Assembly: GCA_015680905.1 (NCBI GenBank)
Contig: CM027378.1
Coordinates: forward strand, 72,383,501-72,447,500
Direction of reading: 5' to 3'
Source: Coptis chinensis
Lineage: Eukaryota; Streptophyta; Magnoliopsida; Ranunculales; Ranunculaceae
DNA: 64,000 nucleotides
Shown in pieces: positions 1 to 64,000 of this stretch (the first letter of the stretch is position 1; each line of letters starts with the position of its first letter). A program made the translations under genes and the position numbers. The notes below the pieces were generated by a model, which was given only the letters and a program-made list of their open reading frames with translations, was not told the DNA's origin and ran no database searches.

Positions 1-2238
1 AGATCTGAAGATCTCAATGAGGGTAAATATGTATTTTCCTCATCATCTTCTCAAAAAAAGAAGAAAAAAACCGATCTAACCAAAAAAAGAGACCGATCTA
101 ACCAAAAAAAAAAACCGAAATTCAAGTTCTCTCTCTCTACGGCTCTCTCGGCTTCTTCTTCTCATCATTTGGCAATTAGGTTTCTTCATTTGGTTTCTTC
201 TTCTCTGACAGGTATCATTTGGCACTTCAACTATAGTGCACTTTTGGTTATGGTGCTTGCCTATTAATAATGCTTTAATTGACACTTGGATTGTCATTAT
301 ACCATAAAAACTTGAATTTTGATTTAATTTAGGTTGCTATGATTATAGTTATGATTAATACCCTCGTTTAAAGACGGCGACAATTTCGGTGAACTCTGTC
401 GTATTCTTCATGCCGTATTCTGTCAGAGTTTTGAACTCTGCCAGAGTTCGGTGAACTCTATCAGAGTTTTGAACTCTGTCAGAGTTCGTTGAAGTAGCAT
501 ATTCGGTGAACTCTGTCAGAGTTTTGAACTCGTCAGATTCGCCGAGTTCAAAACTCATTCGAGTTCGGTGAACTCGTCGATTCTTCATGCCGATTCTCAT
601 ATTCGTTTTGAACTCGCCGAGTTCGTTGAACTCGTCGTATTATACTTCGCCGAGTTCAAAACTCTTTCGAGTTCGTGAACTCGTCGTATTCTTCATGCCG
701 CATTCGTCAAAGTTCGGTGAAGTATCATATTCGATGAACTTTGACTCGCCGAAGTTTTGAACTCGTCGTTCTTCTTCATGCAGATTCGCCGAGTTAGTTG
801 AACTCGCCGAGTTCGATGAACTCTTCGTCGTCTTCTTCATGCATTCTTCTCGTCAGTTTTGAACTCTGCCGAGTTCGGTGAACTATGTCGAGTTTTGAAC
901 TCTTTTAGAGTTCGTGAACTCGTCGTATTCTTCATGTCGTGATTCGTCCGAGTTTTGAACTCGCCGAGTTCGGTGAACTCTATCGAGTTTTGAACTCTTT
1001 CGAGTTTTGAACTCTGTCGAGTTCGGTGAACTCTATCGAGTTTTGAACTCTTTCGAGTTTTGAACTCTGCGAGAAGTTCGTTGAAGTAGCATATTCGGTG
1101 AACTCGCCAAAGTTTTGAACTCGTCAGATTCGGCCGAGTTCAAACTCTTCGAGTTCGTGAACTCGTCAGTATTCTTCATGCCGTGATTCGTCCGAGTTTT
1201 GAACTCGCCGAAAGTTCGATGAACTCTATCGAGTTTTGAACTCTTTCAGAGTTTTGAACTCTGTCGAGTTCGCTGAAGTAGCATATTCGGTAAACTCGCC
1301 GAAGTTCGGTGAACTCTGTCAAAGTTTTGAACTCGTCGTGATTCTCGTCGAAGTTCAAAACTCTTCGAAGTTCGTGAACTCGCCGTCGTATTCTTCATGC
1401 CGTGATTCTCGTCGAAGTTTTGAACTCGGCCGAAGTTCGGTGAAGTATCATATTCGTGAACTTTGACTCGCCGAAGTTTTGAACTCGTCGTATTCTTTTC
1501 ATCAATTCGTCCGAGTTCGCTGAACTCTGTCGAGTTTTGAAATCTTCGAGTTCGTGAACTCGTCGTATTTCTTCATGATGTATTCTCGTCCGAAGTTTTG
1601 AACTCGCCGAAGTTTTGAACTCTTTTAGAGTTCGGTGAACTCGTCGTATTCTTCATGCCGATGAACTCGTCGAGTTTTGAACTCGTCGAAGTTCGTGAAC
1701 TCTATCGAGTTTTGAACTCTTTTCGAGTTTTGAACTCGTCGAAGTTCAGTTCGTTGAGTAGCATATTCGGTGAACTCTGTCGAAGTTTTGAACTCGTCAG
1801 ATTCGCCGAGTTCGTGAACTCGCCGTATTCTTCATGCCGTTCGTCGAGTTTTGAACTCGCCGAGTTCGTGAAACTCTATCGAGTTCGGTTGAAGTAGCAT
1901 ATTCGTGAACTCTTTCGAAGTTTTGAACTCGTCGTATTCTTCATGCCGTGATTTTGAACTCGCCGAGTTCGGTGAACTCGTCGATTCGGTGAACTTTGTC
2001 GAGTTTTGAACTCTGTCAGAGTTCGGTGAACTTACAGAGTTCGGTGAACTAGCATATTCGGTGAACTCGTCAGAGTTTTGAACTCGACAGAGTTCGTGAA
2101 GTAGCATATTTGGTTAACTCTGTCGAGTTTTTGATGTTTAAGTTATTTACACCGCTTATGTACATTGGGATTTTTACCGTTTAAGTTATTTATATTTTTA
2201 ATTTTTCGATTTATAGAAATGGAGACGAGACATCAATC
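1..2238. repeat. Left terminal inverted arm of the giant MULE
   Basis: Bases 1-110 and about 350-2,238 match the right arm in reverse complement. The inner part of the match includes the run leading into the transposase (a stretch around 2,130-2,238 ending AGAAATGGAGAC). Bases 120-350 have no counterpart on the right, where about 690 bases of different sequence occupy the position. The arm contains a poly-A-rich GATCTAACC motif pair and the long palindromic-monomer array. Confidence 0.8.
355..2135. repeat. Subterminal array of short palindromic monomers, left arm
   Basis: About 1.8 kb built from 13-18 bp units such as GAGTTTTGAACTC and GAGTTCGGTGAACTC. Each is an imperfect palindrome (GAGTT...AACTC), separated by short linkers such as CTGTC or TTCTTCATGCCG. 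A higher-order phrase with TTGAAGTAGCATATTCGG recurs every few hundred bases. Open frames through the array are a by-product of the repeat and are not genes. Confidence 0.9.
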
Positions 2239-4516
2239 AATATCGAAGAAGACGTGGTTGGGTCTTCGTCTACTAAAGCCCCTGTTCAAGGCACGCAAAC
2301 ATTAGCTGCTCCTTATATAGGAATGACTTTTACAAGTATTGACGAGGCAAAGACTTATTACAAAGAGTATGGTCAACAAGAGGGATTTGAGACTCGTGTT
2401 CGGACGACTTCTAAGCAACAAAATCAGGTGGATTTGGTTAGTGGTTGTTTACCGGGTTTGCTCACGGAAGGGGTTAAGACTCCTAAGAGATGAAGTCCGA
2501 TCAAGAAATACATCAACTATCCGTGGGTTGCCAAGCTAGAATTCGTATTAAGAAAAGAATGCATGAAGAGATATATGAGGTCAGCGTTGCTCATAATGAC
2601 CATAGTCACGGTCTGGTGACCCCATCGAAGAGAATTTGCATGAAAACTAACAAACATATGCCCGGCAAATGGTGCTTGACCGAGATATTTAGTGATAACA
2701 GGTTTATCCGTTGGGAAAGTGGCATCCGTTTTCCATGGAGAGGAAGTTGGGTTTACACGGAAAGATTGTTGGAACCATTATTATGGTTTGACCGTAAAGA
2801 TGCCTAAAGAAGGTGATGCAACCGCCGCCGCAATAATTATTTTATGCGTAAGAGTGCCGAGGATCCCCTGGTTCTATTACGCCATTGATTTAGATGAAAA
2901 TGGGACTGCGGTGAACTTTTTCCGGGTTCATGGGGGGTCTCGATGCCGATGAAATATTTCGGAGATGTTGTGTCTTTTGATACCACATATCGCACCAATG
3001 CATATTCCATGCCTTTTGCCCCTTTTACCGAGTCAACCATCATTATCGGTCGATTCAGTTTGGTTGTGCATTGTTGCTTGATGAGACGAAGATACATTCA
3101 TATGGCTATTTAAGGCCCGGCTTGCAGCCATGGGTGGTCGCGGCGCCAACCGCAATCATCAATCGACCGGGATAGAGCGATGACAAGAGCCATTGCCAAA
3201 GTGTTTCCTAATACTCGTCATCGCTCTCGTCTTTGGCATATTATGCAGAAATTCCAAGAGAAGATGTCATTTACCAAATTTGAGACATTGGTAACCGAAA
3301 GTTGAAGAACACTTCTTTTTTCGTGATAGGATTGTTGATTTTGAGAGAAGATGGTGTACAATCATTGAGAAGTATGAGTTGTCCAAAATCCTTGGTTGAC
3401 AGAGATATATTCAATGCGGAGAAATGGGTTCCTTGTTATCTCGCTGGCACCTTTTTGTTTGGTATGCACACGACCGGGTCGAAATGAATCGATGAATGCT
3501 CATTATGACCAGTTTGTCAATTCGACGAATACGCTTATGCAGTTTGTACATGGTAATGAGAAGTCTTTGGCTTTGCTTGCTAGGAAAGAAAGAGATTCCG
3601 ACATTACGCGACCGAAAGCATAGTTCACGGATTGTGCCTAACGATGCTTTCATCCTTATGCATGCCGCGAAGGTCTATACGATCTCAATATTCAATAAAT
3701 TTAAAGAGCAACTAGAAAAGGCAAAGATGGAGTACAAAATTGATGGGGAACAAATTGACAGGTATGGAACCGGAAGCTACATGGTGAAATGGAGATACCC
3801 GCTGAAGAATTCAGTTTGGAGAGTGAGTTTCGATAGAGGAACCTTAGAGGGAGATCATAATGCAAGTACTTTCAGTTTATGGGTTTGCTTTGTGGTCATA
3901 TCTTAAAGGTTTTTATGCGCTACGAGATTGAAGAGATTCCAAACCATTTTAGATTGACGCGGTGGATGCAAAAGTCTAACACTTATAGAGCGGAGTTTGA
4001 TACTGGATTTGTGGTCGGGAATGTCTCAAATGAACCTTTGAGAGTGGCTCATTCTATCAAGGTTGCTTCTCAAGTGGCTTACGATCGTCCGCATACTTTT
4101 GAGGGTTATTCATATTTTATTGAAAAGATTGGTGAAATGGCTATTGAAATTTCAAAGTTTAATGAGACTTCCTACAAAGGAGACGCAGAAGTTGCAGAGC
4201 CTCCAGTTGCAGAGCCTTCGATACCTTCGGTTAATACATCACAGGTTTTTTTTATTTGAATGTTTAATTTGATATAAATTTAGTGTTTAATTCGGTGTTT
4301 AATTTGATATAAATATTTATTTTAATTCGGTCTTTATTTCAGCTATTGATTTTGAATCCCAACATTTCTCAAACAAAAGGGAGGGGGAAGAAGAAAGCGG
4401 ATAGATGGAAATCCCCCAAAGAGATAGCCCTAAACAATTCAGGAAGAAAGTGTCACAGATGTGGACAGATTGCTAACCATGACTCGAGAAATTGTCCGGA
4501 GAAAAATAATACGTAA
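2220..4516 (+). pseudogene. Mutator-like transposase (FAR1/MuDR type), frameshifted
   Basis: The reading frames in order spell a FAR1-family N-terminal DNA-binding domain (PYIGMTFTSIDEAKTYY, then QEGFETRVRTTS), a basic HNH-like stretch, and a MULE transposase core with FDTTYRTNAY (about 2,970). These are followed by TDRDRAM-like and LWHIMQKFQEK segments, a SWIM-type remnant (LLCGHILKVFMRYEIEEIPNHF, positions about 3,880-3,950) and, after a short intron ending TTTATTTCAG at about 4,341, a CCHC zinc knuckle CHRCGQIANHDSRNCP at about 4,450-4,497. The frame changes repeatedly near 2,480, 2,690, 2,930, 3,100, 3,300 and 3,880. The first Cys pair of the SWIM finger is not visible. The family catalyses cut-and-paste transposition in the nucleus; this copy cannot encode an intact enzyme as read. 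The exon begins inside the inner edge of the left arm. Confidence 0.85.
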
Positions 4517-5629
4517 TTTGTCGATTGTAAATATAGATTTATTCAAAACTCTTTGATTCTAAATGTTCACTAGTTCTAATGATATTTTTATCTGCGCGTC
4601 ATGGACTTCATTGATGTCTGAACTTGTTAAGAGTGGTTTAGATATGGCAGCCTTGTTAGAGTTTTATCAAGTGTTGTTAAGTTGAACTGTGTCGAGGGTT
4701 GTGTTCCATTGCATCATTATGTCCATTGGATAGTATCTAATGTTGTCTGCTAGCTAGGCTCTAGATAGGAAACATCATAATGATAGACCGGGTGCTTTTT
4801 TGATAACTTCTTTCTCCCTTTTATTTTCAAATTTTAATATTGCTGGTTTAGGTTACATTTGGGGAGTTTAATTAGACCGAAGTTCTAATCTCATTGATAT
4901 TGTAGAAAAGAGAAGTATGGCTCAAGGAGAAATGGAGAATCTCGAGGCAAAGCTTTGCTTTAGGTAAAAATACTGCCTACTCATCCGTTTCTCGCTTCCA
5001 GCCCCCGACTTTGCATCAATCGATCTTCAGTCTTTTCATCATTCTCTCATGGTTATGTTTCTTCTTTATCGCTGAGTTCCACAAGATGCCACAAGATCAC
5101 TGCCACCTTGACTATGCACCATTCAAGAAAGGCCAAAATTGAGTTATTAGCTATAACGGAGAAATTGTCGTGAAAAGAGCGAGAAGAAGCGTATGTTGAA
5201 AGAAGGTGGAGAAGTTGAAGAGAGCTGAAACTTGGAGTGAAAGGCTCAACAAGCCAAAGCTAGGTGCAAAAGGCTATACTTGTTGCTAATTCATTCCGAT
5301 GTGCTTAAATGTTGTAATACGTAACAATAATATTTGGGATTGCATAAAGCATTTTGATGTGCTTATTATAAATGTTACGGTTGTTACAATGCGTGCCCAC
5401 TTGCAATTTTGTTCCGTAAGTTGATATGATGTATTGATGCAGATACTATACCACCAAGATAATGCCAACGCTTGTCAACAACAAATTTACCTCAACTCAT
5501 ATGATCATCAATGAACATCAACACAAACAAACCAAACCGATAAATTGCCAAAACATCAACATCAACGATATGGACTTAGTAACGGCGATATCGTTTGATT
5601 TGAATTTGGATAAAAAAATGGCGTGTTCT
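4517..5629. other. MULE interior spacer, no recognised gene
   Basis: AT-rich sequence downstream of the transposase. A short open stretch at about 5,200-5,275 (KKVEKLKRAETWSERL, +) looks like the 3' end of a captured coding segment, but I do not recognise the family. Nothing else is supported. Confidence 0.4.
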
Positions 5630-8292
5630 GTTTGGACTTTGTCCCAAACGGCATGGCCAAACCGTTGGACTTAGTCCCAAACGGCCACACCGCTTGGCCT
5701 TAGTACCAAACGGTGTGCCATGCCGCCGTTTGGGACTAAGTCCAAACGGTTTGGCCATGCCGTTTGGGACAAAGTCCAAACACACACTCTATTTTTTGCA
5801 AGTTCAAAGTCCAAACATGGCGAACCGCTTGGCCTTAGTCTCAAACGGCATGGCCACACCGCTTGGAACTAAGGCCAAACGGTTCCGCCATGCCATTTGG
5901 ACTTTGAACTTGCAAAAAAATGGTGTGTTTTTTGGACTTTTCCCAAACGGCATTTTGGACTTAGTCCCCAACGGCATGGCCACACCGTTTGGACCTAAGG
6001 CCAAACGCATGGCCATGCGTTTGGGACTAAGTCCAAACGGTTTGGCCATGCCGCTTGGGGACAAAGTCCAAACAGACACACCATTTTTTGCAAGTTCAAA
6101 GTCCAAACGGCATGGCCACACCGTTTGGAACTAAGTCCAAAACGGTTCGCCATGCCGTTTGGGACAAAGTCCAAAACGGACCGCCATTTTTTTTTTGCAG
6201 TTCAAAGTCCAAACGGCATGGCCGGATCGTTTGGATTTTGTCCCAAACGGCATGGCCGCACCGTTTGGCCTTAAAGTTCCAAACGGTGTGGCCATGCCGC
6301 TTGGACTTTGAACTTGCAAAAAATGGCGTTTTTTGAACTTTGTCCCCAAACGGCATGGCTGCCGTTTTTGGCCTTAGTTCCAAACGGTGTGGCCGTTGGC
6401 TACTAAGGCCAAACGGTGCGCCATGCCGTTTGGACTTTGAACTTGCAAAAAATGGCGTTCAATGTTGTTTGGACTTTGTCCCAACGGCATGGCCGCGTTT
6501 GGACTTTGTCCCAAACGGCATGGCCACACCGTTTGGAACTAAGGCCAAACGGTGTGGCCATGCCGTTTGGGACAAAATCCAAACGGTCTGGCCATGCCGT
6601 TTGGACTTTGAACTTGCAAAAAAAAATGGCGTGTCTGTTTGGACTTTGTCCCAAACGGCATGGCCAAACCGTTTGGCCTTAGTTCCAAACGGTGTGGCCA
6701 TGCCGTTTGACTTTGAACTTTGCAAAAAATGGTGTGTCCGTTTGGACTTTGTCCCAAAACGCATGGCCAAACCGTTTGGACTTAGTCCCAAACGGCATGG
6801 CCACACCGCTTTGGCCTTAGTACCAAACGGTGTGGCCATGCCGCTTGGGACTAAGTCCAAACGGTGGCCATGCCGTTTGGGGACAAAGTCCAAACAGACA
6901 CACCATTTTTTGCAAGTTCAAAGTCCAAATGGTATGGCCGCATTTGGCCTTTAGTTCCAAGCGGTGTGGTGTGGCCATGCCGTTTGGGGACAAAATCCAA
7001 ACGGGTCCAAAAGACTTTGAACTTGCAAAAAAATGCCGTGCGTTTGGACTTTGTCCCCGGCAAAATGGCCACACCGTTTGGAACTAAGGCCAAACGGTTC
7101 CGCCATTTGGACTTGAACTTGCAAAAAATGGTGTTGTGCGTGGACTTTGTCCCCAACGGTGGCCACGTTTTGGACTTAGTCCCATGGCGGCATGGCCACC
7201 CGTTTGGTACTTGTACTAAACGGGCATGGCCATGCCGCTTGGGACTAAGTCCAAACGGTTTGGCCATGCCGCTTGGGGACAAAGTCCAAACAGACACACC
7301 ATTTTTTTTTTGTGTTCAAAGTTCAAACAAAGTAAACGGCCACACCGCTTGGAACTAAGGCCAAACGTTCGGCCATGCCGCTTTGGGACAAAGTCCAAAC
7401 AGACAAACCAAACGGCATGCTTGCACCGCTTGATTTTGTCCCAAACGGCATGGCCACACCGCTTGGCCTTAGTTCCAAGCGGTGTGGCCATGCCGTTTGG
7501 GACAAAGTCCAAACGGTTCGCCATGCCGCTTGGGGACAAAGTCCAAACGCATTACACGCATTTTTTTTTGCAAGTTCAAAGTCCAAACGGCATGGTTGAA
7601 CCGCTTTGGCCTTAGTACAAACGGCGCCACACCGCTTGGAACTAAGGCCAAACGGTTCGCCATGCCGCTTGGGACAAAGTCCAAACAACACGCCATTTTT
7701 TTTTTTTTCAAAGTCCAAACGGCATGGCCAAACCGTTTGGATTTTGTCCCAAACGGCATGGCCACACCGCTTGGCCTTAGTGTCAAACGGTGTGGCCATG
7801 CCGCTTTGGGACAAAGTCCAAACGGTTCCGCCATGCCGCTTGGGACAAAGTCCAAACAGACACGCCATTTTTTGCAAGTTCAAAGTCCAAACGGCATGGC
7901 GACACCGTTTGGCCTTTGTCTCAAACGGCATGGCCACACCGTTTTGGTACTTGAAGGCCAAACGGTGCCGCCATGCCGTTTGACTTTGAACTTGCAAAAA
8001 AATGTCGAAATCTGTTTGATTTTGTCCCAAACGGCATGGCCGTCCAAAACGGCATGGCCACACCGCTTTGGAACTAAGGCCAAACGGTGTGGCCATGCCG
8101 TTTTGGACAAAGTCCAAACGGTCTGGCCATGCCGTTTGGGACAAAGTCCAAACAGACACGCCATTTTTGACGCAAGTTCAAAGTCCAAACAGACACGCCA
8201 TGCCGTTTGGGACAAAGTCTGAACAGACACGCCATTTTTTTTGCAAGTTCAAATCCAAACGATATGGCCACACCGTTTGGTGTGACCACACC
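5630..8292. repeat. 2.65 kb array of alternating inverted repeats
   Basis: Dozens of copies of a phrase reading CCGTTTGGACTTTGTCCC, AAACGGCATGGCCA and GAACTTGCAAAAAATGG alternate with their own reverse complements (GGGACAAAGTCCAAACGG, TGGCCATGCCGTTTGG, CCATTTTTTGCAAGTTC) every ~40-100 bases. The array is therefore a mixture of direct and inverted copies and should fold into many hairpins on either strand. Copies differ by point changes and small indels. Its G+C is well above its surroundings. Because the monomer lacks stops in several frames, open frames appear on both strands; none has a non-repeat domain, so I call no gene. Confidence 0.95.
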
Positions 8293-9231
8293 GTTCAAGA
8301 GGCAAAAAAATAGATCTTTTGTGTTTTGGCAAAAACATTGCGTACTGCATTAGATTTTTGTGTTTTGGTAAATAACATTGGGATTTTTGTGTTCTGCATT
8401 AGAGATACTAATAGAGATAACATTGGGACATTAGAGATAACATTGGGACAATGTTCTGCATTAGATTATTAATAGAGATACTTCGATGTGACAAATTAAA
8501 ATGCCAAATTGTCCAGAGCACAAAGAAGAGCCATTGAATGGGTATAAACCGAGATCTAAGCAATGCACATACGCCAAGCAGCATTCGGTAAGTAGTATAA
8601 CCAATTACTCCACTAAACAAGACATCCTATTAAAATCAATGCCTGCTAATAGCAGAAACATAACCAAAGGCAATGTGACATGAAATACATGAAACCCTAG
8701 GATCTTAGGTGAACATGAAAAGAATGACAAGTCCAAAGCAAGATCACTATCATTTCATATTTCAACAATGTGAAATACATTGTCCAATTACATTGTCCAA
8801 TTATTCAACATAAAGCTATACATTGCCATGTGAAATACATTGTCCAATTATATCAACATAAAGCTAAGTTGCTACATATCAACAACTTGCACTTACAAAA
8901 GAGTCCTAACATAACATTTTTTACTACAAAGAGATTTCCAATCTAACTTTCCTCAACTTTATCTCCTTCCCACAAAACAAAAAAATTGAATAAACAGATC
9001 ACCAAACAAAGTTAAATCAAACTTTAAGGTATGACAAAAAAACTAACCTCTCCACTTGCTTCCTCATGTTCACCATCTTCCGCCACCACCATTTCCCCTA
9101 ATTACCCCCAATAAAAAAAACATGAATCAAGATAAATAGTACCACATATGTCAAATCCAACACCAAATCTAGAAACCTCATTGACTGAAAACTCTTGAAC
9201 TTAAGTCATGATCAATCAAAAGAACAAACAA

Positions 9232-9432
9232 AGACAAATGCCAATAAACACTCCCGCATCATCTCAACTAACACAAACCTGAAAAGTAAAGCAAAACCCG
9301 CATCATCTCAAATGCCAATACACACTCCCGCGATCATCTCAACTAACACAAACCTGAAAAGTAAAGCAAAACCAAAGATCATCTCAAATGCCAATAAACA
9401 CTCCCGCATCATCTCAACTAACACAAACAAAC
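9232..9432. repeat. ~65-70 bp tandem repeat, about three copies
   Basis: The phrase CTCAAATGCCAATAAACACT followed by CCCGCATCATCTCAACTAAC and an ACCTGAAAAGTAAAGC tail occurs about three times. A small open frame crosses it but its peptide is just the repeat. Confidence 0.8.
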
Positions 9433-9495
9433 CATTTCCATTTCCAACACTCATCCCAACACAAGATAAAAGGAGGTAAACTAACCAAACTAACC

Positions 9496-9518
9496 ACTAA
9501 ACCCTAAACCCTAAACTA
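9496..9518. repeat. Short interstitial telomere-type repeat (telo-box)
   Basis: CTAAACCCTAAACCCTAAAC shows three consecutive plant telomere units (CCCTAAA). Such boxes occur near plant promoters as well as in telomeres; here it lies just past the 3' end of the PMD pseudogene. Function is not inferable. Confidence 0.7.
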
Positions 9519-9540
9519 ACCAAACTCAACATACCTAAAT

Positions 9541-11290
9541 CCTATGCTCCTTCACGATATCGTCCGCCAATGAACTTGCACCGGGTCAAATTGTATGCCT
9601 CCATGAACTCGCTTACGCGGCATCCTCCTCGAATCGCAGCCCCACCCAATTGCGTGCCTTGATTGAGCAAGCGAAAAATTTCATCGATTTACGGGGTGTC
9701 ACAAAAATTAAAACACAAAACTACATTAGTATATACATTTACATTTATAAAATACCAAAACAAAACAAACAAAACAAAATTAACGCTGTAAGATATTAAC
9801 TCACCGATTATGATATGGAAGACTCGTAGGGAGTAGTGACTAAGATGATCGGGGTTTATCATTCAATATGACTATTGTTTTCGCATTCAACTCATGTATC
9901 TACTAACACACTCCCATGGATAAGACGGAATGGGTCCGCTTGTTCAAGTTGAATCAAGTGATTCTCGCCAATTACTCCAAAGAGGAAGACGCAATATTAA
10001 ATTTCACATCATACCAGCGTCCGAAGTAGTTCGCCGAGGTCTTTGGTTTTGGGGATCCGAGGGTACAAACCGCATATGACCCAAACCGACGACAACCCCC
10101 GCAAACATTGTATCGCTTTCGACATTATCAAGAAAGCATATAAATCCCTCGAAAAATGCTATTTCATCCACCGCCGTAGCTCGGACTTCAACATAGGGAT
10201 ACCATTCAACCACAAATAGCATATGATCGAGGAAATTAATCATTAATCACATACTAATAATATTAATTAATAAATAAAACTATTTACATACAAAAATGCT
10301 TACATCGGTACAAGTCATATTATCAATGGTGGCTCGGTATACTTCAATGCAGCTGTTTGTGCTAGCATAAAAAGACCGAAAGTAATCGAAAGTACCTATT
10401 AGCATCGACATGCTCAAATGATAGTCCCTATTTGGGTATGGCCCAACACTGGAAGTACTCATAAATCCATGCCTACATTAATATAGACACCGAAGTTAAT
10501 ATTGTAATAGATAGATAAAATTGACATTGAAAAGAAAAACAAAAAAAACTAATACCGTAGGAGAGTGAAATAGCCCGAAACACCCTTCACCTTTGGCACT
10601 TGTGGCAGTCCAAGACCCCGCAAGTAAGTAAGCCAAGAAGGTCGCACCCCACGCCAGAGTCTCCGATCTCGCAAATTTCGAAGCGCCTCAGATAACAAAC
10701 GGAACTGCGGTTCCACGGTGTCGGTGAAGGCGGTACATCCAAAGAAAAATAACAGATAAAGCTCTCACAAAGAACTGCACCTCTTTTTGGGTTGACGCCT
10801 TCTTCAACAACCCCATTTTCATCACGTAAATCTTCATCTCTTACCTTCCCAAAGAAACTCGCTTCATCAAGAAATCCATCCTAACTTTGAAAGTGAACTT
10901 ATTGGATTTCATCTCCGTGATCTATCTTATCCATGGGTATGCCAAGATTTTTGTGGAGAAGTCTTTTTGTTCTGTTCCAAGGTCAAATCGTCCCCACCAC
11001 CGCTTTTGCCTCGATCGAACTCCTAAGAGTTGGGAAACATCGTCCAACGTGATTGTCATCTCGCCCCCACGGCATATGAAACGGTTGGTCTCTCGATGCC
11101 ACCTCTCCACAAACGCAGACCAACACAGATCCCGATGCCCAGATACACCTAAGACCAGAGCACATAAGCCGGGTCCTTTGAAGCTCCACGTGAAAAGTAG
11201 AACAAATTAACACTCTCCTCGATATCCCATTGTACCAACTTGTTGAGGTGCCTATGGCACTTCAACACCCCTCGCCCGCCTAAAACAACA
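9541..11290 (-). pseudogene. Plant mobile domain (PMD, MAIN/PP7-long-form-like) gene, decayed
   Basis: Read on the minus strand, the segments in order are RVLKCHRHLNKLVQWDI (about 11,260-11,220), ERWHRETNRF...GEMTITLDDVSQLLG (about 11,107-11,020; the hallmark of PF10536-type plant mobile domains), AWGATFLAYLL and KGVSGYFTLLR (about 10,650-10,560), AWIYEYFQCWAIP (about 10,480), RATIDNMTCTDV then WYPYVEVRATA (about 10,340-10,190), and a C-terminal tail QGTQLGGAAIRGG (about 9,640). Several frames are used and stops intervene, so it is degenerate, with probable introns. Upstream at 11,512-11,620 the minus strand encodes an acidic Glu/Asp run that could be a 5' exon. PMDs occur in host silencing factors (MAIN, MAIL1) and are widespread inside plant transposons. 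Here the gene lies within the MULE, opposite to the transposase. Confidence 0.75.
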
Positions 11291-12585
11291 AAAACTTAGT
11301 ATTAATGTATGCACAAGTTTCAGAATACAAAATTTAAATACTAATAGACACTATATGATAATATTACCTGCCCCTCCCCCAAACATCGCGAGCCACGCAC
11401 CGCATAGTCATACAATAGATGTGACACACAAGGGGCCACCTCCATAAACACCTCTCTTGAACTCCAAGTCATTGTTAGACTTTCTCACAATATTCACCGG
11501 AGGTACAGTACATGGACTTCCTCGTCATCCTCGTCATCCTCCTCCTCCTCCTCCGTCCTCGGCCTCCTCTTCCTCCTCGTCCTCCTCCTCTCGATCATCA
11601 ACACCCTCTTCTTCACTATCAAGATGACTTAGAACTACACTCTTCCCACGATCCATATTTACGCCATGGTCATCTACATCTAAATCTAAATCTACATCTA
11701 CATCTACATCTACATCACATCATCATCATCTCGTCCCTTTTCTTCTTTTTTGATTTCCTAACTCTACACCACTTACAACATTACCGGGATCATCCGCTTC
11801 CGATCCCCTACTTAACCGATGCCAAGTGGTTGTTCTCCTTCCTCTCTTTTTCTCAGCTCCTCATCGCGACCGAACTACTACTCCCCCACCTAACAACTTC
11901 TTAGCACCCGTGGAAAACACTTTTTGTGCATTCTTTCACATTCAGATTCTTTGTTCGAGGCATTGCTACAAAATAAATAGGAGTTAAAAATAAGACATTC
12001 AACTAATTCAAATTGTTGCAATACCAACGTGAAAAAACAAAGAACAAAATAAGGCGGTGTGCATGCCAATCTATATCTAAGGTGTGCATGTATCTAGGCA
12101 AACTATACTCCTCTATTAAATCCCCCCTCCACACACTAACAAAAAAAACCCAATCTAATTGATAAATAGACACTCAAAGGTCCAAAGCTGTAATGAGCGC
12201 GTGAACCTTAACATCAAGGGCAAAGACATTAGACATCTAATGAATGAAAAAAGTAACCTACTCAAAATTGCAAAAATCTTGCTCATGTGTGCAAATAAGA
12301 TCCCAGTAAATCCAACTCACAATAATCATTACAAATTACTCATCATGAATTAAAAAAGAAAACAAAAAAACCCAAAAATCCAATTTCTCAAAGTAAAACA
12401 TTTGAGAAAAACACCTGAAAAGTCAAAAGTCAAAAATAAAACGAAAAGCCTTTTTCAAAGAACACTTAAATCTCAAAAATTAGAACATAAAATTATATCA
12501 ATTGGTTCCAAATTCAGATAAATCGTAAATCTAATAGAAAAGAAATCCCATTTCATAAAATTAAAAAAAATTTCCCGGAACCAAC
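11291..12585. other. MULE interior spacer with low-complexity tracts
   Basis: Contains CTC/TCC-rich (11,520-11,600) and ACATCTACATCT-type (11,680-11,720) simple repeats, then AT-rich spacer. The acidic run on the minus strand may belong to the PMD gene. No other coding evidence is seen. Confidence 0.45.
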
Positions 12586-12890
12586 CTTTGGAAATCCATT
12601 CAACGACCTCCATTCTCAAACCCAAATCTAAATCCCCACCTTTCAACCTTGCCAAATAATCATGTCTAGGCATATGTTCAGATTCTTTCTCAACCATTAA
12701 CCCAACACACTCATCACTATGCAAAGAAAACAAAAAAGGCTAGTATTTTGATTAAAGTTTTGTGAATGCCAAATATTTTCTTCATAGTTTATTGCTCCAA
12801 AGAACTCCATTATCAGAATCATCAAAACACATAAGACTGTTGTTGTCTTCTGCACAGAACAAAAGACTTGATGATGTGCAAATCAAAACT
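12586..12890 (-). pseudogene. Captured cyclin D exon-1 fragment
   Basis: On the minus strand SSSLLFCAEDNNSLMCFDD (about 12,885-12,830) matches the acidic N-terminus of CYCD2/CYCD4-type cyclins. After two stops and a spacer come SDECVGLMVEKESEHMPRHD and YLARLKGGDLDLGLRMEVVE (about 12,722-12,600), the start of the cyclin box. Homology stops after WISK, exactly at a GT (AAAG|GTTGG at about 12,586), which is where CYCD exon 1 normally ends, so genomic DNA including intron sequence was captured. The LxCxE-type Rb-binding motif is changed (LLFCAED). It is fused downstream of the PPR fragment in the same orientation. In-frame stops make it non-functional as a cyclin. Confidence 0.75.
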
Positions 12891-12907
12891 ACAACACGGG
12901 ATGTTTT

Positions 12908-13048
12908 AAGCTTTCCACATGCTTTGAATAGTGATGGATATATGAAATTTGTTGGGATAGTGTTGGTTTTGTGGAATTGAGTGTAGAGTGATAGTGCTTC
13001 TTTGTATAGTCCATTTGAGAATAGTTTTTTTATGTCTCCTCCTTTCAT
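12908..13048 (-). pseudogene. Captured PPR protein N-terminal fragment
   Basis: A minus-strand frame starting at ATG 13,048 reads KKLFSNGLYKEALSLYTQFH followed by IPTNFIYPSLFKACGKL. This is the typical first motif of plant pentatricopeptide repeat proteins (a short 'G.Y.EAL.LY..' helix and a 'P..F.YP.LFKAC..L' helix). Only about 47 residues remain of a family usually 400-900 residues long. The homology stops at an AAGCTT at about 12,908, where cyclin-D-like sequence begins in the same frame. PPR proteins bind organellar RNA; this fragment cannot do so. It is best read as a host gene fragment captured by the MULE. Confidence 0.75.
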
Positions 13049-13785
13049 CCACTTTTTTTTTTTTTTTTTTTTTTAATGTTTAAGTTTGCAAAAAATGGAT
13101 TTAAACCAATTGAAGTAGTTGCTCCACTTTGTTGACTTTTATTTGCCGTTTTTTCAAACCAACCTACTTAAACTGGCTCAGTTTATTTCTCTACCATTGG
13201 ACATCAAATCAAATTGGTTTTCCTCACCCTCGTACACTATTATTTGAGGATATGAGGATGAAAACTTTAAAATCATTGGACGGGAGTTGTTGTACATTAT
13301 TGAAAGTTCTTCATGTTGGTGAATAATTAATTGTCTTGTATCCTTCGTGTTTTACTTGCAATCAAACAAGTAGTCTTCTTTAGGTTGTAAAATACATATG
13401 GAACTAAAAGAATTGAATCAAAGGCTATTAACATATCCCAAAAAATTATACTAGTTTAGGTTTTATCTTACTAATGGTTCAACCTAAGTTTACTAAAGGA
13501 TAACTACAACTATAATTATTAAAACTCTAAATTTGGTTTGAATCACACATATATATATATAGCTCCTCTTGGCCATCTTATTCAATTCTATCATTTTAAT
13601 TTGACGACATATTCTCCTAGCATGTTTGTTTGTTGGTTCTCTATCAATTACCTGATTATGTTGATCTATTTTCTTACTTACTGAAAGATAAGTGTTTTGT
13701 TTAAGCAGCAAATTAGTACTTATTGGAATAAATGTACGCCATACATGATATAGTTCAAAGTACTGTGAGGTATTATGAAATTTGT
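13049..13785. other. MULE interior spacer
   Basis: Begins with a ~22-base T tract (13,051-13,073), then AT-rich sequence with a short ATATATAT run near 13,547. No coding or RNA gene evidence. Confidence 0.5.
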
Positions 13786-13789
13786 TGAA

Positions 13790-14710
13790 ATCTAAACATT
13801 TAGATTTGTTAGTGTAGCTTGCATCTCCTTCTAGAATAGATGCAGTAAGGAAATGAAGCTACAGACTACACAGACTATAGGGAAGATAGAGAGATTCTCC
13901 TTGCTTGCATACCCTTTCTTACTTCTTTTCCTTTCTTACGCTCTTCGATAGTTGCAATCTTGGATTACAGGAAGAACCAGATGGCTACATCTAATAGGTT
14001 AGAATCTATCCTAACTTCCTATAAACCTACCTGTAGGAGGAAGATCTTGCTCTCTCCTAGGGTGAGGAAGCAGGGAAGAAGTCTGTCAACAAGAAGAGAT
14101 TCGATCCTTCATGCGCCTAGCTACGAGGACCTGCGCCCAACCAATTCTACAAGGACCTGCGCCCTATCTCAATCAGTACTTATCTCTCCAAGGAGGAGCC
14201 TACTAGGCCCTTCACTCCTGAATGGGTATAGAGATGTCTTCAACAAAGCATGTCCCCGAAAGACGACTTTCTCACCCTACCCGCCCCCTAAATTAGATAT
14301 AAGTTCGGTACGGGTTGGGGGTAAAGCTAAGCCAAACTACCACCTACCCCTCGCTTGAGGGATGTTGTGAGAGGTAGTACCCCTTCTTGGCCGAGAGCGT
14401 ACATAAATGATGTGGTCCCCGGATTACGAATATTAGTAACAAGAGATTGGTCTTTTGTAGTGTGATGAGTAACTATAGAGATCGAGGTTGAGATCAAATC
14501 ACATCAAAGGCTTGGCCACCGAAAGTAAGACAGCTCTTTCCCTCTTTTGTTTTCATCCCCGCATGTTGGTATGTCCGCAAGACCCAGCAAAGCGAATATA
14601 ATCCTCATCAAGTTCCCTCGGGACTCTCTCTTTTTGTAGTTCATAACTTTAAGGCAACGACAAACCGCTTTGGTTAAGCACCAGCCGACCGCGGACTTAG
14701 AATCAGACCT
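13790..14710. other. Compositionally distinct block, possible organelle-derived insert
   Basis: G+C is visibly higher than on either side, and the wording (short purine-rich and CCTACCCGCCCCC tracts, scattered gene-less text) resembles plant mitochondrial intergenic DNA. An open frame at 13,960-14,358 (+) encodes a basic, Ser/Arg-rich peptide with no family I recognise. I offer this as a possible nuclear insertion of mitochondrial DNA, unproven. Confidence 0.3.
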
Positions 14711-14799
14711 TGGTTACGTTTTTGGAATTTTTGTACTTAAATCATACAAAAATGGGGTTTATTCAACAATTTTGAGTATATATGCCATCGTTTCCATAT

Positions 14800-15050
14800 G
14801 CAAGCTCATGACCTACGAAGTCTCGAGCTCGAAAGCGGTCGAAGCTTCACTCGAGCTCGCTTTGTAAAACGAAGTCGAGTCGAAATGAAGTCGAAGCTCG
14901 AGCTAATTATAATTCAAATCGAAGTCGAAGTTTGAGCACAAAGTGGAGTTCGACATTGAGTTTGACCTCGCTCGAACTTCGACTCGAAAACTCACGAGCG
15001 AATCTGAGCATGCATGCCAAGATTCTCGCTCGACTCGATGACCACCCCTA
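14800..15050. mobile_element. Truncated hAT-type element fragment
   Basis: Rich in TCGAGCTCGAAG-type repeats and ends CTCGATGACCACCCCTA at 15,034-15,050. This is nearly the same right tip as the complete hAT element at 45,821-46,391 (CTCGATGACCAGCCCTA). No matching left tip is visible, so only the right part remains. Confidence 0.6.
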
Positions 15051-15107
15051 ATCAAAGGGGAACAACTGTCGATACTCGATCTTAAGTCTCTAACTCAAAA
15101 ACTAAAT

Positions 15108-15247
15108 TGAATCAAACATAACATTATATATATAAAAAAAAAAAAAAATAGAAAGATAGAACAGTTACCTGAAACAGAGCTATATATTTATTTTGAATCA
15201 AGCAAGCAGTACTCCAGTCGATATGGCCTCAAATAAAAATCTAGTGA
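15108..15247. repeat. Direct repeat copy 1 (~140 bp)
   Basis: The phrase TTGAATCAAACATAACATTA through CAAATAAAAATCTAGTGATA recurs at 17,038-17,178 with a few substitutions and indels. The two copies flank 1.8 kb of unrelated sequence. They do not start TG or end CA, so I do not call them LTRs. Confidence 0.8.
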
Positions 15248-17037
15248 TACACATACACACACAAAAGAGAAAAAGGAAACTGAATAACTCTTCTATTAAT
15301 TAGTGTATTTAGCTACACTTTGGAAAACTCAATTTTCTGCACTTTGTTGCTAAATAGTGGGATATTATGTATCAAGATTGTATTGTGTGGATAAGATTTT
15401 TGGGGTGTTTGCTTAGTTGGATCTGCTATTGGATTTCTTTGTTCTCTATGTGTGAGTTACCTAAATCTACTTTGCTTAACAAACGTTTTCTTTTACTAAT
15501 AATGTACTAACATAAAAGAATGAGTGTTTACATTTGGTGTGTGAAAAGGATGTTGTTCTATGATATCCTTCCTTCCGCCATGAATGCCACCTATAATCAC
15601 GGTCGGCGCTTTGCTAGAATGCTACCCTACATTATTGAAAATATCTCAAATAAATAATATATGTGATGTTGAATTAGTGCTCAAGTGGTGTCTTGTCATC
15701 TTTTCACCTTTGATCGATCTGTATGAACTCTATGTTGAATTTGGTATCGTTTCTACATTTCTCTTGATCACATCTTTGTTGGAAGATTTAGACTTTGGAT
15801 TCGGTTAGCTTTTTGAGAAATATTTCAGAATAAGGTTTGTGACTTTGTACAACTTAAAGATTTAATTTAGTTGACTGAGATCGGTACCATAAACTAGTAA
15901 TCTGATGAGAATTTGAAGAGTAGTAACTTCCCGATAGTTACCTTTGAGAGTTTATCCGACGTTGAAGTGTTCGATTTACTATGTATTGGTGCCGATCGGT
16001 TAACTGAAACACAATAAGCATCTAAGTATATTGGTTGTATATAAAGCACAGACGCTTTGGCTTGATTCAGGACAATGAATTGGTCATTAGTTCACATAAG
16101 GGTTTGTTGTACTCGTAGTACCTAGCTTTATTCACCGTTCCTGAGAAGGAAGTACGCCCAAGTAGCAAGATTGACTCCTCGCGATAAGCCAAAGTGATGA
16201 CGAAACATTCAATCGAAAGTCCAAGATATAGCCCAAATAAGTCTAATTTGGATTGGCAGTCCAGTTTGACAACATACGACAAAATGATCATAACTTTCTC
16301 TAAAAACCTTTGTTTTGCGAACCATAAATTTGGTTGGAAACTAGACTTCATGAGCTTTCTAGTGGTGTGTGTTATGTATGGAGAAACGTCCTGTTCAGAT
16401 TCAAGTTTGACTTTGAACTTAGAAGAAAATCAGGAATAGTTTTAATGCTTGTCTCTTCAAGATCCTAAGTTTGTATTTAGCTATAAATTCTCTAAGACTT
16501 GTAATGGAAGTAGAGCAGTATTTGAATGAAGATATAGGACTTTTATTGAGAAGAAGTGGTTCTTCTTGGTGAAACAACTCTTATCTCTTTGGTGGATTCC
16601 ATAGAGTGGTGAGTTCTAGTAACACAACTCTTATCCCTTTGGTGGATTTCCATAGGGCAAATGAGTTCTTTGTTTTCTTTTAGTTTGTGCTTGTATTTAC
16701 TTCCTATTACACCATTCTAAATGGTGTCACAAAGAGCTTGTCTAACTTCACTTCTCTCGATTATCAATTGATTTATCCTTCCCGAGTTTGGTGAATGCAA
16801 AACTTCGATATCATTTGATGTGGATCTTACAGAACGTATCTATATATATCCGCTATACTTGCGAAAATATAAATTTTGTTATACTTTCGAAATCTTGTGA
16901 AACTTGTGTTAGATGGATGACCACTAGCTAGGTTCAAATTTTATTTTGGTTTTCATGCATTCTTAACTTCATTTTAAGAATGAGTGATATCAACGAGGGA
17001 AAGTACAAAAAAATGGGTGTCTAGAATTCAAAAGAAT
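15248..17037. other. Segment between the two ~140 bp direct repeats
   Basis: AT-rich with no recognisable protein. A short tandem phrase (CAACTCTTATC[T/C]CTTTGGTGGATT) occurs twice at about 16,577-16,650. CCATTCTAAATGGTGTCACA at about 16,712-16,731 loosely recalls an LTR end plus primer site, but no partner LTR is seen. Confidence 0.4.
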
Positions 17038-17178
17038 TGAATCAAACATAACATTATATATATATAAAAAAAAGATAGAAAGATAGAACAGCTTACACAA
17101 ACAGAGCTATATATTTATTTTGAATCAAGCAAAGCGATTACTCCGGTCGATATGGCCTCAAATAAAAATCTAGTGATA
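17038..17178. repeat. Direct repeat copy 2 (~140 bp)
   Basis: Second copy of the repeat at 15,108-15,247, in the same orientation. It directly precedes the inner edge of the right MULE arm. Confidence 0.8.
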
Positions 17179-17374
17179 TCAACAGAGAGACAATAAGTTC
17201 ATAACTTCATTGTTTGATTTAATGATTTATTTATTTTGAACTTGGATAAACATAACATTGATGTCTATGTCTCCATTTCTATAAATCGAAAAAAATAAAA
17301 AATATAAATAACTTAAACAAATCAAAAATCCCAATGTACATAAACAAAGTAAATAACTTAAACATCGAAACTCG

Positions 17375-18275
17375 ACAGAGAGTTAACTAAATATGCTACT
17401 TCACGAACTCGCGCCGAGTTCAAAACTCGACAAATTCAAAACTCCGGACAATTCACGAACTCGACGAATTTAGAACTCTGACAGAATTCACCGAACTCTG
17501 ACAGAGTTCAAAATTCTGACAAAATTCACCGAACTCTGACAGAGTTCAAAATTCTGACAAAATTCACCGAACTCGACAGTTTCAAAAACTCGACAATTCA
17601 AAACTCGAATTCACCGAACTCGACGAATTTAGAACTCTCGACAGAGTTCAAAACTCGACAATTCAATCGAACTCGACAGAGTTCAAAACTCTGACAGAGT
17701 TCAAAACTCTGACAGAATTCAAAACTCTGACAGAGTTCACCGAACTCTGACAGAATTTAGAACTCTGACAGAGTTCAAAACTCTGACAGAATTCAAAACT
17801 CTGACAGAGTTCACCGAACTCTGACAGAATTTAGAACTCTGACAGAGTTCAAAACTCGACAAATTCAAAACTCGACAAATTCACCGAACTCGATTGAATT
17901 TAGAACTCTCGACTGCATTCACCGAACTTTGATTGAATTTAGAACTCTGACAGAGTTCAAAACTCTGACGAAATTCACCGAACTCCTCGACAGAGTTCAA
18001 AACTCTGACAGAATTCAAAACTCGACGAATTTAAAACTCTGACGAGTTCACCGAACTCTGACAGAATTTAGAACTCTGACAGAATTCAAAACTCTGACAG
18101 AGTTCACCGAACTCTGACAGAATTTAGAACTCTGACAGAGTTCAAAACTCTGACAAAATTCAAAACTCTGACGGAATTCACCGAACTCGACGAATTTAAA
18201 CTCGACGAATTCACCGAACTCGGCCGAATTTCAAACTCGACAGACTAACCTAACTCCCGACAGAGTTCATCAAAT
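17375..18275. repeat. Subterminal array of short palindromic monomers, right arm
   Basis: The same monomer family as 355-2,135 in inverted orientation: units such as GAGTTCAAAACTC and AATTCACCGAACTC separated by TGACA. Copies here are more uniform than on the left, and many GAGTTC have become GAATTC, creating runs of EcoRI sites. Length is about half that of the left array. Confidence 0.9.
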
Positions 18276-18960
18276 ATGCTAACACCTAATTAAACACATT
18301 TAGCTCCTTGAACTGGACTTGCACCAACACCTAATTAAACACATTTAGCTCCTTGAACTGCTAAGCATAAGAGTAGTAGATTCTTCTGGCAGCTTAAAAC
18401 GACTCTAAAGCTAATACAAATAGGGGTGGTGTCGAAGTATTCAAGGATATTGATAGGTTAGTTGTTGCTTCTAGTCATATTGCATTTGGATCTTCCAAAT
18501 AATACAATAAGCAAAAAAATGCTCGAATCCAATATTTCTATCGGTTATTAGTTGTTGCTTCTAGTCATATGACATAGATGCAAGTTAAATCACATCCACT
18601 TCATAAGCAAATTTACATTCTTAAAACAAAAAGAATATTACTTGGTTTAATTTTATTACTTAATAAGGTTCGGTTTAATATAAGACAAACCGATATATGA
18701 AATGCTATCAGAAAAAGGAAGTATCAGTACCGCTTCTATCATTTTGATTTCAACGCTGAAGCATCTTGAGCCACCAAATATACACGAACAAAAAAAATAA
18801 CCTTTTTAGAACCTAACAACATAAACGGAAAACATTTCTTAAATTAGATGTGGTGAATTAGACCAGTAAGTTCACATACCCAGTGAAGGCATGCAGCAAA
18901 AGAAGAGTCGCACGAGATGGAAATCAAATCTGACAAAGCAATATATGGTTGTTTTTGTAG
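18276..18960. other. Unique insert in the right MULE arm
   Basis: No counterpart exists in the left arm. It opens with a ~49-bp direct duplication (AACACCTAATTAAACACATT...) at about 18,281-18,361, and a TTAGTTGTTGCTTCTAGTCA phrase occurs twice (about 18,459 and 18,547). No coding evidence. Confidence 0.5.
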
Positions 18961-19455
18961 ATCCCTCAGATTAGTCGATCCCTCTCTTTTTTTGGTTAGA
19001 TCGGTCTCTTTTTTTGGTTAGATCGGTTTTTTTTTTCTTTTTTTGAGAAGATGATGAAGAGAGAACTTGAATTTCGGTTTTTTTTTTTTTGTTAGATCGG
19101 TCTCTTTTTTTGGTTAGATCGGTTTTTTTTTCTTTTTTGAGAAGATGATGAAGAGAGAACTTGAATTTCGGTTTTTTTTTTTTTTTTTTTGTTAGATCGG
19201 TCTCTTTTTTTGGTTAGATCGGTTTTTTTTTTTCTTTTTTTGAGAAGATGATGAAGAGAGAACTTGAATTTCGGTTTTTTTTTTTTTTTTTGGTTAGATC
19301 GGTCTCTTTTTTTGGTTAGATCGGTTTTTTTTTTTTTTTTGAGAAGATGATGAAGAGAGAACTTGAATTTCGGTTTTTTTTTTGGTTAGATCGGTCTCTT
19401 TTTTTGGTTAGATCGGTTTTTTTTTTCTTTTTTTGAGAAGATGATGAGGAAAATA
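18960..19455. repeat. ~100-bp tandem array near the right MULE tip
   Basis: About four and a half copies of a unit containing GGTTAGATCGGTCTCTTTTT, a T tract, GAGAAGATGATGAAGAGAGA and ACTTGAATTTCGG. The left arm carries the unit once (bases 45-140, inverted), so the array expanded on one arm only. Confidence 0.9.
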
Positions 19456-19557
19456 CATATTTACCCTCATTGAGATCTTCAGATCTAGAGGTCGGATCCG
19501 ACGGCTCAAGAGGAGAGTGAGGTAAGGGTGGCACTCTAAGAGTGGCACCCTAGACAA

Positions 19558-19560
<3 letters not shown>

Positions 19561-19648
<88 letters not shown>

Positions 19649-19650
19649 TG
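19561..19650. repeat. (TA)n microsatellite followed by a T tract
   Basis: About 70 bases of pure TA dinucleotide followed by about 20 T, just outside the right end of the MULE. Confidence 0.95.
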
Positions 19651-20042
19651 ATTCTCTGTTTTTTCCTTTGCTTGACTTTTAAAAAATTAGAGCAATATGA
19701 ATTTGTTGACATTACTATATTCATTATTATTATTATTATTTACATTTCCTAACTAATCGGATTCAATCAATAAATTCCGTTGCTGAGACTTGAACTCAAT
19801 TCTATCGGGTGGCAGCCGATTATCCTAACCAACTAGACAAATTGATTACGTTTTTTTACTTCTTCATGTAAAAATTGTTCATGACTTATCTCATTCCTAT
19901 AAATCTCTTTACTGAATTAAACACACATTTTAACATTCCACTATATAATAATTTTTTTTTCTTTTGAGTCTCTGTTTTTTTCCTTTGCTTGACTTTTAAA
20001 AAATTAGAGCAATATGAATTTGTTGACATTACTATATTTATT
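19642..20042. repeat. Pair of ~90-bp direct repeats
   Basis: Copy 1 at about 19,650-19,735 and copy 2 at about 19,960-20,045 share CCTTTGCTTGACTTTTAAAA and AATTAGAGCAATATGAATTT, with one or two mismatches. They flank a 220-bp segment holding a tRNA-like sequence. Confidence 0.8.
19776..19847 (-). tRNA. tRNA-Glu-like relic (pseudogene or SINE head)
   Basis: On the minus strand GTCTAGTTGGTTAGGATAAT matches the D-arm/A-box of plant tRNA-Glu. A hairpin ATCGG-CTGCCAC-CCGAT follows, then a B-box-like GAGTTCAAGTCTC and the 3' acceptor strand CAACGGA. The total span is about 72 nt, as for a tRNA. The 5' acceptor strand does not pair with the 3' strand, and the anticodon position reads GCC instead of a Glu anticodon, so it is unlikely to be functional. 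Confidence 0.45.
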
Positions 20043-21066
20043 ATTTTTTTTATTTTTTTTTTTTACGTTTTTTATTGTCGGATTTGTTAGACATTAAATT
20101 ATTTATTTTTACTATGTCACCCACCCACGAGGTGTGTTTTGGTTGTTGCGAGAAGCGTTTCTTGTGAACACACTTTTTAGTGGAGAATCTAAGTGGGTGT
20201 TTGGGTCTCATTTTTTCTTAAAACGCATTTTTATGAAAAAATATTTATTCTAAAAATAGTTTTTGAATAAACATGTTTGGTTGTGATTTTTCTTAAAAGT
20301 TATTTGATCAAATCAGATTTCGTACTATATTTCGACATATCGCAGCATAAAGTACTAAAATCTAAAATATCTTTACAATTCATTTGCCTTGAGCACCCAA
20401 AGAGTTTCCCTCAAAGATAAATAGTTTTTTAACTTGAAAAACAAATTTTACCTAATTATCATAAAACTAGTTTTTGGGACCAAAAAATGTTTTTTAGATA
20501 AAAAAACTATTTTTTTTTTAAATAGAGAACAAATACATTTATTTTTTCAAAAAATATTTTTTCACTAATAAACACTTTTTAGCAATAAATAAATAGAATC
20601 CTCCGCCCCTAAAAAGCTTAAATGACAAAGATTTTTCACTCAGAAGTGTCAAACCATGACAAATTGTGCTTGTGATATGGCCAGATAAAAGATAATTCAA
20701 GTGAAATTGTGTAATACTATTGGACCCTACAGAGAACTCTACTCAATGTCCCTCTCATACATAATTTTGCGCTATGTTTATCTAAGAGCTTCAAAGATAT
20801 AAATTTTGGTTCGCATGATTAAATTAAATATGTATACATGTCATTGAAAAGTATCTTAGCAAAAGAGATGCAAGTAAAGCATCATCTTACTTTTTTTTTA
20901 TCTCGAAGAGGATGTTAATGCCTTGGAAGAAAATAGAAAAAAATATATCTCTTTGTTATAAATGACGCAAAACACTTGTCTGAAATCTGAATATACAAAA
21001 TGGCTAGTGTTGTCCACGGCATTGTACTAGTTACCCCTTTTAACACTATGCATTGGAATGAGTTCG
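20043..21066. other. AT-rich spacer left of the CACTA element
   Basis: No coding or RNA evidence. Includes long T-rich tracts. Lies downstream of the last TFIIB-like exon (minus strand). Confidence 0.5.
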
Positions 21067-21190
21067 TCATTGACAAAGAGTGCCAAGATTCTTTAGGTCT
21101 TCATCCTTGGCATACCAATTAGATATCAACCTTATGTATATGGATAAAGGTCCTTGGTGTGTTCTGCCACTGCAGTTGTTGTTGCAACAT
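21067..21190 (-). pseudogene. TFIIB-like pseudogene, last exon
   Basis: After an intron end TATATATGCAG, the minus strand encodes DVATTTAVAEHTKDLYPYT and then, in another frame, LISNWYAKDEDLKNLGTLCQ and a stop at 21,067. Plant TFIIB ends with a second cyclin-like repeat reading '...GVAEGTIRNSYKDLYPY...P.WYAKEEDLKNL...'. Compared with that, about four codons are missing and the frame breaks after PYT. The rest of the gene is at 37,152-38,013, with a 15.8 kb CACTA element in the intervening intron. TFIIB bridges TBP and RNA polymerase II; this copy is broken. Confidence 0.8.
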
Positions 21191-21289
21191 CTGCATATAT
21201 AAAACCCATTAGCTATTAATAAAGATTCTGTAACACAAATTCCAATCCTAACGTGAGAGTGAGACAGTGAGGCAATGCTCACTACACCA

Positions 21290-21650
21290 TAACAGTCTAT
21301 CTGTAACGGATATACATCCGTTACAAAAAATATTAGTAACGGTTATCTTGCGTTGACACAAAAGCGTGACAAATATTAGTAATGGATATCTGTAACACTT
21401 ATCCGTTACAAAATTTACTAACGGTTACAAAGTATCACTGAAACTAATTTCAATAACAGATACGTAATCGTTATAATTTATTAGTAACGGTTACCAAATT
21501 TGTTTATCCTCTATCAGTAACGGATATAATCCTCACTTTGATTTTCTATTATTAACGGTTCTATATCCGTTACTAACGAATTTTTATTGTATAAAAAAAA
21601 AATTTGTTGCTAACAGTTCTATATCCGTTACTAACGAATTTTCATTATAT
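21290..21650. repeat. Left subterminal repeats of CACTA 1
   Basis: At least a dozen copies, in both orientations, of a 9-10 bp core TAACGGATAT/ATCCGTTAC with variants (TAACGGTTA). The same core occurs near the right end. Confidence 0.8.
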
Positions 21651-22159
21651 AAAAAATGGTTTCTCTGGCCCTTTTATATGTGGGCCACCTGTACTGGTGC
21701 ACCTGTACCTGCACTTTTTTTTTACTCTACAATGTATCACTTAAGTTCTTCTATTCATCTATAACTCTAACAAACTATAGTAATTAAATTCCTTCTATTC
21801 ATCCACACAACAAAAAGTAATGAAAAACAACAAAATGTTCTAAATGCCCACGCCAACCAGAGCCCCACTCATTACACCCATCTATTAACACTAAACAAAT
21901 AAGCAAAAACCAAGCTTCTAGTTAAAGTACATGTTTATCAATTTTCATCGACAAAAAATTAAAACTAAAGCAAAGAAACAATAACAGAACTACATAAATT
22001 ACTCCACTGCATAAAAGCTTTGCATATTCGTTCCAGCATGGAAAAGCTTGAATACCACCCAGAAGGAAAAAAATGGAACACATGAATAATATATATGTCT
22101 ATTCAGTAGATTACTTTAACAATAAACTAACAAACTATTTTCTAGTGTTATTTAAGTTA

Positions 22160-22285
22160 ACCCTCTGGAACTTAAGGGGTGTGGGCAATAGTGAGACTTT
22201 GATTTTAGGGCTTAGTGATTTAATTAGACTAATAATGCACAACTTGTTTGCATTGCTAAACATAAAGTCGAACCTATATATACAA
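22160..22285 (+). pseudogene. LINE endonuclease N-terminal remnant (tentative)
   Basis: The frame LTLWNLRGVGNSETLILGLS followed by DLIRLIMHNLFALLNIKS resembles the start of plant LINE ORF2 (pattern 'WN.RGLGN..T...L.DL.R...PDILFL.ETK'). The catalytic Glu of the ETK motif is changed (NIK). It is only about 40 residues long. Confidence 0.45.
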
Positions 22286-22476
22286 GTGTTTTTGTTAATA
22301 AACCGAACTCGACTTTTCAGCAAGAAGTGCATAATGATGAGCCAGAGAGGCTGGGAATTGAAACATCTGGGTATAAAGTCGAGTATATGCACAAGCTATG
22401 GAAGATTTGAAGCTATGAAAATATATGAGCTACAAGCTCTTATTAACGTATCATGAACCACCTCATTTACAGAAAA

Positions 22477-22575
22477 AAAATAATAATAATAAAAATAGTA
22501 AATAATAATAATTATTATTAATTAATTAATTAATTAATTAATTTTTTTAAAAAAAAAATTTTAAAAAAAAACATA
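22477..22575. repeat. ATT/AATT microsatellite
   Basis: Runs of AATAATAAT, then TTAATTAATTAA, then T and A homopolymers. Confidence 0.9.
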
Positions 22576-23860
22576 TGGTACATACAATGTTTAGATCTGG
22601 GTTGGCAATTATAATCTAGTTTTCTGCAGGCAAAAACTTGTTCTGTTTTAACTCCATGTCTCCTACAACCAAAGTAAACTTAAAATAAGAACTATCTATT
22701 TTAAAAAAACATATTTCATTCCAGGAGCAATGGCAATTTTAATTCCAAAGTAAAAATGGTCTCACCTAACAAGAAAAAGTATCCCATATCTAACCACCAC
22801 GCCAAAACACGACAATGGAAACACGTACACATTCCAATTCCAAGACTCTGGGGGATTTGACTTGAAATAATGCATAAAAAAATCCTACACAAGAACAATA
22901 TAAGGATGGAGTATAAGATGAGTTTCTCGACATGATCGAATAGAAACAAGCAGAAATCATACAAGTAAGAAAAATAATTACTTACATCTATAATAACACC
23001 TGCAGCTTCCTACTCTAGAATCAAGATAGACTAATAAAATCAGCTTGGTGGTGATGTCCACTGAAATAAGACAATAAAACAACATTCTACAGTAGAATAA
23101 TCATATAAACACGGAATGGTGAAATAAGATACTGGCCATGTGTAGCAACATAAACAAAAGAATAAGAAAAAGTACCATGTGATATAGAAGCACCTGATTA
23201 TCCTGAACCAAAGTCAAGTCCTTGTTCAAAGCCTAAGAAAGAATAGAACCCCTCCCCCCGTACAAGTCCTAAGCCTAGGGCACCACTACAAACTCACAGA
23301 CAACACTTTCAGCCCAGAAACCCTGTGCTACATGACTACGGCGTTCTTGTTTCTTTTCTGAAACCCAACAGAAGAATCAAGACATAACAGGGTATTTTCA
23401 CAAACAAATTAACTAAGACTTGGTTCAGACAACCACACTAATCTTGCAGGTTTCTGTGGTTTCCAACATACCAAGTGGGGCGACATTGTACATTAGTCAA
23501 TCTTTAAATCACTGGCTCAAGTCGATAGCAGATAAAAATTGAATATTTGTAAATAAAATCCCATAAAGAGAGGTTTCCCAACATAGAACTGATGTTAATA
23601 CCTGGCCCTGGAACTTGAGTAACCCTTCCCTTAAATGTGCCACCATTGGATTGGTCATGTCTGACATCATCTTTGGGAGATGGAGGCAATGCAGACTGTT
23701 CAGAATTTTCAGTAGCCCAGCAACACATAATAATAGACCAGTCCTATAATATTATGCTTTTGAACCAAAATTCCAATATCACATGGGTCATCTTGTCCAT
23801 TCAGGTCATCACCATTCACCGATACTAATTACAAGATCCACACATTTTGATCCATGTCGA
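22576..23860. other. CACTA 1 interior without a recognised gene
   Basis: Open frames here are short and match nothing I recognise. The minus strand immediately upstream (right) carries the KUP fragment, so part of this may be its degraded 3' portion. Confidence 0.4.
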
Positions 23861-23869
23861 TACCAGAGA

Positions 23870-25114
23870 AATTCTCCCAGGTAATCATATAATGGACCTG
23901 CAAGTAAGTGGAATCATATAATTGACTTATAGAATGTATCAGCAACATGATCTGGGAACTTAGTTAGGTACGCAGCTTGTCCCGAATAGGCACAAATCAA
24001 TGATGGAAATACAATGCAGGAGAAACTAATCTACAAAATTATAGTATAGAAGTCATTGTTTGGAGTCTTACCAGAAAAATGTTACTGCTTAAAGTTACCA
24101 AGTGAAAGAGATTGAAAACTTTGCCCCTGAACAGAGTACAAAACTTCTCAGTAGCTAAATCAGCGAGTTTCTGAAAATTCATACAGACAGCACGCTTTAC
24201 TTACTTGAATTGATCGGACAGAGAAGTGTCCAAGATCAGCAAACATTGCTTCCGTATTGCTTACCTAAAGATAAGTAAATAAAGAATGAGCGAGCCAGAT
24301 GCAAACTTTCTAAACCGTATTGCTTACCTGTAATACACGGTATGACTCCACCAAGAGATACCCATGCGTGCTTATGATTTCGCTGAAAATAGTCTACTAC
24401 GTATTTTGGATTAAAAGCGCGCAAGAGACCAATATCATACTTGAATATGTTGTAGAGACCAATGCCGGCTATAAAGGAAAACCACAAGATGATGATTGGG
24501 GTAAATGAATAACCAACTTTATCAGTCCCAAACTGCTCGGCAGAAAAGAGAAGGATCAAGATTACCACAGAGATGCTAACAACAGCATCTGAGAAGAAAA
24601 AAGTTGGAGAAATGGTTCAGTTAAGTTTCATTAGTTGCAAAGTTACGTTACATTCATATAAGACAGTATAAGTTGATATAGTTAGTGCTTGGTAATGAGT
24701 GGATGCTGCAGGTTTCAGAGTACAAGTACTTTGATCAAGGGACTTTGCTGACTGCTTGATACCACTCACTGCAGAAAGCACTGCACGGCGAAGATATAAA
24801 TTGGTCAAATTTGGACTATAAGCATTTGTATTGGATGAAAATAGCTGGTAGTCTATACAACTTACCCGAGATAGATGGAGTCAAAATTTCATCTCCAATC
24901 ACCAAGGAACAGCCTAGAATCGTGACAAGCAAGAGCATAACTTGAGCCACTTTACTTTTCTCCAGCTTTTCTTTTATTTTTTGGGCTCTCCTTAACTGGT
25001 TTGATGGTGTATCTAGTCTATAATTGGATAGTTCCCCGTCTTCTGCTTGGTGATTAGGAATCAAGCTTACCTTCGCATAGCGACATATCAAGGAGTAGAG
25101 TGCAAATGTTCCAC
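23870..25114 (-). pseudogene. Captured HAK/KUP potassium transporter fragment (5 exon pieces)
   Basis: The minus strand carries, in gene order: exon 24,866-25,114 (GGTFALYSLICRYAKVSLIP ... LLLVTILGCSLVIGDEILTP); exon ~24,730-24,782 (VLSAVSGIKQSAKSLDQ); exon 24,328-24,590 (AVVSISVVILILLF, FGTDKVGYSFTPIIILWFSF, YDIGLLRAFNPKYVVDYFQR, AWVSLGGV.CITG); exon ~24,206-24,256 (TEAMFADLGHFSVRSIQ); and ~23,920-23,998 ([20 protein letters not shown]). Splice sites are mostly preserved. These match the first third of KUP/HAK/KT transporters, H+-coupled K+ carriers of the plasma membrane. The N-terminal exons and the whole C-terminal half are missing, and the conserved GDG before LTP is GDE. It lies inside CACTA 1, so it is a captured fragment and not a working gene. 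Confidence 0.85.
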
Positions 25115-26550
25115 CTACAACACTTAAAAACATATATGTGACCTTCAATTCAACAAGAAAAATTTCTTAAAAGAGAACCAACAGTGAAGCTCACAAAGTA
25201 ATTACTAAAGTCCACCATTTTCGAACCACCGCAAGGGTGAAAATTAGAAAAACTTAAAAAATTTCAGCAAGATTCTAATTTAGATAAAACCATTTACATT
25301 ATTCAGAATATATCAAGAGCTCCCAAAGTATGTACTATAATTTTACTCATTCTATCACCAACTCAAATTCCACTCATTCAACTCAAAACAAAAATACCAT
25401 AGATAGTCATTTGATAATCACATTGGCAACAACTAGGACATGTCAAAATGATGCCAATGTGATTCTGTAGCACGAGTCAATATATCCTTAACCTAGATTC
25501 GTACCATCTTCAAACAAGTATGTCTCATTGCTCTAAACATCTAAAGTCAATTTATATTTTTCCAACTCAATCAACAACAGAAATACCATTGGAATTTATC
25601 TGACAACATCTATACTCAACCCTACTTATTGCAAAATGATACATATTCTACATAAGCCATCCAACAATTAAAGATCATTTCATAAAAAGTATAGTCCTAA
25701 ATAAAACTAGTCCACATTATGACCAAGCACTCAACTGGCATGCTATTACAATAATCAATACAACTAAATCAGACAAGTAGATATGTGTAATCTATTATCG
25801 ATGAAATGCAGTTAAACACTAATAATGTCACTCCACAATTCTATATCCCCTTGTACAAAACAACAATACCATCGATAGTCATTTGATAGAATATTGACTC
25901 AAAAATACCTCCACAATTCTATATCCCCTTATACAAAACAACAATACCATAGATAGTCATTTGATAGCATATTGACTCAAAAATACCTACTAAAAATTAT
26001 ATGTATTCTACCCAATTATTAAACATACCAAACACCCATCTAGCATGTGATTAACAGTATCAATACAAGTAAACCAGAAAAGAAAACACAATATAAAAGT
26101 CACATGCCAGAGATAAATTAATCAACGAGTCAAGTATTTATACCAATTTTTTTCCAAGAATTAAGATGTCTAGACGTTTATCTAGTACGCTAAAGGCACA
26201 TTAATGTTAAATTGTTTGCCTCATCATGCTAGGATGCAAGATATGTAATTATTATTTTGGATACTGTTGAGCTAAACCCTTTCAAAAATTTACTTATTTC
26301 TACTTAGAATTTCATATTGTTTCTTAAACAATACAAGAGAAATGTCCTTGTTGCATACATTGCCCATCCAATTATCAAAATAGTAGCATATTCTCTAGAG
26401 ATAACAATGTTCATTTCATAAGCTATCTACTAAAATGATACATATCATACTTGAAACATCAAAAGTAAAACACATATTATAACCAAAAAAATTATTCCAA
26501 ACAGTATAAATCACAGAAGCACCAAAAATGTAAATAAAATAACTAAGAGT
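25115..26550. other. CACTA 1 interior spacer
   Basis: AT-rich, no coding evidence. Contains one tandem duplication (25,832-25,988). Confidence 0.5.
25832..25988. repeat. Tandem duplication, two ~78 bp copies
   Basis: CTCCACAATTCTATATCCCC ... ATTGACTCAAAAATAC occurs twice back to back with a few substitutions. Confidence 0.9.
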
Positions 26551-26558
26551 AAATATAC

Positions 26559-26815
26559 CGAATTCTTTCCAGGTGTTGGTGACTCAACAGGAGGCTTCAA
26601 TTCCTGAACAATACTCTTACTCTCGAGATCCCAAATCTTGACACACTGCTCCGTCGCAACACATAGCCAATACCTATTTGGACTAAAACACAAAGCATGA
26701 ATAATAGCACCAGCATCAAGTGAATACAATTTCTTATCCTTAGCTAAATCCCAAAGTAAAGTAACCCCATCCTTCCCACCACTAGCACACAAGGACACTG
26801 CCACGCTGCTATAAG
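26559..26815 (-). pseudogene. Captured RACK1 fragment (end of exon 1)
   Basis: The minus strand reads [20 protein letters not shown], then [20 protein letters not shown] and [20 protein letters not shown]. This is WD repeats 5-6 of the plant RACK1 scaffold protein (a 40S-associated seven-blade propeller). Homology ends in a GT donor (AATTCG|GTATATT at 26,558), where plant RACK1 exon 1 ends. A four-codon deletion removes the PDGS between VAVS and LCASGG, and everything N-terminal is absent. Captured by CACTA 1, in the same orientation as the KUP fragment. Confidence 0.85.
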
Positions 26816-26844
26816 ACATTGCTAGGTCGCTACACAACATTGAC

Positions 26845-26932
26845 ATGCCGCTGCAGGCCATGGCCAGACCATCACCAGGCCACTGCAGGCCATGACCAGA
26901 CCATCGCCAGGCCACTGCAGGCCTCAAACCAA
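26845..26932. repeat. ~36 bp tandem repeat beside the RACK1 fragment
   Basis: About two and a half copies of GCAGGCCATGACCAGACCAT CGCCAGGCCACT. It is GC-rich in an AT-rich setting and abuts the point where RACK1 homology stops. Confidence 0.85.
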
Positions 26933-27498
26933 CACTGACAACATGATTCTCCTTGAAACTTTTATTCAATTGTCTATAGATTGTACCAATAGCCATAAGT
27001 TTTCTACATGGACTGAACTGTATATAGCAGTAGCACAAACTTGGCTTATACTTCCTATATATAAGCAAATATATAGTTATAGTCAGAGTTATAGACACTC
27101 TCAAAGCTTTAATCTATTCGCCAATTCTACCATACTCATCGACCCATAATTGGAAATCCCCTTTAATTCTTCATTTAATAAACAATTCAAACCTTCAATT
27201 TAATGCGAAGCAATGCCATAAGGTTTCTAATGTTGAGAACATATGAGAATTAAAGGAAGAGGTAATCATTCCTTTCTTTTGTCTTATTATAGCTTTGCAG
27301 CTTCTCTTGTATTTATCTTCCTGAACTAGTTTGGTTTTCACACTACAAGAAAACAGGTTTTACCGACTTTTTCCCACAGTTTTGGACCGTCGCAAGACTG
27401 TGGGCTTTTTGTTCGTCGGAAATAGTCTATCAACAGTCATGACCGTGGTAAAGCCTACCAATAGCGACGGTCTTTGCGTCAGCTATTGCCGTCAGTAT

Positions 27499-28541
27499 GG
27501 CCAGTGGCGGAGCCAGGGGGGCCCAGGGTACGCCCTGGCTCACCCTGAATTTTGGATTTTGGCAGAAATATTTTTGGATTGCTTTCTTTTATATTCATGA
27601 ATTGCCTATTTTGCCCATAGATAAAGGCTTTAGTCTGCTGGGTCTAAAGGTATTTTTGGGTTACTTTCTTTTATATTCATGAATTGCCTATTTTGCCCAT
27701 AGATAAAGGCTTTAGTTTGTTGGGTCTAAAGGTGATTTGGTAATTGACATGTTAGTTTGACTTAAGCTTCACCTAAAAACCGAAAACATGGTCCTCCAAA
27801 GAATGAAAAACAAATGCATAACACATGGGTCTCTCCAATGAATGAAAAGTAGAAGTGATATGATAAGTCTGGTCATTTTGCATGCTCCTTGTGTGGCAAT
27901 ACACCCTCACCCCCTTGGTTATTAGAGGGCCCGGATCTTTGAGCACAGTACAACAACATGTATACTAGATTTTGTATAAACTAAATTACTACAAAACATC
28001 TTGGTAGTTAGAATTTAGAACAAGTGAACTTTTCTTTGTTCTTTGCATTACACAAGCTTATTTTGCCGTTAGAATTTAGAAAACAAACCGACATGACAAA
28101 TTTACAAGTGAACTTTTCTTTGTTACCGCATTACACAAGCGTATTTTGCATTACGCCCAAGTGATATTATTTATTCACAAATGAAAAGGGGGGAAAAAAC
28201 ATATTATGGGCTATATAAGAGTACTAGTTAAACACCCTATTTAAAGCAAAAAATATATTAACAATTTTATTTAGTCTAATTAACCAAACTAGTAGATTCG
28301 ATTTGTCATCCAACACTTTCAAAATAAGGAAATGTCTGTTATCTAAAATATATATATATATACTTTTGATTTTCAAAATATTAATTTAACTAGAGAAATT
28401 AACAATTTGTCAAACAATTTGATATGCAATTATTTAACCAAAATAAAACCAACTAGTAATCACATGTACACACTATTTGATATGAGTTGGAGTTCACCGC
28501 CGGCTCACCCTGGAACAAATTCCTGGCTCCGCCACTGGGTA
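27499..28541. mobile_element. Short-TIR DNA element inside CACTA 2 (hAT or MULE type)
   Basis: Ends AGTGGCGGAGCCAGG and CCTGGCTCCGCCACT are inverted copies flanked on both sides by GTATGGCC(A). The duplication reads as 8 or 9 bp depending on how the tip is set, so hAT and MULE are both possible. It contains a ~93-bp internal direct duplication at about 27,570-27,735 (ATTCATGAATTGCCTATTTT...). Confidence 0.75.
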
Positions 28542-31500
28542 TGGCCACAACAGAAACTGTTGGAAAATCCGTGGGAAAAGGTCATTTTTCCCTATGGCTT
28601 GGTCCTTGGGAAAAGGTCAATTTTTCCTACAGTTGTGGTCTGTGGGATCTGCTGTTTTTGCGACGGCTATAGACCATGGCAAAGTCCACAAATAACCACC
28701 AATCACCTAGCAAAGGTCTTATACCTACAAATAACCACTAATCACCATAACCATCCCACACCTCATTAATTATCCCGAAAAATCTACAAAAAAAAAACTT
28801 GCAAAGCCAAAGATTGAATTAACCAAGATCCCGAAAGCATGCTAGGTATATAAACATTAATCATCCATGCATGCAAGTTAATGTTAAACACTACGTATAA
28901 TTTTTTATACAAGCACGAAACATGAAAATCAAAGAAACAAACATATGGTGCATCAAACTTGAAAATTGTAATATCCGTAGCATAGGGAGGAAAACCATCA
29001 GTACTAGATCTCGGCGGTACTATATCTTCAAATCTAAAGTCACACGAATGCAAGCCTTTGAATTTCAACCAGTGAATTTTGTTGGCCCTTCCTAGCCAAA
29101 AAGTCAAAGTGGGCGCCAATCTTAAAAACTAAATATAAGTTAAAGTGTGATACAAACTCGCACCTGAAATATGATACTAGTGCCTCATCCCAACTCTTAG
29201 CAGTTCTATCCTTTAACCATTTTTTTTTTAATTAGGCAACCTGCATGCCGAAAGTGAACAAGGGAAATACTAAAGAGTCAACAAATAGGATATGCAACAA
29301 ATGGACGCAACAAATCCATCTCAATCTTAAATAAAGAATATAAGTTAAACTCAGATACAAATTCATATATACGATACAAATTCATATATACCTCATGTAA
29401 AGCTACTTGTGCCTTAGAGAACATTGAACTAGTTTTCATTCAGTAGATAACAATCACTTGACTGAATTTTGTATATCAAACCCAAAAACATTGAACTAGT
29501 TTTCACCCAATTCTTTTACTTTCAGTTCCATTAGCGCCTACTTTTGATTCAGGGGAAACTATGAGGACCATAAGAGATTAAGAACATAACTAGGGTTGGT
29601 ATAACCAGAAAATGGTGGGCAAGTTAGAACGATATGTACTAAAAGTTGTCTAAAAGCTCAAAAACTATGAGATTACACTCCTGATGACAAGTCAATACAA
29701 TTTTATGAAAACTAACTCACTAGAAACTGACGATAAACATAAAAAAAATCATTACATAAACACGCATTCTTTTTCTTGTATTTGTTTGTTAAGAATTTGA
29801 GATGTAAATGTTAAACTTACTCAATCTTGAGATAAGTAAGTTGAGCTACAAATTCATTTCACAAAAAAAGCGAAAAACAGACCATGTGAAACTTCCATAC
29901 TCATCTAACACTAAGTGATTTTCAAACCATATAAACAAACAATCACAAATATCAAAAGTGCGTCACTTCGAGAATTTCATAATATTCAAGAACTACCCGC
30001 AAACGATTATTCAACCTGGAGGGGGTACCTGTTCGTCTATTACTATAATGTTTCCAATTTATGTTTTGTCATAGTAGAAAAGTAACCTGCTAGTCATTTA
30101 AAGCGTTCTTTACCTATTTCATGGTTGGCTCAAATCAACATTGTTGATTACAATATCATCCACACCGCGATCATCCACACCACGCTCCTTGAGAACCTAA
30201 GAGACAAGCAACAGTATCAAGCAACAAAGCGCACATAAGATAGCAAACAAGAGTGCAAAGTACTGCATGTATTCATTTGCCTATGACCCATTCTTCTTGT
30301 TAAGCAAACTTTAGATGCATTACAGACAAATAGTCAAATACAGATGATTCCTGATATAGGTACCTAACAAAAAATAACCTTGATGACTTCTATAGTACTA
30401 TAATATACCAAGGGAAAAAGGAAGAAAAAGTTAGTATTTGATGTTACGTTGCTACAGAAGGATGATGAGAAAGTAAGATGTAGGTTATTCAAGCAAAAGT
30501 ATTTAGATTTTTCCATTTTTTAGCGAGGAAAATTAGGACAATGATTTGAAAGGAAGACACTGTAAAAATGGGAGCTCATACGCTATAGAAGCCATAGCCG
30601 TAAAAATGCAGGTATCACAGGTTGCATTTGTGACCCACCCAATTTACATTCAGCAGAAGCTGGACAAATGATAAATTTGGCTCTTTAGCTTCAGTGTATA
30701 GAACATTTGGGGCATCACCCTTTCCTGATAATACACATTCCCAGCGCTCAAATTTTCATCCTCAACTACCTGACCCTTCTCCTCATACCTCCCCCTCATT
30801 CCATTAAAATCACCCCTCATTCTCCACTCCACTAAACGAATTTGACCAAAAATCAGTATCATCCGAGAACCTAATAACTTCAACATCAGTGATTTACAAA
30901 CCATATAAACAAACATTCACAAACTATAGCTATATTCACAAATTATATTCTACCCAATCTAGAGTTAATGCAAAACTAGGTAAAAAAAATCGACTTTATA
31001 GAACAACGTCATGCTTAGAATGAGAAACCCACACAAATCGAAAGAAGGAAAAAAAAAACGAACCTTGATGTGAGAACGCACACAAGACCTGTTCACATCA
31101 ATTTTAAAAATATAATGAATAAAGTTACTTCATTTGAGCTCAATAGCTAAACCCATAGAAAAAAAAAACTATCTCTAAAATCAAAATTGAGAACGAGTTA
31201 GAGTGGAAAGAGATACATGAGTTAAAGGAAGAAGAATTACCTTTGATTGATGGCGTTGAAAAGAGAGACAATTTGGAGAGAATATAAGCATTGAATTTTC
31301 TGAAAAAGAACAAAAATTTGGAGGTGAGATAATGAGCTAAGTGTTTGTGAGGGAGTGAGATATTTTTAAGAGAAAATTAGTTTTAGGAGTGAGCTGAGGG
31401 AGATGACCTTGCCTCCCTCTTGCTGCAGTTGTGTGAGTGACCTAAAAATTTTAGACTACGTTATTTTCTTTTGGGGGGAACTAAGACATTTTTGGCGCTG

Positions 31501-31635
31501 GTGAGAGTTTTCCAGGGTCCATTTCGAGCCGACGGTTGCCAAATCTAAAAAACAGTCGGCATACAAGAAATATCCGACAAAAGTGTACAACAACTATTAA
31601 CCGGCAGATATGTCGACGGCCTAAAACAGAGGGAT
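28542..31635. other. CACTA 2 interior, unrecognised
   Basis: Continues the left subterminal region (GGGAAAAGGTCATTTTTCC phrases, 28,560-28,630), then AT-rich DNA. Minus-strand open frames at 28,784-29,119 and 30,650-30,916 are coding-like but I recognise neither. A phrase CAAACCATATAAACAAACA occurs at about 29,924 and 30,895. Around 31,500-31,620 a GCCGACGGTTG...CAAGAAATATCCGAC stretch looks like another decayed CACTA subterminal region. Confidence 0.4.
30650..30916 (-). pseudogene. Unrecognised coding-like fragment
   Basis: The frame contains VEWRMRGDFNGMRGRYEEKG and NVYYQERVMPQMFYTLKLKS, which look like genuine protein (mixed charge, no low complexity), but I cannot assign a family. It shares the orientation of the captured fragments in both CACTAs, so it may be another captured exon. 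Confidence 0.3.
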
Positions 31636-31639
31636 GTCT

Positions 31640-32430
31640 GCCGGGTAAGAATTGATCTCAATACTTTGCTACCACCTTCTGGCGAGGTTGAGGACATTCG
31701 AATATGGAAACCAGCTAAAGATGGCATGTTTACAGTCAAGGAAGCTTTCGATACAATCAGAAAAAAAAAAAAAAAAAAAAAAAAAGAAAGAACGGGTGGG
31801 CATGGTTACTTGGCACAAATGACTATGGATCAAAAACTTGCACCCCAGAACAGCAGGCACTGCTGGAAACTTATCCAGAATGTAGTGTCAAAGGATGATA
31901 GGGTCAGGAGCAAAGGAATTAACATAGTTTCTCAATGTCGCTTATATGGAAATGAAGAAGAGAACGTCAACACGTGCTGTGAGACTGCAACATATCTAAA
32001 GAGCTATGGCAATGGCTATCTGATGTCCTAAAGGTTCAGCCAGTCCAAAGCTTTCAAGTAATTATAAATGCTTTGAAACCCCTTAGCCCAATCAGAAAAC
32101 AAATTTCGAATTCTACTGCTGCAAGCCTTATGTCTCAGCTATGGAAGTCGAGAAACCGACTCTATTTTGAGGACTGGTGAATGAACAAAAATGTCATCAA
32201 GCATGCAGTCCTACAAGCCATAAAAGCCACGGGTAAATCTACAATAGGGCATATGTTTAATACTATTTTAATTCAGTTGAGGATTTGTCTGTTCTACACT
32301 CACTAAATATCAGAAGTAGAACAAGACCCTCATGCTGTATCAAAGAAGTCAGCTGAATTCTTCCAGACTTGGGAACGGTAAAGGCCAATACCGATGGTTC
32401 ATCTATTGGAAATCCTGTTATAGGATCATG
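31640..32430 (+). pseudogene. LINE-type remnant: zf-RVT and RNase H segments
   Basis: Frames in order give IWKPAKDGMFTVKEAFDTIR (about 31,700-31,762), a ~25-base A tract, SRHCWKLIQNVVSKDDRVRS ... IVSQCRLYGNEEENV (about 31,850-31,970; the zinc-binding reverse-transcriptase domain, one Cys changed to Tyr), LWQWLSDVLKVQP, LWKSRNRLYFED (about 32,140) and VKANTDGSSIGNP (about 32,378), the start of a plant RNase H domain. Several frames and stops show it is dead. The polymerase domain is absent. Lies within CACTA 2. Confidence 0.7.
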
Positions 32431-32562
32431 AGAAAAGGAATTTGAATGGCTTCATTCTGTCTCGGATGTAAAGAAGAGGAAGAAACCACATATGCTAAAC
32501 AGCTCAATTACATCTCTTTGGTTCCTGAGAAACCAAGGCCAGCCCCTTCCCATGAGTCAACT

Positions 32563-33079
32563 TAGGGGTGCAAACGGATAGGTTCGGATGCGGATATGCC
32601 TGTATCCGAATCCGAAAATTTATACCGATATCCGAATCCGAATCCGACGGATATTAAAAAAATTATCCGAATCCGATTTCGGATATCCGAAACGGATATC
32701 GGATAATATCCGATCCGAAAATTAAAATTAATTAAAATTTTATTTGCTTTGAATAATTCATTTTACCACTATAAAAACTAGTACAAATATATATATTTGT
32801 CATTTATTATTATTATTTTGTTATAATAGTTTTATATTATTAGTTTATGATTTTATATAATATTTTATACAATAAAAAATGAATAAATTAATTATATATA
32901 ATAACTATTACTTTTTTAAATCGGATCAGATATTATCAGATGCGGATATCTGAAACCAGTTCGGACATAAAAAAAATATCCAAATCCGAATCCGAATCTG
33001 AAATTTTCAGAGAATATCCGATTTTTCGAATACGAATTCGAATCGGATTCGAATATTTGGATATCCACTTGCACCCTTA
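32563..33079. mobile_element. Non-autonomous hAT-type element (517 bp)
   Basis: Tips TAGGGGTGCAAACGGATA and TATCCACTTGCACCCTTA are inverted copies with a few mismatches. An exact 8-bp duplication AGTCAACT (32,555-32,562 and 33,080-33,087) flanks it, the hAT signature. The interior is full of ATATCCGAATCCG/CGGATATCCG repeats in both orientations. Confidence 0.9.
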
Positions 33080-33235
33080 AGTCAACTACCATCAGATTTA
33101 ATCAAATAAACAAAGTGGATCAAAAGCAAAATTTTATGAAACCAGAATTTTGTATAAGGTTTGAAGAATGATGCCCTGTGCATACCCCCCCACTTTGGTA
33201 TTATAAGCAATTATGACAAAAGCTAGGCATTACAA

Positions 33236-33410
33236 AAATAATATTACCTGAGATGAACTGCCCCTACTAGAAGATTCTCGCTGCATTGTTGCTACTTCTT
33301 CCTCAAGTTTCTTTCGAGCATTAGACTCTTCATCAAGTCGTTCTAGGACGGTCGCATAGTTTGCATCAGTAGTCTCACGAGCTATTTTTTCTCTTTGAGC
33401 GACCAAAACA
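33236..33410 (-). pseudogene. Coiled-coil fragment, possibly Ptta/En/Spm-type transposon protein
   Basis: The minus strand reads QREKIARETTDANYATVLER then LDEESNARKKLEEEVATMQR and ESSSRGSSSQ before a GT donor. It is a charged coiled coil. C-terminal coiled coils of this style are found in plant TNP1-like CACTA proteins, which would fit its place in a CACTA, but the resemblance is weak. Confidence 0.35.
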
Positions 33411-33489
33411 TACTTAGAATATTTTACTATACCAAATTTAAATATAATCTGATTTAGTTCCAAAATGACAATACCATTCACATAAATCC

Positions 33490-34940
33490 TGCTTGAACCC
33501 TAATCATATTATATAAGTAAATTTTCATCACCATCTACTAGAATGTCCTCCACTTGCGATTTACCTCCTAGATTATGACACTTGACGCAAGGAAAACAAT
33601 ACCAATTGAGTTCCTTTCCCAAGTTGTCTTGTGTGAATTGAATGAATGATATAATGCTTTTAAGGTATATATATAGGTGATGAATTCAGTTTTCATCCAA
33701 TTCTTGCTTGGGATTGTCGAAGACATTATCTACTTATATAAATTCAAAGAAACCAAAAGGAACAATTTCAATATGAAATAAAATAGAATATACAAGTCAA
33801 AACCATCAAGGTTTTAGCAAAATCGAAGATCCTACAAGACGGATCATTGGGTAGAGAGGTGTTTTTCCAAACCTACAAGGCGAGTCATGAGACAGAGCGG
33901 TATATTGAATTAATTCTATTATGGCAAGCTTGTGAACTGAATTGCAGGCTCATACTTGTGAATTAATTCTATAATCGAAGATACAATATGTTTGCTACTA
34001 CTAACTTGCACTAAAAATGACTCTTCATACTTATATTTTCATGAATTACTAACCTTTCTTCAATCAACCAACCAGGCAAGTAGGGAATTAACAAATAGCA
34101 TTCCCAAGCAGATCCCAACTTTTGGTCAAACCTTGGGGCAAGTTCAATTTGGTAAAATACTCGGTATATATCAAGTCTTGCAAACCAAAAATCAGAAGCT
34201 CTCTACTTGACACCAAGTTAGGAATCAAAAAGTAGAATCAGAATATCATATAACATATAGCCCTTTGACTAACTCAACATCTAATACAACCCCCAACAAT
34301 AACTTCACAAGTAGAGTAACGAATATTACCAACAATACTTCACAAGTACTAGATCAAAAATATTACAGATTCACGAATCCTAGCTCATTCAATATCCATC
34401 ATATCCATATGAAGTTGATTTGTGTAAATAACTACACAACGTCAATTTATGTATACATGTAACTTATGAACTAGCTCCATGAAGATGCAACAACACAAAA
34501 CATTAAATAATGCTAAGAGGCAACTTACAAAGATTCAAATATAAGATTCAAATATAGTCTAAATATTTTATACATACTAGACTTCACATTATTGTGTTCA
34601 AAAGGAAAATAAGGTGAACAAACAAGGTAATGACTTGTGTTCCGCTAGCTCAAAATTCAGTTTCAAACACTTATGTTCTACACAATAATAAAACGAAAAA
34701 CAGTGAAAATCCCAAACAATAAATATGAAGTATAAACACCAATTTAAAACAACAGGTCTGAACAATGAGAAACTCACTTTCCAAACAAACTATGAAGTAT
34801 AAACACCAATTTAAAATATCCTAAATAGTGTGCAATTACATTCACACAGAAATCTTCAGGCCAACATGGAAGGCAAGCACATATCATAACTCATAATGCA
34901 AGTAACTTTAAATAATTGCTTAGTATAGTGTAGCCAAGAA
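33490..34940. other. CACTA 2 interior spacer
   Basis: AT-rich. A short direct duplication TATGAAGTATAAACACCAAT occurs at about 34,724 and 34,790. No coding evidence. Confidence 0.5.
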
Positions 34941-34945
34941 CTCAC

Positions 34946-35034
34946 AGCTAGTCCTTCAATAGGCCCAAGGTGCGATCCGAAATGCTTAGCAAACTCAATG
35001 CCAACAGGCTTTTTCTTCCAAAACTTTAAATGCC
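34946..35034 (-). pseudogene. Captured cyclophilin-71-like (WD40 PPIase) exon
   Basis: A complete-looking 89-bp exon (acceptor TTAACAG, donor GTGAGT) encodes [20 protein letters not shown] followed by [10 protein letters not shown]. This is highly characteristic of the WD40 part of the plant nuclear cyclophilin CYP71, a histone-binding peptidyl-prolyl isomerase. No neighbouring exons of that gene are visible, so it is an isolated captured exon within CACTA 2. Confidence 0.8.
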
Positions 35035-35663
35035 CTGTTAAGTAGAGAAAAGCGGTTAAAAGCACAACATCAATATATTCTTTTCTTGAGCAGCATACAA
35101 AGTGAAGCCAACAACAAATAAAACACCTTAGCCAAACATTGTCTAAGTCCAGTTAAATTGGTCATACAAGCACAACAACTACGCTTAACTTAAATAAGTG
35201 ATTAAACAATTCGCTTAACAAAGTATATGCAGTATATGAATACAACAGGAGGGTTAAGAGGGGGGTGGCGTGTTCTGGTATTAACTAGGTATCACCAGTG
35301 TGCCTTATTTTACATCAAAGAAAATTAGATACACTTTCGCCCGTCTAGATTAAGAACAAAAGAAGTTGTCATCTATTTTTCGGGCTAAGACCTCGTGACG
35401 GGTTTTCTCATGTTTGGGACTCAAAAGCCCATCCTAAATTTAAGACAGGAATGCCTGTCCCAATAGGTCGTCCTATTTCAACCAATTTCAGAACTCCTTA
35501 CAAGCACACCAGATAAAAACCCAAAGTTAGGGCTCAAACAAAGAGATTGACAAAACATCAAATCCCCAATCAGTAGCACTCAAACAAGTAGCACTCAATT
35601 TTAAAAAACAAGTAGCACTCAATTTTAAAAGGAAAGTATACAAAAGTCCATTTTCTTGTAGTG

Positions 35664-37030
35664 TCAATTCCCACTTTTGTTACTACTAGCCCACTTGTAA
35701 GTGTTAAGGTGGGGGTCACCTCTCTCCAATTCCAACCAAACTCATCCACCAGATACTAGTATACAAGTCTTTTGCTAAGGTGCTTCTATAACTAGCTAAA
35801 AGCTTGCATGCTCCCAATATTCACTAAATACACTACCAATTTCACATACAATTTGTAGTAATTAATTGTGTCTAAGTTTTGCGTACATAATATCGATTAA
35901 TTCCTATCAGCGAAAGCAAGTCTACTAAAAATCTAACATGATAGTAATAATCTTCAAAGTTATTACCATCCAATTTTGACTCGTTAAATTTACGCGTATT
36001 AATTTTTTTTCGATAAATTGTTTTTAAATGAACCAATGATATGCAAATTAAAATTTTTGCAAGTGGTTTGCTAAACTAACTTAGGCTTGTAAATCAGTGT
36101 TAAGTTTATTTAAGTTACACAAAGTTAAAACGTTAACACAAAAAGACCAACAATAACAATAGACTAGATCTATGCACCAACACAAGTATCCCATAATTTG
36201 AAAGAAACACCAGTCTCCAAAATCCAAAACTTCACTTCAAGAACAAAGTTTAGTACATAATTCAAAACCCAAAGTGATGAGATTCAAAATATACAGCTTC
36301 ATTAATTAAATAAACTATTAACCTGAAATCAAAGTGAATGAAACAAACATGAGCAGATTTCCGAAAAATGATACACAATTCAACAAGAAAAATGATACAC
36401 AATTCTTTGGCCATGGTTGACAGATTATACAAATCTATTGTTAACATACACCCTAATAATCTTATGTCTGGACAAACCCAAAAGCTTATTCTTTTTCCGA
36501 AAAATGAAACACTGGAAACCGCAAGTAAAAGAGGATTCATCACTAAATAAAATGTTTACCTTGGCCAAAGAAGAAGTTTTCTTGAGTAGATTGAGCAGTT
36601 GCTTGTGTAAATGTAACACTCTAGCCAAAACCCATACTGTTACAAAGGAAGAAGAAGAGAGAAGATTAACAAAATGAAGGAGATGATGACGACTTACTTC
36701 AGTGGGAAACACAAGCGAGCGGCGGAGGTGGAGTCGGCAGCGGTTACATCTGCCCTAGCTTACCTCTTCACTTTTCTCTATTGTTATTATTGAAAGGGTT
36801 AGAGAGATGAGCGCGAGAATGAAAAACATTGCCCCCATAGTTTTCACCCAATTTATTTTGTTTTCAATATTTTTCATTTATTTTTTGCAATAAGTAACAC
36901 TTCTGTATCTGTCACAAAATATCGAGTAAATGTTACTAAATAAATCAAGTATTTGCCTACAAAAAATGTGACGGTTGGTAGCATTTCTAACGGATCACAT
37001 ATGTGACAAATATTGTAACGGATGTTATGG
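35664..37030. other. Right arm of CACTA 1
   Basis: Resumes CACTA 1 after the nested element. A GC-richer patch at 36,705-36,765 (minus-strand open frame upstream) resembles a captured 5' untranslated region or promoter, but is unassigned. The last 150 bases carry GTGACGG/GTAACGG subterminal motifs. Confidence 0.45.
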
Positions 37031-37151
37031 TGTTATGGTGTAGTGGCTATTTGCATTCCTTGTGAGAACTTCATATTATTTTCTGAGTAAGATTTAGTTT
37101 AGAAATCAAGATATAAACTCAAACAACAAATATTGTGCAGCAAATGCTAAC

Positions 37152-38013
37152 CTTTAAGAAACTTCCTGTCGTCAGAGAGCTGCGTAATCATGCATGTAGA
37201 TAACAGCTACTGCCACTGAGGTGGGGTTCCTCCTGCAAAAATAAGAATTGAAAAGATTGGCAAACAGTTTGGTAAAATTATAGAAATATAGTTTATATGA
37301 CACCTTGAAAAGTAATAATGCCAAACCAACATGGAGCAAGTGTGTAACAACTTTAGACTACAAGTCTGTATCCAAGCAAGATGACGTGATTAAAGTATAA
37401 GAGACAGTACGTAGGCTACCTTATATCAAGCTCTTTAGAGTTCTGGACTGCTTCTTGTGCAGCTTTAATAGCTTGGTGATTCATGCCTAGACGGAACAGA
37501 AGCGCCTCTGCAGATCAAGGAGGTTGGGATTAGTTTAAAACTTTAACTACTTGTACATACAAATTCCAAATACATGAAACAGGTTAAATAGCCTCATAAG
37601 TAATACCTAAAGAAGCAACTAAAATAATCTGGTAATAAAGAAACAGAACTTAATCTCACCATAAAATCTCCAGCATATGTCGCTCCGGTCTCCATTGATT
37701 CACCAATCTCTTTCAATTGTTTCTCCATGAAGAATTTGTTCATGCCAATTTCCTTTTTTGTGGCTCCATTGGCAATAGAGTGAATCTCTAGTTGACCAAA
37801 GCCACATATGTAGGAAAATAAATCACATTGAAAGTAAGATAAATAGGGAAGAAATCCACATATTAAGGAAGCTTAGCCTGTACCCTTTACAGTGCGAGGC
37901 TTATGTTCTTGGTGACAAACAACGAACAGACAAGCAACCAAAAATGCATCTAGATTTCTTCCCCTCATAGACTTATGATCTACTACTTTCTTATATATCT
38001 CATTTGCCCGATC
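37152..38013 (-). pseudogene. TFIIB-like pseudogene, exons upstream of the CACTA insertion
   Basis: Four minus-strand exons with intact GT-AG borders: 37,884-38,013 (DRANEIYKKVVDHKSMRGRN, LDAFLVACLFVVCHQEHKPR); 37,660-37,787 (IHSIANGATKKEIG, ESMETGATYAGDFM); 37,420-37,507 (LGMNHQAIKAAQEAVQNSKE); 37,152-37,232 (RRNPTSVAVAVIYM, then MITQLSDDRKFLK). In the last one a 4-bp duplication of CATG breaks the frame between VIYM and ITQLS. The exons for the N-terminal zinc ribbon and first linker are absent, so the gene is 5'-truncated as well as frameshifted and split. TFIIB core repeats are otherwise recognisable. The final exon is at 21,067-21,190. Confidence 0.85.
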
Positions 38014-39340
38014 CTGCACAAAGCCAATAACAATAATAGATGTAAATAAACACAGCATTATCATTCAACGAAAAATTGAACAACTACATGAACTAGGGTT
38101 TAAGGTTTACAATTGCAAACAAATATTTCATTATTCGATAAGATGGGGTACTCAGTATATTTTTGTATAATGGTTTCTGTGATTGTTTTCAACGACAATC
38201 ATCAATACATTGTCGTTTTTCATTAACAGATTGCTGTTTACTATGCAAGTATTTGATGTCCATATTCAAAACTACTAAACACAATCCGACAACGGAATAG
38301 TGCAAAACCGTAATGTACTCATGTACAAATGCCTAAAATTGGGATAATGGTAATGGTGTTAGAACTTAGAACACACGGAAATTTTTGTAGCGGTGATGGA
38401 AATCCAACTGCGCTAGATAACAATGTCTATGTCTATCTATCACACAAAATGTCGTTACTGCAACACTACCCTACTCTTGATCAATTGATTAAAATTGACT
38501 TTATCTTCCATTCTCTTATAAGTAACTACGCCAAGTTGAATCAGGTATACAAATGGAGTGGGCATAATAAACTCAGAACCACTCAGTATACTTCAGTCTA
38601 CATATTGTGCCGATACAGAATAGTAATATGGTGAGAGCAAGCAATTAATTCTAAAATTTGAAAATGGGTTCACAACTACTCTTCCTATTAACTTAATCTA
38701 CACAATTTTCTCAAAAACCCACTAAAGAACAAGCCTCATTCTTCAAACATGACCAGAACTTAACCACCTAATTAGATACAAAAACACCATACTGAGAATA
38801 CATAAGCTTAACTTTAAGAATAATCATAAAATTGAGAATGCATAAGCTTCACTCTTCAAACCCAAATCACTTACTCAATTCAAAAATAGCGATCCATTTC
38901 ATATGAACAATGAAATTACAGTCCAAGTAATTAAGCTGTTAGTTACAAAAAATGAAAATGCTTACCATCTTATACTTAATTTGAACATATATTTCCTGCC
39001 CACTCCTATCTACTATAGTCTCAAGGCACACCACCACACAAAAACTGAGAAGTGTTCAGAGACAATTACCAAACGATGAACCAATTAGTCAAACACAGTG
39101 GAGGAGCAGCAGCAACACAAAGGAGATTTGAAGGCGGTAAAATTATTAAAATTTGGAGAGAGATTTGGGAGACAAAGGGAGAGACCTTCACTTGTTTTTG
39201 GTTTCTCGGTTAATTTTCTTTTTCTTTTTCTTTTGGTTTTTGGTTTATTTCGTTTTTAATTTGGAAAAGAAGAAAAAGAGTGACGTGTTGGGTTTCAATC
39301 TAACGGTTTAGATGCAGCAAGAGACTCAAATCACTTCCAA
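38014..39340. other. Spacer between TFIIB pseudogene and NPL4
   Basis: No TFIIB zinc-ribbon exon and no other coding evidence found. The last ~300 bases (T/C-rich, 39,190-39,280) form the upstream region of NPL4. Confidence 0.5.
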
Positions 39341-39360
39341 TTCTTTATTTTTCCTCACCA

Positions 39361-39369
39361 TATAAATAC
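39361..39369 (+). promoter_or_regulatory. TATA box of NPL4
   Basis: TATAAATAC lies 50 bases before the ATG at 39,411, leaving room for a very short 5' leader. The start context ACCATGG is favourable. Confidence 0.65.
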
Positions 39370-39410
39370 ATCTCTCAATTTTCTTTACCACAAAAAACAC
39401 TAAACCAACC

Positions 39411-42283
39411 ATGGTGACGACAATCCGTATACGAAGTAGAGATGGTTTAGAAAGAGTAACAATCACAAACCCACAAACCACAACAATCTCTGATCTCAAA
39501 ACCCAAATCCAGACTCAACTAAACATACCCATCCCTCAACAAACCCTTTCACAAAACCAAAATTTGCTCCTCTCCAAAACACCACAACAAATCACTCAAT
39601 TTACCGATATGTCCAACCCCAAAACATTAATTTCCACTTTAGGTATTACCCACGGTTCAATTATTTACTTAACTTACGAAGGTGAGAGAAATATAGCTGG
39701 TCCTAAGATAGTTACACCCGCGGGATCTTTTGGTAAAAAAATGACTATGGATGATTTAATCGCGAAACAAATGAGAGTTACGCGTCAAGAAACCGCGCAT
39801 TGTGAGTCTGTTTCTTTTGATAGAGATACTGCTAATGTGTTTCAGAGTTATGTGAATGAGAATCTTGCGTTTGCGGTTAAACGAGGCGGGTTTATGTATG
39901 GGACTGTTGGGGAAGATGGGAGAGTGGAAGTGGACTTCATTTACGAGATGCCACAACAAGGGAGTGAGGAAGGGTTGTTGTTATTTAGGGATGAGAATGA
40001 AGAGAAGTGTGTGGAAGCGATTGCGGGTAGTTTGGGGATGAGGAAAGTTGGGTTTATTTTTACGCAGACGATTAGTCAGGGTAATAAGGATTATACATTG
40101 TCCAATGTGGAGGTTTTACAGGCGGCGGAGTTGCATGGAGAGAGTGGCTTGAAGGAATGGGTTACGGCTATAGTTAAGATGGAAGTGAATGAAGATGGTG
40201 GTAATGATGTGCATTTTGAAGCGTTTCAGTTGAGTGACATGTGTGTTAGGTTGTTTAAAGAAGGGTGGTTTGAGACTGATGTTGGTGAAGGGTTTGATCC
40301 AAAGCTATCGAGGATGAAAAAGGAGGTTGTTATTGGGTCTAAGGATGTTAAGGAAGTTGATAATGATTTTTTCTTGGTTGTTGTTAAGATATTGGATCAT
40401 CAGGTGCGCTATTACTTTATGTTGGTTGTTTTAATGTTTTTCACTTATCATGTTTTGCACTCATGTTATATAGTATCTGTTAAATACAATTGCTTTTTTT
40501 TGTTAGATTTAATTTTGAAGTAAAAGTTTATTTTAGGGTAATTGACATCATTACTGGGGTTTATACTTTATAGAGATTATATTTATGTAGATGTAGAAAT
40601 CAATGTAAAAGTTTGTAACGTAAGAACTTTTTGATTGATTCTAGTACATTTCATACTGTAAACTTCACCAATTTACGGTTCATGTGTTTGGTCCGTCGCT
40701 ATTGCATACTCTACCATATAGGAAAAGAAGTGCATCATATATTTGTACCCCCTCCACCCTCAAGGTCTTTAGGATAAATGATTAGAATAGGATTAGAACC
40801 GTCAAGAAGATTCTCAATTTCAACCCTCGGGGATGGGCTCAAGGTTCTTTTTCACGTGTGTGTGTGTGTGTGTGTGTGGGGTGGGTTGGAACACTTGTCG
40901 GACACACAGACACATTATGCATATGATTTCAGGCTAGCGCTTCTCTTAAAACCTAAAAGACTAGGAGCAAATTCTATTAACATAGTTACAACTCCATGAT
41001 ATGCCACTTTCATAGTAGTTATATGTCAGGAGGTGATGTGTAAGGTTTTGAACCCAAGAATTAGTTGTGTAACTAATTAATAGTAATTGTTTTCTTTTTA
41101 AATAGATATGTTGCCGTGTCCTATGTCATATGCGTCGCCGTGTCTAACACTATGTACCTGTGTCGGACACCGACACGCATTACCCGTGTCAATGTGACTT
41201 GGAAAAAAAAGAAGACTACTGCGGGGAGGGTGGGGTTGGAACACATGTCGGACACACAGACACATTATGCATATGATTTCAGGCTAGCGCTTCTCTTAAA
41301 ACCTAAAAGACTAGGAGCAAATTCTATTGACATAGTTACAACTCCATGATATGCCACTTTCATAGTAGTTATATGTCAGGAGGTGATGTGTAAGGTTTTG
41401 AACCCAAGAATTAGTTGTGTAACTAATTAATAGTAATTGTTTTCTTTTTAAATAGATATGTTGCCGTGTCCTATGTCATATGCGTCGCCGTGTCTAATAC
41501 TATGTACCTGTGTCGGACACCGACACGCATTACCCGTGTCAATGTGACTTGGAAAAAAAGAAGACTACTGCGACTTGTGTGATTGATAGACAAGACCATT
41601 TTTACCTGGTCTGCTAGAAATAGATCAGGTTTCACACTCAAAAAGTAAATACATTTTCCGCAAAATATTCCCATTGGATGTTGTGGATATTTTTACCCCA
41701 GTTCGGGAAATCCTTATGGTTCTGGTTTGAATTGAACTGAGGATGATTTAATTTTTTCTGTGATGTGGTTGGTATAATCCACATCATTAGTATGTTTTCT
41801 TTACATGCATTAGAGTCAGGTTCTCTTACTTTGTAATGGTCATACCCTGTTGTGTCTTCTGTAGGCTGAGTGTTACATTAACCTGTAAACCTAACTGTTG
41901 AATTCTGCTCTTTTGTTTTTCTTACGTATTAATTGTTTAAGGCACAAAGCTGGTGCAGCGTACCCGCTTGTTCGGATATTAACTAATTTTAAAGTTTCAT
42001 ATGTAATTTTTTTTTTTTGATGATTCAGGGGCCACTTTCAACAACATTTCCTGTCGAGAACAGGACTGTACCAGTGACGATGAGGGCACTGAAAACTCAC
42101 CTGGACAAGTCAAAGAACCTTCCATTTGTGAAGAAAATTTCAGATTTTCACTTGCTACTCCTGCTGTCAAGGTTTTTAGACCCCAATGCTGATATTCCCG
42201 CATTAGCAGAGTGTGTACAAACAGGAACATCAGTACCAGAAGGTTACCAGCTACTAATAGATTCAATGGCTAATGCTTCTTGA
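39411..42283 (+). CDS. NPL4: NPL4-like ubiquitin-binding cofactor of CDC48 (two exons)
   Basis: Exon 1 spans 39,411-40,403 and exon 2 spans 42,029-42,283, giving 415 residues, the usual length of plant NPL4-like proteins. The N-terminal ~95 residues form the ubiquitin-like domain (MVTTIRIRSRDGLERV...). This is followed by an MPN-type NPL4 domain with YEGERNIAGPKIVTPAGSFG, MYGTVGEDGRVEVDFIYEMP and VGFIFTQTI. The C-terminus in exon 2 includes KKISDFHLLLLLSRFLD. Plant NPL4 lacks the C-terminal zinc finger of animal forms, as here. The protein works with UFD1 and CDC48/p97 to extract ubiquitinated proteins. The intron begins CAG|GTGCGC and ends TTCAG|GGG and contains a 350-bp tandem duplication. 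The frame is intact, so it is probably a working gene. Confidence 0.95.
40858..40880. repeat. (GT)n microsatellite in the NPL4 intron
   Basis: About eleven GT repeats directly before the first copy of the 350-bp duplication. Confidence 0.95.
40874..41572. repeat. Tandem duplication of ~350 bp in the NPL4 intron
   Basis: Copy 1 at about 40,874-41,223 and copy 2 at 41,224-41,572 are nearly identical (a handful of substitutions and one A-tract length change), both ending GAAGACTACTGCG. Confidence 0.95.
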
Positions 42284-43757
42284 CTTGAATGGTCGTGCCA
42301 TGGTCCTCTGCCTTAGTTATGCGCAAAAAATCCTTTCGGACATGGTACATGCTCTAACTGGAGTTATGCAGTGGTGATTCTGTTACCAGTTAATTACTGG
42401 CTGTGATGTATGCGTAGCAGTGATCAGTTGGTTTTTGGTTATTCAAAACAAATGTTTCATGACGATCAATGTGTGGTGTAATTATACTCTTAAAAACTGT
42501 GTTATCAGACCTTGCATCGTAGATGCAAAGATCCTTCAAAACATGAATCGTTTTATCTTTTTGCGTCAATTTATATTGTTTAAGCATTTTGAATTGATGT
42601 ATTTTCCTAAGAGCGTCTCTGATAGTTTCCCAACTAATTTAGTTGTGTGTTTTTGGCCCTATGATGCCACATCAAATCTCAGGCAAGATCCACGCATAGG
42701 TACTTGGATACCAGCGCACGGACTAGCATAACCGTAAGGATCTCTGCCCAACTTTGTTTCTGCAAATTTAGGGATACACTCGTACATCATGTATTCCCCC
42801 AAAATCATGGGTGTGCGTTTATAAGACCAATCCAGCATCCTTTTACTGTTTAGTTACAATTGACATACTCGTGTTTCAAGCCTAAAATACTGCCTACACA
42901 TGGTGTATCCGAATTCAATTACTGCCCATAACCATTAATCCAAAATGCACCCTAGGACAGTCGGGATTTCGACTTGTCACCATCAGACAAACTAAATTCA
43001 TCCTCGTCTAGTTTGAGCAAAGCTTTTTATTCCCCTCTATCCATGTGTATTTGATTGATGGCTATTGATCGTAAGAGTGCCAAGGTGTAAACACATTTTA
43101 GTGAATACAGGCATGTTGAATTGCAAAACCAAATGATTTATACCGGAATTTGGCACAGGCTGCATATCTTATAAAAGACTCCATACAAGTTCCATACTAA
43201 AACATATCAAGATAATCAAACTTTATCAATGATCAAAGACAACAATACAAGGCTTCAAAACTTTCCAGATATACGAGAAGACTTGTTACTTTGATCACCC
43301 AAAGTCCAGAAATAAGGGAGGAATGGAGGATAACATGAGTTGTTCTCAAATGCCTTGGCTTAATATACACAAAAGTTGGAAGGTTCAGTGGGGATTTGAA
43401 AGAACACACGAGATGGTAAGTTCAACCCTCCGACCTATGATAGACATTTTTATACATCACTGGCATAATAAAAAATGCACATGTGTAAACTTCGGGGAGA
43501 TTTAAGTTTGGCTGTGATATAGCATCAAATAGGTGCAGAATGGAAAATTATGCATGCTATATAGGAGAGTCTAAACAGGTAACACAGAAATAGAGCAGTA
43601 CTCATTTTCTTCCTAGAAAGGTAAAAGAGTTTTACATAAAAAGTTGAATAACAACTAGATCCAAACAATTAAGAAATCTCAAAAACATCAGGGTGGGGAC
43701 GAGTGTTTAAGTTATGTGGAGTTCTATATCATTCTCCCAAAGACAAAACATAACTCC
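42284..43757. other. Intergenic: NPL4 3' region and spacer
   Basis: Probably includes the 3' untranslated regions of NPL4 (left) and of the minus-strand bL33 gene (right). No other gene seen. Confidence 0.5.
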
Positions 43758-43931
43758 TTACTTCATCTTTGCCTCAGTAAACAGCACATGACGATTCACT
43801 CGTGGATCATACTTTCGAAACTCAAGCTTCTCTGTCATCTTCCGTGGATTCTTACGCTTCACGTAAAAAAATCCCGTCCCTGCCGCAGAGACAAGCCTGA
43901 TGAATATTGAACCACCCTTGGCCTTCCCCAT
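43758..43931 (-). CDS. Mitochondrial ribosomal protein bL33 (57 aa)
   Basis: The reverse-strand frame from ATG 43,931 to stop 43,758 encodes [57 protein letters not shown]. This is the complete bacterial-type L33 of the 50S large subunit, the short form used in plant mitochondria, which lacks a cleavable transit peptide. Length and the KRKNPRK and KYDPRV.RHV motifs fit exactly. Just upstream, TTTTGCAG at about 43,964-43,971 (reverse) suggests a 5'-untranslated-region intron. No defects are seen. The neighbouring gene on the same strand is bL12, another mitochondrial ribosomal protein. Confidence 0.95.
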
Positions 43932-44829
43932 TATAACTCCTAAATAGTGAAGCTGAGCTAAATCTGCAAAATCAGCTTATTGTCAGAATGGTATAGGAAA
44001 ATTGTAAATTGGACAAATAACTTCAGAGATTAATGCACATTCTCAATGTGGTTTTGGGCTCTACAACTGACATTTATAAATGGAATGCCCAAAAACATTC
44101 TTCGACTAGTTATGACAGCCTTAAGGCAATTACTTCATAAACCAAATAAGAACAAAGGTAAAATAAGTTCATTAAAATATGAGAACAAGGATTATAATCA
44201 TCTGAAGCCACTTTAAGAATGTTTCAAGACCCAGACTGAAACCAATAAAAAATGTATGAGAAAGTCATACTGAAGGATAAGGACAGCATGCTCCCTCGCT
44301 TTCTTAAGCAGTATGATGTCTCTTAACCAACAAAAATATAACAATTTGACTCATCGGAATAGCTATTCAATGCTGCCCTTCCCTTTTCGTTTTTCCCAAG
44401 ACACATCTGGAATTCATGAACAACCGTAAAACCTCAATCTATTGACACCAGAGTGTAATTTGGCTATACTGTTTCCAGTTCTTCCCTTCACCACCACCGA
44501 ACATGTACTAACTAAGCTTTAGTAATTAGCTAGAATGCTGAGGTGATAGACTCTATGAAACTGAAGAGAGTGGTCACATTGGAGGCAGTATAGATATCCC
44601 TTCACTCTGAGCTGCGATCTAATGTAACCTATACTTGCGCAAACCATAGAACTAGGGTAACGATTTGAATATCTTAACCTCGAATCCTAACTTTCTTCCA
44701 ATAGATAAGGATAATGAATACCAGTCTACACTAATTCAGTTATGATCTTCATCAGGTCAAGAACAAACACATTATGGAACTTCCGTTAGACATACCATTT
44801 TTTATTAGAGAAACAGAAAAGCCACCACT
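43932..44829. other. Spacer between bL33 and bL12, probable 5' region of bL33
   Basis: Likely holds the 5' untranslated exon, intron and promoter of bL33 and the 3' untranslated region of bL12. No other coding evidence. Confidence 0.5.
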
Positions 44830-45324
44830 TTATTCTAACACAGCTGTAGCTCCCAACTCCTTAAGCTTCTCAATAATAGGATTGCCATCCTCCTTCGTAA
44901 CCCCCTTTTTCAACACAACCGGCACTTTCTCTACCAAATCCTTAGCTTCCTCAAAACCCAAGTCTGTAAAAGTTGTCACTTCCTTAATTATCTTGATTTT
45001 CACTGCTGCATCAAACTTCTCCAACTTTATATCAAAAGCCTTTGCCTCTTCTGCAGCAGATCCACTTCCTCCCACTGCAGATCCTGAGGAATCAAGCCTA
45101 GAGATTTCCGGTCCATAATGGTTCAACCCTAGTTTGTGCCCAAAAAGAATTTGGTAATCGTGCCTTTCAAGCTTATTGAGATCAAGAATCTCATCTGCGA
45201 TTCTCTCAAGCTTCTGCGTTTGAGTTTCGGTTGCTGTAGCAGTGCATAGAGACCGTTGGAGGGTCGTTCTATGGCAGAAGAAAAGCCGCCTCATATGGCA
45301 TAGATTGGGAATTTTAGTGATCAT
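44830..45324 (-). CDS. Mitochondrial ribosomal protein bL12 (L7/L12, 164 aa)
   Basis: The N-terminus MITKIPNLCHMRRLFFCHRT (basic, Arg-rich, few acids) looks like a mitochondrial targeting sequence. It is followed by the L7/L12 dimerisation region (KLERIADEILDLNKLERHDY), a Gly/Ser/Ala-rich hinge (about residues 80-95) and the C-terminal factor-binding domain (EKFDAAVKIKIIKEVTTFTD, LGFEEAKDLVEKVPVVLKKG, EKLKELGATAVLE). bL12 forms the ribosome stalk that recruits translation GTPases. Its conserved 'GL..AK.LVE..P...K.G..K..A' pattern is intact. The 5' leader has an intron (45,334-45,542; donor GAG|GTATATT, acceptor AAGCAG|GTATC) ending nine bases before the ATG. Probably functional. Confidence 0.95.
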   Translation of the reverse strand: MITKIPNLCHMRRLFFCHRTTLQRSLCTATATETQTQKLERIADEILDLNKLERHDYQILFGHKLGLNHYGPEISRLDSSGSAVGGSGSAAEEAKAFDIKLEKFDAAVKIKIIKEVTTFTDLGFEEAKDLVEKVPVVLKKGVTKEDGNPIIEKLKELGATAVLE

Positions 45325-45620
45325 GGTAGATACCTGCTTTCAGCAACCAAGGACAAAACAAAATCTCAACGTGTGCCTATATTCTCTACAGCCATTTCAA
45401 TAATGTTTCAAACACCAAGCACAATGTTTGTTCAAAGAAAACAATAACAAATTAGTAAGCATTATTATTAACGGGTTAGCATGACATAAATGGTGATACA
45501 AAATAATATAAAAATAAAACAGGCGGAGGCATTGGAATATACCTCTCAGTTTATGGTTGCTGCTGCTAATTCCGATTTCCGAGTGAGGGTTTTAGTCAAG
45601 GTTTTATTTTTGTTTTGTTA
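45325..45620 (-). promoter_or_regulatory. bL12 5' untranslated region, leader intron and upstream region
   Basis: The intron at 45,334-45,542 has consensus GT-AG ends on the minus strand. The first untranslated exon starts upstream of 45,543. No TATA box is obvious. Confidence 0.5.
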
Positions 45621-45820
45621 TTTACTTTTTTATCCTCCAGGGAATTTACAAATTTGCCATTAATATCGGTAAGTTGGAATGTTTTGAAATTGATTTTGGA
45701 TCATGGCGTCGACTCCAGTTCCGACGTCATCAACGAAATGTGGTGGGCAAAATATGGGGCGTAGTTGAAGAATGACCCCAATCCTGAGAAATGCCTTGAC
45801 AGAGGGCAAGACGTTACTCG

Positions 45821-46391
45821 TAGGGCTGGTCATCGAGTTGAGCTATTCGTGAGTAACTCGAGCTCGGCTCGTTGAATGCTCGACTCAAACTCGTTCGCAC
45901 AAAAGTATGAGTCGAGCTTGAGCTTAATTTAAAGCTCATTCTAGATAGCGAGTAGTTCGAGTTCGAGTTCGAGTAGCTCGCGAAGTTACTTTCGTGAGCT
46001 ACTCGAGTCGAAGCCGAGCTCGAAAGTAGCTCATGAGCTACTCGCTTTATAAGCTCATCGTAGTATATAATTTATAATTTATACGACATTTTATACTTTA
46101 TACCCAACTATAATTTACAATTTATACTAGTTTTAATGTTTTATATACATTTTTTTTCGAGTTTGAGCTCGAAGTTCGAAGTTCAAACGAGCATAATCAA
46201 CTTCGAAGTTCGAACCTGAGCTCGAGCTCGAAGTGTAAAACGAGTCGAGCTCGAGCTATTAGTATAACTAGGCGAGTCGAGCTTGAGCTTCAATATTAAG
46301 CTCGAATGCGAGTTCGAGTCGAGCTTCTGCATGTGCGAGTCGAGCTCGAGTATAGCAAAACTCGACTCGGGTAGCTCGATGACCAGCCCTA
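45821..46391. mobile_element. Non-autonomous hAT-type element (571 bp)
   Basis: Tips TAGGGCTGGTCATCGAG and CTCGATGACCAGCCCTA are perfect 17-bp inverted repeats. The exact 8-bp duplication GTTACTCG lies at 45,813-45,820 and 46,392-46,399. The interior consists of GAGCTCGAG/CGAGTTCGAG repeats on both strands, with an AT-rich centre. It encodes no transposase. The truncated piece at 14,800-15,050 belongs to the same or a close family. Confidence 0.95.
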
Positions 46392-46622
46392 GTTACTCGT
46401 TGTGTCCTCACCTTGTAACCATCTCTCTTAATTTCTCCTTCTCTTTCAATTTCGATTTTGTTAATACCAATGACCACATGAGGAATATCAATGGATTTCT
46501 GCAAGTTTTACACATAATTGAATGGAATGCTGGCTTAATTATGTGAATACGTGTGAGAAAACGGCTCCAAAACATGGCATGCAGCATCCCATAAAACTCT
46601 AAAAGAACAGATAAGTGATATG

Positions 46623-47014
46623 TGTTACGTAAACGAATGCGGAAGCGTGACAATTGGACAAAGAAGATTGAATGTGGTGATAGAAATCGACAAAAAACAA
46701 ATCAATTAAAACACTTACCAATGCAAAGCGAATAACCAATAGAAGTGGAGACGAGATTTATGTGGTTTGGCGTTAGCCTAATCCACCAAGCAAAAGAGGA
46801 TAATTTTACTAATCAAGAGATAAACAAATAGAGTACAATCACTCACAAACGAATCCCGAAGAATTCACAAACTCTCTCTCACAAATTGAACCTTACAAAT
46901 CCCACCAACTGGTCTCGTATTTATAGAGGTGGGTATCAAATTAGAATCCTATTTAGAATAGGAAACCAAAACCTTAACTGTGTGGTTTATCCAAATCTGA
47001 GTCGTATACCAACA
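46623..47014 (-). repeat. Copia 3' LTR
   Basis: Starts TGTTACGTAAACG and ends GTATACCAACA. The inside flank reads GAGGTGGAGAAT on the minus strand, a plausible polypurine tract. Confidence 0.95.
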
Positions 47015-47221
47015 ATTCTCCACCTCGGTGAAGATTTATCCAAATCTGAGCCAATCAACCAAATAGCAAATCCCCTCTTCAAAGCACAAATGTCCGAAGG
47101 ACCAAACAAATAACAAAATGTCCCGAAGGACCAAACACAACTGTACCACATAGTGGCTGCCTACGTACCCTTATTAAAAGATCAAGCCAACCGTAGTTCA
47201 CCAATGCCCTTAAGAGCCAAA

Positions 47222-48640
47222 TCATCTCAAATGAAGGATATGAATCAAATTCAAACAATGTTGAAACTTGATTTCATAAACCACTTTGGTTAACATATCA
47301 GCTGGGTTCTCCTTGGTGTCTATCTTAGTGAGTAAGATATCACCCTCCTCTAAAATTTCTCTGAGAAAGTGAAAACGCACATCAATGTGCTTCGTACGAG
47401 CATGATGAACTTGGTTCTTGGCCAAATATATGGCACTCATGCTATCACAGTGAATCTCGAGCTGACCATGCACAATACCCAAGTCATCTAACAAATCCTG
47501 CAACCAAATAACCTCTTTCATAGCTTCAGTCACCGCCATATATTCTGCCTCTGTCGTAGACAATGCAACTGTAGATTGCAAAATAGACCTCCAACTTACC
47601 GGAGCACCAGCTAAAGTAAATACATACCCAGTAGTGGACTAGCTTATCCAAATCACCTGCATAGTCAGAGTCCACATAACCCACACAAAGCTTACTAGTA
47701 TCCCTCTCAAACATCAAACCAACATCTACAGCACCAAGAATGTATCGTAGAATCCATTTCACAGCTTGCCAGTGTTTCTTCCCAGGGTTATGCATATATC
47801 TACTAACAACACTAACAGCTTGTGAAATGTCTGGCCTAGTACACACCATCGCATACATCAAACTACTAACAACACTTGCATATGGAACATGAGTCATGTA
47901 CTCACGCTCCTCATTGGAACTCGGAGACATAGTAGCACTAAGTTTAAAATGAGGGGCAAGACGTGTACTCACAGACTTAGTGTTCCCATCAATACCAAAC
48001 TTTTGTAGTACCTTCTTCAAATATGTCTTTTGAGACAAACAAACTATGCCTTTTGCTCTATCTCTCTGAATCTCCATGCCAAGAATCTTCTTAGCTTCAC
48101 CCAAGTCCTTCATCTCAAATTCTGGGGACAAAAGCTGTTTAAGCTTATCAATCTCAGTCTTGCTTCTTGAGGCTATAAGCATATCATCAACATACAAGAG
48201 CAAGTAGATGAAAGAACCATCATGTAGTTTTTATAAAATAAACACAATGATCAGAGTGACTTCTTGTGTACTTGAGCCCTAGCATAAACCGATCAAACCG
48301 TTTGTACCACTGCTTGGGAGACTGTTTCAAACCATATAGCGATTTTTTCAGTTTACACACCAAATCCTCTTTGCTTACAACTTTAAACCCACTTGGCCGA
48401 AGTCATAGATCTCTCCTCTTCTAAATCACCATGTAAAAAGCGGTTTTACATCGAAAGGCTAGCTCCAAATCATACTGAGCTACCAAGGCCAAAAGGATGC
48501 GTATGGAGGAGTGCTTCACAACCGGAGAAAACACCTCATTATAGTCAATCCCCTCCCTCTGAGCGTAGCCTTTAGCTACCTATCTTGCCTTGTAACGTAA
48601 CTCATTACTTAGAGATCCTTCTTTCAATGCAAACACCTAT
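47222..48640 (-). pseudogene. Copia reverse transcriptase and RNase H, broken
   Basis: On the minus strand [20 protein letters not shown] (about 48,560), a degraded stretch with stops at about 48,230-48,450, then LLYVDDMLIASRSKTEI at 48,200 (the YVDD catalytic motif is intact), VCLSQKTYLKKVLQKFGID, CTRPDISQAVSVVSRYM and KHWQAVKWILRYI. The frame shifts near 47,640 (after VDSDYAGDLD) into QSTVALSTTEAEYMAVTEAM, the RNase H core. Reverse transcriptase and RNase H copy the element RNA into DNA in cytoplasmic particles; here the breaks prevent one continuous product. Confidence 0.9.
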
Positions 48641-50080
48641 TTCCCGCCAATCGCCTTCTTACCCGTAGGTAACTTTACAAGCACCCAGGTATCATTTTTA
48701 TGAAGAGATTGCTTCTCCTCATCCATAGCTGTCTTCCACCTTTCTGACTTGGAGCACTGGATTGCTCCATAATATGAGGAAGGAATAACTTCATCAAGAC
48801 TTTCAATAATAGGAAGTGCATAGGTAACGTAATCGTTTAGCCAATACAATGGGGGAACATTTCTCTTAGATTTACCAGTTGCAATAGGCTCATGAACCGG
48901 AGCCAAAGGACCAACATTCATCTGCTCCTCTAATGGAGTCATATCCTCTGCATCATCATTTGTTCCATCACCTGTAATCACTATTTCTGTGTCTTCAACT
49001 GGAACATTAACTGACTGACTATCCATGGTTGTCAATCTACTAGATACAGAACCATCTGGACTAGGTGAAGATGCATCAATCTCCACCTGCTGCAATACCT
49101 CTTTAGCCATACTCTCCACCTGTTGAGAGTCAGCAGCCTTCAACATAGAAGCCTCATCAAATGTCACATCTCTGCTCAAAATGAATTTCTTATCTCTTGG
49201 ATCCCATAGCTTATAACCTTTAACTCCACTTTTCAGACCCACAAAGATAGCTTTCTTTGCTCTAGGATCCAACTTACCATCTTTGACATGAAAGTAAGCA
49301 GGACACCCAAACACACGAAGGGAATCATAATCCTGAGCAGGTTTACCAGACCAAACCTCCATAGGAGTTTTACCTCCAATTGCAGCCGAAGGCAACCTGT
49401 TAACAAGGTAGCATGCATAACTCACAACCTCAGCCCAAAACGCTTTGCCCAATCCAGCATTGGATAACATGCACCGCACTTTCTCCATTAGAGTATGGTT
49501 CATACGCTCAGCTACCCCATTCTGTTGCGGTGTACCTTTCACTGTGAAATGCCTCTCTATTCCCTCATTCTGACATACTTGCAAGAACGGATCACTCGTA
49601 TATTCACCACCATTATCAGTTTGGAGTCTTTTGATCTTTCTGCCAGTCTGAGTTTCAATCAACTTCTTCCACTTCACAAAGATATCTAGGACTTCATCCT
49701 TGTTTCTCATGGTATATACCCACAAACGCCTAGAGTAATCATCAACAAAGGTCACATAATAATGGTTGTTCCCTCCAAGAGATCGATGCATTCCTAGAAG
49801 GACCCCAAACATCCGAATGAACATAATCAAGGGTTCCACGCGTACGGTGGATAGCGGTGCCAAACTTTACCCTTGTCTGCTTGCCCAGAACATAATGCTC
49901 ACAAAAATCCAACTTACATGTCTTAGCACCTTTCAACAATCCTTGCTTTATTAACGTTTGGATGGACTTCTCACCTGCATGTGCAAGACGCATATGCCAT
50001 AATCTGGTGGCCTCCTTAGCAACTGCCTCTGAATACTCAGTAACAGCTACTTCTCCACTAACTGTACCACCCTTCAAATA
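48637..50080 (-). pseudogene. Copia GAG-pre-integrase and integrase
   Basis: Begins with an HHCC-type region, LWHMRLAHAGEKSIQTL...CKLDFCEHYVLGKQ, where the second Cys of the finger is Tyr. The frame shifts near 49,790 into YYVTFVDDYSRRLWVY, LQTDNGGEYTSDPFL and PQQNGVAERMNHTLMEKVRC, so the D, D, E catalytic residues are present. It is followed by the copia C-terminal GKTPMEVWSGKP and FVGLKSGVKGYKLWDP motifs. The integrase inserts the cDNA into chromosomes. Confidence 0.92.
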
Positions 50081-50092
50081 GTATAAGTTATT

Positions 50093-50374
50093 CTAACGTA
50101 TGCCTTTCATGATAACCATTGCTCCAGAAACTATCTTTAGAACACCACTGTCAATGACTACCTTGTAGCCCTTAGCTTCTAAAGTACCAACAGAGATAAG
50201 ATTCTTCTTCAAAGCGGGAACATATCGAACATCTTTTATTTCCTTAACTGTTTCATCATACATCTTGAGACAGGGTTGATCATTCCCCATCAACACATCA
50301 CCACTTTCAAGCTCCTTGAAACTTGTAAACCACTCCCTTATGGGACAGACATGATAGGTAGCACTCGTATCCAA
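50093..50374 (-). pseudogene. Copia protease region
   Basis: MDTSATYHVCPIREWFTSF contains the aspartic protease site in the form D-T-S-A, where copia normally has D-S/T-G/A-A. VLMGNDQPCLKMYDETVKEI and VRYVPALKKNLISVGTLEAK follow, typical of copia protease. A break separates it from gag and integrase. Confidence 0.85.
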
Positions 50375-50499
50375 AATCCAATAACTGGAATCAATGAAAC
50401 AAATACTCGATGTAACAGGAAAAGAGAAATTTGAACTATCAGAATCATTACCTCCTTGAGCAATGTTGACATTAGGACTGCTTTTACGCTTTCGAATTA

Positions 50500-51304
50500 T
50501 CTTTACGCTTGTGTTTCAACTTCTTGTAGTCCTTCTTCCAATGTCCAACCTCATGACAAAAAGCACACTCATCACGGGCTAGATTTCGCCCTCTCGACTT
50601 GGAACAAGATTTACTTCTTCCACCACCAGAGTTTGGGCCGGTCATTAGACCTCCCTCTTACCACAAAAGCAAAGGTTAACAAATTCGACTCTCTTGACTC
50701 CTTTTCATTGTTGTTCATCATATCCCAACTTGTCAACGCTTGACCGCACCTCGAAATAGTTCAAAGCTTTCTTCCCGAACATAATGGTGGTTTTTATATG
50801 CCCATACTCCTCCTTGGGAAGAGATCTCAACAAATGGAAAGCTTTTTCTTCATCCTTCGTTTCTTCTTCAATGTTCAACAAGTCCGTAAGTAACTTGTTA
50901 AACTCGTTCATATGCTGGGACAATGAAATACCTTATTTCTTTCTCATATCATACAACTTTGATTTCATAAAGACGCGACCTTCTATTGTCTTATCTAAGT
51001 ACTTCTCTTCAAGGATTCTCCAGATTTCCTTGGCCGAAGTCTCATTGAGAACAAGGTACTTCACATCCCTAGCCAAACACGATCTTATGATACCACAAGC
51101 TTGCCTATTTTTCTTAACCCAAACACTCTCCTCTATATCTGATGGTTTTTTGTCTAACACATCATCCAAGTCTTGTTGGCATAGTGCATCTATAACTTCA
51201 CAACGCCACATACTAAAATTGTTAGATCCATCGAATTTCTCCACATCAATCCTTGCATGGTTAATATTCAAAGTCGTAGGAGGTGATTTCTCCTTAGACG
51301 TCAT
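50500..51304 (-). pseudogene. Copia gag (UBN2-type) with altered zinc knuckle
   Basis: Starts near 51,304 with MTSKEKSPPTTLNINHARID, then FDGSNNFSMWRCEVIDALC, ETSAKEIWRILEEKYLDKT, MSQHMNEFNKLLTDLLNIEE and LLRSLPKEEYGHIKTTIMF. A stop/frame break lies near 50,925. The CCHC knuckle near 50,560 reads CAFCHEVGHWKKDY, its last Cys replaced by Tyr. Gag packages element RNA; this copy is impaired. Confidence 0.9.
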
Positions 51305-51403
51305 AGAAGTAGTACCCGATGGAGGATCCGTCGCCGTACTTTCTCAAACTTTCATATACCACAAAACAATTAATAAACCAAAAAGAAGCCCTAGGTAGAA
51401 CCT

Positions 51404-51420
51404 TGGCTCCGATACCAATT
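51404..51420 (-). other. Copia primer-binding site
   Basis: Reverse strand directly inside the 5' LTR reads AATTGGTATCGGAGCCA, matching the initiator tRNA-Met 3' end used by most plant copia elements (TGGTATCAGAGC), with one change. Confidence 0.85.
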
Positions 51421-51812
51421 TGTTATGTAAACGAATGCGGAAGCGTGACAATTGGACAAAGAAGATTGAATGTGGTGATAGAAATCGACAAAAAACAAAT
51501 CAATTAAAACACTTACCAATGCAAAGCGAATAACCAATAGAAGTGGAGACGAGATTTATGTGGTTTGGCGTTAGCCTAATCTACCAAGCAAAAGAGGAGA
51601 ATTTTACTAATCAAGAGATAAACAAATAGAGTACAATCACTCACAAACAAATCCCGAAGAATTCACAAACTCTCTCTCACAAATTGAACCTTACAAATCC
51701 CACTAACTGGTCTCGTATTCATAGAGGTGGGTATCAAATTAGAATCCTATTTAGAATAGGAAACCAAAACCTTAACTGTGTGGTTTATCCAAATCTGAGT
51801 CGTATACCAACA
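51421..51812 (-). repeat. Copia 5' LTR
   Basis: Nearly identical to the 3' LTR; starts TGTTATGTAAACG and ends GTATACCAACA. The adjacent outside sequence ATATG is the target duplication. Confidence 0.95.
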
Positions 51813-51817
51813 ATATG

Positions 51818-52845
51818 ACCATGCATTCATTGAGTAGATATGTGGCTATGTAGGAATTAAGGAGAATGGTGATTAGTACTTTCAATATGGATTTGAATAA
51901 CTAGGAGTCTGGGTTAAGACAAGCAATCAGGGGTGTGTGTGTATATATATTTTTTTTCCTTGGGTGGGGGTCAAGATGAGTGTGGCAATATGAATCTATT
52001 AGTCTACAGCACATAATCATGTCGGATTCTCGATTTCCTTTTTACGGAAGTAGGGGCTTTTCCTTTTCACTTCAAACTTAAAAACGTAAGGAGTCCTCTT
52101 TTTGCTATACATTTTAGTTGGTGGATCTGTTCACCTGAATCCCTTACGTTTTTCAACCTTTTTAGTTTTTTTCTCTTAATCGGTAATTGTTGATGTGGGA
52201 ACCATGGGTGAATACTTAAAAACTTTTGAACTTCCCACCAGCTCTAGGCCTCAATCAAAGAAGACTGCTAATGATGAATCCCAAATCTATATTCAGCAAA
52301 TTGTCTACATTGAGATTGTAGCTTATAGGTATTGTGGTTAAAACTGCATAGAGAGTAAAGCCATTGTTAAAATGGTGCCTTAATTAGATTCAACCAGGGT
52401 TTTTCTCTTTGTTTTTTGTTTATCTATTTTTTTTCAGTACCTCATGTTTGGTTTTATTGTTTGTATTGGTAGTGTTGTTTCTTTGAAGGTGTTTGTGATT
52501 TCTTTCTCTTTCTTTATTTGGTCAGTTTCTTTATTTGTATTGGAGCCAATATGTGCTCTCAAGTCTCAACTTCATTTTCTTTCTTTATGTGTAAACCTAG
52601 AAAAGAGAGAATAATGTGACTGGATTATTTTTTTAAATCGAGTTTTTTTTCCCTTCTCTGGAACCAAACGTTGCATTTGAGCCTTTTTTTTTATTGTTTT
52701 TCGATACTAAATTGCATTTGAGCCTCTATATGATCATGTTAAACTGATGTTACATCGCCTTAATTATCTGTATAAACCAAAAAGTCGGCAAATTAGCTAC
52801 ATGTCTTAGGTGTTCTTGCTTAAATACACGAGTTCATTCTTGTAG
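51818..52845. other. Spacer right of the copia element
   Basis: AT-rich, no upstream exons of the NDUFA8-like gene could be found here, and no other coding evidence. Confidence 0.45.
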
Positions 52846-52978
52846 GTTGAAAGGTCTTCACCAGACTTACACAAAGGAAATGGATGCTTATGCAGGTTGC
52901 ATGTATTACCACACCAATGAGTTTGATTTGTGTCGCAAAGAGCAGCAAGAGTTTGAGAAAGCGTGCCCGTGGAATTGA
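52846..52978 (+). pseudogene. Orphan last exon of a complex I NDUFA8-like gene
   Basis: After the acceptor TTCTTGTAG the frame reads LKGLHQTYTKEMDAYAGCMY and YHTNEFDLCRKEQQEFEKAC then PWN and stop. Plant NDUFA8 (19-kDa accessory subunit of mitochondrial complex I, a twin CX9C-type protein) ends in almost the same way. The conserved Cys in the '.CPKEMD' position is Tyr here. None of the preceding exons, which would carry the first Cys motif, is found upstream within the window. Best read as a gene fragment; an alternative is a live gene with distant exons beyond the copia insertion, but the left flank shows none. Confidence 0.7.
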
Positions 52979-53245
52979 GTAGTTGTTTATATTTTCTTCC
53001 TCTTCATAAATAATTTGGAACAACTTCCATTGCGCAAAAAACACTTATGCTCTCTTCCTAAATCCTACTGGACTGTTTGTAAGGTATGATTTCATTTTGC
53101 ATCCATCATATTTACCTGAGATTGTTTATTGCCAAGGATGGAGATTTTGTTTCCTCATTCATAAGTGCGTAGTGCAAAACCTGTTCATTTCTTTGATTTC
53201 CCTTGGTATATTTCTTTCCCTCTATGGTCGTCACATCTAAATAAA

Positions 53246-54431
53246 GGGTTATTTAGATTTTGGTCCTACTATAATTAGGCTTTGATCATACTTTTCAAAT
53301 TTATTAGGTTTTAATCTTATTTCTGTTTGTTGACTGTGAGTCAACAAAATTGATCGTGGTCAAACTGTTTAAGTCTGTTTGTGTTTTCAATATGGCCATA
53401 ATACTACCCCAGCGTCTTGTGCTTGAAGCTTCTCACGTGGTACAGTTGAAACCAAACTAAAATGAGACAGAGACGTGTCATGATCTGGACCACTCATCTA
53501 AAGGTTGTGTCACGATACTCTCACTTGTTTAATTCATCATTTTCCTCACTTTTTCTCTTCATGAAATTAATATGAAAAATCAAAGTATTCAAAGACCAAA
53601 ACATATTATTTTCCAAAAAAACAACATAAAACATGGATCCAAAACACAAAAATCCAAAGAGACAAAAAAGAATCCACCCAAACTGATAAACGTTCAAACT
53701 TGACGGAATATTCTTGAAACCAAACAATCAACATTGAGAAATCAAACCCAACAACCCAAATTGAGAAATCTCAACCCACGAAATCAAATAAGAAAATCAA
53801 GAAGAGATGGCGGTAGTGTTTCTATGAGTTAGCACCTCTATGGTGTTTCAAAATCATTACATTTAATCAATAGTAGTTTTTGAAATTGGATTAAATTCTC
53901 AATATATCATCTTCTTCTTCAAGTGCTTGAGGTTTGGTTTGGGAAAATTGAAAGATGGTGGAGAGTGGGGGCGGCCGCCGGCCGGTGGTGTTAATTCTGA
54001 TGAGGATTGGCAATGGTTCATGGTGGAGGAAGAAGATGGTTTCATTGATGTTAGATCAAAGACGACGGGCGCGGGTGATGATAATATTTATGGTGATTTA
54101 TTGAATTTGGTGGAAAATTGGATTTTAGTATGTGACTAATAATGGTGGTGCTAGGTGATGAAGTTGGGCCTGTTTGGGACGTCAGTTCGCTTTGTTCGTT
54201 TTTTGTTTCGTTTCAATTCTGATGTCCACGTGGCTATGGATGATTGTTTTGAAACGTGATTATCACGCTTAGGGGTATTTTGGCCATTTGCAATAACCAA
54301 ACAGAATGACCAAAGTCAATTTTGTTGACGCACAGTCAAGAAAAAAAATAGGACCAAAACCTAATAAATTTGAAGAATAGAACTAAAGCTTAATTTCGCT
54401 ATTAATAGTAGGACCAAAATCTAAATAACCC
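53246..54431. mobile_element. Small non-autonomous MULE (1.19 kb)
   Basis: Terminal inverted repeats of about 115 bp start GGGTTATTTAGATTTTGGTC. An exact 10-bp duplication TCTAAATAAA (53,236-53,245 and 54,432-54,441) flanks it, in the 9-11 bp range for Mutator-like elements. The repeats include TGACTGTGAGTCAACAAAAT. The centre (53,940-54,130) is GC-richer and has an open frame in an otherwise AT-rich element, so it may be a captured gene piece, unidentified. Confidence 0.9.
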
Positions 54432-55631
54432 TCTAAATAAATTATATAATATCCTTGAATTGTTCTCCATTTAATACTATCAGTTTTACCAGACAACCAG
54501 TAGCCGAGACTGCACCCTAACCCATCTTCATTAAGATAGAAGCTAGTAATCATTTATTCCTTCAGTTAGTGTGTATTTTTTCGGTGGACATTCCTTTGCG
54601 TTACTGTGCTTTTGTTTTCTGAAGAGGTTCCATAGAACAGATAACTAATCATTGTATAGAGGTATTATGGAGCCATTTAACAATCGACTTGGAGTCTAAG
54701 CCTGAGTCTCACCGTCCAGGACCACCTTGGAATCATATACTTAAGGCCTTGATAAAAATTATGGTCCTGAGTCTACACTTCATATTACACCTACTTTAAG
54801 ACCATTTAAAAAGTTTTCAAAGACAAGGTTTAGGCGACTTAAAAATGGTAGAGTAAATTTCATCTTTATCATAACTCATACCACAGGAAACCTTATGGAG
54901 TATCTGGTCCATGGGAATGGGGAAGATGCTGCTAGAAAATTTTATCTAAAAAGAATGAACCAATGGAAAACTTTCCTCAGGTTTCTACCAAAATATTCTT
55001 CCTTTTTCTCTTTCATAGTGTAACAAGTTATTGTAATTAGCTACGGACTTTGCCAATTCGACAACTTAGATACTGAACTTCTGGGTCTCACTTTGCAAAG
55101 CAGAGATACTTCTCTGATTCCCGTCTTCTTTTGTCGGTTTTAACTTTGAAGCAAATGTTGGTTTGAATCAGTATTTTAACATCTGTTATCTGTACGAGTT
55201 ATCTGTTTACCTTAAAAGTACTCCTTGATTAGTTCTCCCTTATCGGATATAGCAATGCTTTATATGCCTTTCTTTGTTGCTTATGGGAATATTAATGTTG
55301 ATCTTCACCAAAAAAAAAAAAGATAAACAAACAGCAACCTTTTGTATCAGTACAGCTGATATTCCTTGATACAGTTGGAGCGCCTATTGATGATATCGTT
55401 GAAATCATTATTCATTACAGTTGGAGCGATGTGGGTAAGTGGGTAACCCAATAGGCTGTCTACTTCAGTTCAGCTTAAACATTTGCCAAGGTGGTCACCA
55501 ACTTTCTTTTTCTTCTGCATTTTAATTGTATTTGTTAATTAGTTCATGAAAAACAAGATAAATAAACAAACATTGTAAGGTACGAGGCAAAATCCTGTGC
55601 CACGTTGTGAGTTGGTTTGCTGAAAGGTGGT
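54432..55631. other. Spacer with one possible exon
   Basis: The stretch 54,887-54,980 is bounded by CACAG and GTTTCT and could encode NLMEYLVHGNGEDAARKFYL KRMNQWKTFLR, which looks protein-like, but I do not recognise it. A short phrase ACAGTTGGAGCG occurs at about 55,371 and 55,418. Confidence 0.35.
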
Positions 55632-56152
55632 TGTAGGGGAGCGATATCCTCATAGGGCATCGCACTCGCGAGGAGCATAAGCGAACTGAAGATATCGACC
55701 TCCAAGACCGACCTGCGAGCAGCTCGAGTAGGTGGTGCGAACGGAGATATCTCAGTACGAACACTTCGCCAAATACAGAACGCTTCGAATAGAAACACGT
55801 CCCACCTGGGGTAATGATTGCCAAAATCTTAGTGGAAATCTCAACACCGGGAAATAGGGACTACCGCATCTACCCCCCAATCATAACAGATCCAATTCAA
55901 CACTCATCCGCGATCTCCACCCTACATTTGTACAAAAGAATACACGTGTCAGAAGGATCTCCTCTCACAAAATCCTATAAATACCACCCATCTTTTGGAA
56001 CTACGTCGGACTGATTCTTCTCCCCGGAAAAGGAAAAGCGAGAGAAGATCGTTAGGCGATTAAGCTCCAAATAACCTCGGTCACATCCAAAATCCTAACC
56101 CTTCCCGTTCATCCTAGTTGTAATTAGGAGAAGACCAAAACGCTCCTTTACA
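55632..56152 (+). repeat. Gypsy 5' LTR
   Basis: Contains a TATA box (CCTATAAATACC at about 55,974), the likely transcription start region, preceded by a G-box-like ACACGTGTCA at about 55,942. Ends CGCTCCTTTACA. Confidence 0.9.
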
Positions 56153-56169
56153 TTGGCGCCGTCTGTGGT
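56153..56169 (+). other. Gypsy primer-binding site
   Basis: TTGGCGCCGTCTGTGGT immediately after the LTR; TTGGCGCCGTCTGTGG is the usual site in many plant Ty3/gypsy elements. Confidence 0.85.
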
Positions 56170-56249
56170 CTCGATTACTTGAGAAACCACTTTCACACAA
56201 CTCAAAAACTCAAAAACTAAAAAACCAACGGTTCTCAAGCCCACGAAGC

Positions 56250-56348
56250 ATGGAAAGCCTCGAAGCTCAAGTCCAGAGTTTAGTTGGTCACCTAGGCATA
56301 ATGAACGGGCACATTACCCTGCTCCAGCAAGAAAAGTCTCCAAATTAA
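56250..56348 (+). pseudogene. Truncated gag-like start
   Basis: ATG near the normal gag start position encodes MESLEAQVQSLVGHLGIMNG HITLLQQEKSPN and a stop, 32 residues. Tat-type gag proteins often start with such a coiled coil. Nothing gag-like follows. Confidence 0.5.
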
Positions 56349-56944
56349 CAATTTTTTGTTCTAATTTCTTTTGGATATTAGTTCGATCTAGTGCAGGTCA
56401 ATCAAGCTCCAATGCACACGAGGGGCTAGCCACAGCCATCTCCGAACTGGGGCTAGTCATTGTCATCTCAATAGGCTCAATTCAGTTATTATGATCCATG
56501 CATCTCCAAAATTACTCTTGTTAGTTCAGTACTAACTCTTTGGTGCTAGCTTCGCATTTTTATTTTTACAGTCAATAAAGCTCCAAAATCTGGGGCTAAC
56601 TATAGTCCGCGCCAATTCAAGGCTAGCTATTGACGACGATCTCCAAAGCGGGATGCCCACGGACTCACTTTCGGTCCATGACACCCGGTGAATATAACGC
56701 TTCATTCGAGTTCAAACGCTACATAAGCGTCACCACTTCTCTCTCGGCTGTTGTCAAGACCCGGAGGTCGCACCAACTCCTGTTGCCAAGATCTCCATCC
56801 CTCGATTAAAAACAATCACACGAGACCCGGCTCGGTCGTCTTCATCTTCTACAACCGGTTTAGCATGAGGAAACCACTCACAGCTCGTTCTCTACAAAAC
56901 AAAACTTTCGGGGAGTTCAACGCGTGCTCGAAACGCAACGCCCT

Positions 56945-57280
56945 CCCGCCGAGCATCATGCCCTCGGGGGCTACATACGCTCCCCCGGCCGGCGCAAAGA
57001 CGCTCTCGGGGGACTACATACGCCTCCCACCGAAAGCAAAGCCCTCGGGGACTACATACGCTCTCCAGCGAATAAAAGCTCAGCCTCCCGGCAAAGACGC
57101 CCTCAGGGGCTACATACGCTCTCAGCGAGCAAAGCGCCCCCGTGAAGCGGCGCTCGGGGCTACATACGCCTCAGCGAGCAAAGCGCCCGATGAAGCGCCC
57201 TACCGGGGGCTACATACTTCTCCTCATAGCAAAGCGCCCTACCGAAAGCAAAGACTCGGGGCTACATACGCTCTCCAGAA
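56945..57280. repeat. ~45-bp degenerate tandem array in the gypsy element
   Basis: About seven or eight copies of a phrase ending GGGGCTACATACGCTCTC with intervening AGCGAGCAAAGCGCCC. High G+C. An open frame runs through it but encodes only the repeat. Confidence 0.85.
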
Positions 57281-57309
57281 AGCGCATAAAATCTCCGAGG
57301 GAGCTTACA

Positions 57310-57735
57310 GCTACTTAGCCTCTCCAATTCTTGTAACGTCGAGGACCTATATTTCTAGGATCGACTACGAGAACGCTCTCAGCGAGCACACAGCTCTCAG
57401 GAGCTCACAGGCTACATAGCCTCTCCAATTCTTGTTACGTCGAGGACCTATATTTCTAGGATCGACTACACGAGAACGCTCTCAGCGAGCACACAGCTCT
57501 CAGGAGCTCACTGGCTACATAGCCTCTCCAATTCTTGTTACGTCGAGGACCTATATTTCTAGGATCGACTACACGAGAACGCTCTCCGCGAGCACACAGC
57601 TCTCTGGAGCTCACTGGCTACATAGCCTTTCCAAGTCTTGTTACGTCGCGGCCCTACATTTTTAGGATCGACCACACGAGAACGCTCTCCTCGTATGGCG
57701 CTCTCCGGCTCCAGCACCGTAACCCATCCAGTTCT
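57310..57735. repeat. ~103-bp tandem array in the gypsy element
   Basis: Four copies of TACATAGCCTCTCCAATTCT ... GACCTATATTTCTAGGATCG ... AGAACGCTCTC, with units starting near 57,315, 57,417, 57,520 and 57,625. The last copy is more diverged. Confidence 0.95.
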
Positions 57736-60050
57736 GTCCGCATCAACGACCTATATTTCTAGGGTTGACTACTTAACAGGACGCATATTTATAAGATCAA
57801 GATGCTAGTTACACACAAATACACAGTAGCATGCATACACATCCAAAACAACGTTACATGACAATACGTCATCACAACTACGTCCACCGATCTGCTGGGA
57901 TTACCCAGGAAATCCAGATCGATGATCATTACAAAAATTCACCAAGTCTTGAACTGCCACTTTCGTGGAAACCAGTTTGCCGAATGAAGATGTCGAACTG
58001 TTCAGGCAAGCCTGAAAACCCAGCTCTATTGTTTGCTCTCGTATAAGAGAGAGAAATGAAGACTACACTCACAACTCAAGACCAACAGAGTCAAATGACG
58101 ATCACCTTATCAATTCTCAGTAATGACATGCTTGTCCTCCGGGGCTGCGCTAGTCGAAGCAGTATGCCGAGCTGACCTCAGCATCACACGCATCTCAGGC
58201 TTTCCTTCCTCGCCTGCAATCGTTTTCCTCAGCGTGTCATACTTTTCGTCCAGCGCGGCATAGGCGATACAGGCTTCGATATCGATATTTCTTCGCTTAC
58301 CTTACCGACATTTCTTCGCATAAGCAGTCACAACAGCCAATTCCCTTTCCAGCTCAGTCATATCCGTCACCCGGATCTGGCGTTCTCAGCGATTCACGTT
58401 ACGGTACTTGGTGGACATCACTTCTAGTTTTCTTCTCCACCCCCACGCGCTTCGCATCAACCCCAACTCCACGTGCGGGTTACCACTAGTCTCGAAACGG
58501 CCAGACAAAGATCTTTTCGACTTATCATACCTGCGAGAAACTGCATGAACATAGTTAGAACGCCAGACTCCCCTGGAAGTCGGTACAACAGCTTAAGCTA
58601 TCAAGAACTCACCAAACAAGCGGCCATATCCATCGTCCCCAGTAGTGTCCCCATGTCCTCGTCCTCCACCTCTGCCTTATCACCATCTAGCACAATCCCC
58701 TTCAGAACGCTAGTCGCTATGGGCGCCGAGTGGAAGCTACAGTCCGATCGTTTCACCATCCGCTTCTTCCCCGTCCTCCCCAGGTAGTAGAATTCGCTCC
58801 CCACATCCCTACATTGGGGGGACGAACTCTCACCAACAGGGACGACCTTGACCTTTGCCTCGGATCGTTACCCTCGCGCATCATCATAGCGGTTTAAATG
58901 CTTTCGCGTGCGACTGAACACAATGCCGCCCGATGGGCTAACTAGCCCTCTTCAGTCGTTTGTGACCCTTGGGTTCTTCACCAGTAACCTTCCTCTTACC
59001 ACGGTCACCATGAACATGAGGCTCAAACTCCATTTCCTCCATTATCAATGGTGATGTTTCTCTCACAAACGCGCGACATCTAGCCATGATCACCTAGCAA
59101 TGAAGCTACTGCGGAATGAGTTACAGTTTATCCCAAGCATTTCTCAAACAAGAATAATGTGCACAAATAAGAAACCACATACCTGATGAAGCAGGAACGA
59201 AGGAAATGCACAGCGACAGAGCAGAGCAAAGAAGACTGAGTGAAGTTTAGGCACAACGATGACTAAACCCCTTGATGATGTTCGAGGAGCCGTTTATATT
59301 CCGTAGGAAACGTCTTTTCCTAAGCGCCTCATAATTACCTTGAGACGCCAAACGCCATCTGCCCGCCATCATTATGTCCCATGAACCCCTCGTCTCCCTA
59401 CACGTGTCATGCACGCAAGGGAACACTGCAGTTGGCGGCACAGAATACAGAGCAATTCGACCTGCATCTCGAGCCAGACTCCAGCGATCTGATGCTCACG
59501 TCGCGCGTCACACTTCGCAATCTAAAGCACTCCAACGACAGGACGCTCCCTTCATTTTACCACTCGTAAGTAAGGAGGTCGCCATCACAATGGGCCTACC
59601 ACGTTCCATTCTAAGCCGTGTCATCCTACATAACTATGAGTGAGCAACCGACTCAGACATACACACACAACACAACTATCTATCATCGCATGTAAACAAA
59701 GGAAGATCTGGTGTAATAGCGTTATCATCTCAATTCGATGTTGAGCGAGAGTTCTTTGAGATTACTCGGAAATCCAACCCGCCCCACACGAGTTAGTCAC
59801 ATTCGGCTACCCCAATCACCGGGAGACACCCACTTGTTCGGGGATTACGATAACAAACATAAAAGGCGAATCCGGGTTACCCCAGAAACCGGTTCTATTG
59901 TATCCAAAGATATAAGGCGATAAAAAGGCAAAGAACAAATTTTACAACTTCGTCATCTCCGACCACATTAACTTCTCCTCCCTCGCACCAAACGCCTCAT
60001 CGACCTCGGCATCTCTCCGTCCCACAATGATCGATATGCCATCCAACTCT
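57736..60050. other. Gypsy interior, coding potential unclear
   Basis: G+C-rich, with broken frames on both strands. On the minus strand DMGTLLGTMDMAACLVSS (about 58,655-58,601) and an upstream acidic run resemble the C-terminal tail of the antisense protein. I cannot assign a domain. Confidence 0.4.
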
Positions 60051-62200
60051 AAGCTCATCACCGTCCGGGTGCAAATATTTCGAACCACCCGGCGCTTCGC
60101 AGCTCACGGAAGAGGCAATCGCCCCAACGGCACCCCTTGAACCTCCTCCACCGAGGGATGGGGCCGGGGCGGGCGCGTGTTCCTCCTTCAAGCCATTGTA
60201 GTCGACCTCGGTTCAACGAAGTCTGCGTCCAGTGTGTCATAGGCACGATTAAGCGTCCGAGCAACCTTCTTGCGGTCAAGGCATAATCGTTCGACCTCCC
60301 CAATCTCCACGGTAGCTGCTCGCACATTATCTTCAGCTCCTTCTAGCTTTTGCCTCAGCTCTTCCGCTTCCGTATCTTTCAACATCTTGGCGAGATTCAA
60401 CGCTTCATGAGTTCTCTTCAAATCTTCCAGTTCCTCGCTCCATCTCAAGCGTCGTCCCGACATTTTTCAGCTCCTCACCCGGCTTTCAAACCATTTCCCT
60501 ATCGATTACGCGAATCGGGCGATCTCTTTCAACTTCTGGAATCCACTCACCAGCTACGCGAACATACACATGGTTAACACAACAATAATTTGCATAAGCA
60601 AGCAAGTATCTCAGAGGAAGTTATAAGACATACCAAGCATTGCGCGAATTTCCATTCGCCTCAAGTTGTCGGCTAACCCTTTCTCATCTAGCTCTCGCGG
60701 TTGCCATCCGAGCTATTTGTTCTAGCAAACAACTTCGCTATCTTCTCGACTGGAAGGCGGCCGATTAAACCCGTTTCCGCGGTCTTGTTTGCGCCCATTC
60801 TCGTCGGATAGACAAAATGTCCTTCCAGATCGTCCGCAGACGCCACCGCTTTTCCAGTCGCCTTACGTGGAGCCTTGGCCTTCTTCACCGGACTGGGATC
60901 GCGTCCCAGTCGAGGCGCACTGGACCCCACTCCAAAAGTGGCCAAGTCCATGACCTGCTCAGGTCGGGCTCCACTACGGCGAGATACCGTGGCCCCAGCC
61001 GCACCACCATCAGATCCGCCCCCCGTGCTAGCACCATCTTCACGAGCATGTCGAGCTACTTTCGCAGCTCGTCCAGCGTCCTGCTCAGAGACATCGCGTG
61101 GCCTCCTCTCCGACCTGCCCCTAGCACGAGCAGTCAAAACCACTGGCTCCAACTCTACAGGAGCCTCGATCGAACCCCATTCAGGCCGACTGCCCGATCC
61201 TCCAGCTCCTGCGGTTCCCCCCCTAACAGGCCGCCTTGCGCTCCCCTGCACCCGCTGCCTCTCCTCTCGTGTTATCAGATCACTTGTACGCTTCTCCATC
61301 ACCCTCGCCTCGTTCGACTTAGAGCCCGCTCCTTTTGCACCTTCCTCTTCTCGGGATCGCAGCCCTCCCTTTTCCTCAAAGAAATGAGCAACCTCGGGCA
61401 ACTTCGCTTGTTTTTCAAAGACGAGTCACCGAGCGAATCTTTCTATCTCCCCACGATCGGTTAAGCGCTTCCGCGAGAAAACTCTGCGGCGAAGCAAAAC
61501 AAAGACCTGTTAGAAGCAGCTATCAAACGTTCTAAAAATAACAACCAAAAAGTGTTCCTACCCACCGGATATGTTACAAATCCTAGTTCGCCGTATACAC
61601 CCGCTCACACAATTAATTGCCAACTAGCAACAACGGTCTCTTAGTCCAGGCCTCATTGCTTACTCCATCGATCACGGCGTAACGCTGCGTCGTCATGGTT
61701 TGCAAGCTAAAGTTCATGTTCCCCGATCGACGTATCACATAGTGCTCCACTATATCCGATACCCTATGTCATATTCCCCACTCGCGTTCAGCAGGTCGAA
61801 CACCTTAAATAATCGCCAGGTGTTACCCACGAACTGACAGGGAGACTTCCAACAAAGCGCCAAGAAGTCGCATACCAGTTTCGAGAACGGTATGTGCATC
61901 TGCGCTCTCTCACCCGCCCTCACAGATTATAACTCCACCGCTCGGGGGTTATACTCCTCACTACTGAACATTTTCACTTTCGATCCGGGCTCATTATATC
62001 TCCGTGTCGGGGACATTAATCCCATCTGGCCCTCATTTCGGGGAAAGAGTTAGCAAAGACGACGGTTCACACTTCTAGGGGCACATCGCTGATTCGACCT
62101 CTCCCTCGACTGACGTCGATCGCCACGCCATCATCTCGACCGAGATCGGGCATTACCCCGCCTATCCTATCTTCTTCTTCTAACTCAACCCCCACGCCGA
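60050..62200 (-). pseudogene. Antisense ORF of the gypsy element (plant 'gypsy-type transposon' protein), decayed
   Basis: On the minus strand, in order: an acidic start VGVGVELEEEDRIGGVMPDL (about 62,195), SSEEYNPRAVEL then RAGERAQMHIPFSKLVCDFL and PCQFVGNTWRLFKVFDLL (about 61,960-61,800). These are followed by a long charged linker KRTSDLITREERQRVQ...KKAKAPRKATGKA (about 61,300-60,840) and a coiled coil ELEDLKRTHEALNLAKMLKD TEAEELRQKLEGAE (about 60,435-60,330). A retroelement-associated N-terminal domain with an 'IPFS..V.DFL......PCQ....TWR' core plus a C-terminal coiled coil is known from plant gypsy elements, where extra ORFs antisense to gag-pol occur in the Tat lineage. Stops and frameshifts show decay. 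Its function is unknown in the family. Confidence 0.55.
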
Positions 62201-62817
62201 CACTTTACCGATTTCTTCATCCTCGTTACTCTCCACAACTCAAAGATATCTCGGACCTCCTCCGGCCGAGTATCATCGAATCGACATTCTAACAACCCCT
62301 TTTCTATCAAATATTCATTCTAAACCCTATAGCCGCATAATAAACCTACTTACTTAAAATAACGAGCCGGACAGAGGGAAAGCAAATGGAAATGGGAAAG
62401 ATAATGCAAAGAATAGAGCACTCACCGGGAAAACCCTAGTCGGGCGTTTTTGCGGAAGAAAACACGGCAACTTTTTCAGATTCCAAATCTGATTTTGTAT
62501 AAACCGCCCGCTCGGTTACCAAGGTGTAATCATTACAGCCCTCACGCTTATAGCCCGCGACACGTTCCAAGGCATCGCCCTTTCGCTAGATTCCGCATAA
62601 CGCCAGCGACACGCGTTTCGCTTCAACCGCTACGATTACATCGCGTGCACGTAAGTTAAAACTACCTTTTCCCGCCAATTCACGAGGCCACAACATTCAA
62701 AAGTGGCGCTCTACCAGTCGGTTCATCCACTACTGTTCGCTCACGCTCCACCACGCTCGTCAGACTATTTCTCTCAAGAAGCGTTTCCCCTACACCAACG
62801 CCTCTACCGGTAGGTCA
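62201..62817. other. Gypsy interior next to the 3' LTR
   Basis: No clear coding evidence. It would contain the promoter of the antisense ORF and the polypurine tract; no strong polypurine run is visible. Confidence 0.4.
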
Positions 62818-63332
62818 GTTAGGGGAGCCGATATCCTCATAGGGCATCGCGACTCGCGCGAGCATAAGCGAACCGAAGATATCGACCTCAAGACCGACTG
62901 CGGCGACTCGAGTAGGTGGTGCGAACGGAGATATCTCGATCATTTAACACTTCGCCAAATACGTAACGCCGAATAGAAACACGCCCACCCGGTAATGATT
63001 GCCAAAATCTTAGTGGAAATCTCAACACCGGGAAATAGGGACTACCGCATCTACCCCCCAATCATAACAGATCCAATTCAACACTCATCCGCGATCTCCA
63101 CCCTACATTTGTACAAAAGAATACACGTGTCAGAAGGATCTCCTCTCTCAAAATCCTATAAATACCACCTACTGGAACTACGTCAGACCTGATTCTTCTC
63201 TCCCCAGAAAAAGGAAAAGCGAGAGAAGATACGTAGGCAGTTCGCTCACAGCGACCTCGGTCACATCCAAAATCCTAACCCTTCCCGTTCATCCTAGTTG
63301 TAATTAGGAGAAGACCAAAACGCTCCTTTACA
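62818..63332 (+). repeat. Gypsy 3' LTR
   Basis: Matches the 5' LTR. The first ~175 bases differ by many substitutions and indels, while the next ~165 bases (from GTAATGATTGCCAAAATC) are identical by eye. Contains the TATA motif CCTATAAATACC at about 63,158. Ends CGCTCCTTTACA, then the target duplication GTGGT. Confidence 0.9.
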
Positions 63333-63337
63333 GTGGT

Positions 63338-64000
63338 TGTTACTTGTTACTGATGTTTTCCTCAACTGTTAAAGTGGGTTTGTGCCTTTGTGGTATCAAT
63401 TATCAAACACGACATTGTGTTGTTGCTGATCCATTTTCTGAACCATTCTTCTATATGCTCTTGGAGCACTTTAATCAATTACGGAATTACCTGTGGGAAG
63501 AAAACCGTATGAACTTCATAACAATCATAAGTGCCGCACTATTTATCTCTTTCTGATATGGAGAGTATAGACACATACTTGGGCAGTTGGGCTATTGTTT
63601 TTTGTTTATAGTACGCAAATAGGCATATTCTTCGACCAGACATGGTTAAAAATGGTTGAACGCAATCTAGGTTTTTCTTGTTTAAAAGCAATCTATTTAA
63701 TTTTCTTTTCAAGTACTCATAACGTGTGGGTCTTCTTCTCTGTTGCATCATCTATGATAGTTGGTATGGTCGGTTGGTTACAATTGTGAACTGTTAAGCA
63801 AAATGATAATGTGAATTTGACTTATTGGAATTACTGACGACGTTTGACTGTTTGAGAATGATACCATGATAATTGCACACTTGGGAGTTGGGATATTGGT
63901 GGAGGGAACCCGCTTTGATGTTTTGAAACTTTATATTCCGGGAGGATGTCGCGACTAGACACCATAACACTCAATCCGGAGTCCCTGCTATTATAATCAC
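63338..64000. other. Right flank of the gypsy element
   Basis: Plant-like AT-rich sequence. Open frames on both strands are short and unrecognised. Confidence 0.4.

Follow-up and report, generated by a model that had tools for sequence, protein, structure and literature searches.

A stretch of 64,000 nucleotides of the Coptis chinensis genome (contig CM027378.1, positions 72,383,501 to 72,447,500; hereafter the window) opens inside a Mutator-like transposon of 19,636 bp (C2:72383426-72403061), which carries a FAR1-type transposase and, on the opposite strand, a plant mobile domain (PMD) gene. We consider it highly probable that this copy represents a family of large class II Mutator-like elements that have a FAR1-type (Jittery-like) transposase, insert into TA microsatellites and, in their long members, share a two-gene core. 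The limits are drawn where they are because intact tips of the family read CGGTTTGTCTAGGGTGCC. The left tip lies 75 bp to the left of the window start, in sequence fetched from beyond it, where an earlier reading of the letters alone (the sequence-only reading) had pointed; the right tip falls at window position 19561, which moves the end given by that reading, 19,551, outward by 10 bp. The transposase, PMD and array sequence that it had placed between the two arms are all present (Table 1). Copies with the same tips, for which it had advised a search, do exist elsewhere in the genome: the tip pattern gave 553 matches, against 0 and 1 for controls, and in eight other copies with these tips the interior is also present, whole or in part.

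Table 1. Features of the window copy and its right flank, in window coordinates
Feature	Positions	Strand	Basis or remark
Left terminal inverted repeat (199 bp), its innermost 134 bp	1..134	+	Outer 65 bp and 10-bp tip outside window (C2:72383426-72383500)
Left array: 17-bp dyads GAACTCTGtCAGAGTTC and variants; 81 half-sites GAACTC/GAGTTC	391..2095	+	Repeat analysis
Transposase leader and first codons, also inverted in right arm	2096..2237	+	Arm alignment
FAR1-type MULE transposase gene, frameshifted in window copy	2219..4516	+	Pfam pieces
Central array, CCAAACGG...CCGTTTGG dyads, about 2.6 kb in window copy	5583..8280	.	Repeat analysis
PMD gene, broken in window copy	9535..12160	-	Limits approximate, from stretch common to other copies
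Possible PPR-gene fragment, limits approximate	12551..13087	-	Consensus piece, E 0.059, below cut-off
Second, inverted copy of the transposase leader with its start codon, at the inner margin of the right arm	17257..17405	-	Arm alignment
Right array, dyad family of left array, 39 half-sites	17406..18268	-	Repeat analysis
4.7 tandem copies of 94-bp unit matching inner part of terminal repeat	18987..19447	-	Repeat analysis
Right terminal inverted repeat	19354..19551	-	Arm alignment
Outermost right tip AGACAAACCG, common to intact family tips	19552..19561	-	Tip comparison
(AT)35 target microsatellite	19562..19631	.	Right flank

Judged by its domains, the transposase is of the FAR1 (Jittery-like) type. 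The Pfam MULE domain (PF10551) is matched over its full model length in copy E5 (7.4e-34), consensus pieces of copies match FAR1 (1.6e-7) and SWIM (3.4e-6), and a CCHC-like zinc knuckle was read by eye at the end of the gene. A single transposase piece of the window copy passes the Pfam cut-off (MULE, 2.5e-6, model positions 70-99), its other MULE pieces and those for FAR1 (0.0036 and 0.025) and SWIM (0.0012) all falling below. These MULE matches, together with a 9-bp duplication in one relative, support the assignment to the Mutator-like elements. The PMD domain (PF10536) reaches 1.6e-42 in E5 and 7.9e-11 in the window copy, where the matching piece spans 10925-11206. Ten interior pieces were scanned with Pfam; two were without a match, and the rest gave either the matches given in this account or weak ones that fell short of the cut-off. 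Searches of solved structures with transposase and PMD pieces returned no match at 0.01. The transposase region is covered by seven of the eight other copies and the PMD region by six or seven; E1-E4 and E8 have PMD-homologous DNA, E7 has part of it (the middle is missing) and E6 has none. The longest stop-free stretch in the transposase of any copy is 230 aa, and the nine copies read (the window copy and eight others) look neutral and inactive, a decay that assembly errors may exaggerate.

Perhaps the arrays and the PMD gene are inert passengers, produced by expansion of minisatellites and by a gene capture long ago, and carried along because the master element had them, a reading that we hold to be possible if doubtful. 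It fits the substitutions among copies, which lack a consistent third-position excess across 15 segments with stop-free frames (53/51/55 and 63/64/67 by codon position in the two longest transposase segments), and the wide variation in array length, the central array measuring 0.45-1.4 kb in seven other copies and being missing from one. It also fits the 8.0 kb copy E6, which retains both arm arrays although it has lost the central array, the PMD region and the greater part of the transposase. The arrangement of the genes argues the other way: among the matches listed, all 15 linked cases (transposases for which a PMD is listed no more than 12 kb away) have the PMD on the opposite strand, 5.5-7.5 kb downstream, against 0.58 expected. 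In the same direction point the half-sites, at least 10 of which fall in the first 1,500 bp on the inward side of 26 of the 30 tips sampled, with at most two on the outward side, and several PMD relatives at 63-65% identity whose matched stretch is free of stops. The "captured genes" of the sequence-only reading are a poor description of the PMD, which recurs in the family at a fixed orientation and distance. Among the transposases, PMDs and tips listed, a PMD stands within 12 kb of 15 of the 150 transposases, and a tip is known no more than 20 kb away for 10 of these transposases and for 11 of the 150 PMDs, so many of these relatives may sit in other elements.

The arms, described at first as inverted repeats of about 2.2 kb, turned out to be so only in part: the two ends are indeed inverted copies, with inverted homology well past the first 110 bases, but the continuous terminal repeat measures 199 bp (98.5% identity) plus the 10-bp tip; within the window, positions 1-134 align with 19486-19354, read as reverse complement, at 98.5%. 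Inside it comes a non-homologous spacer, followed by arrays of 17-bp dyads, inverted and diverged between the arms, and by a duplicated transposase leader with its start codon. The left spacer (element positions 200-455) and the right stretch from terminal repeat to array, which reaches to about 1,280 from the right tip, have no matches in common longer than 35 bp, and a continuous 2.2 kb terminal repeat is thereby ruled out. The inner homology (left 1628-2237 against right 17891-17257, 73% over 668 columns) lies mostly in tandem arrays of unequal length, 1,704 versus 863 bp, with most matches at 66-73%; outside the terminal repeat the best inverted match scores 278 bits against 62.6 bits for the direct one. 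Dyads of the element include the GAACTCTGTCAGAGTTC and CCAAACGG types.

Arms built in this way could be those of a Foldback-type Mutator such as Tm1 of root-knot nematodes, where the long tandem-repeat arms themselves serve as composite terminal repeats. In Tm1, as far as its published account goes, the arms likewise have a short repeat at the tip, a tandem array that varies in length and a conserved motif further in; they consist largely of short tandem repeats in variable number, and the element makes 9-bp duplications. Tm1 differs in size (about 1-2.3 kb), in its Phantom-like transposase and in its animal host (PMC3169594). Because the left and right spacers that part terminal repeat from array are non-homologous, we think this structure unlikely, although it departs from our main reading in structure and not in transposase superfamily, so the two overlap.

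Within a sample of 89 tips, most of them chosen for intact outer bases, 46 form 23 convergent pairs (5.9-29.1 kb, median 14.6 kb) and 43 have no partner within 50 kb; none of the 89 belongs to a divergent pair closer than 45 kb. That two different small elements bracket unrelated DNA by chance is therefore extremely improbable even with arms unequal in length and spacer sequence, for the convergent pairs and the interior common to the eight further copies contradict it, rule out a chance pairing of the arms and make the two arms parts of one element, as had been supposed. The proposal that the window copy may be one of the largest of its kind is not supported, given tip pairs of 20.3, 25.2, 25.6 and 29.1 kb; the 25.2 kb pair holds a retrotransposon integrase. 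A private insertion as the source of the window copy's size was rejected, every stretch of at least 60 bp reported being covered by at least two other copies.

Of 82 tips, 72 have a TA run of 8 or more no farther than 3 nt away, compared with 44 of 43,988 positions (0.1%) in the rest of the window. These tips, counted by coordinate, comprise 30 tip-search loci, 39 of 40 further pieces and 13 from the nine copies, with tip L097, a damaged tip taken from copy E2, left out. TA-microsatellite targeting had no place in the sequence-only reading. The 9-11 bp duplication that it proposed to look for is not demonstrable at the window copy, as the two flanks, each a (TA)n run, agree at 6, 8, 10 or 12 bp, not at 9 or 11. 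An exact 9-bp flank match occurs in 16 of 33 pairs; in 15 of these it falls within a pure TA repeat, which admits other odd lengths as well. A non-repetitive exact duplication, TATTATATA, flanks C7:68088804-68114020 and fits only at 9 bp, reading the left tip as TGG for CGG, and at C2:25124557 the flanks match at 8 of 9 positions. Of the 17 pairs whose phase could be classified, 13 are odd (p = 0.025); only even lengths fit in 5 of the 33, the window copy included, and 12 of the 33 have no exact flank match of 6-12 bp.

For the large FAR1-type element that we favor, several steps can be envisioned. The transposase would bind the 199-bp terminal repeats and excise the element, which would then insert in TA microsatellites with a 9-bp duplication, cut-and-paste transposition being presumed from the superfamily. 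Long members carry a recurring core of transposase and convergent, opposite-strand PMD gene, with a dyad array between them and further dyad arrays inside each terminal repeat. The arrays are putative binding sites for an element-encoded dimeric protein, which might keep the element expressed or aid synapsis, and PMD and arrays together may act against silencing. VANDAL/VANC is such an anti-silencing system, as its report describes it (PMC5735166); the accessory gene of the Coptis family differs in being a PMD gene, and its anti-silencing role is putative. It is a far bolder and distinctly unlikely proposal that a FAR1-lineage MULE independently combined a PMD accessory gene with dyad arrays of its own and so gained an anti-silencing system parallel to VANDAL/VANC, letting an unusually large transposon stay expressed and spread as 6-29 kb copies, with TA microsatellites as safe landing sites. 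For PMD proteins of transposons, one published account offers anti-silencing only as speculation (PMC5418596), and the arrays provide a concrete, testable target for the question of what these proteins do.

TA targeting, PMD genes and tandem-repeat arms are each already known in MULEs. The closest parallel for the targets is MuTAnT of Medicago truncatula, a Mutator-like family with a Jittery-like transposase, whose account describes many copies (218), TA-microsatellite insertion and 9-bp duplications; unlike the Coptis family, its putative autonomous element AutoMuTAnT has 4,873 bp and one ORF, its tip mask GGGGTTTGCTAGAACA is different, and FAR1, PMD and "mobile domain" are absent from the main text on it (PMC4486113). 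SaTar elements and AgS-MULEs (guayule, rice and others) are reported to sit in microsatellites too, sometimes several lined up in one, but the non-autonomous ones described are 380-1,900 bp, the defective autonomous one is 5.3 kb with 400-bp terminal repeats, and the duplications in guayule are 10 bp (PMC5907723). CitMule of clementine, in its description, shares the FAR1, SWIM and MULE domains, the relation to Jittery and the 9-bp duplications, and differs in its size of about 6.9 kb, in having no long terminal repeats and in the one 5-exon transcript described (PMC4334395). A transposase with a PMD gene, often antisense as here, is reported for VANDAL, MDR, MUDRAVI2, MUDR and others (PMC6446971, PMC5418596). 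The table of the MULE survey gives PMD for groups 42 and 45-50 and none for group 36, the plant sub-group of Jittery with FAR1, unlike the Coptis family with its FAR1 and antisense PMD; nor does that table hold the three traits combined in a FAR1-type element (PMC6446971). A literature search on giant MULEs found no paper matching all the traits sought. Microsatellite targeting, antisense PMD and tandem-repeat arms, reported apart in the papers cited here, meet in one large Mutator-like family. A last likeness concerns the tandem units at 18987-19447, which recall the MULEs with multiple long terminal repeats, where tandem terminal-repeat copies also stand at one end; those described repeat the whole terminal repeat, whereas the window element repeats only its inner part (PMC3310237).

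The element at the left of the window is a member of a real, large and distinct family. When its 24-base tip was sought genome-wide (935.6 Mb in 116 contigs; the first 100 places were listed) with at most three mismatches, it occurred 553 times, 273 forward and 280 reverse, against 0 and 1 for the controls, so that the further same-tip copies for which the sequence-only reading had suggested a search do exist. The 60-base tip has 89 places genome-wide, all listed; 46 of these form 23 convergent pairs spanning 5.9-29.1 kb (median 14.6 kb), divergent neighbours closer than 50 kb occur only once (45.9 kb apart), and one pair on the same strand is no more than 374 bp apart. Because the transposase region is represented in seven of the eight other copies read (E1-E8), and that of the plant mobile domain (PMD) gene in six or seven, the interior is not private to the window copy; the 8.0-kb copy E6 has lost its inner part, and the 25.2-kb copy E7 is missing the central part of the PMD region and contains a retrotransposon integrase (rve, 1.5e-16).

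Coordinates of the element, related loci and neighbouring features
Feature	Position	Remark
Window	C2:72383501-72447500	placed by genome search
Element	C2:72383426-72403061	19,636 bp; right end at window 19561
Inverted ends	window 1-134 and reverse complement of 19486-19354	98.5% match
Segment used for indels	window 2219-4516	with homologous parts of seven other copies
Copy L022-L024	C7:68088804-68114020	25.2 kb; open integrase frame inside (rve 1.5e-16, H2C2 5.5e-13)
Tip group	C5:71427126-71463663	four tips forming two 6.7 kb pairs, plus one unpaired, in 37 kb, among tips listed
NPL4-family frame	window 39366-40523 (+)	385 aa, 7.1e-11
Copia-like pieces	window 47526-49866 (-)	integrase rve 2.1e-13, reverse transcriptase RVT_2 4.3e-16

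Both ends, read in the window and in a fetched left flank, carry the tip CGGTTTGTCTAGGGTGCCACTCTTA, and the element therefore has the limits tabulated; its left end, located by whole-genome placement and that flank, falls just outside the window. The Mutator-like element (MULE) with inverted ends proposed from the sequence alone is thus real, but its span of 1..19551 is superseded. The terminal repeat is 199 bp long (98.5%) plus the 10-bp tip, and a 94-bp unit that matches its inner part stands in 4.7 tandem copies at the right end. Inward of it lie spacers that match between left and right over at most 35 bp, and then inverted arm arrays of GAACTCTGtCAGAGTTC-like dyads (short near-palindromic units; 1,704 bp and 863 bp), inside which a ~110-bp part of the transposase leader, start codon included, is duplicated in inverted orientation. 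Despite the nearly palindromic unit, the arms beyond the terminal repeat score 278 bits inverted versus 62.6 bits direct. The ~2.2 kb inverted arms first described are upheld in so far as inverted homology extends ~2.3 kb into the element, yet this homology is discontinuous and, in the arrays, mostly 66-73% identical; these diverged arrays and the non-matching spacers rule out a continuous 2.2 kb terminal repeat. A central array of CCAAACGG dyads (~2.6 kb) separates the transposase and PMD genes.

In consensus and copy pieces, one strand encodes FAR1 (1.6e-7), MULE (PF10551, 7.4e-34) and SWIM (3.4e-6) domains and the other PMD (PF10536, 1.6e-42), by Pfam. The window copy's genes are broken by frameshifts: one MULE piece (2.5e-6) and one PMD piece (7.9e-11) exceed Pfam cut-offs, and a second MULE piece (3.9e-4), FAR1 (0.0036 and 0.025) and SWIM (0.0012) fall below them. 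A PPR-like fragment (E 0.059) is only suggestive. Across the nine copies' transposases the longest stop-free stretch is 230 aa, and substitutions among copies show no consistent third-position excess. Small indels number 319 in eight copies, and 44% of deletions and 49% of insertions lie near CG against a 16% background; AA and TT are not enriched, and GG, GC and GT are modestly so. This CG enrichment suggests that some frameshifts are assembly (consensus) errors at methylated sites, so the copies have probably, though not demonstrably, decayed.

Alternating TA runs of 8 or more adjoin 72 of 82 tips, compared with 44 of 43,988 positions elsewhere in the window. Target duplications were compared in the 33 pairs with both flanks available, scoring exact matches of 6-12 bp. 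Sixteen match exactly at 9 bp, 15 of them inside TA repeats where other odd lengths also fit; the remaining copy, C7:68088804-68114020 (TATTATATA), matches at 9 bp only, assuming a C-to-T substitution in its left tip base. Twelve pairs have no exact 6-12 bp match (one, C2:25124557, agrees at 8/9 outside TA repeats), and five, the window copy included, fit even lengths alone. Seventeen pairs are flanked by pure TA at each end and retain both tip bases; their phase is odd in 13 and even in 4 (one-sided p = 0.025). The duplication of 9-11 bp that had been anticipated is accordingly indicated for the family, where the evidence points to 9 bp, and is not established for the window copy.

Relatives abound in this genome (4,119 transposase and 3,231 PMD first-look candidates, several with open frames). 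Among the 150 of each that were listed, 15 transposase-PMD pairs lie within 12 kb where 0.58 are expected, and every one of them has its PMD downstream of the transposase and on the other strand, at a distance of 5.5-7.5 kb between the listed starts. Open frames of 516-633 aa, uninterrupted by stops across the match, occur in some listed transposase relatives; one, C9:21670498, a relative by transposase match irrespective of membership by tips, combines a 522 aa open frame with a linked PMD. An antisense PMD is described as common in MuDR-type groups (PMC6446971), whereas the table in that paper gives no PMD for the plant FAR1-bearing Jittery sub-group; the family here has both FAR1 and PMD. 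TA targeting is already reported for the Jittery-like MULE MuTAnT (PMC4486113) and for other MULEs, the SaTar elements (PMC5907723), and tandem-repeat arms for Tm1 (PMC3169594). The element is of a known kind, a variant in its combination of traits; no description of a giant MULE uniting TA targeting, PMD and tandem-repeat arms was found in the open-access library searched, and one may exist in print.

Mechanistically, the transposase would recognise the terminal repeats and insert the element into TA microsatellites, the targets observed, presumably by cut-and-paste as in the superfamily. The dyad arrays suggest a protein that binds as a dimer, which may be the transposase or the PMD product. 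An anti-silencing role can be proposed, unproven, by analogy with VANC, which has tandem-repeat targets (PMC5735166), and with the suggestion, itself speculative, that PMDs carried by MULEs act against silencing (PMC5418596).

The tip group on C5 is possibly a local duplication or clustering. At tip loci L020 and L035 (C1:50629963 flank) and L016 (C2:71774784), inspection by eye shows a tip-like end (CCAAACCG) across the shared TA microsatellite, and a further family tip ~470 bp past copy E3; this resembles the modular SaTar arrays of guayule. Elsewhere in the window lie Copia-like pieces and an NPL4-family frame which, unlike the transposon genes, is uninterrupted over its length.
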